DNA from: Marinobacter adhaerens HP15
GTDB taxonomy: Bacteria; Pseudomonadota; Gammaproteobacteria; Pseudomonadales; Oleiphilaceae
Reading direction: 5' to 3'
NCBI RefSeq assembly: GCF_000166295.1
Contig: NC_017506.1
Span: 4,216,001-4,280,000, forward strand
DNA length: 64,000 nt
Every line of letters begins with the position of its first letter. The stretch's first letter is position 1. Shown in pieces: positions 1 to 64,000 of this stretch. A program made the position numbers and the translations under genes. The notes beneath the pieces were generated by a model that was given only the letters and a program-made list of their open reading frames with translations, was not told the DNA's origin and did not search any database.

Positions 1-1110
1 CGGGGCCTCCGTCTGACCCTGGATCAGAGTCCGGATGCCAGAACAGACTGGGCCATTGGTGCGGATGTCGAGACCAATAACTGGCACGCCGAACGGTTTG
101 GCGGCGCGAATCTGGATATGCTGACGTCGGTACTCTGGCCCGACGTGGATCGAGACCGTTTCGGCCTCTTCGCTGAGCGTTTCTACCGGGTAACCCCGGC
201 GTTAAAACTGGGTGGTGGCGTGCGCTACGATCGCGTGGAAATGTCCGCTGGGGCCGCCGACAAGGTGTTTGGTAGTGGCATGATGGCCATGTCTGCCGCC
301 GATGCCTACGAGGCGATCTACGGCACTACCAACACCGATGCGACCGATGACAACTTCAGTGGCTTTGTAAGCAGCGATTGGCGGTTTTCTCCCATCCAGT
401 CGCTGGTGGTTACGGCAAGCCATAGCGTCCGCAGCCCGGGCGTGACTGAACGCTACATTGCCAGCTGGAACAACATGGATCCGGCAAGACGCTGGGTAGG
501 CAACCCTTCTCTCGACCCTGAGACGCATCGCAAGGTGGAAGTGGCGATGCCTGGCCAGAGCAACGGCTGGCACTGGCGCCCGGCCGTGTGGGTGGATCAG
601 GTGGATGACTTCGTCCTGCGCACTCGCAATGTGGATCAGGTCAGCGTCTACCGCAATATCGATGCGCGGCTGATGGGTGTTGAGGCTCAGCTTGGGTGGA
701 GCAACGGCACCTGGAGCACTAACAGCAGTCTGGCCTCGGTACGAGGTGAAAACCGTGACGAAAACAAACCCCTGCCGCAGATTCCGCCGGTGCAGTTTAT
801 TCAGACCCTTGGCTGGCAGCACATGGGCCATGGCATTGAACTGGAGTGGGTGCTGGCCCGCCGACAGGACCGGGTGGACCTGGAATCCGGCCAGGATCCC
901 GGCACCTCGCCAGGCTACGGCGTGCTGAACCTGTCCGGGAGCCACCCGCTCGCCGACTATCTGAGCATCAGCTGGGCATTGGATAACCTGTTCGACAATA
1001 CCTGGGCGCCCCATGTTAGCAGGGCCAATACTGATCCATTCAACCCCGAAGCCGTAAGAGTTAATGAGCCTGGCAGGACCCTGCGTGCCGCACTGACAGC
1101 CAGGTGGTAA
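1..1110 (+). CDS. TonB-dependent receptor, C-terminal part (probable copper receptor, OprC/NosA type)
   Basis: The reading frame is open from base 1, so the gene starts before the window and only the last 369 residues or so are present. They look like the outer-membrane beta-barrel of a TonB-dependent receptor: alternating strands, a GNPSLDPETHRKVEV stretch typical of these barrels, and a C-terminus ending in Leu-Arg-Ala-Ala-Leu-Thr-Ala-Arg-Trp, with the usual aromatic last residue. The NVDQVSVYRNIDARLMGVEA and RGENRDENKPLPQIPP stretches resemble the TonB-dependent copper receptor family. Plug domain and signal peptide lie outside the window. A strong terminator follows, so it is not part of the next operon. 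Receptor class is sure; the copper substrate is a family-level guess. Confidence 0.8.
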   Translation, partial: RGLRLTLDQSPDARTDWAIGADVETNNWHAERFGGANLDMLTSVLWPDVDRDRFGLFAERFYRVTPALKLGGGVRYDRVEMSAGAADKVFGSGMMAMSAADAYEAIYGTTNTDATDDNFSGFVSSDWRFSPIQSLVVTASHSVRSPGVTERYIASWNNMDPARRWVGNPSLDPETHRKVEVAMPGQSNGWHWRPAVWVDQVDDFVLRTRNVDQVSVYRNIDARLMGVEAQLGWSNGTWSTNSSLASVRGENRDENKPLPQIPPVQFIQTLGWQHMGHGIELEWVLARRQDRVDLESGQDPGTSPGYGVLNLSGSHPLADYLSISWALDNLFDNTWAPHVSRANTDPFNPEAVRVNEPGRTLRAALTARW

Positions 1111-1160
1111 GACCTTGCATGGCGGTTACCCGCTTCTCATAGCCGGCGGGTGACATTCTT

Positions 1161-1200
1161 GCCCCGAGTGGAACCAACTCCTCCACCCGGGGCTTTTTTA
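1161..1200 (+). terminator. Rho-independent terminator after the TonB receptor
   Basis: The arms GCCCCGAGTGGA and TCCACCCGGGGC form a 12-bp stem with one mismatch and a 9-base loop. Six T residues follow directly. The hairpin lies about 50 bases after the receptor stop codon and separates it from the arginine operon. Confidence 0.9.
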
Positions 1201-1214
1201 TGGTTGATTAAAAA

Positions 1215-1256
1215 TTGCGCTATCTCAATTCAGGAAGCGGCGGGCTGCACTATGCT
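1215..1256 (+). promoter_or_regulatory. Candidate Anr/FNR-type promoter of the arginine deiminase operon
   Basis: TTGCGctatCTCAA (1215-1228) matches the FNR/Anr consensus TTGAT-N4-ATCAA at 7 of 10 positions, including both outer TTG and CAA triplets. A -10-like TATGCT lies at 1251-1256. That puts the centre of the box about 41.5 bases before the expected start of transcription, the spacing of a class II FNR promoter. Arginine deiminase operons of Pseudomonas are Anr-controlled. Two mismatched inner bases per half-site keep this tentative. Confidence 0.35.
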
Positions 1257-1369
1257 GGCCTCATGCAGATCTGAACCAGTGGCCATCAGCCGCTGAGGCT
1301 GTGTTTGGCTTCTTGAGGTTCCCGGAAGGAACCTGTCTGCACAATGCGATTCACGAAAGGAGACGCATC

Positions 1370-2818
1370 GTGACTGAAGACGAAAAATTGCCAGAAAACC
1401 CTGAAACCGACCTTGCTTCCCGATTCCCCACCGCCTACACCATTCTTTTCGGCCTGATTATTCTGGTGGCCGCGCTGACCTGGCTGATTCCGGCCGGGCA
1501 GTATGAGCGCGCCATGAATGAAGAGGTTGGTCGGGAAGTGGCAGTTCCGGGCACCTACCAGACCGTTGATCCGAATCCCCAGGGGTTCGTTGATGTCCTG
1601 ATGGCACCCACAGCCGGGTTCTACGACCCCGACAGTTACGTTGCCAATGCCATCGATGTCGCCATGTTTATTCTGTTCCTGGGTGGTTTCCTCGGTGTGA
1701 TGAATGCGACCGGAGCTATTGATACCGGCATTCGCAGCGCGATGCGGCATCTGAAAGGCCATGAGATCTGGATGATTCCGATACTGATGGTGCTCTTCGC
1801 CATCGGTGGCACCACCTACGGGATGGCAGAGGAGACCCTGGCTTTTTACGCCATTCTGATTCCCGTGATACTTGCGGCCGGCTACGACGCCGTTACAGGC
1901 GTTGCCATCATCCTGATCGGAGCCGGGATCGGCGTGTTGGGCTCAACCATCAACCCGTTCGCCACGGTGATTGCAGCCAATGCTGCTGGAATACCGTTCA
2001 CCGACGGCATCGTGCTGCGTTTCATTCTGCTGATCGGCGGCCTGTTGATCTGTATCGGCTACGTTATGCGATATGCCCATCGCGTAAAAACCGACCCCTC
2101 GCGCTCGGTGGTGGCAAAGCAATGGGCAGCGCACAAGAAACTGTTTCTGCAGGGAGGTGACCAGGAGATTCACAGCGCCACCCTGACAACCATCCAGATT
2201 ATTGCACTGGTTATCTTTGCCCTGACCTTTGCCGTGATGATCTGGGGTGTGTCATCCCAGGGCTGGTGGATGGCCCGGATGGGCTCTCTGTTCTTTGGTG
2301 CCGCCATTGTGATCGGCATCATCGCACGGCTGGGCGAGAAGAAACTGACCGGCAGTTTTGTCGATGGTGCCCGGGATCTCCTCGGGGTTGCGCTGGTGGT
2401 CGGCCTGGCCCGCGGCATTGTGGTGATCATGGAACAGGGCATGATCGCCGATACCATCCTGCACAGCGCCGAAACCTCGCTGGGTGGCCTGCCGGAACTG
2501 GCCTTTATCAACCTGATGTTCTGGATCGAGGTGGGCATGAGTTTCTTCGTGCCGTCGTCCTCTGGCCTGGCCGTCCTGTCCATGCCGATCCTCGCGCCGC
2601 TGGCGGATTTTGCCAACGTCGGGCGGGATCTGGTGGTAACTGCCTACCAGTCTGCCAACGGCCTGGTGAACCTGATCAATCCCACCTTCGCGGTGGTGGT
2701 TGGCGGCCTTGCCATCGGGCGGGTCTCCTACGATCGCTGGCTGGCCTTTATCTGGCCCTTACTGCTCATTCTGACCGTGTTTATCACTGTGGTTATCAGC
2801 GTCGGCACACTTTTGTGA
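1370..2818 (+). CDS. YfcC-family membrane carrier, probable arginine/ornithine transporter of the ADI operon
   Basis: An inner-membrane carrier of the YfcC/DcuC-like family (C4-dicarboxylate anaerobic carrier superfamily), 482 residues with about 12 hydrophobic segments. I place the start at GTG 1370 because AAAGGAGA sits 7 bases before it; the upstream ATG at 1301 lacks a ribosome site and adds 23 unlikely residues. It is first in the operon with arcA, arcB and arcC, the place usually held by the ArcD arginine/ornithine antiporter, so exchange of arginine for ornithine is the likely job. Family assignment comes from the overall sequence and the Gly/Pro-rich segments such as AIGGTTYGMAEETLAFY. 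The substrate is inferred from context only. Confidence 0.75.
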   Translation: MTEDEKLPENPETDLASRFPTAYTILFGLIILVAALTWLIPAGQYERAMNEEVGREVAVPGTYQTVDPNPQGFVDVLMAPTAGFYDPDSYVANAIDVAMFILFLGGFLGVMNATGAIDTGIRSAMRHLKGHEIWMIPILMVLFAIGGTTYGMAEETLAFYAILIPVILAAGYDAVTGVAIILIGAGIGVLGSTINPFATVIAANAAGIPFTDGIVLRFILLIGGLLICIGYVMRYAHRVKTDPSRSVVAKQWAAHKKLFLQGGDQEIHSATLTTIQIIALVIFALTFAVMIWGVSSQGWWMARMGSLFFGAAIVIGIIARLGEKKLTGSFVDGARDLLGVALVVGLARGIVVIMEQGMIADTILHSAETSLGGLPELAFINLMFWIEVGMSFFVPSSSGLAVLSMPILAPLADFANVGRDLVVTAYQSANGLVNLINPTFAVVVGGLAIGRVSYDRWLAFIWPLLLILTVFITVVISVGTLL

Positions 2819-2854
2819 CCCCCGCTGTAACCCTGCGACAAAAGGAGTTTTGTC

Positions 2855-4084
2855 ATGTCTGAACAAACACTTGGAGTGCACTCTGAGACCGGGACTCTGC
2901 GCCAGGTCATCATCTGCCGGCCGGGGCTGGCGCACCGGCGGTTGACGCCGTCCAACTGCGATGCCCTGTTGTTCGATGATGTGTTCTGGGTCAAGCAGGC
3001 CCAGAAAGATCATGACGTGTTTGCCAGCGTGATGCGTGGTCGGGGCGTGGAGGTGCTGGATGTCAACGAGTTGCTGGCGGAAACGCTGGCCATTCCCGAG
3101 GGCCGGGCCTGGATTCTCGATCATCGGATCAACTGGAACCACATTGGCGTGGGCATGGTGTCGGACCTGCGGGCCTGGATGGATGAACTGCCCGAAAAGG
3201 CACTCGCCGAATTCCTTATTGGTGGTCTGGAGGTGGGGGATCTGCCATTCGATCCCGTCGGTCTGTTTGGCAACCACCTCGGGCGTTTCGGATTCGTGCT
3301 GCCGCCGCTGCCCAACTTCCTGTTCACCCGGGATAACAGCGCCTGGGTGTATGGCGGGGTTACTCTCAACCCGATGTATTGGGTTGCCCGCAAGCCTGAG
3401 ACCCTGCTGATGGCCGCTATCTACCGATTCCACCCGAAATTCGCCGGCAAGGTGAACGTGCACTGGGGCGATCCTCTGGAAGATCATGGACTGGCAACCC
3501 TGGAGGGTGGGGACATCATGCCACTGGGGAACAGAACGGTTCTGGTAGGCATGGGCGAGCGATCCTCTCCCCAGGCCATCGGGCAACTGTCAAAAGCACT
3601 CTTTGATGGCGGAATGGTGGATCGGGTAATCGCCTGTCAACTGCCCAAAACCCGGTCGGCCATGCACCTGGACACCGTGTTTACCTTCTGTGGTGGCAAC
3701 GTGGTCACGGCCTTCAAGGAAGTGGCGGATGCCGTGATCTGCTACGACCTGCGCCCCGGTGAGGGAGCAAAAACACTGGCGTTCAATCAGGACTCGCGGC
3801 ATCTGTTTGAGGTGGTCGCGGAGATTCTCGGTTACCCGGCCCTGGAGGTCGTGCCAACCGGCGGTGACACGCCGGAAGAGCGCGAGCGGGAGCAGTGGAA
3901 CGACGGCAACAATGTGCTGGCCCTGAGCCCGGGTGTTGTTGTCGGTTACGACCGCAACGACGATACCAACGCGGCGCTTTCGGCGGCGGGCATCGAAGTT
4001 CTGGCCATACCCGGCGCCGAGCTGGGCCGTGGCCGGGGCGGCGGTCGGTGCATGAGTTGCCCGACCATCCGGGACGCTATCTGA
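2855..4084 (+). CDS. arcA: Arginine deiminase
   Basis: Hydrolyses L-arginine to L-citrulline and ammonia, the first step of the cytoplasmic arginine deiminase pathway. At 409 residues it has the normal length. Conserved active-site blocks are visible: [15 protein letters not shown], the His-x-Asp of MHLDTVFTF, and the C-terminal run [10 protein letters not shown], in which Cys399 aligns with the catalytic Cys406 of the Pseudomonas aeruginosa enzyme. The residue before it is Arg, where that enzyme has His. The start ATG follows AAAGGAG with good spacing. The gene lies 36 bases after the carrier and 18 before arcB, so they are almost certainly one transcript. Confidence 0.96.
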
Positions 4085-4102
4085 CAGCCAGGGAGAAACG
4101 CT

Positions 4103-5104
4103 ATGGCATTCAATCTCAAGAACCGACACTTCCTTACCCTGCGGGATTTCAGCCCCAGGGAAATCGCTTTTTTGCTGAAGCTGTCTGCGGATCTGAAGAC
4201 GGCCAAGTACGCGGGCACAGAAGTGCCCAAGCTCGAAGGCAAGGACATCGCCCTGATCTTCGAGAAGAATTCCACGCGGACCCGGGTCGGGTTTGAAGTT
4301 GCTGCCTTCGACCAGGGGGCGCGGGTAACCTACCTGGGGCCGACCGGAACCCACATTGGCCATAAGGAATCGGTTAAGGACACCGCCCGGGTTCTTGGCC
4401 GGGTTTACGATGCCATTGAGTATCGGGGGTTCGGACAATCGGTTGTGGATGAGCTGGCACAGTACGCCGGCGTGCCGGTCTACAACGGGCTCACCAATGA
4501 ATTTCACCCCACCCAGATACTGGCGGATTTCCTGACCATGCAGGAGCATGTGGAAAAGCCGTTGCGGGATGTGGCCTATGTGTTCATTGGCGATGCCGCC
4601 AACAACATGGGCGACAGCCTGCTGATTGGTGGCGCCAAGATGGGCATGGACGTGCGCTTGTGCGCACCAAAAGCCTGCTGGCCTGGCCAGGCCGTTCAGG
4701 AAGAGGCCCAGGCGCTGGCGGCTGAAACCGGAGCCCGCATCACCATCACGGAGGATGTTGACGCCGCCGTTGCGGGAGTCGATTTCGTCTATACCGATGT
4801 CTGGGTCTCGATGGGCGAGCCAAAGGAAAAATGGGCCGAACGGATCAAACTGCTGATGCCTTACCAGGTGAATGCGGCCCTGATGGCCAAGACCGGCAAT
4901 CCGCGGGCGCGTTTCATGCACTGTCTGCCGGCCTTTCACAACACCGAAACAGTGGTGGGCAAGGAGATTCAGGAGACCTATGGCATTGACGCCATGGAGG
5001 TGACTGAAGAGGTTTTCGAAAGCCCCGCTTCGATTGTTTTCGATCAGGCCGAGAACCGCATGCACACCATCAAGGCCGTCCTCGTGGCGACCCTGGGAGG
5101 CTGA
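4103..5104 (+). CDS. arcB: Ornithine carbamoyltransferase, catabolic
   Basis: In this operon it should run as citrulline plus phosphate to ornithine plus carbamoyl phosphate. The 333-residue protein carries the carbamoyl-phosphate motif STRTR (57-61), the FHPTQ block near residue 135 and HCLP (273-276), which binds ornithine. Its place between arcA and arcC points to the catabolic rather than the biosynthetic (ArgF) enzyme. The start follows a GGGAG ribosome site, and the stop lies one base before the arcC start, which suggests coupled translation. Confidence 0.96.
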
Positions 5105-5105
5105 C

Positions 5106-6014
5106 ATGCTGGTTGTGGCAGCGTTGGGGGGGAATGCCCTTCTGAAACGCGGGGAGCCGCTGACTGCAGAGGTTCAGCGCAACAATGTGCAGATTGCGGC
5201 CCGATCGCTGGCCGCGGTTGTCCGGGCCGGCCACAACCTGGTGGTTACCCATGGCAACGGGCCCCAGGTGGGGCTGCTGGCTTTACAGGGCGCCTCCTAC
5301 AAACCGGATGAGGCTTACCCGCTGGATGTCCTGGGAGCGGAAACCGAGGGCATGATCGGCTACATGATCGAACAGGAGCTGGAGAACGCCCTGGGACATG
5401 ACCGGCCTGTCGCAACCTTGCTGACCCAGGTCGTGGTGGATCCCAGAGACCCGGCTTTTGAAAAGCCGACCAAGTTTGTGGGCCCGGTCTATGACCGTGA
5501 AGAAGGAGAGCGCCGGGCAGCCGCTGCGGGCTGGAGCATTGCGCCGGACGGCGACAAATGGCGCCGGGTGGTGCCTTCTCCTAAGCCCCTGGAAATACCG
5601 GACATGCGCGTACTGAAGTTGCTGCTCGACCAGGGCGTGGTTGTGGTGTGTGCCGGGGGTGGCGGAATACCGGTGCTGCGCAGGGACGACGGCAGCATGG
5701 TCGGCATTGAGGCGGTCATCGACAAGGATGCCGCCAGTGCCTTGTTGGCCAGGCAACTGGGTGCGGACGCGTTGCTCCTGCTAACGGATGTTGAGGCGGT
5801 CTACCGGGATTTCGGGACCGACCGGTCGACGGCGCTTTCGGAATTGACAGTGTCAGAGGCACGGGCCCTGGAGATGCCTGCCGGCTCCATGGGTCCGAAA
5901 CTGCAGGCCGCCTGCGATTTTGCCCAGGCTGGCGGGATCAGCGGCATCGGGCGCCTCCAGGATGCCGTGGCTATACTTGAGGGATCGGCGGGCACTCGAG
6001 TGTCGGCCAAATAA
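5106..6014 (+). CDS. arcC: Carbamate kinase
   Basis: Converts carbamoyl phosphate and ADP to carbamate and ATP, the only ATP-yielding step of the arginine deiminase pathway. The 302-residue protein begins [20 protein letters not shown], the typical amino-acid-kinase N-terminus. It also has [13 protein letters not shown] and an [17 protein letters not shown] stretch with the catalytic Lys. The start is ATG 5106, after GGGAGG; an open frame from 5034 overlaps arcB and is not needed. Only 12 bases separate its stop from the atpD start, so ATP production and the rotary ATPase that uses ATP are very probably on one mRNA. Confidence 0.95.
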
Positions 6015-7821
<1,807 letters not shown>

Positions 7822-7825
<4 letters not shown>

Positions 7826-8127
7826 CTCAGAAGCGGAGAACGCCGGAAGATGAGATCGGGCGCCGGGCCCGGCGCCTGAAGAAAGCCCGGGAAAACCCCG
7901 GGGCAAGCCCGCTGCGCGGTCTGGGTGCCTTCGGGATGATCGGCTGGTCGATCGCTGTCCCGACTGTTGGCGGCGCGTTTCTCGGGCTTTGGCTGGATCG
8001 CACCATGCCCCAGGATTTCCCATGGGTGCTTGCGCTGATTCTGGGTGGCGTCACTCTGGGCGGTTTCATCGCCTGGGCGTGGATCGGAAGAGAAAGCAGG
8101 GAAGAGGAGGATGGTCATGATGATTGA
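7822..8127 (+). CDS. atpQ: N-type ATPase accessory membrane protein AtpQ (AtpI/AtpZ-like)
   Basis: A 101-residue protein with a highly basic N-terminus (residues 1-35, rich in Arg and Lys) and two membrane helices, about 37-60 and 66-88, with an acidic tail. This is the shape of AtpI/AtpZ family proteins. Its place after atpC is the AtpQ position in N-ATPase operons. The proposed role, from the family, is assembly of the c-ring or ion handling. The start overlaps the atpC stop. Confidence 0.85.
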
Positions 8128-8410
8128 TTGGCAGGGTGTGCTTTGGGGCTTCGGGGCCGGCCTCGTCGTGAGTTTTGTTTATTTTGCGGGCCTCGCAGCG
8201 AGTGTGCGTTTTGCCCTGGGCGCATCACGGCCAGTGGCGGTGCTTTTGCCCAGTGCCGCAGTCCGAATTGCACTGCTGTTGAGCGTCGGGTGGCTGGTTA
8301 CAGCGGGGGCGACCGAGGTCTGGGCGTTCGTGGGCTACGGTGCCGCGTTTTTCGTGGTGCGTTACCTGGCCACTCTTCTTGCGCGAACACCGCATCCGGA
8401 GAAAGTCTGA
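8117..8410 (+). CDS. atpR: N-type ATPase accessory membrane protein AtpR
   Basis: A 97-residue protein with three hydrophobic helices. It occupies the AtpR position between atpQ and atpB and is typical of N-ATPase operons only. Arg residues inside or at the edge of the helices (SVRFALG, AVRIALL, VVRYLATLLAR) fit the idea that AtpR contacts c-subunit carboxylates during assembly; that role is a literature proposal, not shown here. The start is one of three in-frame ATGs (8111, 8117, 8120); 8117 is best placed after GAAGAGGAGG. It overlaps atpQ and atpB. Confidence 0.82.
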   Translation: MMIDWQGVLWGFGAGLVVSFVYFAGLAASVRFALGASRPVAVLLPSAAVRIALLLSVGWLVTAGATEVWAFVGYGAAFFVVRYLATLLARTPHPEKV

Positions 8411-9099
8411 TGGAACTGACGCCCGATGAAGCAACGCTCTTCACAATCTGGGGCCTGGATATCAGCGAGACAATCGGCTTCACCTGGATCGTTATGATCC
8501 TGCTGACCGTCACGTCCATTCTGATTACCCGAAATCTGCGCCCGGATGTGCCTCCGAACCGCTGGCGCACGACCCTGGAAGTCATTGTGACGGCCATCCA
8601 GAGCCAGATCGAGGACATCTCCCCGCGGGCCTCTCGACATGTGCTCTACTTCTCCGGAACCCTGTTTTTGTTCATCGCCTTTTCAAACCTTCTGCTCGTT
8701 GTGCCGGGCTTCACACCACCGACGGCCTCGCTGTCGACCACCGCAGCGCTGGCGCTGTCGGTGCTGATTGCGGTGCCACTGTTCGGCATTACCCGGCAAG
8801 GCATTGGCGGTTATCTGAAGACCTATATAGAACCCTCCGTGGTGATGCTGCCGTTTAATATCATCAGCGAATTCTCGCGCGGCATATCCCTGGCCATCCG
8901 GCTATACGGCAACGTTATGAGCGGTGCGGTGATCGCCGGCATCCTGTTGGGTGTGGCGCCGTTCTTTTTCCCTGTGGTGATGGACATGCTCGGACTGCTC
9001 ACGGGCCTGATTCAGGCCTATATATTCGCCATCCTGGCGACGGTTTATATCTCATCGGCGACAGCGACAAAGCCTTTGAAGAAGGAGAAAGATAAATGA
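8410..9099 (+). CDS. atpB: N-type ATPase Fo subunit a
   Basis: Membrane stator subunit that forms the ion half-channels, 229 residues with five to six helices. The essential Arg of subunit a is seen in SLAIRLYGNVMSG, the counterpart of LxLRLFGN in ordinary F-ATPases. The start ATG 8410 overlaps the atpR stop by one base and gives the N-terminus MELTPDEATLF. The end overlaps atpE by 4 bases. Confidence 0.93.
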   Translation: MELTPDEATLFTIWGLDISETIGFTWIVMILLTVTSILITRNLRPDVPPNRWRTTLEVIVTAIQSQIEDISPRASRHVLYFSGTLFLFIAFSNLLLVVPGFTPPTASLSTTAALALSVLIAVPLFGITRQGIGGYLKTYIEPSVVMLPFNIISEFSRGISLAIRLYGNVMSGAVIAGILLGVAPFFFPVVMDMLGLLTGLIQAYIFAILATVYISSATATKPLKKEKDK

Positions 9100-9383
9100 C
9101 AGATCTCGCACTCATTGCCATGGTGTCCATCCTGACCGCCGGGCTGACTGTGTCCTTTGGTGCTCTGGGCCCGGCGCTTGGGGAGGGGCGGGCTGCCGCT
9201 GCGGCGCTTTCTGCCATCGCGCAGCAGCCGGATTCCGCCTCTACCCTGTCGCGGACCCTGTTCGTGAGCCTGGCCATGATCGAGTCCACGGCCATCTACT
9301 GTTTTGTCGTGGCGATGATTGTCCTGTTTGCCAATCCGTTCTGGGATCAGGCGCTGCAGGCTGCCCAGTCGGCGGCAGGTTGA
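9096..9383 (+). CDS. atpE: N-type ATPase Fo subunit c
   Basis: Rotor-ring subunit, 95 residues in a two-helix hairpin with the polar loop AQQPDSAST. Helix 1 has GALGPALGEGRAAAAAL with Glu30; helix 2 has MIESTAIYCFVV with Glu63, Ser64, Thr65 and Tyr68. Glu63-Ser-Thr and Tyr68 match the Na+ ligands of the Ilyobacter c-ring (Glu65, Ser66, Thr67, Tyr70), and Glu30 takes the place of its Gln32. Two carboxylates per hairpin are a mark of N-ATPases. Ion choice (Na+ or H+) cannot be read safely from this. Confidence 0.95.
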   Translation: MTDLALIAMVSILTAGLTVSFGALGPALGEGRAAAAALSAIAQQPDSASTLSRTLFVSLAMIESTAIYCFVVAMIVLFANPFWDQALQAAQSAAG

Positions 9384-9386
9384 ATC

Positions 9387-10154
9387 ATGTCCATTGACTG
9401 GATCACGGTGCTTGCCCAGATCGGTAATTTCCTGGTGCTGGTATGGCTGCTCAAACGTTTTCTGTACAAGCCCATCCTGAACGGTATCGATGCCCGTGAA
9501 ACCGAAATCGCGACTCGGATGGGTGAAGCCGAGGTCGCGCGAAAAAAAGCGGCCGCAGCAGAGGCTGCCTTTGTCCAACAGAAACAGGCATTGTTGGTCG
9601 ACAACTCCGAGCAGGCCGAGCGGATTCGCGAGCAGGCAGAAAAGGAGAAAGATGCCCTGCTTGCAGCCACACGGGAGAGCCTTGAACGGGAAAAGCAGGA
9701 GTGGCAGGCCCATCTGGAGGCCGAGCGGGACCGGTTTATCAGTGAGCTGCACTGTGCCAGCGCCGAAACGCTCTATCAGCTTGTGCGTCGGGCCCTGCAC
9801 GATCTGGCGGATGAAGACCTGGAAGAACGGATTGGCCTGCATGTCATCAGCAAGCTGAAGCCCCTGGCCCACGAACTGGTCTCCGCAGGTGCCAACGCGG
9901 AACAGGCTGTCGCGACCACTCACAAATCGCTCCCGGACAGCACTCAGGAAACCATTCGGGACGCATTGGCCGGCATGGCCCCGGGCCTTGATCTGAAGTT
10001 TTCGGTGGATCCGCGTCAGGCTCCGGGGATGATCCTGCGGATCGGCAGTGTCCAGATGGCCTGGACAGTCGACAGTTACACCGACGAGCTGACGGGGATG
10101 CTCTCTGAGCGATTGGCGTCGGGTGGCACGGGCTGGGTGCAGAACCATGGCTGA
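9387..10154 (+). CDS. atpF: N-type ATPase subunit b with a delta-like C-terminal domain
   Basis: Peripheral-stalk subunit of 255 residues, much longer than an ordinary b subunit (about 156). Residues 1-25 are one membrane helix, and about 30-130 are a charged coiled coil rich in Glu, Lys and Ala. The end ([40 protein letters not shown]) resembles the C-terminal part of delta/OSCP. There is no separate atpH in the operon, so this protein probably supplies both the b stalk and the delta cap. The start lies 3 bases after the atpE stop and the end overlaps atpA by 8 bases. Confidence 0.88.
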
Positions 10155-11682
10155 GAGACCCGCGTTGACCCCGGCCGAAGACTTTCTGGATGCCTTGCTG
10201 GACGTTCCGGCGCCATCCCCGGCACTGACCGAAGTAGGAACCGTGGCCGAAGTTGGTGATGGTATTGCAGTTGTCGCTGGCCTGGCCCGGGCCCTGGCGG
10301 ACGAGCTGCTGGTGTTCGCTTCAGGCGTGCGCGGCGTGGTGCTGGATCTGGAACCGGACCGGCTGGGCGTGATTCTGCTGGGACCGTCCGATCGGATAAC
10401 GGCTGGGGAGGATGTCTGGCGAACCCACAAGGTATTCAGTGTGCCGGTCGGCAATGGCCTGCTTGGCCGCATTCTCGATGCCACCGGGGGCCCGCGGGAC
10501 GGCAACGGGAGTGTCGCGTCGACCGCTGAGCGGCCGGTGGAGGCCAGCGCACCGGGTATACTCAGCCGGGCGCCGGTCAACCGGCCCCTGGCCACGGGCA
10601 TCAAGGTCATCGATGGCGCGGTCCCTATCGGATTGGGGCAGCGGGAGCTCATCATTGGGGACCGCCAGACAGGGAAAACGTCCATTGCGATCGATACGAT
10701 TCTTAACCAGGCCCGCTCGGATGTCGTGAGTATTTATTGCGCCATCGGCCAGCGCGGAGACGCGGTTGCCCGTGTTATCGAAACCCTGCGCAAAAGTGGC
10801 CAGCTCGCAAACACCGTCGTGGTTGCAGCCGGTGATGAGGATGCCCCAGGGTTAGCCTACGTTGCGCCCTATGCCGCGATGACTATGGCCGAATACTTTG
10901 CGGACCAGGGGCGTGACGTGCTGGTGGTTTTCGACGACCTGACTCACCACGCCCGCTCCTATCGCGAGCTCTCCCTGTTGCTGCGACGCCCGCCGGGGAG
11001 GGAGGCTTTTCCCGGGGATATATTCTACGTACATGCCCGGCTGCTCGAGCGGGCCGGACAGTTCACACCAGAAGCCGGGGGTGGTTCCATTACCGCCTTG
11101 CCCGTTGTCGAAACCCAGGCGGAGAATCTCTCCGCCTACATTCCGACGAATCTCATTTCGATTACCGACGGACAGATCTACCTGTCCCCCAGGCTGGTGC
11201 GAAAAAACCAGTTCCCTGCGGTGGATATCGGGCTTTCCGTGTCGAGGGTCGGAGGCAAGGCCCAGCATCGGGCGTTCCGGGAGGTGGCAGGAAATCTACG
11301 TGTCACCCTGTCCCAGTTCGAGGAGCTGGAGGATTTTGCCCGATTCGGAACCCGGCTGGACGACAACACCAGGGCCCGTCTGACCCGCGGGGCAGCGGTC
11401 CGGACCGCATTGCGGCAGCCCGAGCGGGATCCCATGCCGGCTGTCGAGCAGCTTCTGGTATTGATGGCTGCCCTGGAAGGGCTGCTCGATGGTCTTTCAG
11501 AGAACGAAGTTGCCGAGACCATGATCAGGATGCGCAACAGTGTGGGTGACTCCCTGAAAGATGTAGACGAGAGTATTCGACAGAATCGTTCGCTGGAGGA
11601 AGCGGAAAAGCAAAGCCTGTTGCGGGTGGCCAGGGCAGCCCTGGCAGTTTCCGGAGAGGATCGTCATGGCCCAGACGCTTGA
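10147..11682 (+). CDS. atpA: N-type ATPase F1 subunit alpha
   Basis: Non-catalytic nucleotide-binding subunit, 511 residues. The Walker A is [13 protein letters not shown] near residues 171-183, and [13 protein letters not shown] is the alpha-subunit signature region. I take ATG 10147 ([13 protein letters not shown]) over 10123, since it overlaps atpF less and the extra residues are unlike the family. No clear ribosome site is seen, so translation is probably coupled to atpF. The end overlaps the atpG start by 17 bases. Confidence 0.94.
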
Positions 11683-12568
11683 AACCCTGTCCAGGCGGAC
11701 GGACACCCTTGGCAGCATTCGCAGCATTGTTCATACCATGAAAACCATGTCTGCGATCAATGCAGTGCCCTATGAGCATGCCGCCCGATCCATTGAGTCC
11801 TATCACCAGACTGTGCTGGACGGTCTGCGGGCATTTGTCGCGAAAACCGGGCCTGTGTCGGTGCCGGACGTGGCGCAGGCCGAACGGCTGTTGGTGGTGT
11901 TCGGTTCCGATCACGGTTTGTGCGGCAACTACAACGAAATACTCGCAGAAAGCGCAAGGTCGGAGTCATTGAAGGCCGGTAGCCCCGCCCGTGTTCTTTG
12001 CGTGGGTGCGCGTATGGGCGATGCGCTCGGCGATCAGGGCATCCGCCCTGAGTTTACCTTCCTGCCGCCGGCATCGGCCGATGGCATCGGACGCCTGGCC
12101 AGCGACATAGTGACGCGACTGGACGAAATCGGGGGTGGCGATGTGCATAACAGGATCGCTGTGACCCTGGTGTTCACCCGACGAGCCGACAAAGGACAAC
12201 GTGAACCGGAAATAAGCCAGTTGCTGCCGCTGGAGCCCACGTTGTTGTCAGATTCCGGGGCGTCTGGCTGGCACTCCCGCTCCCTTGCCGATTACACGAT
12301 GCCGCCAGCCCCATTGTTCGCGGCGCTGCTGCGTAACCACATATTTGCCAGCGTTTTCCGCGCGTCGGCCGAAGCGATGGTTACGGAGAACGCGGCCCGC
12401 CTGGCCCTGATGCAACAGGCGGAGCAGGCAGTTGATGACCGGCTTGAGGAGGTGGGCGGTCAGTTCCGATTGGTACGGCAGGACGAAATAACCAACGAAC
12501 TGATGGACATTATTGTTGGCTTTGAGGCCCTCAAGAAGCCATCCGTTGTGCATTCCAGCAGTTCGTAG
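11666..12568 (+). CDS. atpG: N-type ATPase F1 subunit gamma
   Basis: Central rotor shaft, 300 residues. The N-terminal helix [20 protein letters not shown] and the following [10 protein letters not shown] are typical of gamma, as is the C-terminal helix ([20 protein letters not shown]). [15 protein letters not shown] block matches the conserved GLCGxxN of the family. It is the last gene of the ATPase operon. No T-rich terminator is visible before the next gene. Confidence 0.93.
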
Positions 12569-12599
12569 AATGCTCTCGGCTCCCATTTTTGATAACCTT

Positions 12600-12612
12600 T
12601 AGGTATTACCTA
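12600..12612. promoter_or_regulatory. Inverted repeat before the first RND efflux operon (possible operator)
   Basis: TAGGTA-T-TACCTA is a perfect 6-bp inverted repeat, 24 bases before the start of the adaptor gene. The surroundings are AT-rich compared with the neighbouring genes, and AACCT recurs on either side. Size and place fit a dimeric repressor or MerR-type site, but no regulator gene lies next to it. Confidence 0.4.
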
Positions 12613-12635
12613 ATAACCTGAATTGGAGGTGCGCA

Positions 12636-13703
12636 ATGGGTCGGCTGGTCGCTGCAGGCGTGATGGTCTCCCTGGCGTTGCTGTCCGCGATGGCTCAGGC
12701 CCAAAGCAGTGAACGGGCGTTGATGTCAGAAGCGGTCGAACGCAGCATGTTGCAGGAGACCGTGCATCTTGACGGCGTCATCGAAGCGGTACAGCAAAGT
12801 ACGGTGTCCGCCCAGACCAGCGGTATTGTCCGGAGTCTCCCCTTCGATGTTGATGATTCCGTGGCTGCCGGCGACCTGATTGTCCAGCTGGAAGACAGTG
12901 AACAGCGGTCCCGTCTGCGCCAGGCCGAGGCCGGGCTTGAGGAGGCCGAGGCGGCATTGGCGGATGCTGGGCAGCGCTTTGAGCGTATTGAAGCGGTACA
13001 CGAGCGTGGCCTTGTGTCCCGGCAGGAATTCGACCAGGCCCGCAACAACCTCGCTGCTGCCAGGGCCCGGGTCGAGCGCGCCCGGGCTTCGGTTTCCGAG
13101 GCGCAGGAGCAACTCTCCTATACCCGTGTGCTGGCACCCTACGGTGGCATTCTTACCGAACGACATGTCGAAGTCGGAGAAGCGGTCAACCCCGGCCAGC
13201 CGCTGCTCAGCGGCTTGTCCCTGGAGCAGCTCCGGGTTGTGGTGGATCTACCCCAGAAGTATGCCGAACTGGCCCGCATGGAGCGTCAGGCCCAGGTCAC
13301 CCTGGCTGATGGCCGGGTGATGGAAACCGGTGAGATGACCTTCTACCCCTATGCCGATCCGCAAACTCACACCTTCCGTCTGCGGATGCGGCTGAGTGAG
13401 CCCAATGGCTCGCTGTTTCCCGGCATGCTGGTGAAGGTCAGTGTGCCGGTTGCCAGCCGCGAGACCCTGTGGGTCCCGTTCAGCAGCCTGATTCAACGCA
13501 GCGAGCTCCGGGCGGTATTTGTGCTCGATGATCAGGATCAGCCCAGGCTGAGGCAGGTTCGCACCGGGGTGCGGGACAATGGCCGGCTGGAGATTCTTGC
13601 GGGCCTGAGCGAGGGCGAGCGGGTAGTCACAAACCCGTCTGTCCTGGTGGGCAGCGAGCGCCTGAATCCGCTTGAAAGAACGGGCGAGGAGTCGAGCCCG
13701 TGA
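12636..13703 (+). CDS. RND efflux periplasmic adaptor subunit (first system)
   Basis: Membrane-fusion protein linking an RND pump to an outer-membrane channel, 355 residues. Residues 1-23 are a signal peptide ending in AMAQAQ. A lipoyl half-motif follows (SAQTSGIVRSLPFDVDDSVAAGDLIVQLEDSE), then a coiled-coil hairpin (about 85-150), the second lipoyl half and a beta-barrel domain. The start has GGAGGTG before it. Its end overlaps the pump gene by 4 bases. Substrates are unknown; no outer-membrane channel gene is nearby, so TolC or a similar partner must come from elsewhere. Confidence 0.9.
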   Translation: MGRLVAAGVMVSLALLSAMAQAQSSERALMSEAVERSMLQETVHLDGVIEAVQQSTVSAQTSGIVRSLPFDVDDSVAAGDLIVQLEDSEQRSRLRQAEAGLEEAEAALADAGQRFERIEAVHERGLVSRQEFDQARNNLAAARARVERARASVSEAQEQLSYTRVLAPYGGILTERHVEVGEAVNPGQPLLSGLSLEQLRVVVDLPQKYAELARMERQAQVTLADGRVMETGEMTFYPYADPQTHTFRLRMRLSEPNGSLFPGMLVKVSVPVASRETLWVPFSSLIQRSELRAVFVLDDQDQPRLRQVRTGVRDNGRLEILAGLSEGERVVTNPSVLVGSERLNPLERTGEESSP

Positions 13704-16700
13704 GCCGTGATTTGCCGCCCGTTGGCCCCTCCGGCGCCATTGCCCGAGTCTTCCAGGACAACCACCTGACACCGTTGCTGGCCATTCTGGCGATCATTCT
13801 TGGCGTGCTGGCTGTGGTGGTCACACCCAAAGAGGAAGAACCCCAGATTGACGTCACCATGGCCGATATCATGGTGGCGTTTCCGGGCGCCAGCACCCGG
13901 GAGGTGGAAAGCGCGATCGCCACGCCGGCAGAACAGGTGATGAGCGAGATCAAGGGCGTCGAGCATGTCTATTCCGTGTCCCGCCAGGGCCAGGCGGTGA
14001 TCACGGTGCAGTTCGAGGTGGGCATCCCGCGGCAGGAAGCCCTGGTCAGGCTCTACAATCAGGTGTATTCCAACCAGGACTGGTTGCCGCCCAACCTGGG
14101 CGCTGCCCAGCCGGTGGTCAAGCCCAAGGGCATTGATGATGTCCCGGTGATGACACTCACTCTCTACGATCCGGTCAACGGGCATACGGGGGAGGAACTG
14201 ACTCGCCTGGCGCACATGCTGGAAGTCGCCCTGAAACGGGTCCCCGGCACCCGGGATGTCTATACCACCGGCGGGATCCCGGATCGGGTCGATATCCGGT
14301 TCGATCCGGCGTTGCTGGCGGGGTTCAACCTCACCATCGATAACATCCGGAACGCCCTGATGGCGGCCAACACCAGCAGCCAGGAGGCACGGATTGCCCG
14401 GGACAACCTGTCGATACCGGTCCAGGCCGGAACGCTGCTGGAAACCGTGGAGGATGTCCGGCGCCTTGTTGTGGGCATGCACAATGGCTCCGCGGTGTAC
14501 CTGGAGGACGTGGCGCAGGTCCGCCGGGGAGGCACCGTGGCGGACCAGAGTGTAATGACCGGATTCGGGCCGGCCCGGGAAGCCGGCGTGGCTGGCCAGC
14601 CCGGCGAGGTTTATCCGGCAGTTACCCTGGCCATCGCCAAGAAGCCGGGCGAGAACGCCATCAATATCACCACGGCCATTGAAGAGCGTCTGGACCAGCT
14701 GCGCAACCGGGCCCTGCCGGAATCGGTGGAAGTGCTGGTCACCCGGGACTATGGCGTAACCGCCTCCCAGAAAGCCCGCAAACTGATTACCGATCTGATC
14801 TCCGCCACTTTGTGCGTTGTGCTGCTGGTGCTGGCGGCCATGGGCTGGCGCCAGGCCGTGATTGTCGGCATCGCGGTTCTGATTACTCTGCTGCTGACCC
14901 TGGTGTTCTCCTGGGCATGGGGATTTACCTTGAACCGGGTGTCCCTGTTCGCGCTGATATTCTCCATCGGCATCCTGGTGGACGACGGCATCGTCATCAC
15001 CGAGAACATCAATCGCCGGATCCAGAACTCCCGTCGTGCGGTCAAGGACATCATCCCGGTGGCCGTGGATGAAGTGGGCACGCCTACCATCATGGCCAGT
15101 CTCACCATCATGGCGGCGCTGATTCCGATGGCGTTTGTCAGTGGCCTGATGGGCCCCTACATGAGCCCGATTCCGATCAATGCCTCCGCGGGTATGGTGC
15201 TGTCCCAGATTGTCGCCTTCGTGGTGGCCCCCTGGCTGGCCTTCAGGCTTCTTAAACACAAGAAGGGGGAACAGGCTGCCGAAGCCGAGGAGGCGTCCAG
15301 CTCTGCGGATGGCGTCAGCCCGTTATCCCTGCGAATTTTCCGGACCATGCTCGGGCCATTTCTGGGTGATCATCCCTGGCGCCGCCGTTTGCTGGCACTG
15401 GGGGTGGTGGGTCTTACCCTCGTGGCTTCGTCATTGCCGGTGTTTCAGGCGGTGATCCTGAAGATGCTGCCCTTCGACAACAAGTCGGAACTTCAGGTTG
15501 TGGTCGACATGCCCGAGCGCACGCCCATGGAACAGACCCAGCGGGTGTTGCTGGATATGGGCAGCTACCTGGAAACGGTGGACGAAGTGGCCAACTGGCA
15601 AACCTACGCCGGCACCGCCTCACCCATCAATTTCAATGGCCTGGTGCGGCAGTATTACCTGCGTGGCGATCCCTACCACGGGGATATACAGATCAATCTC
15701 ATGGATGAAGAGAGTCGGGACCGGTCGTCCCATACGATTGCACAATCCCTCCGGGACCCACTGACCGAAATCGGTGACCGGTACGGAGCCAGTGTGAAAA
15801 TCGTCGAAGTGCCACCCGGGCCGCCGGTACTCTCACCCGTGGTGGCCGAGATCTATGCGGTGGATGAAACCCGCCGGGCAGAGCTGGCCCGGCAAGTGGC
15901 CGAAGGCATGACCAGCGTCGATGGCCTGGTGGATATCGACACCACCCTGGAGGCACCCACACGGCAGTGGGAAGTGGTGGTGGATCGGGACCGTGCGGCA
16001 CGCCTTGGTGTTTCCCAGGCCCAGGTGGTCGGTGCCCTGCAGACCGCCCTGGGGGGAACCGGGGTCAGCTTCCTGCATGATGATCATGCCAAATACCCTG
16101 TTCCGATACGGGTGATTCTGGGTGAAGGCGACAAGGCCCAGCCATCGGTGCTGTTATCGCTGAAGGTGCGGAGCCGCAGCGGCGCACTGGTTCCTCTGGC
16201 AAGCATTGCGGACGTACGCGAAGCCGACTGGATGGGGGCGATCTACCACAAGGATCTGCTACCGGTAACCTACGTGACAGCAGACATGGCGGGGGAGATC
16301 GATTCGCCGCTGTACGGCATGTTTGCCATGGTCGAGCGCCTGAACCAGCAAGCGGGGGCCCCGGAGCAGTATTTCATCGACCAGCCCCCATTGCCGGAAA
16401 AGGGCACGCTCAAATGGGACGGCGAATGGCAGATTACCTACGAAACCTTCCGGGACATGGGCGCGGCTTACAGCGTGGGTGTGTTCATGATCTTCGTTCT
16501 GCTGGTGGCGCAGTTCCGTTCCTATATTCTGCCGCTGGTGATCATGGCGCCCATCCCGCTGACCCTGATCGGCATCATGCCCGGCCATGCGCTGCTGGGG
16601 CGCGAGTTCACGGCCACCAGCATGATTGGCATGATTGCCCTGGCCGGGATCATCGTGCGCAACTCGATCCTGCTGGTGGTGTTTATCCGGCAGCTGATTG

Positions 16701-16930
16701 AGGAGGGCGTCGAGCTTGATGAAGCGGTGGTCCTGGCGGGCGCGGTGCGCATCAAACCCATCGCGTTGACGGCGATCTCGGCGATGGTGGGTGCTTACTT
16801 TATTCTGAACGATCCGATTTTTAACGGCCTGGCGATATCGCTGGTATTTGGCCTGGCCATGTCCACCTTGTTGACCGTTCTGGTGGTGCCATTGCTTTAT
16901 TACACACTGGCGCGTTGCAAGTGGGTGTGA
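13700..16930 (+). CDS. RND efflux transporter permease (first system)
   Basis: Inner-membrane proton-driven pump of the AcrB/MexB superfamily, 1076 residues with 12 membrane helices and two large periplasmic loops. The paired aspartates of the proton relay are Asp428-Asp429 in ILVDDGIVITENI. The start is GTG 13700, overlapping the adaptor stop. The N-terminus (FQDNHLTPLLAILAIILG) and the EEEPQIDVTMADIMVAFPGAS stretch resemble the large group of RND pumps close to metal or unknown-substrate exporters rather than the multidrug MexB group. The substrate cannot be named. It converges on the next gene with only 10 bases between stops. Confidence 0.92.
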   Translation: MSRDLPPVGPSGAIARVFQDNHLTPLLAILAIILGVLAVVVTPKEEEPQIDVTMADIMVAFPGASTREVESAIATPAEQVMSEIKGVEHVYSVSRQGQAVITVQFEVGIPRQEALVRLYNQVYSNQDWLPPNLGAAQPVVKPKGIDDVPVMTLTLYDPVNGHTGEELTRLAHMLEVALKRVPGTRDVYTTGGIPDRVDIRFDPALLAGFNLTIDNIRNALMAANTSSQEARIARDNLSIPVQAGTLLETVEDVRRLVVGMHNGSAVYLEDVAQVRRGGTVADQSVMTGFGPAREAGVAGQPGEVYPAVTLAIAKKPGENAINITTAIEERLDQLRNRALPESVEVLVTRDYGVTASQKARKLITDLISATLCVVLLVLAAMGWRQAVIVGIAVLITLLLTLVFSWAWGFTLNRVSLFALIFSIGILVDDGIVITENINRRIQNSRRAVKDIIPVAVDEVGTPTIMASLTIMAALIPMAFVSGLMGPYMSPIPINASAGMVLSQIVAFVVAPWLAFRLLKHKKGEQAAEAEEASSSADGVSPLSLRIFRTMLGPFLGDHPWRRRLLALGVVGLTLVASSLPVFQAVILKMLPFDNKSELQVVVDMPERTPMEQTQRVLLDMGSYLETVDEVANWQTYAGTASPINFNGLVRQYYLRGDPYHGDIQINLMDEESRDRSSHTIAQSLRDPLTEIGDRYGASVKIVEVPPGPPVLSPVVAEIYAVDETRRAELARQVAEGMTSVDGLVDIDTTLEAPTRQWEVVVDRDRAARLGVSQAQVVGALQTALGGTGVSFLHDDHAKYPVPIRVILGEGDKAQPSVLLSLKVRSRSGALVPLASIADVREADWMGAIYHKDLLPVTYVTADMAGEIDSPLYGMFAMVERLNQQAGAPEQYFIDQPPLPEKGTLKWDGEWQITYETFRDMGAAYSVGVFMIFVLLVAQFRSYILPLVIMAPIPLTLIGIMPGHALLGREFTATSMIGMIALAGIIVRNSILLVVFIRQLIEEGVELDEAVVLAGAVRIKPIALTAISAMVGAYFILNDPIFNGLAISLVFGLAMSTLLTVLVVPLLYYTLARCKWV

Positions 16931-16940
16931 GCTAAATTGA

Positions 16941-17996
16941 TTACGCCTGGCAGGGAACCAGGGCGCTGTCGGAGCTGATGATCCGGTTACGTCCGGAATC
17001 CTTGGCGTGATAGAGGTATTGGTCGGCCCGGCCGATCAGGCTGCGCAGATCGCCACCGTCCGGACCAAACTGGGCAATGCCGCCGCTGATAGTCAGGCCA
17101 ATGGATTGATCCTGATAGGGCACGGGGTGAGATTCAATCGCACCCCGGATCTTGTCTGCCACCCGATGAGCCTGGTCTGCGGTGGTGTTGGTGAGCAGAA
17201 TGGCGAACTCCTCGCCACCCAGCCGGGTGGCCAGATCGGTTGCTCTGAGCGAAGCGCGCAGGGTGCTGGCGACATGCCTGAGCGCCAGGTCTCCGGCCTC
17301 GTGACCATGCTGATCATTGACCTGTTTGAAATGGTCCAGATCCAGTACCAGCACGGATAGTGGGGTTCCGTTACGGAGGCTGCGTTTGCGCTCCTGTTCA
17401 AACACATCGCTGAGGCGCGCCCGGTTGGCGAGGCCGGTGAGTGCGTCAGTTTGAGCCATTTTAAGCAGGCGTGATTCGGATTGCTCCCGAGTGATCTCGT
17501 AAATGTGAGAGAACGCGAGGATGGTCAGTGACATCAGCCCCATATTGGCAATAGGAAGGGGCTGTATCATGTCCGGAGCATCCTGGTATTTGAAAAAGAA
17601 GATCACGGCTGCCGTGCCCATGAACACGGCAGATACCAGCAGGCCCAGGCGCCGGCCCATCAGAAGGTGGGAAAGGATGGGAATCAACAGGACCCAGGCG
17701 AAGACCGTGGTGGTTGCCCGGGGTGATGTGAGTGCGAACATCATGGTGATGCAGAACGGCAGGATAAAGGCGAGAATCCAGCGTTCCAGGTGTCTCGTGT
17801 TGCCAATGGCCCAGAGGATGAAAACCGAGTAGCAGGCCATGCCAAGCTCGGCAAAGGCCAGGGGGTAATTCTCTCTCTGGACGTTGAGGGTAAAAAACAG
17901 CAGGCCGCTGATGGCGGTAAAGATCAGCAGCGTCTTCAGTACCGCTTTGCGGTAAGGACGGGCAAGGTGCTTCTGTGATTCCCTGTAGCTTTCCAT
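16941..17996 (-). CDS. Membrane-anchored diguanylate cyclase (GGDEF)
   Basis: Makes cyclic di-GMP from two GTP. The N-terminal half (about residues 15-165 of 351) holds five to six membrane helices; the C-terminal half is a GGDEF domain with the active motif GGEEF. The inhibitory I-site RxxD (RATD) lies five residues before it, so product inhibition is likely. A KMAQTDALTGLANRARL linker is typical of the domain start. I use ATG 17996 (MESYRESQKHL); a longer frame to 18059 adds 21 residues that look non-coding. Neither start has a clear ribosome site. The sensed signal is unknown. Confidence 0.88.
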   Translation of the reverse strand: MESYRESQKHLARPYRKAVLKTLLIFTAISGLLFFTLNVQRENYPLAFAELGMACYSVFILWAIGNTRHLERWILAFILPFCITMMFALTSPRATTTVFAWVLLIPILSHLLMGRRLGLLVSAVFMGTAAVIFFFKYQDAPDMIQPLPIANMGLMSLTILAFSHIYEITREQSESRLLKMAQTDALTGLANRARLSDVFEQERKRSLRNGTPLSVLVLDLDHFKQVNDQHGHEAGDLALRHVASTLRASLRATDLATRLGGEEFAILLTNTTADQAHRVADKIRGAIESHPVPYQDQSIGLTISGGIAQFGPDGGDLRSLIGRADQYLYHAKDSGRNRIISSDSALVPCQA

Positions 17997-18070
17997 GGGT
18001 CTGGTCTGAATGTCCGGCGCTCTGGGGCGATATGTACAAAGACAGTGCACATGCCGCAAGATCCGGGTAT

Positions 18071-18118
18071 TAGATCAGAATCTATGCAAAGTAACCGTCG
18101 ATCTTAGACTAAAGTCTA
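18071..18118. repeat. Two short palindromes between the cyclase and channel genes
   Basis: TAGAT-CAGA-ATCTA (18071-18084) and TAGACT-AA-AGTCTA (18105-18118) lie in the gap; the second runs over the stop codon of the channel gene. Both are short and neither is followed by a T run on either strand, so I do not call them terminators. They may be regulator sites for the cyclase or chance. Confidence 0.25.
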
Positions 18119-18565
18119 GCGGGTGGGCCAGTAACGCTGCATTTCCACGAACAGGAAGGAGGCGCTCCAGGTGATCAGAACCAGCCCGGAAAGCGCTTCT
18201 ATGCCGGTGAGGAAACGCAGGATGCCGAAGGGTTCGACATCCCCGTAGCCGACGGTGGTAAATGTGGTGAAGGAGAAGTAGACGCAGTCCAGGATGCTGC
18301 CGCTGAAATTGCCGCCAAGTTCGCCCCAGCCCTCGGCGTGGTGCATAAGATAAAAAGCACCGGCAAAGATCCAGACTTGCAGGGTGTGTGCGGCGAGAAC
18401 GCCGAATACGGCGGCAATCAACCGGAACCGATGGCTCTGCCGCATTTTCGACAGGAGTCCACTCAAATTAATCAGTACTTCGTGGTGGATCAGGACCACG
18501 ACGGCAACGATCAACCCGTTGATCAGCGTTGCGTTCAGGAGATTGACATGATGTTCTACTGCCAA
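18116..18565 (-). CDS. Small two-pore-helix potassium channel (Ion_trans_2 type)
   Basis: An inner-membrane protein of 149 residues with hydrophobic segments near residues 12-35 and 50-75, then the pore loop with the K+ selectivity filter (FTTFTTVGYGDVEPFG), then a last helix. There is no RCK or other cytoplasmic gating domain. The start is TTG 18565, eight bases after GGAGAG; no ATG fits. The role in K+ flux is by family, and gating is unknown. Confidence 0.85.
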   Translation of the reverse strand: MAVEHHVNLLNATLINGLIVAVVVLIHHEVLINLSGLLSKMRQSHRFRLIAAVFGVLAAHTLQVWIFAGAFYLMHHAEGWGELGGNFSGSILDCVYFSFTTFTTVGYGDVEPFGILRFLTGIEALSGLVLITWSASFLFVEMQRYWPTR

Positions 18566-18678
18566 GACAGATACTCTCCGTTGCCATGAATGGAGGATAC
18601 ACCGCGTAAAATTGACGCAGGACCCAGGCTTGTCCGATCCGAAAACGAGCCTTGATTGTATAGTAGTCTGAACCTAAC

Positions 18679-18697
18679 AGCCCGACGGGCTTTTTTT
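18679..18697 (+). terminator. Terminator- or attenuator-like hairpin before the second RND operon
   Basis: AGCCC-GAC-GGGCT is a 5-bp stem with a 3-base loop, followed directly by a run of seven T in total. It lies 22 bases before the adaptor start on the same strand, and no forward gene ends before it. It may stop read-through in the leader of the operon (attenuation) or be a chance structure. Confidence 0.4.
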
Positions 18698-18718
18698 ACC
18701 TTAGCTGGCCAGCAAGTA

Positions 18719-19957
18719 ATGTCCAAACGACTCATTCCCGTATTGATTCTCGCCGTCGGTATCGCCGGTTTCATGATTCTCAAGATGACACGCCCGGAGC
18801 CTGCAGAGGTCAGTGCCACCGAGCGGAGTTGGCGTGTTCAGGTTCAGCAGATTGAGCCGGGGACCCACACGCCGGTTTTGCCCCTTTACGGAGAGGTTCT
18901 TGCGCCTGAGCAACTGACGGTAACCGCCACCCTGGCGGGCCGTATCGGTGCCAGACCGGTAACGGAGGGGCAGCGTGTCAGTGAGGGAGAGCTTCTGGTG
19001 GCTCTGGATGAGGCCGATATCCAACCCGCCCTGGCTCAGGCCGAGGCTCAGGTAAACGATCTGAAAGCCCAGATCCGATCGGAGCAGGTGCGCTATCGGA
19101 ATGACCAGGCAGCGCTGGCCAGCGAGCAGGCGATTCTCGAGAACGCCCGCCGACAGCTGGAGCGAACCCGATCGCTGGTTAGCCGGAACCTGGCCTCCCG
19201 CGAAGCGCTGGAGGCGGCTACCGATGCTGCCGCACGAGCCGAGCTGACGGTGAATACCCGGCAGCGCGCGATTGAAGAGCACCCGGCTCGGCTGCAGAGC
19301 CTCGAAGCAAAATTGGCCCAGGCCGAGGCAAACCTGCTCAGCACGCGGCGGGATGCCGAACGAGCCCGTATGGTTGCGCCTTTCGACGGCATGGTGACCG
19401 ATATCCGGGTTGCCGAGGGAGATCAGGTAAGCCGAAACGAACCGCTGCTGTCGCTCTATCCCGTGGATGGTCTTGAACTCAGGGCCCGGGTCCCGGAGAT
19501 GTTCCGTGGCGAGCTCCTGGATGCGCTGGCCCGCGGGGAAACCCTGACGGCCACCAGCGAGGGGGATCAGCACCAGTTCCGGCTCACCCGCTTCGCCGGC
19601 ACCAGCGATGCCTCCGGTACTGAAGCCATTCTTGAACTTGAGGGCGAGGCCGGTGGAATACGGCCGGGGGGCCTGTTGCCCGTGACCCTGGAGCGGGCCG
19701 CCCGCAGCAATACCGTGTCGATTCCGTTCAGCGCCCTCTACGGTGCCGACAGCGTCTACCTGATGTCCTCAGATGGCCGGATGGAGCGCGCCCGGATCGA
19801 GCGCATTGGCGAAGCCCGGGGTAGCAATGGCGAGCGTCGCCTTCTGGTGTCTGGCGAAGCCCTGGTGTCTGGCGCGCAACTGATCACCACACACCTGCCC
19901 AATGCGGTGACCGGCCTCAAGGTGGATGTCGCGGATTCCGGAGCTTCGGCACAATGA
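18719..19957 (+). CDS. RND efflux periplasmic adaptor subunit (second system)
   Basis: Membrane-fusion protein of 412 residues. Residues 4-22 are a membrane anchor (LIPVLILAVGIAGFMIL). Lipoyl halves flank a long Ala/Glu/Arg-rich coiled coil (about 100-215), and then come barrel and membrane-proximal domains. ATG 18719 gives MSKRLIPV; an open frame from 18656 crosses the T run and is not used. The ribosome site is weak. The end overlaps the pump gene by 32 bases. The substrate is unknown. Confidence 0.9.
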   Translation: MSKRLIPVLILAVGIAGFMILKMTRPEPAEVSATERSWRVQVQQIEPGTHTPVLPLYGEVLAPEQLTVTATLAGRIGARPVTEGQRVSEGELLVALDEADIQPALAQAEAQVNDLKAQIRSEQVRYRNDQAALASEQAILENARRQLERTRSLVSRNLASREALEAATDAAARAELTVNTRQRAIEEHPARLQSLEAKLAQAEANLLSTRRDAERARMVAPFDGMVTDIRVAEGDQVSRNEPLLSLYPVDGLELRARVPEMFRGELLDALARGETLTATSEGDQHQFRLTRFAGTSDASGTEAILELEGEAGGIRPGGLLPVTLERAARSNTVSIPFSALYGADSVYLMSSDGRMERARIERIGEARGSNGERRLLVSGEALVSGAQLITTHLPNAVTGLKVDVADSGASAQ

Positions 19958-22900
19958 GGCGGAAAAGGGCGTCATCGGTTTTTTTGTTCACCATCGGGTC
20001 GCTGCCAACCTGGTGATGCTGGTCATGCTGCTGGGTGGCGTACTGGCACTCACCCGCATGAATATCCAGTTTTTCCCGACCTTTGCCCTGGACGTGGTCA
20101 GTGTCCGCGTGGTCTGGAGTGGGGCCTCCGCCGAGGACGTCGAGCAGGGCATCACCAACCCCCTTGAGCAGCGACTGCGAAGCGTCGATGGTCTGAAGAA
20201 AATGACCTCCACCTCGGCCCAGAGTGTCTCGTCCATCACGCTTGAGTTCGAGGAGGGCACCAACCCGATCCAGGCCCTGGATGACGTGCGCCAGCAGGTG
20301 GACGAATTCACCAACTTCCCGGCCGAGGCGGAGGAGCCCCAGGTCACCCGGATTGAACGTTATGAACCGGTGGCCCGGTTGCTGGTTTACGGGGATGTCG
20401 ATCGCAGTGAGTTGCGGCAGATGGCGTACCGGTTTGAAGATGAACTGCTCCAGCGCGGCATTGACCGGGTGTCGATCCGGGGCCTGCCGGAACAGCAGAT
20501 CAGCATTGATGTACCGGTGGAGCGGCTCGAGACACTGGGGCTTTCACTGGAACAGATAGCCGAACGTGTGGCGGCCATTTCCCGCGACCTGCCCGCCGGC
20601 ATGATGGCGCAGCAGGACGCCACCCGGGAATTGCGCGCGGTTGAGCAGCGACGCAGCCCGCAGGAATTTGAAAACATTCCGGTGCTCAGTGGTGAGCGGG
20701 TTCAGCTCCATCTTGGCGATGTCGCCATCATTCGTCAGGAGGCCCGTGAGAGCCAGGTAACGCTGGAAAAGGACGGCAAGCCGGCGGTTGAGCTGCAGTT
20801 GCAGCGATCGGAAAACGGCAATTCGCTGGAAGCGGCCAAAGTCCTGGAAAACTGGCTGACGGATACTCGGCCGGTGCTGCCGCCAACGGTGGAACTGGAG
20901 GTGTACGATGAGACCTGGCAACTGCTGGATGATCGTATTTCCCTGCTGGTGAAAAACGGTCTGGGCGGTCTGGTGCTGGTGATCTGTCTGTTGTACCTGT
21001 TTCTGCCGGGTCGGGTGGCCCTGTGGGTGGCCGTCGGGATACCCACTGCCTTTCTGGCGGCCATGGCAGTGCTCTGGCTGATCGGTGGTTCCATCAACAT
21101 GATTTCCCTGTTTGCACTGATCATGGCACTGGGGGTGATCGTCGACGATGCCATTGTGGTGGGCGAGGATGCCGATGCCCATGCCCGGATGGGGGAGGAA
21201 TCCATCTATGCCTCGGAAGGTGCAGCGAAACGCATGGTCTGGCCGGTACTGGCCTCGTCGCTGACCACCGTTGCGGCCTTCATGCCTCTTTTGGTGGTGG
21301 GCGGAGTCATCGGCAATATCCTGGGTGATATACCACTGGTGATGATCTGTGTTCTGGTCGCTTCGCTGCTTGAGTGTTTTATCGTGTTGCCCGCGCACCT
21401 GCGCCATGCCTTTGTACCCCGGCGCAAGAAAAAATCTCAGGCGTCGGAGCCGAAAAAGCCGGGCCCGATTGAACGTTTCCGGCAGGGCTTTGAACAGCGG
21501 TTCGACCGGTTCCGGGAAGGCCGGTTCCGGCGCTTCTCCCGATACAGTCTTCAGCATCGGGGCGCCACGGTCGCCAGTGCCCTGGCCCTGGCCATCGTGA
21601 CCATCGGCCTGCTGGCCGGCGGTCGGCTGGGTTTCAACTTCTTCCCGACCCCGGAGCCCTCGGTTTTCTATGCCAACGCAAGCTTTGTGGCCGGGACCGA
21701 TCGCGGCACGGTGGATGATTTCCTGACCCAGATGCAGACGACGCTTAATGAGACTGAAGAAGCCCTGGGTGGCGATTTCATCCTTCACGCCGTAACGACA
21801 CGGGGTGCAACCCAGGGCGCCGAGGGCAGCTCCCGAAGTGGTGACGAACTGGGCTCAATGATGATTGAACTGGTGCCTTCCGACCGCCGTTCGGTGCGCA
21901 ACCCGGAATTCATCACCGAGTGGCGCAGCCGGCTGGAGACCCCCGCCGGGCTGGACAACCTGACGATTTCCGAGCGCCAGGCCGGGCCTCCTGGCCGCGA
22001 CGTCAACGTGCGGCTGACCGGTGAGAACGCTGAACGCCTAAAGCAGGCCGCCGACGAACTGGGGCAGGCGCTGTCGACGCTGCCTGGCGTACTTGATGTG
22101 GAAGATGACATGCCCTGGGGGCGGGAGCAGCTGATTTACCAGGTGAGTGCCTATGGTGAGGCGTTGGGGCTGACCACGTCGGATCTGGGTCGCCAGCTCC
22201 GGGCGGCCTTTGATGGTCGCATTGCCCAGATCTACCAGGATGGCCGGGATGAAGTGGAAGTTCGTGTACAGCTGCCACAGGATCAGCGCGAGCGGCTTTC
22301 GACCCTGTCTCGTATCACGATCCGGGTTCCGGACGGTCGTTTTGTGCCCCTGACCCAGGTTATGAACCTGGATCACCGACAGGGCTTCCAGGCCCTGCGA
22401 CACGCTGAAGGGCGACTGGCCGTTGAGGTGACGTCCGGGCTGAACACCCGGGTCAGCACCACTGACCAGATCCTCACCAGCCTCGAGGCCGAGGCCCTCC
22501 CCGACATCGCCAGTCGTTATAACGTGCGTTACAGCTTCGAGGGCCGGGCGGCCGACCAGCGGGAAACCCTGGGTGATATGCAAACCGGCCTGGTTATCGG
22601 TCTGGCGCTTATGTACGTGGTGCTGGCCTGGGTGTTTGCGTCCTGGAGCCTGCCGCTGATTGTCATGGCCATCATTCCCTTTGCCCTGGTGGGCGCATTG
22701 TTGGGCCACTGGCTGATGGGGTTGCAGCTGACCATTCTCTCCCTGTTTGGCCTGTTCGGTCTGTCCGGGATTGTGGTCAATAACGCGATCATCCTCGTAG
22801 CCTTCTATAACCAGCAGCGGAAAAAAGGGCTGGACATCACGGATGCGCTCAACGAAGCGGCGGTACAGCGGGTTCGGGCAGTGATGCTGACATCGCTGAC

Positions 22901-23114
22901 AACGATCGGTGGTCTTCTGCCCCTGTTGTTCGAGACGTCCCTGCAGGCCCAGTTCCTGATTCCCATGGCCACGTCCATCGCGTTTGGTCTGGGGCTTTCG
23001 ACCCTTCTGGTGTTGCTGGTGGTTCCTGCCTTGCTTTCTTGGCTGGAGCAATTCCGGGAATGGCGCGCACGGCGGCATGGCGAGATGGCAGAGCCGATCG
23101 GGGCGCCCGAGTGA
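19926..23114 (+). CDS. RND efflux transporter permease (second system)
   Basis: Proton-driven inner-membrane pump, 1062 residues with 12 membrane helices. The proton-relay pair is Asp407-Asp408 in VIVDDAIVVGED, the same numbers as in AcrB. A charged cytoplasmic loop near residues 495-535 (RRKKKSQASEPKKPG) follows the first half. The sequence begins MSRIPELRHNEAEKGVIGFFVHHRVAANLVM and belongs to the large AcrB/AcrD/AcrF family. It is distinct from the pump 3 kb upstream, so the two are not a recent duplication. No outer-membrane channel gene follows. Confidence 0.92.
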   Translation: MSRIPELRHNEAEKGVIGFFVHHRVAANLVMLVMLLGGVLALTRMNIQFFPTFALDVVSVRVVWSGASAEDVEQGITNPLEQRLRSVDGLKKMTSTSAQSVSSITLEFEEGTNPIQALDDVRQQVDEFTNFPAEAEEPQVTRIERYEPVARLLVYGDVDRSELRQMAYRFEDELLQRGIDRVSIRGLPEQQISIDVPVERLETLGLSLEQIAERVAAISRDLPAGMMAQQDATRELRAVEQRRSPQEFENIPVLSGERVQLHLGDVAIIRQEARESQVTLEKDGKPAVELQLQRSENGNSLEAAKVLENWLTDTRPVLPPTVELEVYDETWQLLDDRISLLVKNGLGGLVLVICLLYLFLPGRVALWVAVGIPTAFLAAMAVLWLIGGSINMISLFALIMALGVIVDDAIVVGEDADAHARMGEESIYASEGAAKRMVWPVLASSLTTVAAFMPLLVVGGVIGNILGDIPLVMICVLVASLLECFIVLPAHLRHAFVPRRKKKSQASEPKKPGPIERFRQGFEQRFDRFREGRFRRFSRYSLQHRGATVASALALAIVTIGLLAGGRLGFNFFPTPEPSVFYANASFVAGTDRGTVDDFLTQMQTTLNETEEALGGDFILHAVTTRGATQGAEGSSRSGDELGSMMIELVPSDRRSVRNPEFITEWRSRLETPAGLDNLTISERQAGPPGRDVNVRLTGENAERLKQAADELGQALSTLPGVLDVEDDMPWGREQLIYQVSAYGEALGLTTSDLGRQLRAAFDGRIAQIYQDGRDEVEVRVQLPQDQRERLSTLSRITIRVPDGRFVPLTQVMNLDHRQGFQALRHAEGRLAVEVTSGLNTRVSTTDQILTSLEAEALPDIASRYNVRYSFEGRAADQRETLGDMQTGLVIGLALMYVVLAWVFASWSLPLIVMAIIPFALVGALLGHWLMGLQLTILSLFGLFGLSGIVVNNAIILVAFYNQQRKKGLDITDALNEAAVQRVRAVMLTSLTTIGGLLPLLFETSLQAQFLIPMATSIAFGLGLSTLLVLLVVPALLSWLEQFREWRARRHGEMAEPIGAPE

Positions 23115-23124
23115 CAGGACAAGC

Positions 23125-23808
23125 ATGGTGGATTCTTTGCTATCGGCCCGAGGCCTGAACAAGCAGTTTCGCAGCGGCGATGAGCCGGTGCCGGTGCTTA
23201 CCGATTTCTCGTTGCAACTCGGTGCGGGTGAATCGCTGGCGCTGACAGGCCGATCGGGGTCCGGCAAAAGCACCCTGTTGAACATCCTGTGCGGCCTGGA
23301 AAAGCCTGATTCAGGTACCGTTCAGGTGCTCGGAGAAACATTTGATGCCCGGTCAACGGAGGCCGCAAGCAAGGCCGACGCGCGCTGGGGCGGTCTACGC
23401 CGACAACAGATCGGTGTGGTGTTCCAGGAAGCCAATCTGATGCCCGCCCTGTCGCTGCTGGACAATGTGCGTTTTCGGGCCCGGCTTGCCGGTCAATCCG
23501 AGGACGATTGCCGGGACTGGCTGGAGCGACTGGGCATTGGCGAGCTTGCGGACCGCTTTCCGGATCAGGTGTCCGGCGGGCAGCGCCAGCGTGCCTCGCT
23601 TGCCATGGTCTTTGCCATGAAGCCGGCCCTGATTCTTGCCGATGAACCGACAGGCAGTCTTGACCGGCATACCGCTGAGGCCGTGATCGGGCAGCTTTTC
23701 GAGCTGCAGGCCCGTCACGGTTGCGGACTGATCCTCGCCACCCACGATCCCGAACTGGCGACCCGCTGCAGCCAGCACCTGGATCTGGGCCATCTGCCGG
23801 AAACCTGA
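23125..23808 (+). CDS. ABC transporter ATPase (LolD/MacB/AttE-like)
   Basis: ATPase subunit of 227 residues with Walker A GRSGSGKSTLL, signature VSGGQRQRASL, Walker B LILADEPTG and a switch His (LATHDPE). This belongs to the group that works with FtsX-type permeases. ATG 23125 follows the second RND gene by 10 bases. With the permease and AttH-like lipoprotein downstream it forms an AttEFGH-like unit. The transported or extracted molecule is unknown. Confidence 0.9.
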   Translation: MVDSLLSARGLNKQFRSGDEPVPVLTDFSLQLGAGESLALTGRSGSGKSTLLNILCGLEKPDSGTVQVLGETFDARSTEAASKADARWGGLRRQQIGVVFQEANLMPALSLLDNVRFRARLAGQSEDDCRDWLERLGIGELADRFPDQVSGGQRQRASLAMVFAMKPALILADEPTGSLDRHTAEAVIGQLFELQARHGCGLILATHDPELATRCSQHLDLGHLPET

Positions 23809-23815
23809 GCCCGCG

Positions 23816-26086
23816 ATGAATCTCCCGGCCGCCCTGTTCAGCCACTACCGTCGCCATCCTCTCCAGTTGCTGGCCCTGGCCGCCATGATTGTGCTTGCCA
23901 CTATGCTCTGGACGGGCGTCCACCATCTCACCAGTCAGGCCCGGGCCAGTCTCGACCAGAGCGAGTCGGCGGTGGCCGAGCGCCAGCAGGTGGCTCGCAC
24001 AGATGTTAGCCCCGTAACTGTGGACGACTTCGTGGAGCTGCGCCGAGCCGGGCTTTGTGTCATGCCCTGGCTGGAGGTCTCCGAGCCGGAAGGCGGTCGA
24101 GTCGTGGGTGTTGACCCTCTGGCAGCGGGCTGCTTCCAGGCCCCCGGCGGGCAGGAGTCGCCCTGGGACGGGGAGCTGGATGGCCGGCCTTTTGTGGATA
24201 TCAGTGAAGCGGCGGAGCTGGCCCGTGAGCAGGGCAGCGAATTGTCGCTGCTGGTATCCGATGACCACAGCAAGGGCGATCTACCACCCGGCTATCAGCT
24301 GGTGCCGTTCAGCGTTGGCCCGGCTACCGGTGAACTGGGTGACAGTTTCCTGTTGAATCTGGATGCCCTCGGGGTCCTGGTTCTCCTCATTACCGCTTTG
24401 CTGGTGCGAAGTGTTTACCTGCTCGGCCTGGCCCAACGTCGCGACAGCTTTGCCCTGTTGCATCGGTTTGGCGTTCCCCATGGCCGGGTGAACCGCCTGC
24501 TGGTTGTCGAGATCCTCTTGCTGGCTGCGGTTTGTGTCCTGCCCGGAATCTGGCTTGGCCGCTGGTTGGCGGCTGGTCTGGGCAGCGGCTTCGGACAGGC
24601 GCTTGAGGGGCTGTTCGATCAGCCGTTATATGCAGGCCAGGGCGGGAGCTGGCTGGTGCCGCTTGTCACCATGATGGCCGTGATTCTGGTTGCTTGTCTG
24701 GCGGATTTCCTCCGGCCAATTTTCCGGGGGCTTGTGGGAGGCAACCGCCGATACGGCGGCCTGGTGTTGTTGGTTCTGGTCGCAGGCCTCGCCTTGACGG
24801 TTTGGGTCACCGATCTGCTCTGGCTTTTCATTGCCGTGGCCATGGTATTCGTGGCGGCGGGAATTCTCGCGCCCAGGTTGATTGCCTCGCTTGCAGACTG
24901 GCGGTCCGGCCACGACAGGGATCTGCAGGCACGCTGGCGCCATCGGGAGCTTGCCGTGCTGGCTCGTCGCCTGGCCTTGCCATTGGTAGCCCTACAGTTC
25001 GCCATGGCGATGGTCCTTGCGGTACAGGCACTGGTTACGACTTTTGAGAGCACGTTTGACCGGTGGCTGGCGCAGAGACTGGAAGCGGACTATTACGTCG
25101 AAGTCCCGGAATCAGCAGATGCGGCCCTGGCACTCGACTGGCTCGCTGAACAGCCGGGCCTCTCGGCTTCCGGGCTGTGGCATCGGGTCATTCGCGGTCG
25201 GGCAACCCTGCCGGGCGGCGAGCATGAGGGAGATACCAGGGTAGACGTCTTTGCCATCGGCCCCGTTGGCCCGCTGGTGACCGGTTGGGAGTTGTTTGAA
25301 TCAGCGCCGCAGCCCTGGCAGCGACTGCAACAGGGCCAGGGCGTGATGGTGAATGAACAGCTGGCGCGCCGGCAGGATATAGCGGTCGGCCAGACATTGA
25401 CGGTACTTTTCGGAAGCCAGTCCTTCGAACTTCCGGTTCTGGCCATTTACCCGGACTACGGCCGTCCAGCCGGCGAGATCCTGATTCATCCGTCGGTTCT
25501 TCCAACGGAGTTCGAAACCGGCTTCCAGAGCCTGTCAGTTTCGCCGGGCAATCTCTCCATTGAGGCACTGACCGAAGGACTGAAAGGGGTATGGCAGGTC
25601 GAGGCGTTGACGGTCCGGGATAACCGGGCGATTGAAGAGCTCGCCTCTGCCATTTTCGACCAGACCTTTCTGCTGACCCGGGCCATGACCACCCTGACCC
25701 TGATACTGGCGGCTATCGCCCTTCTGATGATGGGCTGGGTCTTTTTCTCGACCCGTGCCTGGTATTTCCGGCTGCTTGTGGTGTGGGGGCTGTCACGAAG
25801 GCAGGCTTCGGCCCAACTGGTCCGATTGTCAGTGTCGTTGACCGGTGCCATTACCCTGCTGGCCCTGCCATTGGGTGTCTGGTTGACCTGGGTGCTGGTG
25901 CATCGGATCAATCCCATCGCGTTTGGATGGTCCCTGCCCATGGCCGTCTATCCGGGGTTCTGGCTGGAGCTTGGTGTGCTCAGCATGCTGATCGGTCTCA
26001 GCATCGCCTTACTGATGAGCCGCCAGTTGAAATCGCCAACGGTCGCACCCGCAAACGCTAATGCCCTGGCAGGAGGTGAGCGATGA
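23816..26086 (+). CDS. FtsX-type ABC permease, two permease halves in one chain (AttF/AttG-like)
   Basis: An inner-membrane permease of 756 residues. There is a membrane helix at about 18-36, a periplasmic domain, a block of helices near 180-365, a second periplasmic domain with FtsX-like features (about 400-610), and three to four helices at the end (about 620-745). This is the layout of MacB/LolC-type permeases with two FtsX units joined. It is 7 bases after the ATPase gene and overlaps the next gene by ATGA. By family it would use ATP to move a lipid-like or lipoprotein cargo or to drive a periplasmic change. Confidence 0.85.
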   Translation: MNLPAALFSHYRRHPLQLLALAAMIVLATMLWTGVHHLTSQARASLDQSESAVAERQQVARTDVSPVTVDDFVELRRAGLCVMPWLEVSEPEGGRVVGVDPLAAGCFQAPGGQESPWDGELDGRPFVDISEAAELAREQGSELSLLVSDDHSKGDLPPGYQLVPFSVGPATGELGDSFLLNLDALGVLVLLITALLVRSVYLLGLAQRRDSFALLHRFGVPHGRVNRLLVVEILLLAAVCVLPGIWLGRWLAAGLGSGFGQALEGLFDQPLYAGQGGSWLVPLVTMMAVILVACLADFLRPIFRGLVGGNRRYGGLVLLVLVAGLALTVWVTDLLWLFIAVAMVFVAAGILAPRLIASLADWRSGHDRDLQARWRHRELAVLARRLALPLVALQFAMAMVLAVQALVTTFESTFDRWLAQRLEADYYVEVPESADAALALDWLAEQPGLSASGLWHRVIRGRATLPGGEHEGDTRVDVFAIGPVGPLVTGWELFESAPQPWQRLQQGQGVMVNEQLARRQDIAVGQTLTVLFGSQSFELPVLAIYPDYGRPAGEILIHPSVLPTEFETGFQSLSVSPGNLSIEALTEGLKGVWQVEALTVRDNRAIEELASAIFDQTFLLTRAMTTLTLILAAIALLMMGWVFFSTRAWYFRLLVVWGLSRRQASAQLVRLSVSLTGAITLLALPLGVWLTWVLVHRINPIAFGWSLPMAVYPGFWLELGVLSMLIGLSIALLMSRQLKSPTVAPANANALAGGER

Positions 26087-27162
26087 GGCGCTGGATCTTC
26101 CTCTGGTTCGCCGTGGTTCTGGCCGGCTGTTCGGAGCCACAGCAAGAGTCAGGCTTTGCCGGACTGGCCGGCATCGCGGATAACGAATCCGGTGTGCCCT
26201 TTCTGCAGCCTGGCCCGGGAGACCGGCTGTCGTTTCCCGAGGATTATGGCCCCCACCCGCAGCACAGGATCGAATGGTGGTACCTGACCGCCAATTTGAA
26301 GACTCAGGATGGCGAGCCCCTTGGCTTGCAATGGACCCAGTTCCGCCAGGCAATCGAGCCGAGGCAGGCAGACGCTGAGCCTCCGGATGCAAATAACTGG
26401 CCTTTGGAAGCCGCCTGGATGGCCCACGCCGCAGTAAGCTTTGATACCCGGCACTACTTCGCAGAGAAGCTGGCCCGGGGAGACGTTGGCCACGCCGGAG
26501 CCCGGGCAGAGCCGATCGCCGTGTGGCTGGACGACTGGCAGCTTGAGGCTGAACCCGGGCAGAGTTCATGGCGGTTGCAGGTCGCGGCGGATAACTGGTC
26601 CTACGATTTGACCCTGAGCATCACCGGAAAGCCTGTAGCCCATGGCGATCAGGGTTTCAGCGCCAAATCCGCCGATGGCGAGGGTTCCATGTATTTCAGT
26701 CTGGTGGACCTTCAGATCAACGGCAGGGTCACCCTGGGCGATCAGACGTTGGACGTCAGTGGGAAGGGTTGGTTTGACCGGGAGTGGAGCAGCCAGTTTC
26801 TGAAATCCGGCCAGCAGGGCTGGGACTGGTTTGCGTTGCACCTGGATTCGGGCGACAAACTTATGGCTTTCCAGCTCAGGGAAGAAGACGGTGGCTTTCG
26901 TGCCGGAACCTGGATTCCAGCTGATGGCGAGCCCATCGCTCTTGGTGCCGGTCAGCTCAACCTGAAGCCATTAACCCAAGACGAAGGTTATCCCCGTGCA
27001 TGGCGTCTGGAAGTGCCAGACTTTGGCCTGAACCTGGAGGTGGCTGCGCCAGCGGGGGACTATCGAAACACCGGGCTCTACCCGTACTGGGAGAGCCCGG
27101 TGTCAGTATCCGGCAGCCATGGTGGCGTGGGCTACATGGAGCTGACCGGATACGGAGAGTGA
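26083..27162 (+). CDS. AttH-like lipoprotein (CrtC/AttH lipocalin-like fold)
   Basis: A lipoprotein of 359 residues: MRRWIFLWFAVVLAGC puts the lipidated Cys at position 16. The mature part has the AttH/CrtC-type pattern, with HRIEWWYLTANLKTQDGEPLGLQWTQFRQ near residues 62-90 and WFDREWSSQFLKSGQQGWDWFALHL near 228-252. By family it is a two-domain lipocalin-like binding protein. With the two genes before it, it forms an Att/Lol-type system; the ligand is unknown. The gene converges on amtB with 18 bases between stops. Confidence 0.85.
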   Translation: MRRWIFLWFAVVLAGCSEPQQESGFAGLAGIADNESGVPFLQPGPGDRLSFPEDYGPHPQHRIEWWYLTANLKTQDGEPLGLQWTQFRQAIEPRQADAEPPDANNWPLEAAWMAHAAVSFDTRHYFAEKLARGDVGHAGARAEPIAVWLDDWQLEAEPGQSSWRLQVAADNWSYDLTLSITGKPVAHGDQGFSAKSADGEGSMYFSLVDLQINGRVTLGDQTLDVSGKGWFDREWSSQFLKSGQQGWDWFALHLDSGDKLMAFQLREEDGGFRAGTWIPADGEPIALGAGQLNLKPLTQDEGYPRAWRLEVPDFGLNLEVAAPAGDYRNTGLYPYWESPVSVSGSHGGVGYMELTGYGE

Positions 27163-27180
27163 ACTGCACCGTAACCGGTG

Positions 27181-28389
27181 TTACTCGACCGCGGTCGCCC
27201 CAATCCGGTGGATGCTCAGGTCCGCTCCGTTGAATTCTTCCTCTTCGGTCAGGCGCAGGCCTGAGATGGCGTTGATTGCGCCATAGACAATCAGGCCGCC
27301 GACAAAGGCCACAACCACGCCGGCCACTGAGCCGATGATCTGCGACACCAGGCTGACGCCGCCAAGGCCTCCCAGCGCTTCCTGGCCGAAAATGCCGCAG
27401 GCAATCGCGCCCCAGACACCACAGACACCGTGCAGGGGCCAGACACCCAGAACATCGTCGAGCCGTTCGATCTTGGCCTGTGCCCATTCAAACAGGTATA
27501 CGAAGATGGCGCCTGCTACGCCGCCAGTCACGAGAGCGCCTACCGGATGCATCAGGTCAGAGCCGGCACATACCGCCACCAGTCCCGCTAGCGGGCCGTT
27601 GTGGATAAAGCCCGGGTCCTTGCGGCCCAGCAGCATGGAGACGAGGATGCCGCCGACCATGGCCATCAGGCTGTTCACGGCCACCAGGCCGCTGATGCCG
27701 TCCAGGGTCTGGGCCGACATGACGTTGAAGCCAAACCAGCCGACGGTCAGAATCCAGGCGCCCAGGGCGAGGAAGGGGATGTTGGAGGGGGCAAAGGCCA
27801 CCACCTTGCCGTTGCGGTAGCGCCCATTTCGTGCACCCAGAACCAATACGGCCGCCAGGGCGATCCAGCCGCCCACCGCGTGCACTACAACGGAGCCGGC
27901 AAAGTCGTGGAAGGATGCACCAAACTGGTTCTCCAGCCAGCCCTGGAAACCATAGTTGCCGTTCCAGATCAGCCCCTCAAAGAAGGGATAGATAAAGGCG
28001 ACAATCAGGCCTGAGGCAATCAGCATCGGGTAGAACTTGGCGCGTTCGGCAATACCGCCGGACACGATGGCGGGAATGGCCGCGGCGAACGTCATCAGGA
28101 AGAAAAACTTCACCAGATCATAGCCGTTGGCAGCGGTGAGCTCGGCGGCGCCGCTCATGAAATGGCTGCCGTAGGCGATGTAATAGCCGATAAAGAAGTA
28201 GGCCACGGCGGAGATGCCGAAGTCGGTCATGATCTTGACGAGGGCATTGACCTGGTTCTTGTGGCGAACCGTGCCAACTTCCAGGAAGGCAAAGCCGGCA
28301 TGCATGGCCAGCACCATAATGGCGCCGATAAGGATGAATAGCGTGTTGGCGCTTTCGGTCAGGGTATGTACTGCACTCGTGATGTCCAC
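27181..28389 (-). CDS. amtB: Ammonium transporter
   Basis: Ammonium channel of 402 residues with about 11 membrane helices. The twin histidines of the pore are seen in VVVHAVGGW and WPLHGVCGVWG. The N-terminus MDITSAVHTLTESANTLFILIGAIMVLAMHAGFAFLEVG is typical of the family. There is no glnK next to it, so the PII partner is encoded elsewhere. A sigma-54 promoter (28470-28485) and NtrC-like sites (28563-28611) upstream suggest induction by nitrogen limitation. Confidence 0.95.
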   Translation of the reverse strand: MDITSAVHTLTESANTLFILIGAIMVLAMHAGFAFLEVGTVRHKNQVNALVKIMTDFGISAVAYFFIGYYIAYGSHFMSGAAELTAANGYDLVKFFFLMTFAAAIPAIVSGGIAERAKFYPMLIASGLIVAFIYPFFEGLIWNGNYGFQGWLENQFGASFHDFAGSVVVHAVGGWIALAAVLVLGARNGRYRNGKVVAFAPSNIPFLALGAWILTVGWFGFNVMSAQTLDGISGLVAVNSLMAMVGGILVSMLLGRKDPGFIHNGPLAGLVAVCAGSDLMHPVGALVTGGVAGAIFVYLFEWAQAKIERLDDVLGVWPLHGVCGVWGAIACGIFGQEALGGLGGVSLVSQIIGSVAGVVVAFVGGLIVYGAINAISGLRLTEEEEFNGADLSIHRIGATAVE

Positions 28390-28469
28390 GGGTTTTCGCT
28401 CCTGATGTTGTGTGTCCGGCCTCTATCGGACCGTTTACGTTGGCTTGTGCATTGTTGAGGTGCAGCTGA

Positions 28470-28485
28470 AGCAAGAGCTGTTCCA
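28470..28485 (-). promoter_or_regulatory. Sigma-54 promoter of amtB
   Basis: On the reverse strand TGGAACAGCTCTTGCT matches the consensus TGGCAC-N5-TTGCW with one mismatch (the fourth base). The essential GG and GC pairs have the right spacing. Transcription should start near 28459, about 70 bases before the amtB start codon. Confidence 0.75.
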
Positions 28486-28562
28486 AAACAAGGCATATCA
28501 AGAGCTGAAGGGCAGTTGAGGGGGCTTTCAGAAATGTGAGGTACTATTTTCACTCTAATAAT

Positions 28563-28611
28563 GCACTATTGCTGTGCGTTTTAGCGTGTAGCGCACCAAA
28601 ATAGAGTGCGC
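28563..28611. promoter_or_regulatory. NtrC-like binding sites upstream of amtB
   Basis: GCAC-tattgct-GTGC (28563-28577) has exactly the GCAC-N7-GTGC form of NtrC sites. A second dyad, GCGCAC/GTGCGC with a 9-base centre (28591-28611), shares the half-sites with wider spacing and contains CCAAAATAG, as in classical glnA sites. They lie about 100-150 bases before the predicted sigma-54 start, a normal enhancer distance. The second dyad also touches the pomB stop codon. Confidence 0.6.
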
Positions 28612-29535
28612 TTACCAACTGATTTCGTTTGGTGTCGAGCTGTCGGATTCGGATTCGATCCCGAGGCTGGATTCGGTATCATCCGATTCGGACTGGATCA
28701 GTTCCCGAAGGCGTACTTCCTGTTCCTGCATCGGGCCGGAGAGATCAATGATGATTTCCACGCGCCGGTTCTTGGCGCGGTTTTCTGCAGAGGTGTTGGG
28801 TACCCGCGGCTTGGTATCCGCCAGACCGGTGACGGACAGACGCGTGGGTTCCACCTGGTCCCGGGCAACCAGAACGTTGGCAACGGCGGCTGAACGGGCG
28901 GCGGAGAGGTCCCAGTTACTGTAAAAACGGTCGGTCCGGATAGGCACGTTGTCGGTGTGCCCCTCGATCGTCAGGTCACCGGGAATGCCTTCAATCACCT
29001 CCGCCATATCCAGCAGCAGGCCCTCGAATTCCCAGGTCAGCTGAGCCGAGCCGGAAGGGAAAGAACCTTTTTCCTCAACCCGAATCACGATTCGCCGCTG
29101 ATCCTCGCTCACATTGATGCGCCCATCCGCGATCGCCGGCTCCAGGACTTTCAGGATATCGTCCATGGTTTCCTGCATCTGTTCCTCCATGGCGGCTTCA
29201 ACGGCCATGTCGGTGGGGCTTTTCAGGGTCTGGAGTTCCGGCGCTTCGTCCGTGGTGGTCTGTTTGACTTCGTTGACAACGGTGGGCTCTGGCGGCGCCG
29301 GGGAAAACTTGTCAAAAATGGGGCTGGTGCCCTTCGGGATCTCCAGAGCCGGCACATCCCGCTGGACGCCAAAGGCTTTGGAGAGTTCACCGGCAATCTG
29401 CTTGAACTTCTGGGCGTCGATCTCGGAAAAGGACAGCAGCAGAACAAAGAAGCACATCAGCAGGGACATGAGATCGGCGAAGGTGACAACCCAGGCGGGA
29501 ATTCCCGGTTTTTCCTCTTCTGGCAACTCGTCCAT
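28612..29535 (-). CDS. pomB: Flagellar stator protein PomB (MotB/OmpA family)
   Basis: Stator subunit that anchors the ion channel to peptidoglycan, 307 residues. One membrane helix (about 14-36) carries the ion-binding Asp21 in TFADLMSLLMCFFVLLLSF. A linker follows, then an OmpA-like domain (about 160-280) with VRIEGHTDNVP-type peptidoglycan contacts (TIEGHTDNVPIRT, NRRVEI). Length and sequence fit sodium-type PomB rather than proton-type MotB. It lies 2 bases after pomA. Confidence 0.9.
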   Translation of the reverse strand: MDELPEEEKPGIPAWVVTFADLMSLLMCFFVLLLSFSEIDAQKFKQIAGELSKAFGVQRDVPALEIPKGTSPIFDKFSPAPPEPTVVNEVKQTTTDEAPELQTLKSPTDMAVEAAMEEQMQETMDDILKVLEPAIADGRINVSEDQRRIVIRVEEKGSFPSGSAQLTWEFEGLLLDMAEVIEGIPGDLTIEGHTDNVPIRTDRFYSNWDLSAARSAAVANVLVARDQVEPTRLSVTGLADTKPRVPNTSAENRAKNRRVEIIIDLSGPMQEQEVRLRELIQSESDDTESSLGIESESDSSTPNEISW

Positions 29536-29537
29536 GA

Positions 29538-30308
29538 TTACGCGCCTTCCGGTTCAGCCACTTTTTCACGTTCCTTGGGCGGCAGGTAGCTGGAGAGCAT
29601 CTGCTCGATGATGCGCGGGTTGGTACCCTCCTGGATGGCAACCAGGGCATCAATATAAAGCGACTGCATGCGCGCTTCCTCGGTCATGCGCAGAGAGAGC
29701 TTGTCGGCAATCGGGGTGGCAATCATGGTGGCAATCATGGCGCCATAAAGCGTGGTCAGCAGGGCAACGGCCATGGCCGGGCCGATGGATTTCGGGTCTT
29801 CCATGTTCGACAGCATCTGAACCAGACCTATCAGCGTACCGATCATGCCCATGGCCGGCGCCACGTCCGCCATGGCCGTGAAGACCTTGGCGCCGGAGCG
29901 GTTGTGGTCGAGAGTCATCAGGCGCTCCTTGTTCAGAAGCTCCTTGATGGTTTTCCCGTCCTGCCCGTCCACCAGCATCTGGATACCCTGTCCAAGGAAC
30001 GGGCTGCTGATCTCTCTGTCTTCCAGCCCCAGAACCCCTTCTTTCCGGGCCACATTGGCAATATCCACCAGCTCCTCAATGCTCGCCTGGGTTTCCGGCA
30101 ACTTGAACTTGAAGGCGCGGGCAGCAGCTTTGAAGGCACCCAGGAACTGGGCAAAGCTGAACTTGGCGAGAACAACCAGCATGGTACCGCCGACAACGAT
30201 CAGCAGGGATGCGGGATTGATAAATACCAACGGAGAGGTGCCAAGAATAACTGCCGAAGCAATGAGTAAACTAGCGCCAACAAGACCGATAAGAGTGGCG
30301 AAATCCAC
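29538..30308 (-). CDS. pomA: Flagellar stator protein PomA (MotA family)
   Basis: Four-helix stator subunit of 256 residues, close to PomA (about 253) and shorter than MotA (about 295). It begins MDFATLIGLVGASLLIASAVILG, has the cytoplasmic loop with charged residues that meets FliG, and has helices 3 and 4 near residues 150-205 (VAPAMGMIGTLIGLVQML). It couples ion flow, probably Na+, to flagellar rotation with PomB. No other flagellar gene is in the window. Confidence 0.92.
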   Translation of the reverse strand: MDFATLIGLVGASLLIASAVILGTSPLVFINPASLLIVVGGTMLVVLAKFSFAQFLGAFKAAARAFKFKLPETQASIEELVDIANVARKEGVLGLEDREISSPFLGQGIQMLVDGQDGKTIKELLNKERLMTLDHNRSGAKVFTAMADVAPAMGMIGTLIGLVQMLSNMEDPKSIGPAMAVALLTTLYGAMIATMIATPIADKLSLRMTEEARMQSLYIDALVAIQEGTNPRIIEQMLSSYLPPKEREKVAEPEGA

Positions 30309-30376
30309 GGTATCTCCAGGTTTGGTTTGAGCAAGGCTGAGAAGGGGTGTGAGATTACCTTCAGATCAGAATTTAA

Positions 30377-30796
30377 TCAATTCGTCTGATGGGTTCTTTC
30401 CTGTTCTTCCTGCTGTTCTTTCCAGGCAGCATAGCGGTGAATATCGGACTCCACCAGCTTCAGGCACAGCGCAACAACGCCGGCGTCGTCCACCAGACCG
30501 AAGCCGAAAATCAGGTCGGGAATGACATCGAGGGGGTTCATCACATAGATCAGCGCACCGGCCACCGCTGCGATCGTTTTCCACGGAACGCTCCGGTAAT
30601 TGCCGTACCAGTAATCGCGGATCATCGAAAACATCAGCTTGATGTCGGCACTGAAGCGAGACAGTTTGCCGCTTTCTTTCACTTTCTCTTCAATACTGCG
30701 CTGGCGGTCGAGCAGCGTTTCCAGATCCGCCCGATGCACCTTGCTCGCCTCGGCGTCCAGTTGTTTCCGGGCGTTTTTCTGGTTGAACAATGCCAT
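30377..30796 (-). CDS. YkvA-family membrane protein (DUF1232)
   Basis: A conserved protein of 139 residues. The DUF1232 core is seen in VPWKTIAAVAGALIYVMNPLDVIPDLIFGFGLVDDAGVVALCLKLV (about 65-110), with the family NPxDxIPD motif. The N-terminal part is a charged helix. The function is not known. It lies 68 bases after pomA on the same strand's upstream side, and may or may not share its promoter. Confidence 0.85.
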   Translation of the reverse strand: MALFNQKNARKQLDAEASKVHRADLETLLDRQRSIEEKVKESGKLSRFSADIKLMFSMIRDYWYGNYRSVPWKTIAAVAGALIYVMNPLDVIPDLIFGFGLVDDAGVVALCLKLVESDIHRYAAWKEQQEEQERTHQTN

Positions 30797-30874
30797 CGAG
30801 AGGGTTCCTCACTTGCTTGATGCCTGAGTGCTCATGATCGCGCAGCTTCGCCGTCAATGCCAATGACAAGGCGT

Positions 30875-31132
30875 TTATCGGTGCTTGTACTGGGTCGGAC
30901 AATAGCCGCGGTCTACACCCTCGGGTCGTAGCTGGCGATGTTTGGTGTTGCGCCCGGTTACCCGCTTGCGCCATAGCCGGAAGCTACCGGGCTTGAGCTC
31001 ACGACGCATCAGGCGAATAACATCTTTTTCGCGAAGGCCATAGAGGGCTTCGATGGCCTCGAAGGGTGTGCGGTCCTCCCACGCCATCTCGATGATGCGG
31101 GAGAGGTCCGCCGGTTCAAACTGCTCTGACAT
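30875..31132 (-). CDS. DUF2805 / TIGR03643 family small protein
   Basis: An 85-residue protein beginning MSEQFEPADLSRIIEMAWEDRTPFEAIEALYGL, followed by the basic helix REKDVIRLMRRELKPGSFRLWRKRVTGR. This pattern is that of a small conserved family of unknown function, with the look of a helix-turn-helix DNA-binding protein. Regulation of nearby genes is possible but unproved. Confidence 0.8.
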   Translation of the reverse strand: MSEQFEPADLSRIIEMAWEDRTPFEAIEALYGLREKDVIRLMRRELKPGSFRLWRKRVTGRNTKHRQLRPEGVDRGYCPTQYKHR

Positions 31133-31202
31133 GGGGTTTCTCTGTTTGACTTACGTGTTCCCAAAGTACGTTTGAGCTGGCCAGTCGTCTCACCCGGCTG
31201 GT

Positions 31203-31796
31203 TTATTGGTAGTGCCTGTGCAGCCGGGCCGGGATCTGGGCCAGCTGTTTGTCGACCAGTGTGCGCATGGCGTGGGCGATTGGCCGGGTATCCAGCTCTG
31301 GCTCAAGCACATTGAGCAGATAGGCAACGGCCTCTGCCGTGGCCAGGCGGTGTTCTCCGGGCGCCTTTCGGATGGCGTAGGCGGAGGCCGGCGGATTGGC
31401 GAAATGGAAACGCGGCAATGCAGAGAGTTCCGGGTTCTGGTGAAGGATTTTGGCGGCCTTGCGCCAGGTGCCGTCGAGAATCATCCAGTGATCGAACTGG
31501 CGTACGTCTGAGGTTTCGAGCGCCTCACTGCCGGGCCCCGGAAACAGCAGGGCCGGGTGATGACTGCCGGCGACGGAATCAAACCCGGCCTGATGGAAAT
31601 CGCTCGGCATTTCGCCTGTGAAGAGCCTGAGATTTGCGAGGCACCGGGTGAGGATACGAACGGTACCCTTGGCATGGCCGACCTCGGTCGGGTGCTGCAG
31701 TATCGTCACCCCCGTGCGGTTTCGCACGGGGGCACACGCTTCGCAAACACAGATATTCGGATGCATGCCGCAATCGGCGCAAATCGGTCTGGGCAA
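31203..31796 (-). CDS. DTW-domain tRNA-uridine aminocarboxypropyltransferase
   Basis: A protein of 197 residues with N-terminal zinc-type cysteines (ICADCGMHPNICVCEAC) and the DTW-family blocks ILQHPTEVGHAKGTVRIL and ILDGTWRKAAKIL, the last being this protein's version of the DxTW signature. Members such as TapT (YfiP) transfer an aminocarboxypropyl group from S-adenosylmethionine to a tRNA uridine (acp3U). The tRNA target here is by homology only. The stop lies close to the next reverse gene's end. Confidence 0.87.
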   Translation of the reverse strand: MPRPICADCGMHPNICVCEACAPVRNRTGVTILQHPTEVGHAKGTVRILTRCLANLRLFTGEMPSDFHQAGFDSVAGSHHPALLFPGPGSEALETSDVRQFDHWMILDGTWRKAAKILHQNPELSALPRFHFANPPASAYAIRKAPGEHRLATAEAVAYLLNVLEPELDTRPIAHAMRTLVDKQLAQIPARLHRHYQ

Positions 31797-31802
31797 CCCC
31801 TG

Positions 31803-33476
31803 TTACCCCACGAAAATACGCTTCGCCAGACCGGCCCCGCGCAAGCCCTGAATGGCCAGGGTGCTGACCAGTCCACCGATCATTGCGCCCACGACACCGC
31901 AGGTGAGGATATCCTGGCCGGTAAGGTAGAGCCCAGGGATGTCGGTCTTGGGTTTCAGCCACTCCTGTTCGAAGCGCTCGGGGTTGTGGTCCAGGCCGTA
32001 GAGCTCGCCCCGGCCGTAACGGCAGAACCAGGCGGTGGAAAGCGGGGTAGAGGTTTCCACGTAATCCACTTTTCCGCGCAGCTGGGGCAGTTTCTCGTAC
32101 ATCACTTCCAGCAACTGGTCGGTGATTTTTTGCTTCAGGGCCTCATAGTCGTCGCCCCGCTTGCCCCAGATGGTGCCCTGCCAGGGCTCGAACATCTCCC
32201 AGGTCGTCGGGGCGACGATCTCGATGGTGGAGGTGCCAGGCCAGCGGTTCTGGTAATCCGGATCCTTGGCTGCCGGAAAGGAGATGTAAACCACCGGGAA
32301 CTCGGTGTTGTCCGGGTCATCCAGAAACTGTTGCACGTTGCCGTCGTGGTCCGCGCTGGGATAGATCCAGAAATTGGTCCGCGGCAGGCCAAGTGCCTCC
32401 GGTGTGCCCTTCAGGCCGATGTAGAGGCCGATGTGGGGCATGGAGGGAATGATGTGCTGGCGTTTGCTCTTGTAGCCGATCTTTTCGGCGGACTCGGCGG
32501 GCAGCAGTTTTTCGAAAGTGTTGATAACTCCGGCGTTGCTGATGACCAGCGGTGCCCGGATTTCTTCGCCATCTGCCATGCGAACGCCGGTTGCCCTGCC
32601 TTTCTCCACCAGGATGTCGGTGACGTCGGCGTAGGTAAAGACTTCACCGCCGGGCTGCTGGATAACAGGGATAATAGTTTTGGCAATTTCCGACGCGCCG
32701 CCGACGGGGTAAAAGCCACCGTAGAGGTAATGTTTGGCAATCAGCGCATGGACCATAAAGCTGGACTGCATCGGCGTGACGCCGCAGTCGCCCCACTGGC
32801 CGGTGATAGCGCCGATCAGTTCCTGATTGTTGGTGAGCTCGCTCAGCACCTCCCACGTGGTCTTGTTGAAACAGTCAGGCAGGGCGACATCCAGTCCTTT
32901 GTTGATAACCGGGCTCAATATGCCGGGGGCGAGCTTGGAGAGTGTGTACCACTGCATGCCGTCTGCCACCTTGCCCAGCAGCTTTACATACTGGTCGATG
33001 GCTTCTTGTTCATCGGGAAAGGCATCGAGCAGGGAGAGACGCAGCCCTTCCTTGCCGGCGCGCAGATTCACGACCATTTCGCCCAGGAAGAAGCGGTCGT
33101 AGTTCTCGTCCATGGGGGCCCATTCCAGCTTGCCGTCGGTGATGTAATCGAACAGCCTGCGGCCCAGGGTGTGGGGAGAGCCCATGTCGCCGATGTAATG
33201 GACGCCTACGTCCCATTCGTAGCCGTTGCGAGCGTAACTGTGGGTATAGCCGCCGGCCGTGTAATGCTGCTCAAGCACGAGGACTTTCTTGCCCGCCTTG
33301 GCCAGGCAGGCTGCGGTGGTCAGGCCGCCGATGCCGGAGCCAATTACGATGGCGTCGTAGGGGCCTTTCAGGCGATTGGCCCGGTAACGGGTACCGATCC
33401 TGATCGTACTGGGCTTCAGTTTCTGAGAAGACGGACTGTTCACTTCAGTGCTTTTTACCACCATGCCTTGCCCCAC
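31803..33476 (-). CDS. Phytoene desaturase/RetSat-like FAD oxidoreductase
   Basis: A flavoprotein of 557 residues. The FAD-binding Rossmann motif is near residues 41-70 (AIVIGSGIGGLTTAACLAKAGKKVLVLEQH), followed by YTAGGYTHSYARNGYEWDVGVHYIG, typical of carotenoid isomerase and all-trans-retinol 13,14-reductase relatives. The C-terminus has the GLYLTGQDILTCGVVGAMIGG flavin end-motif. No carotenoid pathway gene is close, so the substrate is open; many bacterial members act on unknown lipids. It overlaps the next gene upstream by 22 bases. Confidence 0.85.
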   Translation of the reverse strand: MGQGMVVKSTEVNSPSSQKLKPSTIRIGTRYRANRLKGPYDAIVIGSGIGGLTTAACLAKAGKKVLVLEQHYTAGGYTHSYARNGYEWDVGVHYIGDMGSPHTLGRRLFDYITDGKLEWAPMDENYDRFFLGEMVVNLRAGKEGLRLSLLDAFPDEQEAIDQYVKLLGKVADGMQWYTLSKLAPGILSPVINKGLDVALPDCFNKTTWEVLSELTNNQELIGAITGQWGDCGVTPMQSSFMVHALIAKHYLYGGFYPVGGASEIAKTIIPVIQQPGGEVFTYADVTDILVEKGRATGVRMADGEEIRAPLVISNAGVINTFEKLLPAESAEKIGYKSKRQHIIPSMPHIGLYIGLKGTPEALGLPRTNFWIYPSADHDGNVQQFLDDPDNTEFPVVYISFPAAKDPDYQNRWPGTSTIEIVAPTTWEMFEPWQGTIWGKRGDDYEALKQKITDQLLEVMYEKLPQLRGKVDYVETSTPLSTAWFCRYGRGELYGLDHNPERFEQEWLKPKTDIPGLYLTGQDILTCGVVGAMIGGLVSTLAIQGLRGAGLAKRIFVG

Positions 33477-33961
33477 ATTTCCGGATTGGCCCAGTTCTCT
33501 GGATTGTTCCAGGCCCGTTTGTGGTTGTAAGTATCCAGATTGTAGGTGTACAGCGTGAGTGCGCCGTTATCATTTTCCAGTTCGGCATGGCGACGGAAGC
33601 CAAGGCCGATGAAATCAGTAAAGGCCCAGCCTGGCGCTTCGCCAACCAGCACCGCGATCTGATGGGTTCCATAGTTTCTTAGCTGGCCCAGCAGCAGGGC
33701 GCCTTCATCATGAGGCAGGTGCTCCAGGGTGCCGGTTATCAGCGCCAGGTCTGCAACCCGGTCGATGTGCAGCCTGGCGTTGGGGTCGATGGTGTCGAGA
33801 GTTCGAACATCGACGCCATCCTGGTGGTTCTGCCACATCCGCGATATTTCGGTTGCGAGGCTGCCGCAACTCACCAGGGTTGCCGGTGAGCTGGTTTCGA
33901 TGATGCGGGCCAGTGTCTCCCGTGCTGCATCCGAGTTGCTGTTGTCCGTCATTTCCGCCAT
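33455..33961 (-). CDS. Conserved hypothetical protein (DUF6231-like)
   Basis: A soluble protein of 168 residues with no signal peptide. The middle (residues about 50-115) resembles a small methyltransferase-like fold: an acidic strand, then RVADLALITGTLEHLPHDEGALLLGQLRNYG. The end is rich in Trp and Asn (RAWNNPENWANPEMWGKAWW). The start ATG 33961 has AAAGGCGA before it. It lies between the flavoprotein and the cryptochrome and is probably co-transcribed with them. Function unknown. Confidence 0.75.
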   Translation of the reverse strand: MAEMTDNSNSDAARETLARIIETSSPATLVSCGSLATEISRMWQNHQDGVDVRTLDTIDPNARLHIDRVADLALITGTLEHLPHDEGALLLGQLRNYGTHQIAVLVGEAPGWAFTDFIGLGFRRHAELENDNGALTLYTYNLDTYNHKRAWNNPENWANPEMWGKAWW

Positions 33962-33977
33962 GGCGATTCGCCTTTTA

Positions 33978-35300
33978 CTACAGGGGCCAGTCTGCCGCAT
34001 CCACTGTGTGTAAGCCTACGGGCTGATCCGCATGCCCGCCCCAGCGGTCAATAAAGGTGCCGGTGGGATCGTACTGCTGCGTCTGTTTTTCGAGGTTGAA
34101 CTGCCGCAGGCCTCTCGGGTCCGCCCCTACGCCAGCCAGGTACTGCCAGTTGCCGTAGTTGCTTCCTACATCATAGTCGATCAACTGCTCCTCAAACCAT
34201 GCCGCTCCGTAGCGCCAGTCCAACCCGAGTTCGTTGATGAAGCAACTGGCGACCAGCTGTCTGGCCCGGTTGCTCATGTAACCGGTTTCCCGCAGCTGGT
34301 TCATTGCGGCGTTCACGATCGGATATTCGGTGTTGCCCTGGCACCAGGCCTTGAAACGATGGCCGTAGAAGGTGCCATGCCGGCGTTTGCGCTGGACGCC
34401 GTCCCGGCGGAACAGGTTGGCGCCATGTTTCAGGGCGTACCAGTAGAAGTATTCGCGCCAGAGGAGCTCGAACCAGAGCCAGTAGGTGGATTCGTTTTTA
34501 GTCTCGCTGGCTTCGTATTCGGTGATGGTTTCTGCTACTTCCCGGACCGAGAGACAGCCGTTGGCCAGCCAGGGTGAGAACTTGGAGGAGGCATCCCAGG
34601 TGTCCAGGGCGTTCCGGGTTTCCTTGTAGCGGTCAATGCTGTGGTTGCCATAGAGGAATTCCTGCAGCCGCGCCAGGCCGGCGGCTTCACCACCCATAAA
34701 CTGTAACGGATGAACCGGTTCCGGTATCGGCGGGCAGTCGCCGCGATTGTCCTCCGGGAATCCCGGCGGTGGCGGTAGGGCCGTCAGGGTGCGGATTCGC
34801 AAGCGCTCTGAACAGCGATCTCCGGTTTTCTCAACTTGCTTGCGGAACTGGGAGAAGGTATCCGGCAACTCCTCGAGCGCCATCGGCAGGGAACCCTCGG
34901 TGAACAGGCTCAGAGTCTCGAATTGCTGGAATACTGCCTTGGGCAGCCTGTCCTTGATGGCTTGCCACTGACCGGCCTCCTGGGTGCCCGGAAGCCGGGA
35001 GCGGACAACCCGTTCAATGCTGTGGGCGTGCGCAAGTTGCGGAATGACCGTTTCCGGCTCACCAAAGGCGATGTGGAGCCGCTGGCCCAGTGGTCGAAGG
35101 CTGCGTTCCAACGCCATCAGGCTCTGCCAAAGAAAGCGCCACCGATGATCCCCCATAGCCTTGCTCTGCAGGGGACCGGGCGCAAACCAGCGCGGATCGA
35201 CCACATAGAGGCAGAGCAGCATGTCGGACTTCGAGGCCGCCAGCAACGAAGCGTTGTCGTGCAGGCGAAGATCCCGCGTAAACCAGTAAAGCGTGCGCAA
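33978..35300 (-). CDS. Cryptochrome/photolyase, DASH family
   Basis: A blue-light flavoprotein of 440 residues. The N-terminal photolyase domain starts LYWFTRDLRLHDN. The FAD-binding part has LLWREYFYWYALKHG and DYDVGSNYGNWQYLAGVG, which are DASH-type blocks. DASH proteins repair cyclobutane dimers in single-stranded DNA, and some sense light. I set the start at TTG 35300, with GGAG 8 bases before it; an open frame to 35441 adds 47 unlikely residues and eats into the divergent gene's promoter. It is divergent from adhC across 168 bases. Confidence 0.88.
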   Translation of the reverse strand: MRTLYWFTRDLRLHDNASLLAASKSDMLLCLYVVDPRWFAPGPLQSKAMGDHRWRFLWQSLMALERSLRPLGQRLHIAFGEPETVIPQLAHAHSIERVVRSRLPGTQEAGQWQAIKDRLPKAVFQQFETLSLFTEGSLPMALEELPDTFSQFRKQVEKTGDRCSERLRIRTLTALPPPPGFPEDNRGDCPPIPEPVHPLQFMGGEAAGLARLQEFLYGNHSIDRYKETRNALDTWDASSKFSPWLANGCLSVREVAETITEYEASETKNESTYWLWFELLWREYFYWYALKHGANLFRRDGVQRKRRHGTFYGHRFKAWCQGNTEYPIVNAAMNQLRETGYMSNRARQLVASCFINELGLDWRYGAAWFEEQLIDYDVGSNYGNWQYLAGVGADPRGLRQFNLEKQTQQYDPTGTFIDRWGGHADQPVGLHTVDAADWPL

Positions 35301-35429
35301 CGTAAGAGCTCCTCTCTCGGTATCTGTCAGCTGTGAGAAGATACGAGCCAGTTCCGAAAAAGATTTCGCCGCCCATCTGGTTGCGCACTTCGTATAGAAT
35401 GAACGAACAGCCGGCACATCGTGGCGTGA

Positions 35430-36581
<1,152 letters not shown>

Positions 36582-36664
36582 ACTGATGCAGTCGTGAGCA
36601 GGTCAGGCCGGTTTGGCCTGCTCCATTCCCATTGCTGGCCGATGTGGTTCAAGAGGTCGTTTGC

Positions 36665-37261
36665 TCATCGGGATGAGTCGCCTTTCTTGGGAAACAACCA
36701 GAATGCGAACCAGCGAGTCATTCTCGGCATGAGCACATAACTCATCAACAGCATCACCACCGCGGTGACCAGCAGTGTTCTTACAAAAAGCGGTATCTGT
36801 GCCAACCAGTCTCCGAACATGACGAAGACGAGCGTGACAGCCGGATAGAGTGCCAGCCAACTGACAAGGGTCATCTTCCATTTGGGTGGTGGCGTCACCG
36901 GATTCTGGCCTGGCAGAGTGAACCAGGTGACGATTCCCGAAGTCACTTCCCGTTCACTGGGTTGAACCAGCAAACTTTCTATCTGCTCCAGCAGCTCCGC
37001 TCTCTCATTGGAAGCTTCCCATGCAGCAAGGGATTCCCGGTCTCGGAACTTGAACACGATGCGGTATTCGGGATCGTCGGGTGACGCCGGCCGGAACATG
37101 GCAGTACCGAGATATCCCGGAAAACGCGATGCTCGTTCGGTCATTTTGCTGCTCAGAGCCTCGAACTCTTCCTGATTGCCTTTTTTGACCCGTCGAGAGA
37201 CGACAACTGTCAGAGGATCTGTTGGACCTTGTTGGCTGGCAGTTGATTGGCTATCCATCAT
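36665..37261 (-). CDS. Antibiotic biosynthesis monooxygenase-domain membrane protein
   Basis: A protein of 198 residues. The N-terminal half (about 15-110) is an ABM-type ferredoxin-like domain (LTVVVSRRVKKGNQEEFEALSSKMTERASRFPGYLGTAMF); the C-terminal half has two membrane helices (about 128-150 and 155-180). ATG 37261 follows TTGAGGAT. It lies after the terminator of the DUF1329 operon, so it is probably transcribed on its own. The ABM fold is often used by heme- or quinone-related enzymes, but the function here is unknown. Confidence 0.82.
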   Translation of the reverse strand: MMDSQSTASQQGPTDPLTVVVSRRVKKGNQEEFEALSSKMTERASRFPGYLGTAMFRPASPDDPEYRIVFKFRDRESLAAWEASNERAELLEQIESLLVQPSEREVTSGIVTWFTLPGQNPVTPPPKWKMTLVSWLALYPAVTLVFVMFGDWLAQIPLFVRTLLVTAVVMLLMSYVLMPRMTRWFAFWLFPKKGDSSR

Positions 37262-37282
37262 GTTCAATATCCTCAATGATCC

Positions 37283-37309
37283 AAAAAAGGGGCCCGCAGA
37301 AGCGGGCCC
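37283..37309 (-). terminator. Terminator of the DUF1329 operon
   Basis: GGGCCCGC and GCGGGCCC form a perfect 8-bp GC stem with a 4-base loop. On the reverse strand it is followed by six T residues. It lies 28 bases after the DUF1329 stop codon and closes the YCF48-RND-DUF1302-DUF1329 operon. Confidence 0.93.
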
Positions 37310-37336
37310 AATGGAGAAGCAACAAAGATCCGTGGA

Positions 37337-38665
37337 TCAGCTTCCGGTTGCCCGGAGGTGTTGAACGTTGAACATCTGGGGCGGCGACAGTTCCGGATCA
37401 ACCTGTCCCTTGAACTGGCCGGTGGTGCAGTGGCTGGCCTGGACGTCAATCATGCTGAAGCTGTCGTCAATGGACACACCGCTGCCCTTGTTTTTCGGCA
37501 GGTGGTGATCGGGGTGTGCCTGGCCAATGGTAAAGGTCTTCCAGAGGCTACCCTTGCGGTCGTAGGACACGGTTCGGGGAATGGTGAAGGTTTGTGCGTC
37601 CATGAAATGAACACGCTTTGAGAGCGGGTGGCTCTCGTCCACAGGAACGGATTCAACTTCGTAGACCTTGCGCAGCTGCCAGGTGATATCCGGGAAACAG
37701 CCACCCTGGCCACTGAAGGACACAACCTGATAACCATCACTGTCGCTGTGGGTTTCGGCATCCAGCGTCAGATCATTGTGGTTGTAAAAGGGCATCAGCA
37801 TGTAGCGAGTGCCTTTGTAGGTCCAGTTCATGTCTGAAATCCGGCCGTTATAGCCCTCAAAGTCCTCGATCATCAGATCAGAGCCGAGGAACGCGTCGGT
37901 GACCTGGCCAGTTGCCAGACGACGGACCCGACGCTGGAAGCCCAGGTACAACCAGGAGTTGTCCCGCTTCAGATCGTCCGCTGCACGATGGATCAGGAGC
38001 TGGGTGTTCCGGACATCAGCCGGGTCCAGTACCTGCACATAAATCGCCCGGAACAGGTCAGACGGGTTCGGCGTGATTTCTGGCGTCGGTTCCTGGATGA
38101 CCCGGCCTTTATAGTTCAGGAAGTGGAAGTTGAACTTGATAGTGCGTTCCACCTTGCCAGAGTCCATGTCCCGGTATTTCCAGTAGAACGGGTAGATAGC
38201 CGCGCTGTCGCCCCAGTTGTAGCCATACTTGTAGTTCCAGGCCAGCTTCTCGCCGGCTCGTGGATCGTTGGCGTCAGGTTCTTCGGGGAAGGGGCGGCCC
38301 GCACTCCAGCCACTGATCTCGCCTACCTCGTTTCCAAGAGACACCTGTCCCAGCGAAACCCGTGTAGCTTCGACATAGTTCGGATGCAGATCAAAGGAGG
38401 TGGTCTCGCCTACGGTGATGGTGGTCATGCCCTGCTCGATAAAACCGTAGAATGCGGGATCGATGGCGTCCTTGAACTGGGCAACGTTGCTCTGGTCAAT
38501 GACCATTCCGGCTTTTAGTCCATCAAAGCTCGGTGTCTCTGTGTTGTAGGGATAGAAGGAGTTGGTAATAACTGCTTCATCGGCCATTAGCGCTGTCGAC
38601 ATCAGGCCTGCCGTGCAGCCAGCCATCAGCCATCTAAAAACGGATTTGTTCTTTGTCGTAGTCAT
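37337..38665 (-). CDS. DUF1329 outer-membrane-associated protein
   Basis: A secreted protein of 442 residues: signal peptide about 1-28 ending in TALMADE, then the DUF1329 domain over almost the whole length. The domain is rich in beta strands and aromatic residues, with an LolA/LolB-like fold by family description. It is last in the four-gene operon driven by the sigma-54 promoter at 44156-44171, and lies 15 bases after the DUF1302 gene. DUF1329 and DUF1302 genes often sit together near degradation genes for steroids, hydrocarbons and aromatics; the molecular function is not known. A role in moving hydrophobic molecules across the envelope is my inference. Confidence 0.88.
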   Translation of the reverse strand: MTTTKNKSVFRWLMAGCTAGLMSTALMADEAVITNSFYPYNTETPSFDGLKAGMVIDQSNVAQFKDAIDPAFYGFIEQGMTTITVGETTSFDLHPNYVEATRVSLGQVSLGNEVGEISGWSAGRPFPEEPDANDPRAGEKLAWNYKYGYNWGDSAAIYPFYWKYRDMDSGKVERTIKFNFHFLNYKGRVIQEPTPEITPNPSDLFRAIYVQVLDPADVRNTQLLIHRAADDLKRDNSWLYLGFQRRVRRLATGQVTDAFLGSDLMIEDFEGYNGRISDMNWTYKGTRYMLMPFYNHNDLTLDAETHSDSDGYQVVSFSGQGGCFPDITWQLRKVYEVESVPVDESHPLSKRVHFMDAQTFTIPRTVSYDRKGSLWKTFTIGQAHPDHHLPKNKGSGVSIDDSFSMIDVQASHCTTGQFKGQVDPELSPPQMFNVQHLRATGS

Positions 38666-38680
38666 TTTGGTTCCTCGTTA

Positions 38681-40594
38681 TCAGAAGCTGTAACGTGCGG
38701 TCAGCTGGATTTCGTCTTCTTTCTGGGCCATGCCGATCGGTCCTGACTGGAAGCGGCCAAGGGGTTCGTATCCGGAAAGACCGGCAGATTCACCCGCAGG
38801 CTGGCCAGGATAGGCGGCAGTGAACGGATCCCAGGGGTTACAGGTGCGGCAGTCATCGAACTTGCGGGCACCATCGCCGACCTTGAAGTTGGCGCCGGCT
38901 GTGAGCCTGAAGTTGTCGTTAACCAGCCACTCCACTGACGGTGCAACTGCAGTTGCCTGGGCACGGACGTCGTGGGCGGTAATGATTTGTGGGCTGAGAC
39001 GGCCATTCATGTAGAAACCCTTGATCAACAGGGTCGCAATCCAGTTCTGTTCCCAGTCCGGAATGCCGGCTTCGCCCAGCAGACGCTGCTCGCGCTCGTG
39101 GTCAAGAATGTGCTGGCCAAAGATCTGACCGGAAAACAGGAACGCCTGGGACTCGTTCAGGGCAGGGATAAATATGTTCTTGTCGGCCCCCACGACGTAG
39201 CGAACGACATCAGACTCGGAATACAGCTTTTCGCGCAGGGTGTTGGCAAACTCTTCACCAGAGGTGTAGGCAGTTTCAACCCGGAACACGGTGTCGATGC
39301 CCTGGGAGTAGTAGTCCAGTGAGCCGCCGACCAGGTTTACTCTCGGGAAGTGGATATCGAACGCGATCAGGCTTGGCCAAACGGCGGTATCGCCGGTGAA
39401 TGCGTTCTCAGCCGGAATGCCACCGCGGAGGGAAGGGAGCTGGGAACGGTAGGTCAGAGCGTTCAGAGAGAAGCCGAGATCGCCGTATACACCTTCCAGT
39501 TTCAAACCCAGCTGGGTGTTGGAAAGGCTCCAGCTCGGCAGATGCGCCTCACGGATACCGATCTGCCCGGGGCCAAAGTCTGTTGCTATGCTGCCGTTGG
39601 CAAAGTTGGCAACGGTGCCGCCGTTTTCCCATAGATTATTCATACCACGGAAGAAGCAGCCTGCATCCAGGATAACGTTCGGCTGCCCACACTGGCCGAT
39701 ATCATGGGGACGGAACTGATCGAAGTTCCAGACCACCTGGAAGTTCAGGTCGTCGAAGGCCAGGCCATCGAATACCTCGGTGGGGCCCATGCGATAGTCT
39801 GACTTCAGGATCCACATGGGGATTCGGATGTCTTCCAACTCGTCGTAGATGTTGTTGCGGGAGAAATCCACCGGGTTGATAACATCCAGTACCCGGAACA
39901 AGTCCGTGCGGCCCCAGATGACCTGCTGTTTACCCAGGCGGGTGCTCAGCACGTTGCCGCTGTCGAAGTTCAGGTCAAAATCGACATAAAGTTCACGGAT
40001 GAAATCCGCCCGGTCGTTGAACTCCTGGAAACGAAGCTCGTTCAGATCCTTGTCCAGGTAGTCATCAATACAGCCCCGGCTGTCGACATCGCAGGGGCGC
40101 ACCGGAACACCAAATCCGACACCACCATCCTGAGGGTGCAGGTTTTCACCCAGGACGATCATGCCGTCGTTGGGGTTCTGGTTGATGTCGAAACCGAAGT
40201 TGGGTGTCGGAGCGATACCGCCACCATGGGGTACGAATGGGTCAGGATTGGGCGCCAGTGCGGTGTCTTCGAGAAGAATGGCACCACCAGCGGTACGTCC
40301 ATATTCATCCTTGTTCAGGTCGTACACCCCGTCATAGGTGCCGCGCAATGTGCCGTTGATGGAAACGTTGCTGAAAATGCCCACGTCGCCAATTCGTTTC
40401 TCGCCTTCCAGTTGCAGCGTATTCCGGAACTTGGATAGACCGACGCCCTCTCGCCCGTAGGTTGCGTTTTCGTAGAAACCGTTGACGCGGGCATCTTCCG
40501 CAGCAACGGCTGTAGTCATTGGAACCAGCGCCAGGGTGGCACTACCCGCAAGGGTGCAGCACCAGAACCTCAGGCCTTTTATTGTTGTTTGCAT
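38681..40594 (-). CDS. DUF1302 outer-membrane protein, predicted beta-barrel
   Basis: A secreted protein of 637 residues with signal peptide about 1-32 (ending in TTAVAAED). The sequence is in amphipathic strands with many Asn, Gly and aromatic residues and ends in ARYSF, an outer-membrane-barrel C-terminal signature. Its length and N-terminal pattern (FYENATYGREGVGLSKFRNTLQLEGEK) match DUF1302. It lies 43 bases after the RND gene in the same operon. By family and place it may be the outer-membrane pore or receptor for a hydrophobic compound handled by the RND protein. Confidence 0.88.
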   Translation of the reverse strand: MQTTIKGLRFWCCTLAGSATLALVPMTTAVAAEDARVNGFYENATYGREGVGLSKFRNTLQLEGEKRIGDVGIFSNVSINGTLRGTYDGVYDLNKDEYGRTAGGAILLEDTALAPNPDPFVPHGGGIAPTPNFGFDINQNPNDGMIVLGENLHPQDGGVGFGVPVRPCDVDSRGCIDDYLDKDLNELRFQEFNDRADFIRELYVDFDLNFDSGNVLSTRLGKQQVIWGRTDLFRVLDVINPVDFSRNNIYDELEDIRIPMWILKSDYRMGPTEVFDGLAFDDLNFQVVWNFDQFRPHDIGQCGQPNVILDAGCFFRGMNNLWENGGTVANFANGSIATDFGPGQIGIREAHLPSWSLSNTQLGLKLEGVYGDLGFSLNALTYRSQLPSLRGGIPAENAFTGDTAVWPSLIAFDIHFPRVNLVGGSLDYYSQGIDTVFRVETAYTSGEEFANTLREKLYSESDVVRYVVGADKNIFIPALNESQAFLFSGQIFGQHILDHEREQRLLGEAGIPDWEQNWIATLLIKGFYMNGRLSPQIITAHDVRAQATAVAPSVEWLVNDNFRLTAGANFKVGDGARKFDDCRTCNPWDPFTAAYPGQPAGESAGLSGYEPLGRFQSGPIGMAQKEDEIQLTARYSF

Positions 40595-40637
40595 GGCATG
40601 TCCTCGTTACAGGTTTTAGTGGGGCTTGGTACCGGGT

Positions 40638-43103
40638 TCAGGCCCGGTACGGCGCTCCCGTCACAAACCCATCGTCCTGTCTTGAATCCAACACAGGGGA
40701 TGGAGCTGATTTCGTTTCCTTGTGGTCCGAATGCAGGATTCCGTCTTCATCGGCATAGACGTCGGTGATGAATCGCGGTTTGAAGGCCAGTACCCAGGAA
40801 GGCACCAGCAGCATGGCGGCCATGCCGTTGATGACGATCATCACGCACAGCAGCAACGCAGCGTCGGACTGGAATCGAAGATTGGAGAAGATGACCCACA
40901 TGATGATCCCGGCCATCAGGGTCAGTGCGGTAAAACTGATGGCCATGCCTGTGGTTGAAATGGCACGTCTGACGGATTCGCGCAGGTCCCCGCACTTGGC
41001 CATTTCCTCGCGAATGCGGTCCATCATGTAGATGGAGTAATCGATACCTACGCCGATTCCCACAGCGATGACCGGAACGGTATTGATGTCGATGCTCAGA
41101 CCGTTCAGGCCCATGTAGGCGTAGGTGAGGGTGGTGGCGAACAGCATTGCCAGGAGCATCATCAGGCCGGCGTGCCAGGAGGTGTAGAACAGCATCACGA
41201 AGGCGAAGATGAGCAGAAAGACCAGTGGCAGAACGATCACATTGGTTTCAAAGGCTGATTCGTTCATGGCAGCTGCGACACCAAGCGTGCCGCCCGCCAG
41301 TCGAATGGTCAGGCCGTCAACGCTGTCTCCGTTTTCAGCGATCCATTCCTTGGCCATATGAATCGCACGACGGATGGTTTCGCCCTGACGGTCCTTGTAA
41401 TAGAACACCAGGTTGGCGACTCGATCGTCGGTGTCGTTGAACTCATCCAGGGCGCCAGGCACCGGGCTCGATGCCATGTACGTGAACATCAACCCACCCA
41501 CGTAGCCGGCATCGTGGGGGATCTGGTACCAGCGCGGGTCATCGTTGTGCATCAGACGATTCACTTGCTTGACCAGGTCGGGTAATCCCTTGCTGCCGCC
41601 CACTTCCGGATCCAGCAGCATATGGGCCTGAAGATCAGACAGGGCCTCAAGCACCTCGGGACGCTTCAGTCCGCCTTTTTCACTGGTTTCGGCAACAATG
41701 TAGAGCTCCTCGGAACCCGGGAAACGGTCATTAACCACGCGGGAAGAGATGTTGTAATCGTGGTCGGGGTAAAGGATCGGCGAGCCGGGCTCGGAATCAC
41801 CAATCTGTACATTGGATGCGGCCAGCAAACCACCCAGCATGGATATAGCTGCCACGGCGAGAATGACTCGGGCCGCTCCGGGTCGAGTGACGGTTCGAGA
41901 GCAGCTGGCACCGATGTGGCGCAAGGCAGTTTCGCGAATTTCCGGATTCTTGGGCGTAGGCAGAATGGAGAGCAGTAGCGGAACACCGATCAGGACGGTA
42001 AAAACAACGGTGATCGCCCAGAGTGACGCGTAGATGCCAAGATGGGTGTTCAGGGGGATCGAGCCAATGGCGATCAACGACAGACCAATGGCGTCGGAGA
42101 CCACCCCCAGAGAGCCTGGCCGGAAAAGGCTGTCGAAGGTTGCTTTCGCCGCCTTTGGGCCGCTACCCAGTACCAGGGTCTCTGCATAGTAGCGCTCGAC
42201 CAGTTGCACACCGTGGCTCATGGCTCGCGCTGCAATCAAAAAGGGGATTACCAGACCTAAGGGGTCCAGGTTGTAGCCGAGTACACTGATAATCCCAAGT
42301 CCCCACACGGTGGAGATGAGAACGCCTCCAAGGGGGATTAGCACACCGTACGCTTTACGGAAGTGGAAGATGAGCAGTGCCAGCATGGTCAGCACTGTGA
42401 AAATGAAGATCTGAAGGATCTGGTCCATGTAAGTGTAGGCCCAGCCCACCAGCACCGGCTGACCGGTGGCGTAGATGGTGACACCCTCGCCAGCCTCATT
42501 GGCGCGCAGTTCCTGAAGTTGGGCAAAGGTTGCTTCGTAATCCAGTTTGCCTTCAATGAGCTGCGCCTTGACCAGCGCCATCTTCAGATCGGGGGAAACC
42601 AGCGGCCCGTAAACCCGCGGATTGGCGGCTACATCGGCGCGCATGGCATCCAGTGCCTGCTGGGAATATTCGCCGCTGGTAGAGTCGTAATAGGGCTCGG
42701 AGTTGATGCTGCCGACTTCCGTCAGCCAGATTTTCCGGGAATTGCGGTGGGTGACGCTGGAAACCAGGTTGTGGTTGACGCCCGGCAGGCTGTCGACCGC
42801 CTGGGTGATTCGATCGATTCTGGCCAGGTTGTCGTTAGTGAAGATATCACCGTCGGAAAACTCGACCCCGACCACAAGAACATTGGCACCACCGAAACTG
42901 TCCTTGATGCTGTTATGCAGCTGGATGTAAGGGTGTTGCTGAGGCAAAAGATCCGCGAAATCCGTGTAGATTTTCAGGCCTGGGATACGCAGGGCGAAGA
43001 TCAGTGTCAGTATCGCGATCACTGAAAGCACCTTGCGGGGGTTGTTGAATATCCACACTTCCAGCAGATGCAGCAGATGTGTGAAACGATGCAATCCGGG
43101 CAT
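40638..43103 (-). CDS. RND superfamily transporter, HAE3/MMPL type
   Basis: An inner-membrane transporter of 821 residues in two homologous halves. Each half has one helix, a periplasmic domain and a block of five to six helices. The second block has PVIAVGIGVGIDYSIYMMDRIREEM, the MMPL/HAE3 signature with the buried Asp. It is smaller than AcrB-type pumps (about 1050). HAE3 members move lipids, hopanoids or other hydrophobic molecules. Here it lies between a YCF48 lipoprotein gene and a DUF1302 gene, and is under the same kind of promoter as phenol degradation. Direction of transport is unknown. Confidence 0.9.
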   Translation of the reverse strand: MPGLHRFTHLLHLLEVWIFNNPRKVLSVIAILTLIFALRIPGLKIYTDFADLLPQQHPYIQLHNSIKDSFGGANVLVVGVEFSDGDIFTNDNLARIDRITQAVDSLPGVNHNLVSSVTHRNSRKIWLTEVGSINSEPYYDSTSGEYSQQALDAMRADVAANPRVYGPLVSPDLKMALVKAQLIEGKLDYEATFAQLQELRANEAGEGVTIYATGQPVLVGWAYTYMDQILQIFIFTVLTMLALLIFHFRKAYGVLIPLGGVLISTVWGLGIISVLGYNLDPLGLVIPFLIAARAMSHGVQLVERYYAETLVLGSGPKAAKATFDSLFRPGSLGVVSDAIGLSLIAIGSIPLNTHLGIYASLWAITVVFTVLIGVPLLLSILPTPKNPEIRETALRHIGASCSRTVTRPGAARVILAVAAISMLGGLLAASNVQIGDSEPGSPILYPDHDYNISSRVVNDRFPGSEELYIVAETSEKGGLKRPEVLEALSDLQAHMLLDPEVGGSKGLPDLVKQVNRLMHNDDPRWYQIPHDAGYVGGLMFTYMASSPVPGALDEFNDTDDRVANLVFYYKDRQGETIRRAIHMAKEWIAENGDSVDGLTIRLAGGTLGVAAAMNESAFETNVIVLPLVFLLIFAFVMLFYTSWHAGLMMLLAMLFATTLTYAYMGLNGLSIDINTVPVIAVGIGVGIDYSIYMMDRIREEMAKCGDLRESVRRAISTTGMAISFTALTLMAGIIMWVIFSNLRFQSDAALLLCVMIVINGMAAMLLVPSWVLAFKPRFITDVYADEDGILHSDHKETKSAPSPVLDSRQDDGFVTGAPYRA

Positions 43104-43114
43104 GGTTGATATCC

Positions 43115-44107
43115 TCAGTCTTTGCTGGCGGCGTTCGCCGCAGGAAGTTCAAGGTCGAAAAGCAGGCCACGACCTCCGGCAACAAGCAGTCTTTGCTCGG
43201 GCATGAGCAGGCCGGTTCGCAGATACAGCGGCTGGTCAGATTCCGAGATTTTTTTCCAGGCGGGCCCCTGCAACTGAAGAACGGTGGCATTGTCGGCAAC
43301 CGCATAGAGTTCGGGGCTGCCGGGGATGAAACCGAATACCGGAGCATTGGTCTCAGTAGGCATCTGCTCCCAGCTCTCACCACCGTCTGTGGTGTGGTAG
43401 ATGAACCCGTTCAGGCCGCCAACCCAACCCTCCTCCATGGAGCGGAAGTAGCTGGTATGGGCGTAGAACTCATCCGGCAGATAACCGGCGTAATCCCAGT
43501 TAAAGCCACCATCATCGCTGCGAAGCACCATGCCGTACTCGCCGGTGGCGATGGCCTGATCCTCGTTAATGAACTGCAGGTTGTTGATGATGGCGTCTTC
43601 GTAAAGAGAGGTTTCATCCCAGTTCTGGCCCAGATCAGAGCTGTACTGGATGGTGGTAAAGCTGCCTGCTGCCCACCAACTTCCGTCAGGGGCACAAGCC
43701 ACGGTCAACATTTGTTCCTGGCTCGGCAACGGGTGCGGGGTCCAGAGGCTTCCCTGGACATTGCCTTGCCATACCTGGTTGTCGAAGGTCAGTCCGATAA
43801 ATGAGTTGTCCGGGCAGACATCCAGAGCCAAAAAGCTTGCTGTGGAATTCAGTGCCTGTCTCTTCCAGGTTTCGCCGTTATCCCGGCTGGTAAGCAGTAC
43901 ACCGTCGTTGCCAGTAACGACAATGACCTGATCGTTCCGGACCATGGACTGGTAGAAGTCTGTGCGCTTGGAGGATTGTTCGGAAACCTGGCGTACCGCC
44001 TCGAGATTGAGGGGCGCTTCGCAACCCGTCAGCAGCAGCGATGAACTACTGGCTATTGCGATCGCTGTACCGACAGTGCGCCATGAGCGCAGAGGGGTAT
44101 TTTGCAT
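43115..44107 (-). CDS. YCF48/BNR-repeat lipoprotein
   Basis: A lipoprotein of 330 residues: LLLTGC puts the lipidated Cys at position 29. The mature part is built of repeated beta-propeller blades with Asp-box-like turns (SRDNGETW, SSDLGQNW, SDDGGFNW, TTDGGESW). YCF48 proteins (HCF136 in plants) help to assemble membrane complexes, so this one may help to assemble the RND/DUF1302 machinery; that is inference. It is the first gene of the operon, 11 bases before the RND gene, and its leader has an AAAAACAA motif. Confidence 0.87.
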   Translation of the reverse strand: MQNTPLRSWRTVGTAIAIASSSSLLLTGCEAPLNLEAVRQVSEQSSKRTDFYQSMVRNDQVIVVTGNDGVLLTSRDNGETWKRQALNSTASFLALDVCPDNSFIGLTFDNQVWQGNVQGSLWTPHPLPSQEQMLTVACAPDGSWWAAGSFTTIQYSSDLGQNWDETSLYEDAIINNLQFINEDQAIATGEYGMVLRSDDGGFNWDYAGYLPDEFYAHTSYFRSMEEGWVGGLNGFIYHTTDGGESWEQMPTETNAPVFGFIPGSPELYAVADNATVLQLQGPAWKKISESDQPLYLRTGLLMPEQRLLVAGGRGLLFDLELPAANAASKD

Positions 44108-44122
44108 TTTCTGTCACCGTCT

Positions 44123-44130
44123 TTGTTTTT
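44123..44130 (-). promoter_or_regulatory. A-rich (Crc/Hfq-like) motif in the YCF48 leader
   Basis: On the reverse strand AAAAACAA fits the AANAANAA form of Crc/Hfq catabolite-repression targets. It lies 15 bases before the YCF48 start codon, next to the ribosome site. It joins the set found at the dmp gene starts. Confidence 0.4.
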
Positions 44131-44155
44131 GTGAAAAAGCGACTGACGGTGAGAG

Positions 44156-44171
44156 AGCAACCGGTATGCCA
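44156..44171 (-). promoter_or_regulatory. Sigma-54 promoter of the YCF48-RND-DUF1302-DUF1329 operon
   Basis: On the reverse strand TGGCATACCGGTTGCT fits the sigma-54 consensus (TGGCAY-N5-TTGCW) at every position. Transcription should start near 44145, about 38 bases before the YCF48 start codon. DmpR-type sites lie about 95-120 bases upstream, and the DmpR-type regulator gene ends just beyond them. Confidence 0.9.
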
Positions 44172-44263
44172 TGTCCTTTAAGGCTTTTTTAACTATCTGA
44201 AAATAAATAATTAATTCAGAATTTAACTGGTCGTTTGGACGCGCTATCAGGCCGATAGAAAAG

Positions 44264-44290
44264 TTTGATTTTAATCAAATGATCAAACCA
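44264..44290. promoter_or_regulatory. Candidate DmpR/XylR-type upstream activating site for the transporter operon
   Basis: TTTGATTTTAATCAAA (44264-44279) is a perfect 7-2-7 palindrome. It runs into ATCAAATGATCAAACCA (44274-44290), so TTGATCA-type half-sites repeat on both strands. This is the style of XylR/DmpR enhancer sites, and ATCAAATGAT is shared with the site at 46183 before dmpK. Confidence 0.65.
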
Positions 44291-44363
44291 AGAGGCGGAT
44301 TGCTTATTTCATAAGGTGGGATTCGGTCGTCGCAACATCCCTGTTGCCCGATGGGGTTTGCTT

Positions 44364-46070
44364 TCAGTTTTCGGCGAGGATGCCGGATTTTTTAAGCCGG
44401 TAGGCCAGGGCCGGGCGGGTAAGTCCGAGTATGCGTGCAGCACCAGAGACATTTTGGTTGGCCTGCTCCATGGCGCGGCGCATGAGTGTCTCTTCAACTT
44501 CATCCAGACTGATGGAGTCGCCCAGAATCTGATCCGCCCAGCCCCCGGAATTTCCTGGTGAACCTTCGTGTACCACATGACCCTCGCCATCCACGACTTC
44601 ATGGGGTTTTTCCGAATGATTGTCCGGGAAGACGGCGAACAAGGATTCCTGACTGATAGATTCGTTGTTATCAGTAAGAATCACGCCCCGCTCGATCACG
44701 TTTTCAAGCTCTCGAATATTTCCGGGCCAACGATAATTCATACACAGAGCCAGTGCCTTGTCCGAAAGACCCAGGGTTCTTTTGTTGTATTCCGAATGGA
44801 ACTTCTTTAGAAAATGCTCCACCAGTAGAGGCAGATCTTCCAGCCGGTCCCGAAGGGGTGGGATTTTTACCGGGAACACATTCAGTCGGTAGTACAGGTC
44901 CGCGCGGAACTTACCGGATTCAACGGCTTCGGCGAGGCTTTCGTTCGTGGCAGCAATCACTCGAACATTGACCGACCGGGTGCGATTGTCACCCACCCGT
45001 TCGAGTTCACCTTCCTGCAGTACCCTTAACAGCGTGGCCTGCGCTCGAGCCGTAAGTTCGACCACCTCATCCAGAAAAATGGTGCCACCGTTAGCCCGCT
45101 CGAAGCGGCCCGGACGTGACTGATTCGCGCCGGTGTAGGCGCCCTTTTCGACACCAAAGAGTTCGGCTTCAATCAGGTCGGGAGGTATGGCTGCACAGTT
45201 CACGGCGACAAACGGCTGCTCCGCCCGCTCGCTGCGGAGGTGGACGCTTCTGGCGATGACCTCTTTGCCGACGCCGGTTTCACCCAGAAGGAGGACCGAG
45301 ACCTTGCCCATGGCGGCCTTGTCGATCATCTTGCAGACCTTGTTATAAGACGCGGACTGGCCAATGCCGTAATACTGCCCCTGTTGATTCTCAAGGCTGC
45401 TGCGAAGTGAGCTCACCTGAGACTGCAAGTCGTAGAGCTCTTCGATCATGGGGTCTGCTTTGAAGTATTTGATGAACTCCTCTGAGTCTTCCCACTCTTC
45501 GGCCGGTTTCCCGACGATGTGGCATTTCTCGTCGCCGCAGCCCCGGCAGGTGACCTCCTTGAAAATGATCTGGCGTCCCATAAACGAGGAGGTATATGCG
45601 CAGGCATAGCCGAGCAGCGACCAGCAGGCAGGCTCGTCCATCTGGCCGAGTTCGGTCTGACAGATCTCCACCTCGAAAGAGTCAAACCAGTCAAGTTCCC
45701 CGTAAAAGCCCCCAGTGTCCTGATCGATATCAATCTCAATCGGGATGACTTTCACCATGCCCTTCAGAGAATGGAGCTGGGGCCCGGCCAGGAATATGTC
45801 CAGTTCGCTGCAGTGCGGGCGAAGCTTGCGGGCAAGTTCTGCATCCCGAAGTCCGGACTGATAGCCAAGGCGCAGGAAAAACCCTTTTGCCCGTTCAATG
45901 CCGATGGTATTGACCATCTCACGGCGGAATGCAGCCATGGCGGAGACCTGCATGAGGAGCATCCGCTGTTCGCCAAACCAGATTTTGCCTTCCGTGCTTT
46001 GAAACCGGATCTGTTCCGTAAGATCCTGAAAGTCCGCGTATTGCAGCTGTGGCTTGTAGCTGATTGCCAT
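44364..46070 (-). CDS. dmpR: Sigma-54-dependent phenol-responsive activator (DmpR/PhhR/MopR type)
   Basis: A one-component activator of 568 residues (DmpR is 563). The sensor domain (1-210) begins MAISYKPQLQ and has His100 and Trp128, the phenol contacts of DmpR/MopR. The V4R zinc site is in CRGCGDEKCHIVG. Next come the linker, the AAA+ domain (GETGVGKE Walker A, a GAYTGA loop, LDEVVEL) and a Fis-type helix-turn-helix at the end (NVSGAARILGLTRPALAYRL). I use ATG 46070; the frame is open to 46139 but the extra residues do not match the family. AACAACAA lies 15 bases before the start. It should activate the sigma-54 promoters on both sides. Confidence 0.94.
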   Translation of the reverse strand: MAISYKPQLQYADFQDLTEQIRFQSTEGKIWFGEQRMLLMQVSAMAAFRREMVNTIGIERAKGFFLRLGYQSGLRDAELARKLRPHCSELDIFLAGPQLHSLKGMVKVIPIEIDIDQDTGGFYGELDWFDSFEVEICQTELGQMDEPACWSLLGYACAYTSSFMGRQIIFKEVTCRGCGDEKCHIVGKPAEEWEDSEEFIKYFKADPMIEELYDLQSQVSSLRSSLENQQGQYYGIGQSASYNKVCKMIDKAAMGKVSVLLLGETGVGKEVIARSVHLRSERAEQPFVAVNCAAIPPDLIEAELFGVEKGAYTGANQSRPGRFERANGGTIFLDEVVELTARAQATLLRVLQEGELERVGDNRTRSVNVRVIAATNESLAEAVESGKFRADLYYRLNVFPVKIPPLRDRLEDLPLLVEHFLKKFHSEYNKRTLGLSDKALALCMNYRWPGNIRELENVIERGVILTDNNESISQESLFAVFPDNHSEKPHEVVDGEGHVVHEGSPGNSGGWADQILGDSISLDEVEETLMRRAMEQANQNVSGAARILGLTRPALAYRLKKSGILAEN

Positions 46071-46084
46071 GTCAGGAGCCCCGT

Positions 46085-46092
46085 TTGTTGTT
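46085..46092 (-). promoter_or_regulatory. A-rich (Crc/Hfq-like) motif before dmpR
   Basis: AACAACAA on the reverse strand, 14 bases before the dmpR start codon. It fits AANAANAA. If real, it would lower translation of the activator when a preferred carbon source is present. Confidence 0.4.
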
Positions 46093-46182
46093 GTGTGGGG
46101 TTGGGGTTGTGCCCTGGTTGAGAGTCCGAGTGCGGGCACGAAATTGCTGCTCTATATAACACCTGATGAAAGTCAAAAATCA

Positions 46183-46281
46183 ATCAAATGATAAAAATCT
46201 GGCCATTTGTCTGATGATTTTCTGTGCATCTGAGCATTTGCTGAGATAGCTTTCCCGAGTTGATCAAATAATGAAAATCCG
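46183..46281. promoter_or_regulatory. Pair of DmpR-type upstream activating sites for the dmp operon
   Basis: ATCAAATGATAAAAATCTG (46183-46201) and ATCAAATAATGAAAATCCG (46263-46281) agree at 16 of 19 positions and lie exactly 80 bases apart. The second is preceded by TTG, giving TTGATCAAAT. They lie about 115-215 bases before the sigma-54 promoter of dmpK, a usual enhancer distance. With the promoter, they account for the 382-base gap between dmpR and dmpK. Confidence 0.65.
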
Positions 46282-46366
46282 CCCGTTCCAACCCTCGTTG
46301 TGTTCCCTGAAACATCCTTGCCTGCGACTCCTGATAACAAAATAAAGCTAATAAAAACAGTAGATT

Positions 46367-46379
46367 GAAAACTTTGATT
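46367..46379 (-). promoter_or_regulatory. Possible IHF site between the enhancers and the dmp promoter
   Basis: On the reverse strand AATCAAAGTTTTC fits the IHF consensus WATCAA-N4-TTR at all but the last base. It lies in an A/T-rich stretch 18 bases before the -24 element. IHF bending is common at DmpR/XylR promoters. The match is weak. Confidence 0.3.
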
Positions 46380-46396
46380 GTCGCCCGCTCAGGGTT

Positions 46397-46412
46397 TGGC
46401 ACACCCGTTGCT
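46397..46412 (+). promoter_or_regulatory. Sigma-54 promoter of the dmp operon
   Basis: TGGCACACCCGTTGCT matches the consensus TGGCAC-N5-TTGCW exactly. Transcription should start near 46423, about 30 bases before the dmpK start codon. It has the same -24/-12 elements as the promoter at 44156-44171 on the other strand. Confidence 0.93.
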
Positions 46413-46427
46413 CCTCTCTCACCAGCC

Positions 46428-46435
46428 AACAACAA
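46428..46435 (+). promoter_or_regulatory. A-rich (Crc/Hfq-like) motif before dmpK
   Basis: AACAACAA, 17 bases before the dmpK start codon, within the first bases of the predicted mRNA. Similar motifs lie at 46741-46748 (dmpL), 48058-48065 (inside dmpN, just after its start), 49641-49648 (dmpO), 51415-51425 (dmpB) and 55518-55525 (dmpF). Confidence 0.45.
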
Positions 46436-46452
46436 AGACAATGGGGCAAACA

Positions 46453-46713
46453 ATGACGACCCAGAACGACATCAAATCCTTCGACGAGCTGACGCGATAC
46501 ATCCGGGTGCGGAGTGAGCCGGGCGACAAGTTCGTGGAATTCGACTTCGCCATTGGTTACCCGGAGCTGTTCGTTGAACTCGTTCTTCCCCGCGAGGCCT
46601 TCGAAATCTTCTGCAGGCACAACAAGGTTGTCCACATGGATTCCGAGATGATCCGCGAGATCGATGAAGACATGGTCAAGTGGCGCTTCGGGGAGCGTGG
46701 GCAGCGTTACTGA
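46453..46713 (+). CDS. dmpK: Phenol hydroxylase assembly component P0
   Basis: A small protein of 86 residues. DmpK is not needed for catalysis but for making active enzyme, probably in iron loading of the oxygenase. The middle FVEFDFAIGYPELFVELVLPREAFEIFCRHNKVVHMDSEM is typical of the family. I use ATG 46453 with GGGG upstream; ATG 46441 is in frame but has no ribosome site. First gene of the sigma-54 operon. Confidence 0.88.
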   Translation: MTTQNDIKSFDELTRYIRVRSEPGDKFVEFDFAIGYPELFVELVLPREAFEIFCRHNKVVHMDSEMIREIDEDMVKWRFGERGQRY

Positions 46714-46763
46714 GCGAAGCGCATCAGCATCCATATTCACAACAACAAGACGGTAAGGTTGAT

Positions 46764-47765
46764 ATGAGTATCGAAATCAAGACCAATTCGGTGGAACCCA
46801 TCCGCCACACCTATGGCCACATTGCCCGTCGCTTTGGCGACAAGCCGGCAACCCGCTATCAGGAAGCCAGTTACGACATTGAGGCCAAGACCAACTTCCA
46901 CTATCGGCCGCAATGGGATTCCGAGCATACCCTGAACGATCCGACGCGCACCGCGATCCGCATGGAAGACTGGTATGCGGTTACCGATCCGCGCCAGTTC
47001 TATTACGGCGCCTATGTAGGCAATCGCGCCAAGATGCAGGAGGCGGCCGAGACCAGCTTTGGTTTCTGCGAGAAGCGTAATCTGCTGACCCGCCTTCCCC
47101 AGGAAACCCAGAAACAGCTACTACGCCTGCTGGTGCCCCTGCGTCATGTTGAGCTTGGTGCCAACATGAATAACAGCAAGATCGCCGGTGATGCGACCGC
47201 CACAACTGTCTCCCAGATGCATATCTACACCGGGATGGATCGACTGGGGATTGGCCAGTACCTCTCCCGGATTGCCCTGATGATTGACGGCAGCACCGGG
47301 GCTGGACTCGATGAATCCAAGGGCTACTGGATGGATGACGAGCTCTGGCAGCCCATGCGCAAACTGGTCGAAGACTCCCTGGTGATTGATGACTGGTTCG
47401 AGCTGACCCTGGTTCAGAACATCCTCATGGACGGCCTGATGTATCCCCTGGTCTACGACAAGATCGACACCTGGTTCGAGAGCCAGGGTGCGGAGGATGT
47501 CTCCATGCTCACCGAGTTCATGCGCGACTGGTACAAGGAGTCGCTTCGCTGGACCAACGCCATGCTGAAAGTTGTTGCGGGTGAAAGCGACGACAACCGT
47601 GAACTGCTTCAGAAGTGGATCGATCACTGGGAGCCCCAGGCCTACAACGCCCTGAAACCGTTGGCGCAAGCCTCAGCTGGCATCGACGCGCTAGACGAAG
47701 CCCGCGCCGAACTCGCCACCCGTCTCAAAAAATGTGGCTTGCAGAGCCAGGGAGTATCCGCATGA
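46764..47765 (+). CDS. dmpL: Phenol hydroxylase P1, oxygenase beta subunit
   Basis: Structural subunit of the (alpha-beta-gamma)2 diiron hydroxylase, 333 residues (DmpL is 331). It has the ferritin-like fold of the family without a full set of iron ligands; blocks such as RIEDWYAVTDPRQFYYGAYVGNRA (here RMEDWY...) are typical. ATG 46764 follows AAGGTTGAT. The end overlaps dmpM by ATGA. Confidence 0.94.
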   Translation: MSIEIKTNSVEPIRHTYGHIARRFGDKPATRYQEASYDIEAKTNFHYRPQWDSEHTLNDPTRTAIRMEDWYAVTDPRQFYYGAYVGNRAKMQEAAETSFGFCEKRNLLTRLPQETQKQLLRLLVPLRHVELGANMNNSKIAGDATATTVSQMHIYTGMDRLGIGQYLSRIALMIDGSTGAGLDESKGYWMDDELWQPMRKLVEDSLVIDDWFELTLVQNILMDGLMYPLVYDKIDTWFESQGAEDVSMLTEFMRDWYKESLRWTNAMLKVVAGESDDNRELLQKWIDHWEPQAYNALKPLAQASAGIDALDEARAELATRLKKCGLQSQGVSA

Positions 47766-48031
47766 GCCAGCTCGTATTCATTGCCTTTCAGGACAACGAC
47801 AACGCCCGGTATCTGGCGGAAGCCATTATGGAGGACAACCCGGAAGCGGAGCTCCAGCACCAGCCAGCAATGATCCGGATCCAGGCCGAGAAGCGCCTGG
47901 TCATCAACCGGGAAACAATGGAAGAAAAGCTTGGCCGGGACTGGGACGTTCAGGAAATGCTCATCGATGTAATCAGTATCGGCGGCAATGTCGATGAAGA
48001 CGATGACCACTTCATTCTTCAGTGGAACTAA
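47762..48031 (+). CDS. dmpM: Phenol hydroxylase P2, regulatory (effector) protein
   Basis: A cofactor-free coupling protein of 89 residues (DmpM is 90). It binds the hydroxylase and is needed for efficient turnover. VFIAFQDNDNARYLAEAIMEDNP and the acidic end (VDEDDDHFILQWN) match the family. The start overlaps the dmpL stop by 4 bases, which shows the true start in a longer open frame. Confidence 0.94.
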   Translation: MSQLVFIAFQDNDNARYLAEAIMEDNPEAELQHQPAMIRIQAEKRLVINRETMEEKLGRDWDVQEMLIDVISIGGNVDEDDDHFILQWN

Positions 48032-48045
48032 TCGGGAGACCTATC

Positions 48046-49593
48046 ATGGCTGTTAAAAACAAGAAATTGAACCTTAAAGACAAGTACCAGTACCTGACCC
48101 GGGATATGTCCTGGGAGCCGACCTACCAGAAGAAAGAAGACATCTACCCGGACGAGCGGTTCGAAGGCATCAAGATTACCGACTGGTCCCAGTGGGAGGA
48201 TCCGTTCCGGCTGACCATGGATGCCTACTGGAAGTACCAGGCCGAGAAAGAGAAGAAGCTGTACGCGATTTTTGATGCGTTCGCCCAGAACAATGGTCAC
48301 CAGAACATTTCAGATGCCCGTTACGTCAACGCGCTGAAGCTGTTTCTCAGTGGTGTGTCGCCGCTGGAGCATGCGGCGTACCAGGGTTATGCCAAGGTTG
48401 GCCGCCAGTTCAGCGGTGCCGGTGCGCGGGTCGCCTGTCAGATGCAGGCCATTGACGAGCTGCGTCATTCCCAGACCCAGCAGCACGCGATGAGCCACTA
48501 CAACAAACACTTCAACGGGTTGCATGATGCGGCGCACATGCACGACCGGGTGTGGTTCCTCTCGGTGCCGAAGTCGTTCTTTGACGACGCTCGCTCTGCC
48601 GGCCCGTTCGAGTTCCTGACGGCGATTTCGTTCTCGTTCGAGTATGTGCTGACGAACCTTTTGTTCGTGCCGTTCATGTCCGGCGCAGCCTACAACGGCG
48701 ATATGGCAACCGTTACCTTCGGTTTCTCCGCCCAGTCAGACGAAGCCCGGCACATGACTCTTGGTCTTGAGGTGATCAAGTTCATTCTGGAGCAGCACGA
48801 AGACAACGTGCCCATCGTCCAGCAGTGGATCGACAAGTGGTTCTGGCGTGGTTTCCGCCTGCTGAGCCTGGTGGGGATGATGATGGACTACATGCTGCCG
48901 AACAAGGTCATGTCCTGGGCGGAAGCCTGGGAGGTGTACTACGAGCAGAACGGGGGCGCGCTGTTCAAGGACCTGGAGCGTTATGGCATTCGTCCGCCCA
49001 AGTACCAGGACATCGCCAATGACGCGAAGAACCATGTAAGCCATCAGGCGTGGGCCACCTTCTACCAGTACGGCCATGCCACCAACTTCCACACCTGGAT
49101 GCCTGAAAAGGAAGAGCTGGACTGGCTGTCCGAGAAGTATCCGGACACCTTCGACAAGTACTACCGTCCACGCTTCGAGCATTGGGCGAAGGAGCACGCC
49201 GAAGGCCGTCGCTTCTACAACAACACGCTGCCCCAGCTGTGTCAGGTGTGCCAGATCCCGACCATTTTCACCGAGAAAGACGATCCGAGCATGCTCAGCC
49301 ACCGCCAGATCGAGCATGAGGGCGAACGTTATCACTTCTGCTCGGACGGATGCTGCGACATCTTCAAGAACGAGCCCGAGAAATACGTCCAGGCATGGCT
49401 GCCCGTGCACCAGATCTACCAGGGCAACTGTGAAGGCGGCGACGTCGAGACGGTGGTTTCGAAGTACTACCACATCAATATCGGCGAAGACAATTTCGAC
49501 TATGTGGGGTCCCCGGACCAGAAGCGCTGGCTCGCCATAAAGGGCAAGTCATCCGAGGAGAAGACCGAGAGCGCCAAGCAAGACGCAGCCTGA
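48046..49593 (+). CDS. dmpN: Phenol hydroxylase P3, oxygenase alpha subunit (diiron)
   Basis: Catalytic subunit that adds oxygen to phenol to give catechol, 515 residues. The carboxylate-bridged diiron site is complete: Glu108 (PLEHA), Glu138 and His141 (DELRH), Glu199 (FSFEY), Glu233 and His236 (SDEARH). A C-terminal Cys cluster (CQVCQIP, CSDGCCD) is the zinc-like YHS-type region seen in family members. The start has CGGGAG before it. A stem-loop follows the gene. Confidence 0.95.
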   Translation: MAVKNKKLNLKDKYQYLTRDMSWEPTYQKKEDIYPDERFEGIKITDWSQWEDPFRLTMDAYWKYQAEKEKKLYAIFDAFAQNNGHQNISDARYVNALKLFLSGVSPLEHAAYQGYAKVGRQFSGAGARVACQMQAIDELRHSQTQQHAMSHYNKHFNGLHDAAHMHDRVWFLSVPKSFFDDARSAGPFEFLTAISFSFEYVLTNLLFVPFMSGAAYNGDMATVTFGFSAQSDEARHMTLGLEVIKFILEQHEDNVPIVQQWIDKWFWRGFRLLSLVGMMMDYMLPNKVMSWAEAWEVYYEQNGGALFKDLERYGIRPPKYQDIANDAKNHVSHQAWATFYQYGHATNFHTWMPEKEELDWLSEKYPDTFDKYYRPRFEHWAKEHAEGRRFYNNTLPQLCQVCQIPTIFTEKDDPSMLSHRQIEHEGERYHFCSDGCCDIFKNEPEKYVQAWLPVHQIYQGNCEGGDVETVVSKYYHINIGEDNFDYVGSPDQKRWLAIKGKSSEEKTESAKQDAA

Positions 49594-49603
49594 TCCGGGA
49601 TTC

Positions 49604-49626
49604 GCCCGGTGTCATTGGCACCGGGC
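49604..49626 (+). other. Stem-loop between dmpN and dmpO
   Basis: GCCCGGTG and CACCGGGC form a perfect 8-bp stem with a 7-base loop, 11 bases after the dmpN stop. The bases after it (GTTTCACC) are not a terminator T run. It may protect the upstream mRNA from 3' exonucleases or reduce read-through. Confidence 0.55.
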
Positions 49627-49658
49627 GTTTCACCCACAAAAACAACAAGGTGACCATC

Positions 49659-50018
49659 ATGAGTGTGAACGCTTTATACGATTACAAGTTTGAACCCCGG
49701 GACAAGGTAGAGAACTTTCATGGCATGCAGTTGCTGTATCTCTACTGGCCCCACCATCTGATGTACTGCTCACCGTTTGCCTTCCTGGTGCAGCCAGACA
49801 TGACCTTTGGAGCCTTCATCGAGGAGGTGCTGAAGCCGGCGGTCGAGGCTCACCCGGACTCGGCCAGAGCCAGATTCCTGGACGCCCAGTGGCAACTCAA
49901 CGGCGAGCCTTTCACGCCGGACCCATCGGCCACCCTTAAGAGCAGTGGCATTGACCACAAGAGCATGCTGACTGTGATCACTCCAGAACTGAACGGCATT
50001 GCCGGCTCTGCATCCTGA
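49659..50018 (+). CDS. dmpO: Phenol hydroxylase P4, oxygenase gamma subunit
   Basis: Small subunit of the diiron hydroxylase, 119 residues, the same as DmpO. MSVNALYDYKFEPRDKVENFHGMQLLYLYWPHHLMYCSP is typical. ATG 49659 follows AAGGTGA. It lies 65 bases after dmpN, the largest gap in the operon, and that gap holds a stem-loop and an AACAACAA motif. Confidence 0.94.
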   Translation: MSVNALYDYKFEPRDKVENFHGMQLLYLYWPHHLMYCSPFAFLVQPDMTFGAFIEEVLKPAVEAHPDSARARFLDAQWQLNGEPFTPDPSATLKSSGIDHKSMLTVITPELNGIAGSAS

Positions 50019-50028
50019 GGTAAGCGCC

Positions 50029-51090
50029 ATGAGTCACACCGTAACGATCGAGCCCATAGGCGAGCAGATTGAAGTGGAGGATGGGCAGACCATCCTTCAA
50101 GCCGCACTGCGCCAGGGTGTCTGGTTGCCGTTTGCCTGCGGGCATGGCACCTGCGCCACCTGTAAGGTCCAGGTACTGGAAGGTGATGTCGAAATTGGTG
50201 ACGCCTCGCCCTTCGCCCTGATGGATATCGAACGTGACGAGGGCAAGGTATTGGCCTGCTGCGCCACTGTTGAAAGCGATGTCACCATCGAAGCGGATAT
50301 CGATGTGGATCCGGATTTCGAGGGCTACCCGGTTGAGGACTATACCGCCACTGTGACGGGCATCGTGGAGCTTTCTCCAACCATCAGAGGTGTGCATTTG
50401 AAGCTGGACCGCCCCATGACGTTCCAGGCGGGCCAGTACATCAATATCGAGTTGCCTGGTGTCGATGGCGCCCGGGCATTCTCTCTGGCTAATCCACCCG
50501 GCAAAGCCGATGAAGTGGAGCTGCATGTTCGTCTCGTTGAGGGCGGTGCTGCCACTACTTACATCCACGAACAACTGAAAACCGGTGATGCGCTGAATCT
50601 TTCAGGCCCCTACGGCCAGTTCTTCGTACGCAGTTCCCAGCCTGGCGACCTGATCTTCATCGCTGGCGGTTCAGGGCTGTCCAGCCCCCAATCGATGATC
50701 CTGGATCTTCTGGAACAGAACGACGAACGCAAGATTGTCCTGTTCCAGGGCGCCAGAAACCTTGCCGAGCTCTACAACCGGGAGTTATTCGAGGCTCTGG
50801 ATCGCGATCACGACAACTTCACCTATGTACCGGCTCTCAGTCAGGCGGAAGAAGACGCTGAATGGCAGGGTTTCCGTGGCTATGTCCATGACGCCGCCAA
50901 AGCCCATTTCGATGGCCGTTTTGCTGGCAACAAGGCCTACCTGTGTGGCCCCCCTCCGATGATTGATGCGGCTATCACGGCACTGATGCAGGGGCGGCTG
51001 TTCGAGCGTGACATCTTTATGGAGAAGTTCCTGACAGCGGCGGACGGGGCGGAAGACACCCAGCGTTCGGCCCTGTTCAAGAAGATATAA
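50029..51090 (+). CDS. dmpP: Phenol hydroxylase P5, NADH:ferredoxin-type reductase
   Basis: Passes electrons from NADH through FAD and a 2Fe-2S centre to the oxygenase, 353 residues as in DmpP. The plant-type ferredoxin domain has Cys37, Cys42, Cys45 and Cys77. It is followed by a FAD-binding barrel (the RAFSLANPP block) and an NAD domain (FIAGGSGLSSPQSM, CGPPPMIDA). The start ATG 50029 is 10 bases after dmpO. Confidence 0.95.
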   Translation: MSHTVTIEPIGEQIEVEDGQTILQAALRQGVWLPFACGHGTCATCKVQVLEGDVEIGDASPFALMDIERDEGKVLACCATVESDVTIEADIDVDPDFEGYPVEDYTATVTGIVELSPTIRGVHLKLDRPMTFQAGQYINIELPGVDGARAFSLANPPGKADEVELHVRLVEGGAATTYIHEQLKTGDALNLSGPYGQFFVRSSQPGDLIFIAGGSGLSSPQSMILDLLEQNDERKIVLFQGARNLAELYNRELFEALDRDHDNFTYVPALSQAEEDAEWQGFRGYVHDAAKAHFDGRFAGNKAYLCGPPPMIDAAITALMQGRLFERDIFMEKFLTAADGAEDTQRSALFKKI

Positions 51091-51103
51091 CCGGAGGTGC
51101 GCC

Positions 51104-51439
51104 ATGGGTATCGGATGCCAGGTAACCAACCGGACAACCGGGGACAGCTTTACTTGCGGTGAAGGGCAAAGCGTTCTCAAAGCGATGGAGCAATGGGGTG
51201 TGAAGTGCGTTCCCGTCGGCTGCCGTGGCGGTGGCTGCGGCTTCTGCAAGATCCGGGTGGTCGAGGGTGAATACGAGTGCGGAAAGATGAGCCGCGCACA
51301 CGCACCGCCGGAAGCCATTGAGCAAGGGGAGGTCCTGGCCTGCCGGATCTATCCGGTCACCGATCTGACTATTGAGTGCCTGGAGCCATCCGCGCCGGGC
51401 GAAACGAGCGAGCAAACAACAACAAGAGCGTTGAGGTAA
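51104..51439 (+). CDS. dmpQ: Chloroplast-type ferredoxin that reactivates catechol dioxygenase
   Basis: A 2Fe-2S ferredoxin of 111 residues with Cys40, Cys45, Cys48 and Cys80. Its homologues XylT and DmpQ re-reduce catechol 2,3-dioxygenase that was oxidised by substituted catechols. Its place directly before the dioxygenase gene (5 bases) agrees. GGAGGTGCGCC precedes the start. Confidence 0.93.
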
Positions 51440-51444
51440 CTGTC

Positions 51445-52368
51445 ATGAAAAAAGGTGTAATGCGTCCCGGCCACGTCCAGATCCGCGTACTCGATATGGA
51501 TGAGGCCCTCAAACACTACACAGACCTTCTGGGTCTGATTGAAACCGACCGGGACGATCACGGTCGCGTGTATCTGAAAGCCTGGACGGAGGTGGACAAG
51601 TTCTCGGTTGTGCTCCGACCTGCTGATGAGCCTGGCATGGACTTTATGGCCTTCAAGGTGGTGGATGAAGCCTCCCTGCAGCAACTCGAAAAAGATCTGG
51701 CAGATCATGGCGTGGAGGTTGAACAGGTTCCGGAAGGGGAACTGAAAGATTGCGGTCGGCGGGTTCGGTTCAACGCCCCCTCGGGTCACACGTTCGAACT
51801 TTACGCTGACAAGAAGTACACCGGCAAATGGGGCATTACCGAAGTAAACCCGGAAGCCTGGCCGCGTGGCCTGGATGGCATGAAAGCGGTCCGCTTCGAC
51901 CACTGTCTTCTTTATGGGCCAGAGTTGGCTGCCACCTACGACCTGTTCGTTAACGTGCTCGGATTCTATCTGGCCGAACAGGTGCTCGACGGCGACGGAA
52001 CCCGAATCGCGCAGTTCCTCACTCTGTCCACCAAGGCTCATGACATTGCCTTTATTCATCATGAAGAGAAAGGCAAGTTCCACCACGCTTCGTTCTACCT
52101 GGAAACCTGGGAAGACGTGCTCAGGGCGGCCGATCTGATCTCTATGACCGACACCTCCATTGATATCGGTCCCACCCGACATGGCCTGACCCATGGCAAG
52201 ACGATCTATTTCTTCGATCCTTCCGGCAACCGCAACGAAGTGTTCTGTGGCGGAGATTACAACTACCCCGATCACAAGCCGGTTACCTGGCAGGCAGAGC
52301 AACTGGGCAAAGCCATCTTCTACCACGACCGGGTATTGAACGAACGGTTCCTGACGGTACTGACCTGA
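51445..52368 (+). CDS. dmpB: Catechol 2,3-dioxygenase
   Basis: Opens the catechol ring next to the hydroxyls (meta cleavage) to 2-hydroxymuconic semialdehyde, 307 residues as in XylE/DmpB. The Fe(II) ligands are at the standard numbers: His153, His214 and Glu265 ([24 protein letters not shown]). ATG 51445 begins [12 protein letters not shown]; the frame is open further upstream into dmpQ. Confidence 0.97.
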
Positions 52369-52401
52369 CAACCGACACTGGCGCAACAGGATTTAGCAGC
52401 A

Positions 52402-53862
52402 ATGAAAGACATCAAACACTACATCAATGGGCAGTACGTTGGTTCGGCCAGTGGCAGGCTGTTCGACAACGTTAATCCTGCGAACGGCAAAGTGATCAGC
52501 AAGGTTCACGAAGCCGGCCGGGAAGAGGTGGACGCAGCAGTGAAGGCGGCAAGAGCCGCGCTGCGGGGTCCCTGGGGCAAAATGACCCTGGAACAGCGTA
52601 CCGCCATCCTTCACAAAGTGGCGGATGGTATCAACGCCCGTTTTGATGAGTTCCTGGAGGCAGAGTGTCTCGATACCGGCAAGCCGAAATCTCTGGCCAG
52701 CCATATCGACATCCCCCGGGGGGCCGCCAACTTCAAAGTGTTCGCGGACATGATCAAGAACGTGCCCACCGAATCCTTTGAAATGCCGACTCCGGATGGT
52801 ACCGGTGCCCTGAACTATGCGGTCCGTCGTCCGAAAGGCGTCATTGGCGTCATCAGTCCCTGGAACCTGCCTTTGCTGCTGATGACCTGGAAGGTCGGAC
52901 CGGCCCTGGCCTGCGGCAATACAGTGGTGGTCAAGCCGTCGGAAGAGACACCGACCACCACAGCCCTTTTGGGCGAGGTGATGAAAGAGGCCGGCGTTCC
53001 GGACGGTGTCTACAACGTGGTGCATGGCTTCGGCGGTGATTCTGCCGGTGCGTATCTGACCGAGCATCCACAGGTAGACGGCTTTACCTTCACCGGCGAG
53101 ACCGGTACTGGCGAGGTCATTATGAAGGCCGCTGCTAAAGGTATCCGCGACATTTCCCTGGAGCTGGGAGGCAAGAATGCCGGTCTGGTATTCGCAGACT
53201 GTGACATGGAAAAGGCGATTGAGGGCACCATGCGTTCCGCCTTCGCGAACTGTGGTCAGGTCTGCCTGGGTACCGAGCGGGTCTACGTTGAGCGTTCGAT
53301 CTTCGACGAGTTCGTCGGCCGTCTGAAGGAAGCGGCGGAGGGCCTGAAGATCGGTCCCCCCGATGATGCCGACGCCAACCTTGGGCCACTGGTGAGTCTC
53401 AAGCACCGTGAGAAAGTCCTCTCCTACTACCAGAAAGCGGTTGATGACGGCGCTACCGTGGTCACCGGCGGCGGTGTTCCGGACATGCCTGCAGAGCTGG
53501 CGGGCGGCGCCTGGGTTGAGCCGACCATCTGGACCGGTCTCCCGGACGACTCGGCGGTGGTGACGGACGAAATCTTCGGCCCCTGTTGCCACATTCGCCC
53601 CTTCGACACCGAAGAGGAGGCCATTGAGCTGGCCAACAGCCTGCCGTACGGGCTGGCCTCTGCGATCTGGAGCGAAAACATCACCCGTGCGCACCGCGTT
53701 GCTGGCCAGATTGAGGCGGGCATTATCTGGGTGAATAGCTGGTTCCTGCGGGACCTTCGGACCCCCTTCGGCGGGAGCAAACAATCGGGTGTTGGCCGCG
53801 AGGGTGGCGTTCATTCGCTGGAGTTCTACACCGAGATGAAGAACATCTGCGTGAAACTGTGA
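52402..53862 (+). CDS. dmpC: 2-hydroxymuconic semialdehyde dehydrogenase
   Basis: An NAD-dependent aldehyde dehydrogenase of 486 residues that makes 2-hydroxymuconate, the entry to the oxalocrotonate branch. It has SPWNLPLLLMTWK, the catalytic Glu in LELGGKN and the catalytic Cys in NCGQVCLGTERVYV. It lies 33 bases after dmpB. Confidence 0.95.
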   Translation: MKDIKHYINGQYVGSASGRLFDNVNPANGKVISKVHEAGREEVDAAVKAARAALRGPWGKMTLEQRTAILHKVADGINARFDEFLEAECLDTGKPKSLASHIDIPRGAANFKVFADMIKNVPTESFEMPTPDGTGALNYAVRRPKGVIGVISPWNLPLLLMTWKVGPALACGNTVVVKPSEETPTTTALLGEVMKEAGVPDGVYNVVHGFGGDSAGAYLTEHPQVDGFTFTGETGTGEVIMKAAAKGIRDISLELGGKNAGLVFADCDMEKAIEGTMRSAFANCGQVCLGTERVYVERSIFDEFVGRLKEAAEGLKIGPPDDADANLGPLVSLKHREKVLSYYQKAVDDGATVVTGGGVPDMPAELAGGAWVEPTIWTGLPDDSAVVTDEIFGPCCHIRPFDTEEEAIELANSLPYGLASAIWSENITRAHRVAGQIEAGIIWVNSWFLRDLRTPFGGSKQSGVGREGGVHSLEFYTEMKNICVKL

Positions 53863-53869
53863 GGCAGCC

Positions 53870-54727
53870 ATGAACGCTCCTGTAGAGAGTCCGGAAATCG
53901 GGCGAGAGATTAACGCCGCTGGCTACAGCACCAACCTGCACGACCTGGGAGAGGGATTTCCGGTCATGATGATTCACGGGTCAGGTCCAGGCGTTACAGC
54001 CTGGGCCAATTGGCGACTGGTGATGCCTGAGCTGGCTCGAAATCGGCGCGTGATTGCGCCAGACATGCTTGGTTTTGGATACAGCGAGCGGCCTGCGGAC
54101 CAAACCTACAACCGGGAACGCTGGGTGAAGCACGCAATTGGCGTTCTGGACGAGTTGGGCCTGGAACAGGTTGATCTCGTGGGTAACTCGTTCGGCGGCG
54201 GACTGGCCCTCGCCCTGGCCATTGAACATCCGCAAAGGGTGCGTCGGCTGGTGCTGATGGGGTCGGTGGGTGTGAGCTTTCCGATCACCCAGGGTCTGGA
54301 TGAAGTCTGGGGTTACGAGCCCTCGCTGGACACCATGCGCCGGCTGATGGATGTGTTCGCCTACGACAAGAGTCTGCTGACCGAAGAGCTGGCACAGATG
54401 CGTTACCAGGCCAGTGTCCGTGCAGGTTTCCAGGAGTCGTTTTCCGCCATGTTCCCGGCGCCGCGCCAGCGTTGGGTCGACAACCTTGCGAGCAAGGAAG
54501 AGGACATTCGGGCGCTACCCCACGAAACCCTGATACTCCATGGCCGCGAGGATGAAGTGATCCCGCTGGAGGCGTCACTGAAGCTGGCCGAACTGATCAA
54601 CCGGGCCCAGCTTCATGTTTTTGGACGTTGCGGACACTGGACACAAATTGAACATGCCAGCCGTTTTGCACGACTGGTCAACGATTTCCTGAGCGAAGCC
54701 GACCAGGCCGCCACCGGAGGTAATTAA
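53870..54727 (+). CDS. dmpD: 2-hydroxymuconic semialdehyde hydrolase
   Basis: An alpha/beta hydrolase of 285 residues, serving the hydrolytic branch for ketone-type cleavage products (from 3-methylcatechol). The nucleophile Ser107 is in GNSFGGG; the oxyanion region is HGSGPGVTAWANW, and the catalytic Asp and His are in HGREDEVIP and GRCGHWTQIE. The stop overlaps dmpE by one base. Confidence 0.95.
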   Translation: MNAPVESPEIGREINAAGYSTNLHDLGEGFPVMMIHGSGPGVTAWANWRLVMPELARNRRVIAPDMLGFGYSERPADQTYNRERWVKHAIGVLDELGLEQVDLVGNSFGGGLALALAIEHPQRVRRLVLMGSVGVSFPITQGLDEVWGYEPSLDTMRRLMDVFAYDKSLLTEELAQMRYQASVRAGFQESFSAMFPAPRQRWVDNLASKEEDIRALPHETLILHGREDEVIPLEASLKLAELINRAQLHVFGRCGHWTQIEHASRFARLVNDFLSEADQAATGGN

Positions 54728-55512
54728 TGGAACAGTCAAAAATTCAGGCGCTTGGCGACGAGTTATACCAGGCCATGTTGAGCCGGGAAGCAGTTGCGCC
54801 GCTGACCAGTCGTGGTCAAGAAATCAGTATCGACGATGCCTACCACATTTCCCTGCGCATGCTGGAGCGTCGTCTTGCCGATGGGGCCTCCATCATTGGC
54901 AAGAAGATCGGTGTAACCAGCAAGGCGGTGCAGAACATGCTGAACGTACACCAGCCGGATTTCGGGTACCTCACCGACGACATGGTGTTCAACAGTGGCG
55001 AGGTGATGCCCATCAGTGATCGGCTGATTGCCCCCCGGGCGGAGGGCGAAATTGCCTTCATCCTGAAAAAGGATCTGACCGGACCAGGGATCACCAATGC
55101 AGACGTGCTGGCGGCAACCGAGTGTGTGATGCCCTGTTTCGAAATCGTCGATTCCCGCATCCAGGACTGGAAGATCGCCATCCAGGACACCATTGCCGAC
55201 AACGCCTCCTGTGGTTTGTTTGTTCTGGGGGATCAGGCGGTGTCTCCGCGCAAGGTGGATCTGGTGACTTGCGGCATGGTGGTGGAGAAGAACGGCAGTG
55301 TTCTCAGTGCCGGGGCCGGAGCGGCAGCACTCGGTTCTCCGGTGAATTGCGTGACCTGGCTGGCTAATACCCTGGGCGAGTTCGGTATTTCCCTGAGGGC
55401 AGGGGAGGTCATCCTTTCCGGTTCTCTGGTGCCACTGGAGCCGGTCAAGGCCGGTGACTATATGCGGGTTGATATCGGTGGCATCGGTAGCGCCTCGGTG
55501 CGTTTTGCCTGA
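54727..55512 (+). CDS. dmpE: 2-hydroxypenta-2,4-dienoate hydratase
   Basis: Adds water to 2-hydroxypent-2,4-dienoate to give 4-hydroxy-2-oxovalerate, 261 residues. It shares the fold of dmpH (GKKIGVTSKAVQNML, RAEGEIAFIL, EIVDSRIQDW), as expected for these paralogues. The start overlaps the dmpD stop (TAATG). Confidence 0.95.
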   Translation: MEQSKIQALGDELYQAMLSREAVAPLTSRGQEISIDDAYHISLRMLERRLADGASIIGKKIGVTSKAVQNMLNVHQPDFGYLTDDMVFNSGEVMPISDRLIAPRAEGEIAFILKKDLTGPGITNADVLAATECVMPCFEIVDSRIQDWKIAIQDTIADNASCGLFVLGDQAVSPRKVDLVTCGMVVEKNGSVLSAGAGAAALGSPVNCVTWLANTLGEFGISLRAGEVILSGSLVPLEPVKAGDYMRVDIGGIGSASVRFA

Positions 55513-55538
55513 TTGAAAAGAACAACGAGGACTAGGCT

Positions 55539-56474
55539 ATGAGCAAGAAAATAAAGGCAGCCATCATCGGCTCGGGCAACATCGGCACCGACCTGATGAT
55601 CAAGATTCTGCGCAATGGCAAGAACATTGAAATGGGCGCCATGGTCGGGATCGATCCGGAATCGGACGGTCTGGCCCGTGCTGCCCGGATGGGCGTGGCC
55701 ACCACCCACGAAGGGGTGGATGGACTGGTGAAGATGCCGGAATTCGCCGACATCGACATTGTATTCGATGCAACCTCCGCAAAGGCCCACATGCACAACG
55801 AGGTTTTTCTGCGCGGCCACAAGGAGAGCATCAAGATTATTGATATGACGCCTGCGGCGATCGGCCCCTACTGCGTGCCGGTGGTGAACCTTGAGCAGCA
55901 GCTTCAGGAAGGCAACGTCAACATGGTTACCTGCGGCGGCCAGGCCACCATTCCCATGGTTGCGGCGGTTTCACGAGTGGCCAAGGCCCACTACGCCGAA
56001 ATCGTTGCCTCGATTTCCTCGAAGTCCGCCGGCCCCGGTACCCGCGCCAATATCGACGAGTTTACCCAAACCACGTCCCGGGCCATTGAGGTGGTGGGCG
56101 GTGCCCAGAAGGGCAAGGCCATCATCATCCTGAATCCGGCCGAGCCGCCCCTCCTGATGCGCGATACCGTGTACGTGCTCTCCGACGCGGCAGACAAGGC
56201 TGAAGTGGAGGCCTCGGTGGAAGAAATGGTCCAGGCCGTAAACAGCTATGTGCCAGGCTACCGCCTGAAGCAGAAAGTGCAGTTTGATGACATCCCCGAA
56301 GACCAGCCCATGAACGTTCCAGGCCTGGGTCGCTTCAGCGGCCTGAAGACCTCCATCTTCCTGGAAGTGGAGGGCGCGGCCCACTACCTGCCGGCCTATG
56401 CAGGCAATCTGGACATCATGACCTCCGCCGCTCTCGGTACCGCCGAGCGCATCGCCGAATCGCTGGTCAACTGA
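55539..56474 (+). CDS. dmpF: Acetaldehyde dehydrogenase (acylating)
   Basis: Turns acetaldehyde, NAD and CoA into acetyl-CoA, 311 residues. The NAD motif GSGNIGTDL is at 11-19, and the catalytic Cys132 is in VTCGGQA. It forms a channelling complex with the DmpG aldolase, which follows 13 bases later. AAGAACAA lies before its ribosome site. Confidence 0.96.
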
Positions 56475-56487
56475 GGAGGATATTCCC

Positions 56488-57525
56488 ATGACATTCAACC
56501 CCGGCAAAAAACTCTACATCTCCGACGTCACCCTGCGCGACGGCAGCCACGCCATCCGCCACCAGTACTCCATCAAGAACGTGCAGGACATCGCACGGGC
56601 ACTGGACAAGGCGAAGGTCGACAGTATTGAAGTGGCCCACGGTGATGGCCTTCAGGGCTCAAGCTTCAATTACGGCTTCGGCGCCCACACTGATCTGGAG
56701 TGGATCGAGGCGGTGGCGGAAGTGATCGAGCACGCCAAAATCGCCACCCTGCTGTTGCCCGGCATCGGTACCGTCCATGACCTGGACAACGCCTATAACG
56801 CCGGTGCCCGCATCGTACGTGTGGCCACTCATTGCACCGAAGCGGATGTCTCGAAACAGCACATTGAACACGCCCGCAAGCTGGGCATGGACACCGTTGG
56901 CTTTCTGATGATGAGCCACATGCAGACACCAAAAGGGTTGGCAGAGCAGGCCAAGCTGATGGAAGACTACGGAGCCACCTGCCTGTACGTCGTCGACTCC
57001 GGCGGAGCCATGAACATGAACGACATCCGGGACCGGTTCCGGGCACTCAAGGATGTGCTCAAGCCGGAGACCCAGACGGGCATGCATGCTCATCACAATC
57101 TCGCGCTGGGCGTGGCCAATTCCATTGTTGCCGTTGAGGAAGGTTGTGACCGGATTGATGCTTCCCTGGCCGGCATGGGTGCTGGCGCCGGCAACGCACC
57201 GCTGGAAGTGTGCATTGCGGCCTTTGACAAGATGGGCTGGGAGCATGGCACGGACGTGTACGCCCTGATGGACGCGGCCGATGACATTGTGCGCCCCTTG
57301 CAGGACCGCCCGGTGCGGGTGGACCGCGAAACCCTGGCCCTGGGCTATGCCGGTGTCTATTCCAGCTTCCTGCGCCACTCCGAAGTGGCGGCGCAGAAGT
57401 ACGGTCTGAAGGCCGTGGATATTCTGGTTGAGTTGGGTAAGCGCCGCATGGTTGGCGGCCAGGAAGACATGATCGTGGACGTGGCGCTGGATCTGCTGGC
57501 GGCCCAAAAGGAGCAAAACGCATGA
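56488..57525 (+). CDS. dmpG: 4-hydroxy-2-oxovalerate aldolase
   Basis: Splits 4-hydroxy-2-oxovalerate into pyruvate and acetaldehyde, 345 residues. The HMGL-like TIM barrel begins with the metal and catalytic motif [14 protein letters not shown] and has the metal histidines in [10 protein letters not shown]. Acetaldehyde should pass directly to DmpF. The end overlaps dmpH by 4 bases. Confidence 0.96.
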
Positions 57526-58316
57526 GCAAAACACTAAACCAAGAGCAGGTTCTGGCTCTGGCCGAGCATGTGGAAAACGCCGAACTTCAGGCCCACGACA
57601 TCACCAAGGTCACCAACGACTTCCCGGATATGACCTTCGAGGATGCCTATGACGTGCAGTGGGAGATCCGTCGTCGCAAGGAAGCCCGTGGTAACAAGAT
57701 TGTGGGTATGAAAATGGGCCTGACTTCCTGGGCCAAGATGGCGCAGATGGGCGTCGAGACTCCGATTTACGGATTTCTGGCGGATTACTTCAGCGTGCCC
57801 GATGGAGGGGTGGTCAACACCAAAGAGCTCATCCACCCGAAAATCGAAGCGGAGATAGCCTTTGTTACCAAGGCACCCCTGAAAGGCCCGGGCTGCCATA
57901 TCGGCCAGGTTCTGGCAGCCACCGACTTTGTCATACCAGCTGTCGAAGTCATCGATTCCCGCTATGAGAACTTCAAGTTCGACCTGGTAAGCGTTGTAGC
58001 AGACAACGCCTCGTCCACCCGTTTTATCACCGGTGGCCAGATGGCCGATGTTGCCGATGTTGACCTGAAAACGTTGGGTGTTGTGGTTGAGAAGAATGGC
58101 GAGGTTGTTGATGTGGGCGCGGGTGCCGCGGTGCTTGGACACCCAGCTTCCAGTGTTGCCATGCTGGCCAACCTGCTCGCCGAGCGAGGAGAGCACATTC
58201 CGGCCGGCACCTTCATCATGACTGGAGGCATTACGGCTGCGATTGCTGTTGAACCCGGTGACAACATCACGGTTCGCTACCAGGGGTTGGGTACCGTGTC
58301 TGCCCGCTTCGAATAA
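57522..58316 (+). CDS. dmpH: 4-oxalocrotonate decarboxylase
   Basis: Decarboxylates 2-oxo-3-hexenedioate to 2-hydroxypent-2,4-dienoate, 264 residues. Family blocks are [28 protein letters not shown] and [12 protein letters not shown]. It is usually in a complex with the DmpE hydratase. The start overlaps the dmpG stop. Confidence 0.95.
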
Positions 58317-58325
58317 GGAGATCAC

Positions 58326-58517
58326 ATGCCTGTCGCGCAAATCAATATTCTTGAAGGGCGGTCGGATGAGCAAAAGGAAATGCTTATCCGTGAGGTGACC
58401 GATGCGATTTCACGGTCGTTGGGGGCGCCGGTGGAAAGTGTCCGGATCATTATTACCGAAATGCCCAAGCAGCATTTTGGAATTGGCGGCCAGTCGGCTA
58501 AAAAACTGGGGCGTTGA
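58326..58517 (+). CDS. dmpI: 4-oxalocrotonate tautomerase
   Basis: A very small enzyme of 63 residues that isomerises 2-hydroxymuconate. After removal of Met, Pro1 is the catalytic base, and Arg11, Arg39 and Phe50 are at the standard positions. This is the last gene of the meta operon, 9 bases after dmpH. Confidence 0.96.
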
Positions 58518-58523
58518 CGCCCC
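58508..58523 (+). terminator. Weak hairpin at the end of the dmp operon
   Basis: GGGGCG-TTGA-CGCCCC is a perfect 6-bp GC stem that includes the dmpI stop codon in the loop. No T run follows on the forward strand (GGTTCG), so it is at best a weak terminator and the next gene may be read through. Confidence 0.35.
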
Positions 58524-58568
58524 GGTTCGCCGATCGATTCGCCCGTTAATCGCTTGATGGGAGGCTTC

Positions 58569-59264
58569 GTGCCGAGATTGCCAGTGTTTTACCTGTCCTG
58601 TGACAGAGATGCATATTCAGCTCCGATAAGCCAACCCCGGCTCCGTCGTCTGATCAAGCGAGACATGCAGGTTGGCAATGTCACCTTTATCACTTCTCGA
58701 GAGGGCGGCGACAAACCCGAGATTTTTCACCAATGCGGCAAAGGCCTTCTTGCCGAGCGTCTGCAATCGCTGATGGCCGATAGGGGATTTCAGGCCACTA
58801 TTGAGGGTGGCCGGGACCCCGGACTGGAATCGCTGGCGGCGAGCATGACCGGTGTGGCGCCGGAAGAAGTCATTGAATTGAGGCTGAATACCGGTATGAC
58901 CAGCGACGACTACAGGCAGATTGGTCACTGTCTGGAGGCGCTCCGGGAGCAGGGTATTCTGCTTATCTGCCTGGATCAGAAAGAGCAGGGCGCGAGTGAG
59001 ATAAATCACCAACCGCACGATGCCTACATTCGCAACCTGATACAGCAGTGGGAGCATGAGCAACTTTGGCGTCAAGCCATGTCAGAGGGAAGTCTGGCCG
59101 GGCGCCGAGCCAGGCGTGGGCAGGATGTCCCTGTTGCCGACCCCACCCTGTGCGTGCTGAATACTGCGTTCAGTCTGGGGGGGCTGAAAGCCCCCCAGCG
59201 GGTATTCGGCTTTGCATTGGATGAGGACAGTCATTCACTCGCCGGCTATGGCTGGATGCAATAG
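58569..59264 (+). CDS. LigB/DODA-like protein without the metal-binding histidines
   Basis: A soluble protein of 231 residues. Its order of blocks follows class III extradiol dioxygenases of the 4,5-DOPA dioxygenase type: PVFYLSCDRD where these have an SHGSP motif, VTFITSREGG in place of VVSAHW, EEVIELRLNTGMTSDDYRQIGHCLEALREQGILLICLDQ in place of the VVQLSLDPS...LREEGVLIIGSG region, and a matching end. The histidine ligands of the iron site are missing at each place, so dioxygenase activity is unlikely. GTG 58569 follows GGGAGG. It lies 51 bases after dmpI on the same strand. The homology is my reading by eye. Confidence 0.6.
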   Translation: MPRLPVFYLSCDRDAYSAPISQPRLRRLIKRDMQVGNVTFITSREGGDKPEIFHQCGKGLLAERLQSLMADRGFQATIEGGRDPGLESLAASMTGVAPEEVIELRLNTGMTSDDYRQIGHCLEALREQGILLICLDQKEQGASEINHQPHDAYIRNLIQQWEHEQLWRQAMSEGSLAGRRARRGQDVPVADPTLCVLNTAFSLGGLKAPQRVFGFALDEDSHSLAGYGWMQ

Positions 59265-59292
59265 ACTGCGGAAAACATTGGGGATTCCGTAA

Positions 59293-60234
59293 ATGCTCAG
59301 ATTATTGATAGTGGGTGCCGGTGGCATCGGCGGTTACTATGCCGCCAGGCTGCTGCACGCCGGACATGAGGTGGTTCTGACCGCACGTGGTGCGCATCTG
59401 GCAGCTCTGGAGGAGCAGGGGCTGACGGTTCAGTATGGGGATGAGGTGTGGTCATTTCCGGTTCAGTCGATGGACCATTCCGCGGTGGTTGCCCGTTTCC
59501 GTCCGGATGATTTTGATGTCGTACTGGTCACGCTCAAATCCACGGCGACTGAAGCGATGCTGGCCGAGTTGGGTCCCTGGCTCTATCACGGCAAGGTGCC
59601 GGTCCTCTCGCTTCAGAACGGGGTGGATAACGAGCCCGCCTTGGCCTCATTGCTGGGGGAGCACAGGGTTCTGGGTGGCCTGGCTGTCCGAATTGGTGGT
59701 CATATTGTCCAGCCGGGCGTAGTGCAAGCCGAGGGCCCTGCCCAAATTGTCATGGGTGAATGGCCTATGGCCCTGGGATCTGATCTTCGCGGCCAGTTGC
59801 TGCAGCAATTACAGGAAGACTTCGAGGCGGCCGGTATTCCAACAACCGTCTCTGACAACATCCGTTACGAGCTCTGGCGCAAGCTGGTGATCAACAACGG
59901 CGTGAACCCGCTCTCGGCCCTGACCGGCCTTGATACCCGGAGCCTTACTCACCATCCCGAGTTCCGGAAGATTGTCCACGGAATGATGGCGGAAACCGTA
60001 GCAGCGTCGAAGGCCGATGACGTGAACCTTGGGCCTGAGGATCTGGCCGAGATGTTCGACCTGATCAGCAACTTCAACGCCATCAAGACGTCCATGCTGG
60101 TCGACAAGGAAAAGGGGCGGCCCCTCGAACTCGACAGTATCGCCGGTGCGGTCCTGAGACGCTGCGAGCGCCTGGGCATTGAGGCGCCATACACCAGGAC
60201 AGTGAGCGCCCTGTTAACCCATTCGCAGAGTTAG
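59293..60234 (+). CDS. panE: 2-dehydropantoate 2-reductase family protein
   Basis: An NADPH-dependent ketopantoate reductase of 313 residues; the canonical reaction makes pantoate for pantothenate and CoA. It has the dinucleotide motif VGAGGIGGYYAA near the N-terminus and the catalytic Lys in ELWRKLVINNGVNPLSAL. Many genomes have several PanE-like proteins, so the pantoate role is likely but not sure. It lies 28 bases after the LigB-like gene and its stop overlaps the stop of the reverse gene. Confidence 0.87.
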   Translation: MLRLLIVGAGGIGGYYAARLLHAGHEVVLTARGAHLAALEEQGLTVQYGDEVWSFPVQSMDHSAVVARFRPDDFDVVLVTLKSTATEAMLAELGPWLYHGKVPVLSLQNGVDNEPALASLLGEHRVLGGLAVRIGGHIVQPGVVQAEGPAQIVMGEWPMALGSDLRGQLLQQLQEDFEAAGIPTTVSDNIRYELWRKLVINNGVNPLSALTGLDTRSLTHHPEFRKIVHGMMAETVAASKADDVNLGPEDLAEMFDLISNFNAIKTSMLVDKEKGRPLELDSIAGAVLRRCERLGIEAPYTRTVSALLTHSQS

Positions 60235-61256
60235 CGATCTGTAAGCTTCAGCTCAATCCTCCGGTTTCTCTGCAACGCCTCCGGAGAGGTGCCTTCCGCT
60301 ACCGGGAAGAACTCGCCAAATCCGGCCGCCGCCATGCGCCGTTCCGGTACACCCTGCGCTGCAAGGTAGCGCACGACTGCGACGGCTCGGGCAGTGGACA
60401 GCTCCCAGTTCGAGGGGAATCTCGGGGTATTGATAGGTATGACATCGGTATGACCATCAATCCTCAGGATCCAGTCAACGTCCTCTGGAATCTTTGCGGA
60501 TACATCCAGCAGTAGTTTGGCTAGCTTGTCGAGCTCCTGCCGGCCTTCCTCACCCAGTTCCGCCGAGGCGGAAGCAAACAACAGTTCGGAAGGTAGCAAG
60601 AAACGGTCGCCGACGATCCGGACATTCTCGTTGCCTGCCAGAATATCCCGCAACCGGGCAAAGAACTCGGACTGATACTGTTCGAGTTGGTTGACGCGCT
60701 CGGCCAGTAGGGTGTTCAGCCGTCTGCTGACCTGTTCCAGTTCCTGCTCCTTGTCGGCGGTCATCTGTTCCTGGAGCTCCAGCGCCGAGGCAATCTGCCT
60801 GAGTTGCTCTCGCAAGGAGGCTATCTGATTCGACAGCCTCAGGATCATCGCCTGCTGGCTGGCCGATATATCGTCTTTCTCGTCAATCGACTCTTCCATG
60901 CTGGCCAGTCGCTCCGATTGCGCATCGGCCATGGCGGTTTGCCGCATCAGTTGTTCACGGGTGGATTCCAGCTGACCGACCAGACTGTTGTTCCGCTCCT
61001 GAAGGCTGGTTAACTGATTTTCCAGTGCCTCGCTTCTGTTTTCTTCCAGGCCGAGCAATTCCGAGAGCTCGTTCAACTGGGCATTGAGTCGGGCGAGCTG
61101 GGTATCCCGGTCAGAGAGTGTCTGGGACAGGTAGAGCTGGCTGACCACATAGACCAGCAGCATGAATATGACCAGCATCAGCAGAGCCGACAGGGCATCC
61201 ACATATCCCGGCCAGACGTTGGTGGTGCTTCGGCTTCGGCGCCTGGAACCGATCAT
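60231..61256 (-). CDS. OmpA/MotB-family protein with a long coiled coil
   Basis: An envelope protein of 341 residues. There is one membrane helix at about 22-42 with an Asp just before it (WPGYVDALSALLMLVIFML), then a long coiled coil (about 50-200, rich in Leu, Gln and Glu), and a C-terminal OmpA-like peptidoglycan-binding domain (RIDGHTDVIPINTP, RRIELK). It pairs with the MotA/TolQ-like gene, whose stop overlaps its start by 4 bases. By design it is an ion-driven machine that reaches peptidoglycan, but not the flagellar stator, since pomAB is elsewhere. The function is unknown. Confidence 0.82.
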   Translation of the reverse strand: MIGSRRRSRSTTNVWPGYVDALSALLMLVIFMLLVYVVSQLYLSQTLSDRDTQLARLNAQLNELSELLGLEENRSEALENQLTSLQERNNSLVGQLESTREQLMRQTAMADAQSERLASMEESIDEKDDISASQQAMILRLSNQIASLREQLRQIASALELQEQMTADKEQELEQVSRRLNTLLAERVNQLEQYQSEFFARLRDILAGNENVRIVGDRFLLPSELLFASASAELGEEGRQELDKLAKLLLDVSAKIPEDVDWILRIDGHTDVIPINTPRFPSNWELSTARAVAVVRYLAAQGVPERRMAAAGFGEFFPVAEGTSPEALQRNRRIELKLTDR

Positions 61257-61981
61257 GACAGGTCTTTCTCGTCGTCTATCCGGTCCACGAGGTTGGTCAC
61301 ACCTGTCAGCCACTCCTCCAGACCGTCATAAAAGCGGTTCTGGGCATGGCCGGCCTGGATATCCAGGAAGCCCAGTATCAGTGAGCCGCCCAATCCCAGC
61401 AGAGAGGAGCTGAACGCGGTGCCCATACCCTCAAGCGGCGTAAGCAGGCCTTCCTGAAGCTCCGCAAACACCTTGCCGAAGTCTTCCTGGCTCATATCCA
61501 GTCCGGTGATGACCTGGCCGACCGAGTTGATGGTGCCCAGCAGGCCCCAGAAAGTACCCAGCAGGCCGAGGAAGACCAGCAGGCTGATGAAATAGCGCGT
61601 GATTTCCCGCTGTTCGTCCATGCGGGAGTGGATACCATCGAGCACGGTTCGAAGGGAAAGGGTAGACAGTGTGAACCGGTCCTTGGTTGCGTCCTCGCCG
61701 AGCTGTCTTGCCAGCGGCTTCAGCAACTTGGGCTCCTGAACCACCGAAAGGCCGGCGTGTCCGGTTCTGAACTGGGCGATCCACTTCAGTTCCGGAAACA
61801 GCACGAACACCTGCCTGTAGGTGAGGGCGATGCCGATGATCAGAACCCCGAGAATCAGCAGATTGAAAACCCAGTTGGCCATAAAGGCCGAAATCAGGGG
61901 CTTGTGGATCAGGGCGCCGACGATGACGACCACGCCGAGGAACAGCGTCATCCAGAAAAGGGTGTGCTTGGGGTTGCTCAT
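61253..61981 (-). CDS. MotA/TolQ/ExbB-family proton-channel protein
   Basis: An inner-membrane protein of 242 residues. There are helices at about 8-28 and 35-55, and the conserved MotA/TolQ/ExbB part is at about 130-210 (FLGLLGTFWGLLGTINSVGQVI, GMGTAFSSSLLGLGGSLILGFLDIQ). ATG 61981 gives MSNPKHTLFW; a TTG at 62014 is also possible, and neither has a good ribosome site. With the OmpA-like partner it forms a two-gene unit divergent from a thioesterase gene. Confidence 0.82.
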   Translation of the reverse strand: MSNPKHTLFWMTLFLGVVVIVGALIHKPLISAFMANWVFNLLILGVLIIGIALTYRQVFVLFPELKWIAQFRTGHAGLSVVQEPKLLKPLARQLGEDATKDRFTLSTLSLRTVLDGIHSRMDEQREITRYFISLLVFLGLLGTFWGLLGTINSVGQVITGLDMSQEDFGKVFAELQEGLLTPLEGMGTAFSSSLLGLGGSLILGFLDIQAGHAQNRFYDGLEEWLTGVTNLVDRIDDEKDLS

Positions 61982-62076
61982 AGCGATGGCCAGCTTTTTT
62001 GAGATATTCCTCAAAACGTTAGCACAGATATGAGAAGCTGTTGGCGACAGTAACTGAACTTTAATCGGAGCGCGTC

Positions 62077-62523
62077 ATGGCTGGTGAATTGCCTTTCCGT
62101 TTTCGCTTCCGGGTTCGCTATGGTGAATGCGATGCCCAGGGCGTGGTGTTCAACGCACGTTATGCGGATTTCGTTGATATTGCTGTCAACGAATATATTC
62201 GCACCCTGTTTGGCGATTATCAGCACCTGCTGGATCAGGACCTGGATATCCAGGTGGTGAGCCTGACGGTGAACTGGAAGGCCCCGGCGAAGTTTGACGA
62301 TGTTCTGGAAGCCCGCATTCGCGCCGGGCGAATCGGAAACACTTCATTTACCCTGCATCTGGAGTTTTTCCGGTATGGGGATGACGGATTTATCGCCGAT
62401 GCGGACGTCACCTATGTGCTGATTCAGCCTTCGGTGATGGGCAAGGTGGCGATACCGGATCACATTCGTCAATTGCTGGAGCTGGGCGCTCCGGGCGAGT
62501 TGATCAGTCACGCAGGGGAGTAG
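62077..62523 (+). CDS. Acyl-CoA thioesterase, YbgC/4HBT hotdog family
   Basis: A hotdog-fold enzyme of 148 residues. The family motif RYGECDAQGVVFNARYADFVD (residues about 11-31) contains the catalytic Asp region of 4-hydroxybenzoyl-CoA and YbgC-type thioesterases. The acyl-CoA substrate is unknown. The gene is divergent from the MotA/OmpA-like pair across about 95 bases. Confidence 0.88.
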   Translation: MAGELPFRFRFRVRYGECDAQGVVFNARYADFVDIAVNEYIRTLFGDYQHLLDQDLDIQVVSLTVNWKAPAKFDDVLEARIRAGRIGNTSFTLHLEFFRYGDDGFIADADVTYVLIQPSVMGKVAIPDHIRQLLELGAPGELISHAGE

Positions 62524-62532
62524 GCTGGAAGC

Positions 62533-62564
62533 AAAAAAGAAGGCCAGATGAAATTCATCTGGCC
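62533..62564 (-). terminator. Terminator of the DJ-1/PfpI gene
   Basis: GGCCAGATGAA and TTCATCTGGCC are perfect 11-base arms around a single A; the real loop will be a few bases. On the reverse strand a run of six T follows. It lies 28 bases after the stop of the reverse gene and also just after the forward thioesterase gene, where it lacks a T run. Confidence 0.88.
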
Positions 62565-62592
62565 CTGGATTCATCCTGCAGTTACTGCCGGA

Positions 62593-63276
62593 TCAGGCCT
62601 CTTGAAGAGCCTGCACAACGGCCTTCGCTGCCCCCTCGGAAGAGGCCGGGTTTTGCCCGGTAATCAGCTTGCCGTCCACCACGATGTGCGGTGCCCAGTC
62701 GTCACCGCGGGTGTAGGTGGCGGTGTTTTCCTTCAGCATGTCTTCCAGCAGGAAAGGCACCACGCCGCTCAGACCAACCGCTTCTTCCTCGCTGTTGGTG
62801 AAGCCTGTTACTTCCCGGCCGCCAACGATGTTCTGGCCCGGTTTCACTTCCACGTTTTTGAACACGGCTGGTGCGTGGCAAACTGCACCAATCACCTTGT
62901 CCTGCTCGTAGGCTGTCTTGATCAGGGCAATGGACTTGTCGTCGTTAACCAGGTCCCAGAGCGGGCCGTGACCACCTGGATAGAAAATCGCGTCGTATTC
63001 GTTCATGTCCACGTCGCTCAGCTTTTTAGTGCTGGCGAGGGATTCCTTGGCATGGGCATCCTGCTGGAACCGACGCGTGGTCTCGGTCAGCGCTTCCTCG
63101 GCCTCGCTGTTGGGATCGACTGGCGGCTGGCCGCCCTTCGGTGACGCAATGGTGATGTCTGCGCCGGCATCCCGGAAAACGTAGTAAGGCGCGGTGAACT
63201 CTTCGAGCCAGAAGCCGGTCTTATGGCCGGTGTCGCCCATCTGGTCATGGGATGTAAGAACCATCAGAATCTTCAT
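62593..63276 (-). CDS. DJ-1/PfpI family protein (class I glutamine amidotransferase-like)
   Basis: A protein of 227 residues. The nucleophile-elbow Cys is in IGAVCHAPAVF near residue 123. The sequence begins MKILMVLTSHDQMGDTGHKTGFWLEEFTAPYYVF, as in Hsp31/GATase1-like members with the conserved Glu in FWLEE. ATG 63276 follows AAAGGACGG. These proteins are chaperones, glyoxalases or deglycases; the activity here cannot be fixed. Confidence 0.87.
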   Translation of the reverse strand: MKILMVLTSHDQMGDTGHKTGFWLEEFTAPYYVFRDAGADITIASPKGGQPPVDPNSEAEEALTETTRRFQQDAHAKESLASTKKLSDVDMNEYDAIFYPGGHGPLWDLVNDDKSIALIKTAYEQDKVIGAVCHAPAVFKNVEVKPGQNIVGGREVTGFTNSEEEAVGLSGVVPFLLEDMLKENTATYTRGDDWAPHIVVDGKLITGQNPASSEGAAKAVVQALQEA

Positions 63277-63467
63277 GGTGTCCGTCCTTTTCATTGACGA
63301 ATGAATGGCGCTTCTTGATTGCTGTGATAATGAAGTTGTGCCATCAGTGACTGAATTCAACCGTCAGTACGTAAATCCGACGATCCCGGATCTTGAACCG
63401 TCTATACTGGAGACAGATGGCCAGACCTCATAAGAATCTGAAAACCTCACAGGCAAGGATGACTGGA

Positions 63468-64000
63468 ATGCGAGTGTTCGCCACCGCTGTTCTGATGGCG
63501 TTAGTGTTTCCTGTTTCGGCCCAGCAGGGCACGGAAACCGTGGAAGCGCTGACCGTAACCGTGGGTGCCAATCATGCGCCCCCCTACCGGATTATCGAGG
63601 GTGGGGAGCCAACGGGCCTATATGTGGATATCTTCCAGGAAATCGCTGATCGGTTGGGTTGGAAAGTGCATTATCGGGAGGCGCCTTTCCGGCGGGTCTT
63701 GAGGATGGTGCAGCAGGGTGAGGTGGATGTCATGCTGGGGCCCCTGGAGACCGCCGAACGGACCGAGCTCATGGAGTTCGTGGCGCCGGCATTTCCTCCG
63801 GAACGGCGATTGTTTTTTTACCTTAACGCAGAAAATCGCATTGAGCGCTACGCCGATCTGTATGGACGAGCCATTGGTATTCTGGAAGGGGCGTCGTATT
63901 TCTCCCGGTTTGATACTGATGACAAACTTCTCAAGGAGCCTGCGCCCCGTTACGAAAACCTGATGCTGATGATGCAGAAAGGCCGGGTAGATGTCGTGAT
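63468..64000 (+). CDS. Periplasmic solute-binding protein, family 3 (5' part)
   Basis: The frame is open to the window edge, so only about 177 N-terminal residues are seen. Residues 1-19 are a signal peptide (ending in FPVSAQQ). Then comes the SBP_bac_3 pattern: LTVTVGANHAPPYRIIEGGEPTGLYVDIFQEIADRLGWKVHYREAPFRRVLRMVQQGEVDVMLG. It probably binds an amino acid or a similar small solute, or acts as a sensor without a transporter. AAGG lies nine bases before ATG 63468; ATG 63459 is also in frame. Confidence 0.82.
   Translation, partial: MRVFATAVLMALVFPVSAQQGTETVEALTVTVGANHAPPYRIIEGGEPTGLYVDIFQEIADRLGWKVHYREAPFRRVLRMVQQGEVDVMLGPLETAERTELMEFVAPAFPPERRLFFYLNAENRIERYADLYGRAIGILEGASYFSRFDTDDKLLKEPAPRYENLMLMMQKGRVDVV

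Follow-up and report, generated by a model that had tools for sequence, protein, structure and literature searches.

On balance, we favour the view that four co-directional genes of Marinobacter adhaerens HP15 encode an accessory, aromatic-inducible envelope transporter with four parts, similar in kind to AmeABCD, which would extrude hydrophobic aromatic compounds and confer tolerance. The genes lie at positions 37337–44107 on the minus strand of the window (the whole 64,000-nt stretch of DNA that was analysed) and are spaced by 11, 43 and 15 bp in the ORF list. In transcription order, for which we use the letters C, D, A and B, the cassette begins with a YCF48-type (PSII_BNR/COG4447-like) β-propeller lipoprotein (C, 330 aa, 43115–44107), followed by an MMPL/RND inner-membrane transporter (D, 821 aa, 40638–43103), a predicted DUF1302 outer-membrane β-barrel (A, 637 aa, 38681–40594) and a DUF1329 periplasmic protein (B, 442 aa, 37337–38665) with a LolA/LolB-fold domain at approximately residues 130–442. 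Each product scores over the cut-off of its Pfam family, so the four-gene module that the first-pass annotation had placed here is real.

The C protein matches Pfam PSII_BNR/YCF48 (PF14870) with 66.1 bits (cut-off 27, E = 4e-18) and Ycf48 structures (5ojp and others) with E = 7e-19, and lies below the cut-off of the Ycf48 equivalog model NF010237 of NCBIfam (66.6 vs 326 bits). Its lipobox, LLLTGC, was found by eye. Related cassettes were represented by the best 80 of 207 loci found, a set biased to close relatives in which YCF48 was readable in 79 loci and DUF1302 in 75; a lipobox pattern was present in 68/79 and a C-E-A-P/R-L pattern in 58/79, both counts having missed some cases through start-codon choice and strict patterns. 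The D protein had been labelled HAE3/MMPL. The MMPL half of the label is retained (PF03176, 91.5 bits, cut-off 20.5, E = 6.7e-26), but the HAE3 half is not, as the score against the NCBIfam model TIGR00921 is 128.3 bits vs a cut-off of 351.9. Hydropathy of this protein shows membrane blocks at residues 22–47, 225–434 and 615–775 flanking two long hydrophilic loops, a profile consistent with the 12-TM layout of RND proteins. Residues D688 and Y689 are invariant in the alignment and are also matched in the three paralogues of this genome. The A protein scores 154.4 bits against DUF1302 (cut-off 23.2), and the B protein, whose N-terminus was judged by eye to be signal-peptide-like, scores 254 bits against DUF1329 (cut-off 23.1) and 64.6 bits against LolA_like (cut-off 30).

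The predicted folds fit a trans-envelope route in which DUF1302 would be an OprD-like barrel and DUF1329 a LolA-type carrier. In VIA-align comparisons the predicted DUF1329 model shares the LolA/LolB fold with solved members, and 4z48, a solved structure from the family itself, adopts a LolA-type fold. Among the VIA-align matches listed, the solved folds closest to the DUF1302 model are uptake channels of the OprD/Occ group, OpdK with vanillate and a BenF-like porin among them; the likeness to the OprD/Occ entries is one of fold only, at 8–12% identity. FadL and TodX were not among the 50 VIA-align matches listed for this model, which excludes nothing, and a search for a sequence relative of DUF1302 in the PDB found none. 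The inner-to-outer membrane path suggested earlier for the pump, periplasmic and outer-membrane parts is supported.

Upstream of the cassette, on the same strand, lies a gene for a σ54-dependent activator of the DmpR/CapR/MobR/MopR type (44364–46139), whose Pfam domains (XylR_N, V4R, σ54 AAA and Fis HTH) are the full set of the DmpR/MobR/MopR phenol regulators. It matches CapR (6iy8, DmpR-type) with 826 bits across 463 aa and falls below the cut-off of the NCBIfam MobR model NF041906 (727.5 vs 999 bits). Beyond it, a multicomponent phenol hydroxylase, a ferredoxin and a catechol 2,3-dioxygenase are encoded divergently on the plus strand (46378–52368), and the cassette is probably under the same phenol switch as these degradation genes. 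In MopR, H106 and W134 are what we take to be the phenol-binding residues; no paper joining MopR, phenol, H106 and W134 was found among the open-licence papers searched, and we therefore make no residue-level claim about the effector.

A σ54 −24/−12 promoter of the cassette is predicted at 44156–44171 on the minus strand (TGGCATACCGGTTGCT), with the start codon 48 bp further on. The window contains three matches to this motif, one of the other two being the predicted promoter of the phenol-hydroxylase operon (46397–46412, plus strand). Since at least three matches also occurred in 28/100 shuffles, the motif in the window is not above chance and was rejected as proof by itself; conservation among relatives was used instead. 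Before YCF48, 10 or all 11 of the consensus positions are matched in 65 of the 78 testable loci, two further loci (L035 and L092) of the 80 having been left out for too little sequence in front of this gene, and the same score level was reached by 0.54% of 3900 Markov shuffles and by 0/229 control upstream regions. The remaining 13 of the 78 loci are without a near-consensus site. The loci are kin to each other, so 65/78 does not stand for 78 independent observations, and the palindrome counts given below likewise overstate independence.

The palindrome TTTGAT-N4-ATCAAA (44264–44279, minus strand) may serve the DmpR/MobR-type regulator as an enhancer site. Its centre precedes the −24 element of the cassette promoter by 100 nt, and this single site fits the range of 100–200 nt quoted for XylR/DmpR sites in the available part of PMC6449761. 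When upstream regions with a matching σ54 site were considered (66 of the cassette, the window included, and 49 of the hydroxylase), at least 10 of 12 palindrome positions were matched in 28/66 cassette sequences vs approximately 2.7% of shuffles. At the hydroxylase promoters the signal is weaker (9/49 vs 4.7% of shuffles), and the window's own hydroxylase promoter scores 9/12. The consensus was picked after the same sequences had been viewed, which makes this enrichment partly circular; a better sign is the fixed distance, as the palindrome centre lies 97–101 nt before the −24 element in 25 of the 28 strong cases. At the other end of the cassette, 3′ of DUF1329, an intrinsic-terminator-like hairpin is followed by CTTTTTT (37290–37309, minus strand); such sites are not enriched in the region (8 observed vs 9.5 expected). 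Promoter and hairpin are the likely ends of an operon, and co-transcription of the four genes is predicted. Past the terminator, a gene for an ABM-domain protein with C-terminal TM segments (36665–37276, minus strand) was considered as a fifth member and rejected: many cassettes gave no match to it nearby (tblastn, E cut-off 1e-8), and it stays without the cassette in locus L160, so it is probably not part of the machine.

Among the best 80 of 207 loci, phenol or meta-cleavage genes are near the cassette in 66, with a hydroxylase gene within 10 kb in 60 and only lower meta-pathway genes in 6. All four cassette genes were found in 76 loci, and their order and strand are kept in every one (76/76). 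The hydroxylase α subunit was matched in 56 loci, where the cassette is divergent with the regulator in between in 45, divergent without an intervening regulator in 3, on the same strand downstream in 7 and on the same strand upstream in 1; because four relative arrangements are seen, the link between cassette and hydroxylase has survived rearrangement. Neither gene set was present in 14/80 loci, six of which have truncated flanks, and parts of five of the eight with full flanks were inspected. L046 and L077 contain VanA-type Rieske oxygenases, with an XylR_N regulator in L046 and only a 41% regulator match in L077, and L065 contains an XylR_N regulator and a molybdopterin hydroxylase; among the proteins scanned in L069 (four) and L083 (one) there was no aromatic-degradation gene. 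The tie is to aromatic catabolism, mostly of phenol, and often comes with an XylR/DmpR-type regulator. The pump is 100% identical to its counterpart in Marinobacter sp. EhC06, and M. guineae and M. shengliensis are further carriers of the cassette.

Draws of genomes from the genus and from the class provided a less biased test than the 80 loci. In 124 Marinobacter genomes, an orthologous pump (E ≤ 1e-200) was found in 30 and the hydroxylase α subunit (E ≤ 1e-100) in 41, two of which carry only a 65–66% identical type. All 30 pump carriers are within the 41, and the pump occurs in 0/83 hydroxylase-negative genomes (Fisher p = 6e-20). Together with the promoter conserved in 65/78 loci, this upholds the tie to phenol degradation that had been proposed from the window. 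In the class draw (369 genomes, 368 excluding the own genome), for which the pump search scored only two candidates per genome, a hydroxylase of at least 60% identity was present in 12 genomes and a pump of at least 50% in 7, with 6 shared; that is, the pump occurs in 6/12 hydroxylase genomes vs 1/356 others (p = 2e-9). The seventh pump genome, G008, has no hydroxylase match, and in G302 the pump was found only in pieces. In four genomes of this draw (L152, L156, L157 and L158) a cassette and the hydroxylase are no more than 20 kb apart, and in L153 the cassette is approximately 25 kb from hydroxylase pieces; L164, a second cassette of genome G350, has no hydroxylase within its stretch. The order in L158 is C-D-B-A, so the cassette order is not absolute.

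A strict need of the hydroxylase for the cassette was considered and rejected, as many hydroxylase carriers in the genus, in the class and on plasmids are without it. In the genus, these are 11 of the 41 hydroxylase-positive genomes. In the class draw, L150 (at a contig end), L151, L154 and L155 have a hydroxylase and no cassette within the stretch. In a count confined to plasmid sequences, the hydroxylase was matched on 28 (E ≤ 1e-100); on 27 of these no pump of at least 60% identity accompanies it, the exception being the conjugative plasmid of P. veronii T1. Because the hydroxylase also occurs without it, the cassette is accessory. Five of the 11 pump-lacking genus genomes were inspected. 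In L160, 90 bp separate the regulator match from the ABM match behind it, the cassette being wholly missing. To the eye, L163 still has a stretch resembling the palindrome, a piece resembling a start and a hairpin of terminator type, together with another ORF of 525 aa before the ABM gene; it is a probable deletion remnant of the cassette. In L161, L162 and L165 other genes come next in place of the cassette.

Machines of this type, and their association with phenol genes, are already known from the literature, and what is added here is a gammaproteobacterial phenol-regulon clade, mostly of C-D-A-B order, of which no description was found in the open-licence papers searched. The module had been put forward as an undescribed system; that claim falls, since the same protein set appears in the available parts of PMC6394551, PMC6449761 and PMC13101534 and the DUF1329 family is represented by 4z48. 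AmeABCD of Castellaniella defragrans (2018), a monoterpene efflux system described through a deletion mutant, has the same four parts (a DUF1302 barrel, DUF1329/LolA, COG4447/YCF48 and an HAE3-like RND protein) and is induced by the hydrophobic compound that is degraded, as is predicted for the cassette here; both adjoin catabolic genes (PMC6394551, in the sections available). Its order, however, is A-B-C-D, said there to be conserved, and its cargo is monoterpenes, whereas the present cassette is C-D-A-B and tied to phenolics; by its order the cassette is therefore not classed within the AmeABCD lineage, only within the same broader kind. The ameABCD deletion mutant tolerated monoterpenes less well and accumulated slightly more Nile Red, real-time efflux was almost equal in mutant and wild type, and acetate rescued the mutant up to 5 mM limonene (PMC6394551).

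COG4447-COG1033-PF07044-DUF1302 operons under AphS/AphR/AphT were reported for Betaproteobacteria in 2019 (PMC6449761), and the available text of that paper proposes that these four families serve in coping with toxic aromatics. They are the same families with co-control with phenol catabolism, as a prediction only and in Betaproteobacteria; the operon of Burkholderia sp. 383, for instance, is predicted to be controlled by AphR of the XylR/DmpR group. The combination that defines that module, the four families in one cluster with an aromatic-catabolism regulator, is present here. The 'Nanopod' cluster of benzene-degrading ORM2 (PMC13101534, 2026) likewise joins a porin-like protein, DUF1329, YCF48 and an MMPL transporter to aromatic hydrocarbon degradation, with the direction left open in the text available; unlike the present case, ORM2 is anaerobic, two extra genes (for a universal stress protein and a hypothetical protein) lie between, and the porin-like protein is named hypothetical, not DUF1302. 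In Aromatoleum aromaticum EbN1, the EtpR cluster with a putative solvent efflux function is described as being under σ54/DmpR-family control beside p-ethylphenol genes (PMC4630880, in part), and on plasmid 2 of this strain we found a C-D-A-B cassette adjoining β-oxidation genes. The available part of PMC10866462 (2024) describes P. putida PP_0765/PP_0766 and PP_2018/PP_2019 (DUF1302, DUF1329, a periplasmic protein and a multidrug efflux transporter), in which the DUF1302/DUF1329 pair is required for growth on Tween 20 and is proposed, from fitness data and co-folding, to belong to a novel transport system; these genes are at two loci and have a Tween 20 phenotype, unlike the single cassette here. 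A phenol-hydroxylase cluster of Zoogloea also includes DUF1302 and DUF1329 genes (PMC7012976, in the part available).

In the working that we favour, a phenolic effector would be sensed by the DmpR/MobR-type regulator, which would bind the palindrome approximately 100 nt upstream and fire the σ54 promoter. The RND pump, presumably proton-driven, would then pull hydrophobic aromatics (phenols, alkylphenols or co-occurring hydrocarbons) from the inner membrane; passage over the periplasm would fall to the LolA-fold DUF1329 protein, and the OprD-like DUF1302 barrel would let them through the outer membrane. The YCF48 lipoprotein may act as a scaffold for the pump if the proteins form a complex. 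The benefit would be tolerance of a toxic substrate while it is being degraded. The outward direction is suggested by the lower tolerance and slightly raised Nile Red of the ameABCD deletion (PMC6394551). Phenol itself is a doubtful substrate, because many hydroxylase carriers are without the cassette and some cassettes instead have Rieske (VanA-type) or molybdopterin hydroxylase genes as neighbours. We counted several observations against this explanation: the published Nile Red effect is slight and real-time efflux is nearly unchanged (PMC6394551), the need of P. putida for the pair on Tween 20 can also be read as uptake (PMC10866462), the nearest fold neighbours listed for the DUF1302 model are uptake channels, which would suit import, hydroxylase carriers exist that are cassette-free, 13/78 loci are without the σ54 site, and the palindrome is strong in only 28/66 sequences, weak at the hydroxylase promoters and drawn from a consensus picked on the same sequences.

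The same parts could instead work inwards, an arrangement that we regard as possible but unlikely; the OprD-like barrel and the LolA-fold carrier would then collect aromatics of low abundance and poor solubility from sea water or oil and pass them on to the cell. MMPL/RND pumps mostly export from the inner membrane and phenol passes membranes unaided, both of which speak against uptake. The predicted barrel, closest to OprD/Occ channels including OpdK with vanillate and the BenF-like porin, points towards uptake by a likeness of fold only. Impaired growth when the hydrophobic substrate itself is supplied, seen with Tween 20 in P. putida (PMC10866462) and with phenanthrene after DUF1329 deletion in Delftia (as cited in the available part of PMC13101534), also argues for import, whereas the acetate rescue of the ame mutant indicates toxicity rather than hunger (PMC6394551). 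Movement of a lipid (phospholipid, hopanoid-like or oxidised) that adapts the outer membrane under solvent stress has a rather small probability in our judgement, as related cassettes go with catabolic clusters of differing substrates and the pump scores far below the NCBIfam cut-offs of the hopanoid model HpnN (31.8 vs 751.85 bits) and the sterol model BstA (25.8 vs 1400 bits).

Export of leaked catechols, ring-cleavage intermediates or a hydrophobic signal in place of the substrate would agree with the linkage to the catechol meta pathway and with 6 of the best 80 of 207 loci, in whose inspected stretch the lower-pathway genes stand alone. Intermediates of the pathway are mostly charged and hydrophilic, and cassettes also accompany Rieske or molybdopterin hydroxylase genes with no meta-cleavage genes in the stretch seen, so that we consider this improbable. 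It is very improbable that the cassette merely hitchhikes on catabolic islands: its absence is tolerated, as in L160 and in the probable remnant L163, but its own σ54 promoter is kept across rearranged loci and its co-occurrence with the hydroxylase within the genus is strict.

Modules of DUF1302, DUF1329 and MMPL proteins are widespread and are repeatedly found next to genes for the breakdown of aromatics and hydrocarbons. The present clade suits a clean test, with one inducer class and one conserved promoter, and close Marinobacter relatives with and without the cassette next to the same regulator offer a natural comparison; settling cargo and direction would help to understand how degraders tolerate solvents and would assign a role to two DUF families. 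Tentatively, and with low confidence, the clade may be a dedicated phenolic-induced trans-periplasmic shuttle, with the LolA-fold carrier passing hydrophobic aromatics between the MMPL pump and the OprD-like barrel, that may run as uptake or exchange rather than efflux. If true, this would be a Gram-negative envelope route without an AcrA-type adaptor or a TolC-type duct.

The 4.65-Mb genome contains three other modules, L012 (A-B-C-D), L013 (C-D-A-B) and L014 (B-C-D), together with an A-B pair (L011) and a lone B gene (L015). In the pump tree, which was rooted at the midpoint only and leaves out L120 (the window's own copy, a duplicate) as well as L122 and L128 (outside the length filter), the window falls in a clade of 25 rows with a support of 100/100, apart from the lineage of B-C-D order. 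Nothing was drawn from a long-branch group of this tree (L127, L130, L137, L139 and L145), which is probably in a wrong frame. In the class draw, 86/369 genomes gave a related pump at E ≤ 1e-30.

In the neighborhoods L046 and L077, cassettes of the same clade as the four-gene envelope module adjoin genes for a VanA-type Rieske oxygenase and a reductase (positions 17063–21114 and 17147–19272, respectively), which suggests a second substrate class, namely methoxy-aromatics or other phenolics. In L065 (1270–8357), a regulator of the XylR_N/sigma-54 type lies next to the cassette, as does a molybdopterin hydroxylase accompanied by an XdhC-like protein. The same-clade cassette of L158 (genome G091) adjoins phenol hydroxylase and catechol 2,3-dioxygenase, and its last two genes are exchanged, giving the order YCF48 lipoprotein, MMPL/RND pump, DUF1329 protein and DUF1302 barrel.

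In L163, from genome G412 of the same genus, the interval between the regulator and the ABM gene is probably a deletion remnant of the cassette, as judged by eye. A palindrome-like stretch, a start-like piece and a terminator-like hairpin could be discerned there by eye, and phenol hydroxylase is retained. In the product of the ABM gene (window 36665–37276, minus strand), a monooxygenase-like ABM domain is joined to TM segments at the C-terminus; in L160, where the cassette is absent, the gene still adjoins the regulator.

A Marinobacter salarius plasmid (NZ_CP021334.1) carries a phenol hydroxylase 90.6% identical to that of the window; this plasmid is absent among the pump matches listed (40 of 58 plasmid rows). 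The matches to the alpha subunit in genomes G441 and G464 each contain one internal TGA.

Elsewhere in the window, an ORF of 236 aa past the meta-pathway genes (58554–59264, plus strand) had no Pfam match at E 0.001. The region 18656–27162 (plus strand) is an additional envelope transport cluster, which comprises a membrane-fusion protein and an AcrB-type RND pump, followed by FtsX-family and CrtC/lipocalin-like proteins. The HP15 genome itself contains five more loci with DUF1302 and/or DUF1329 (L011–L015), of which L012 is close to thiolase, SDR and enoyl-CoA hydratase genes, and L013 to CoA-transferase, HMGL-like and hydantoinase genes.
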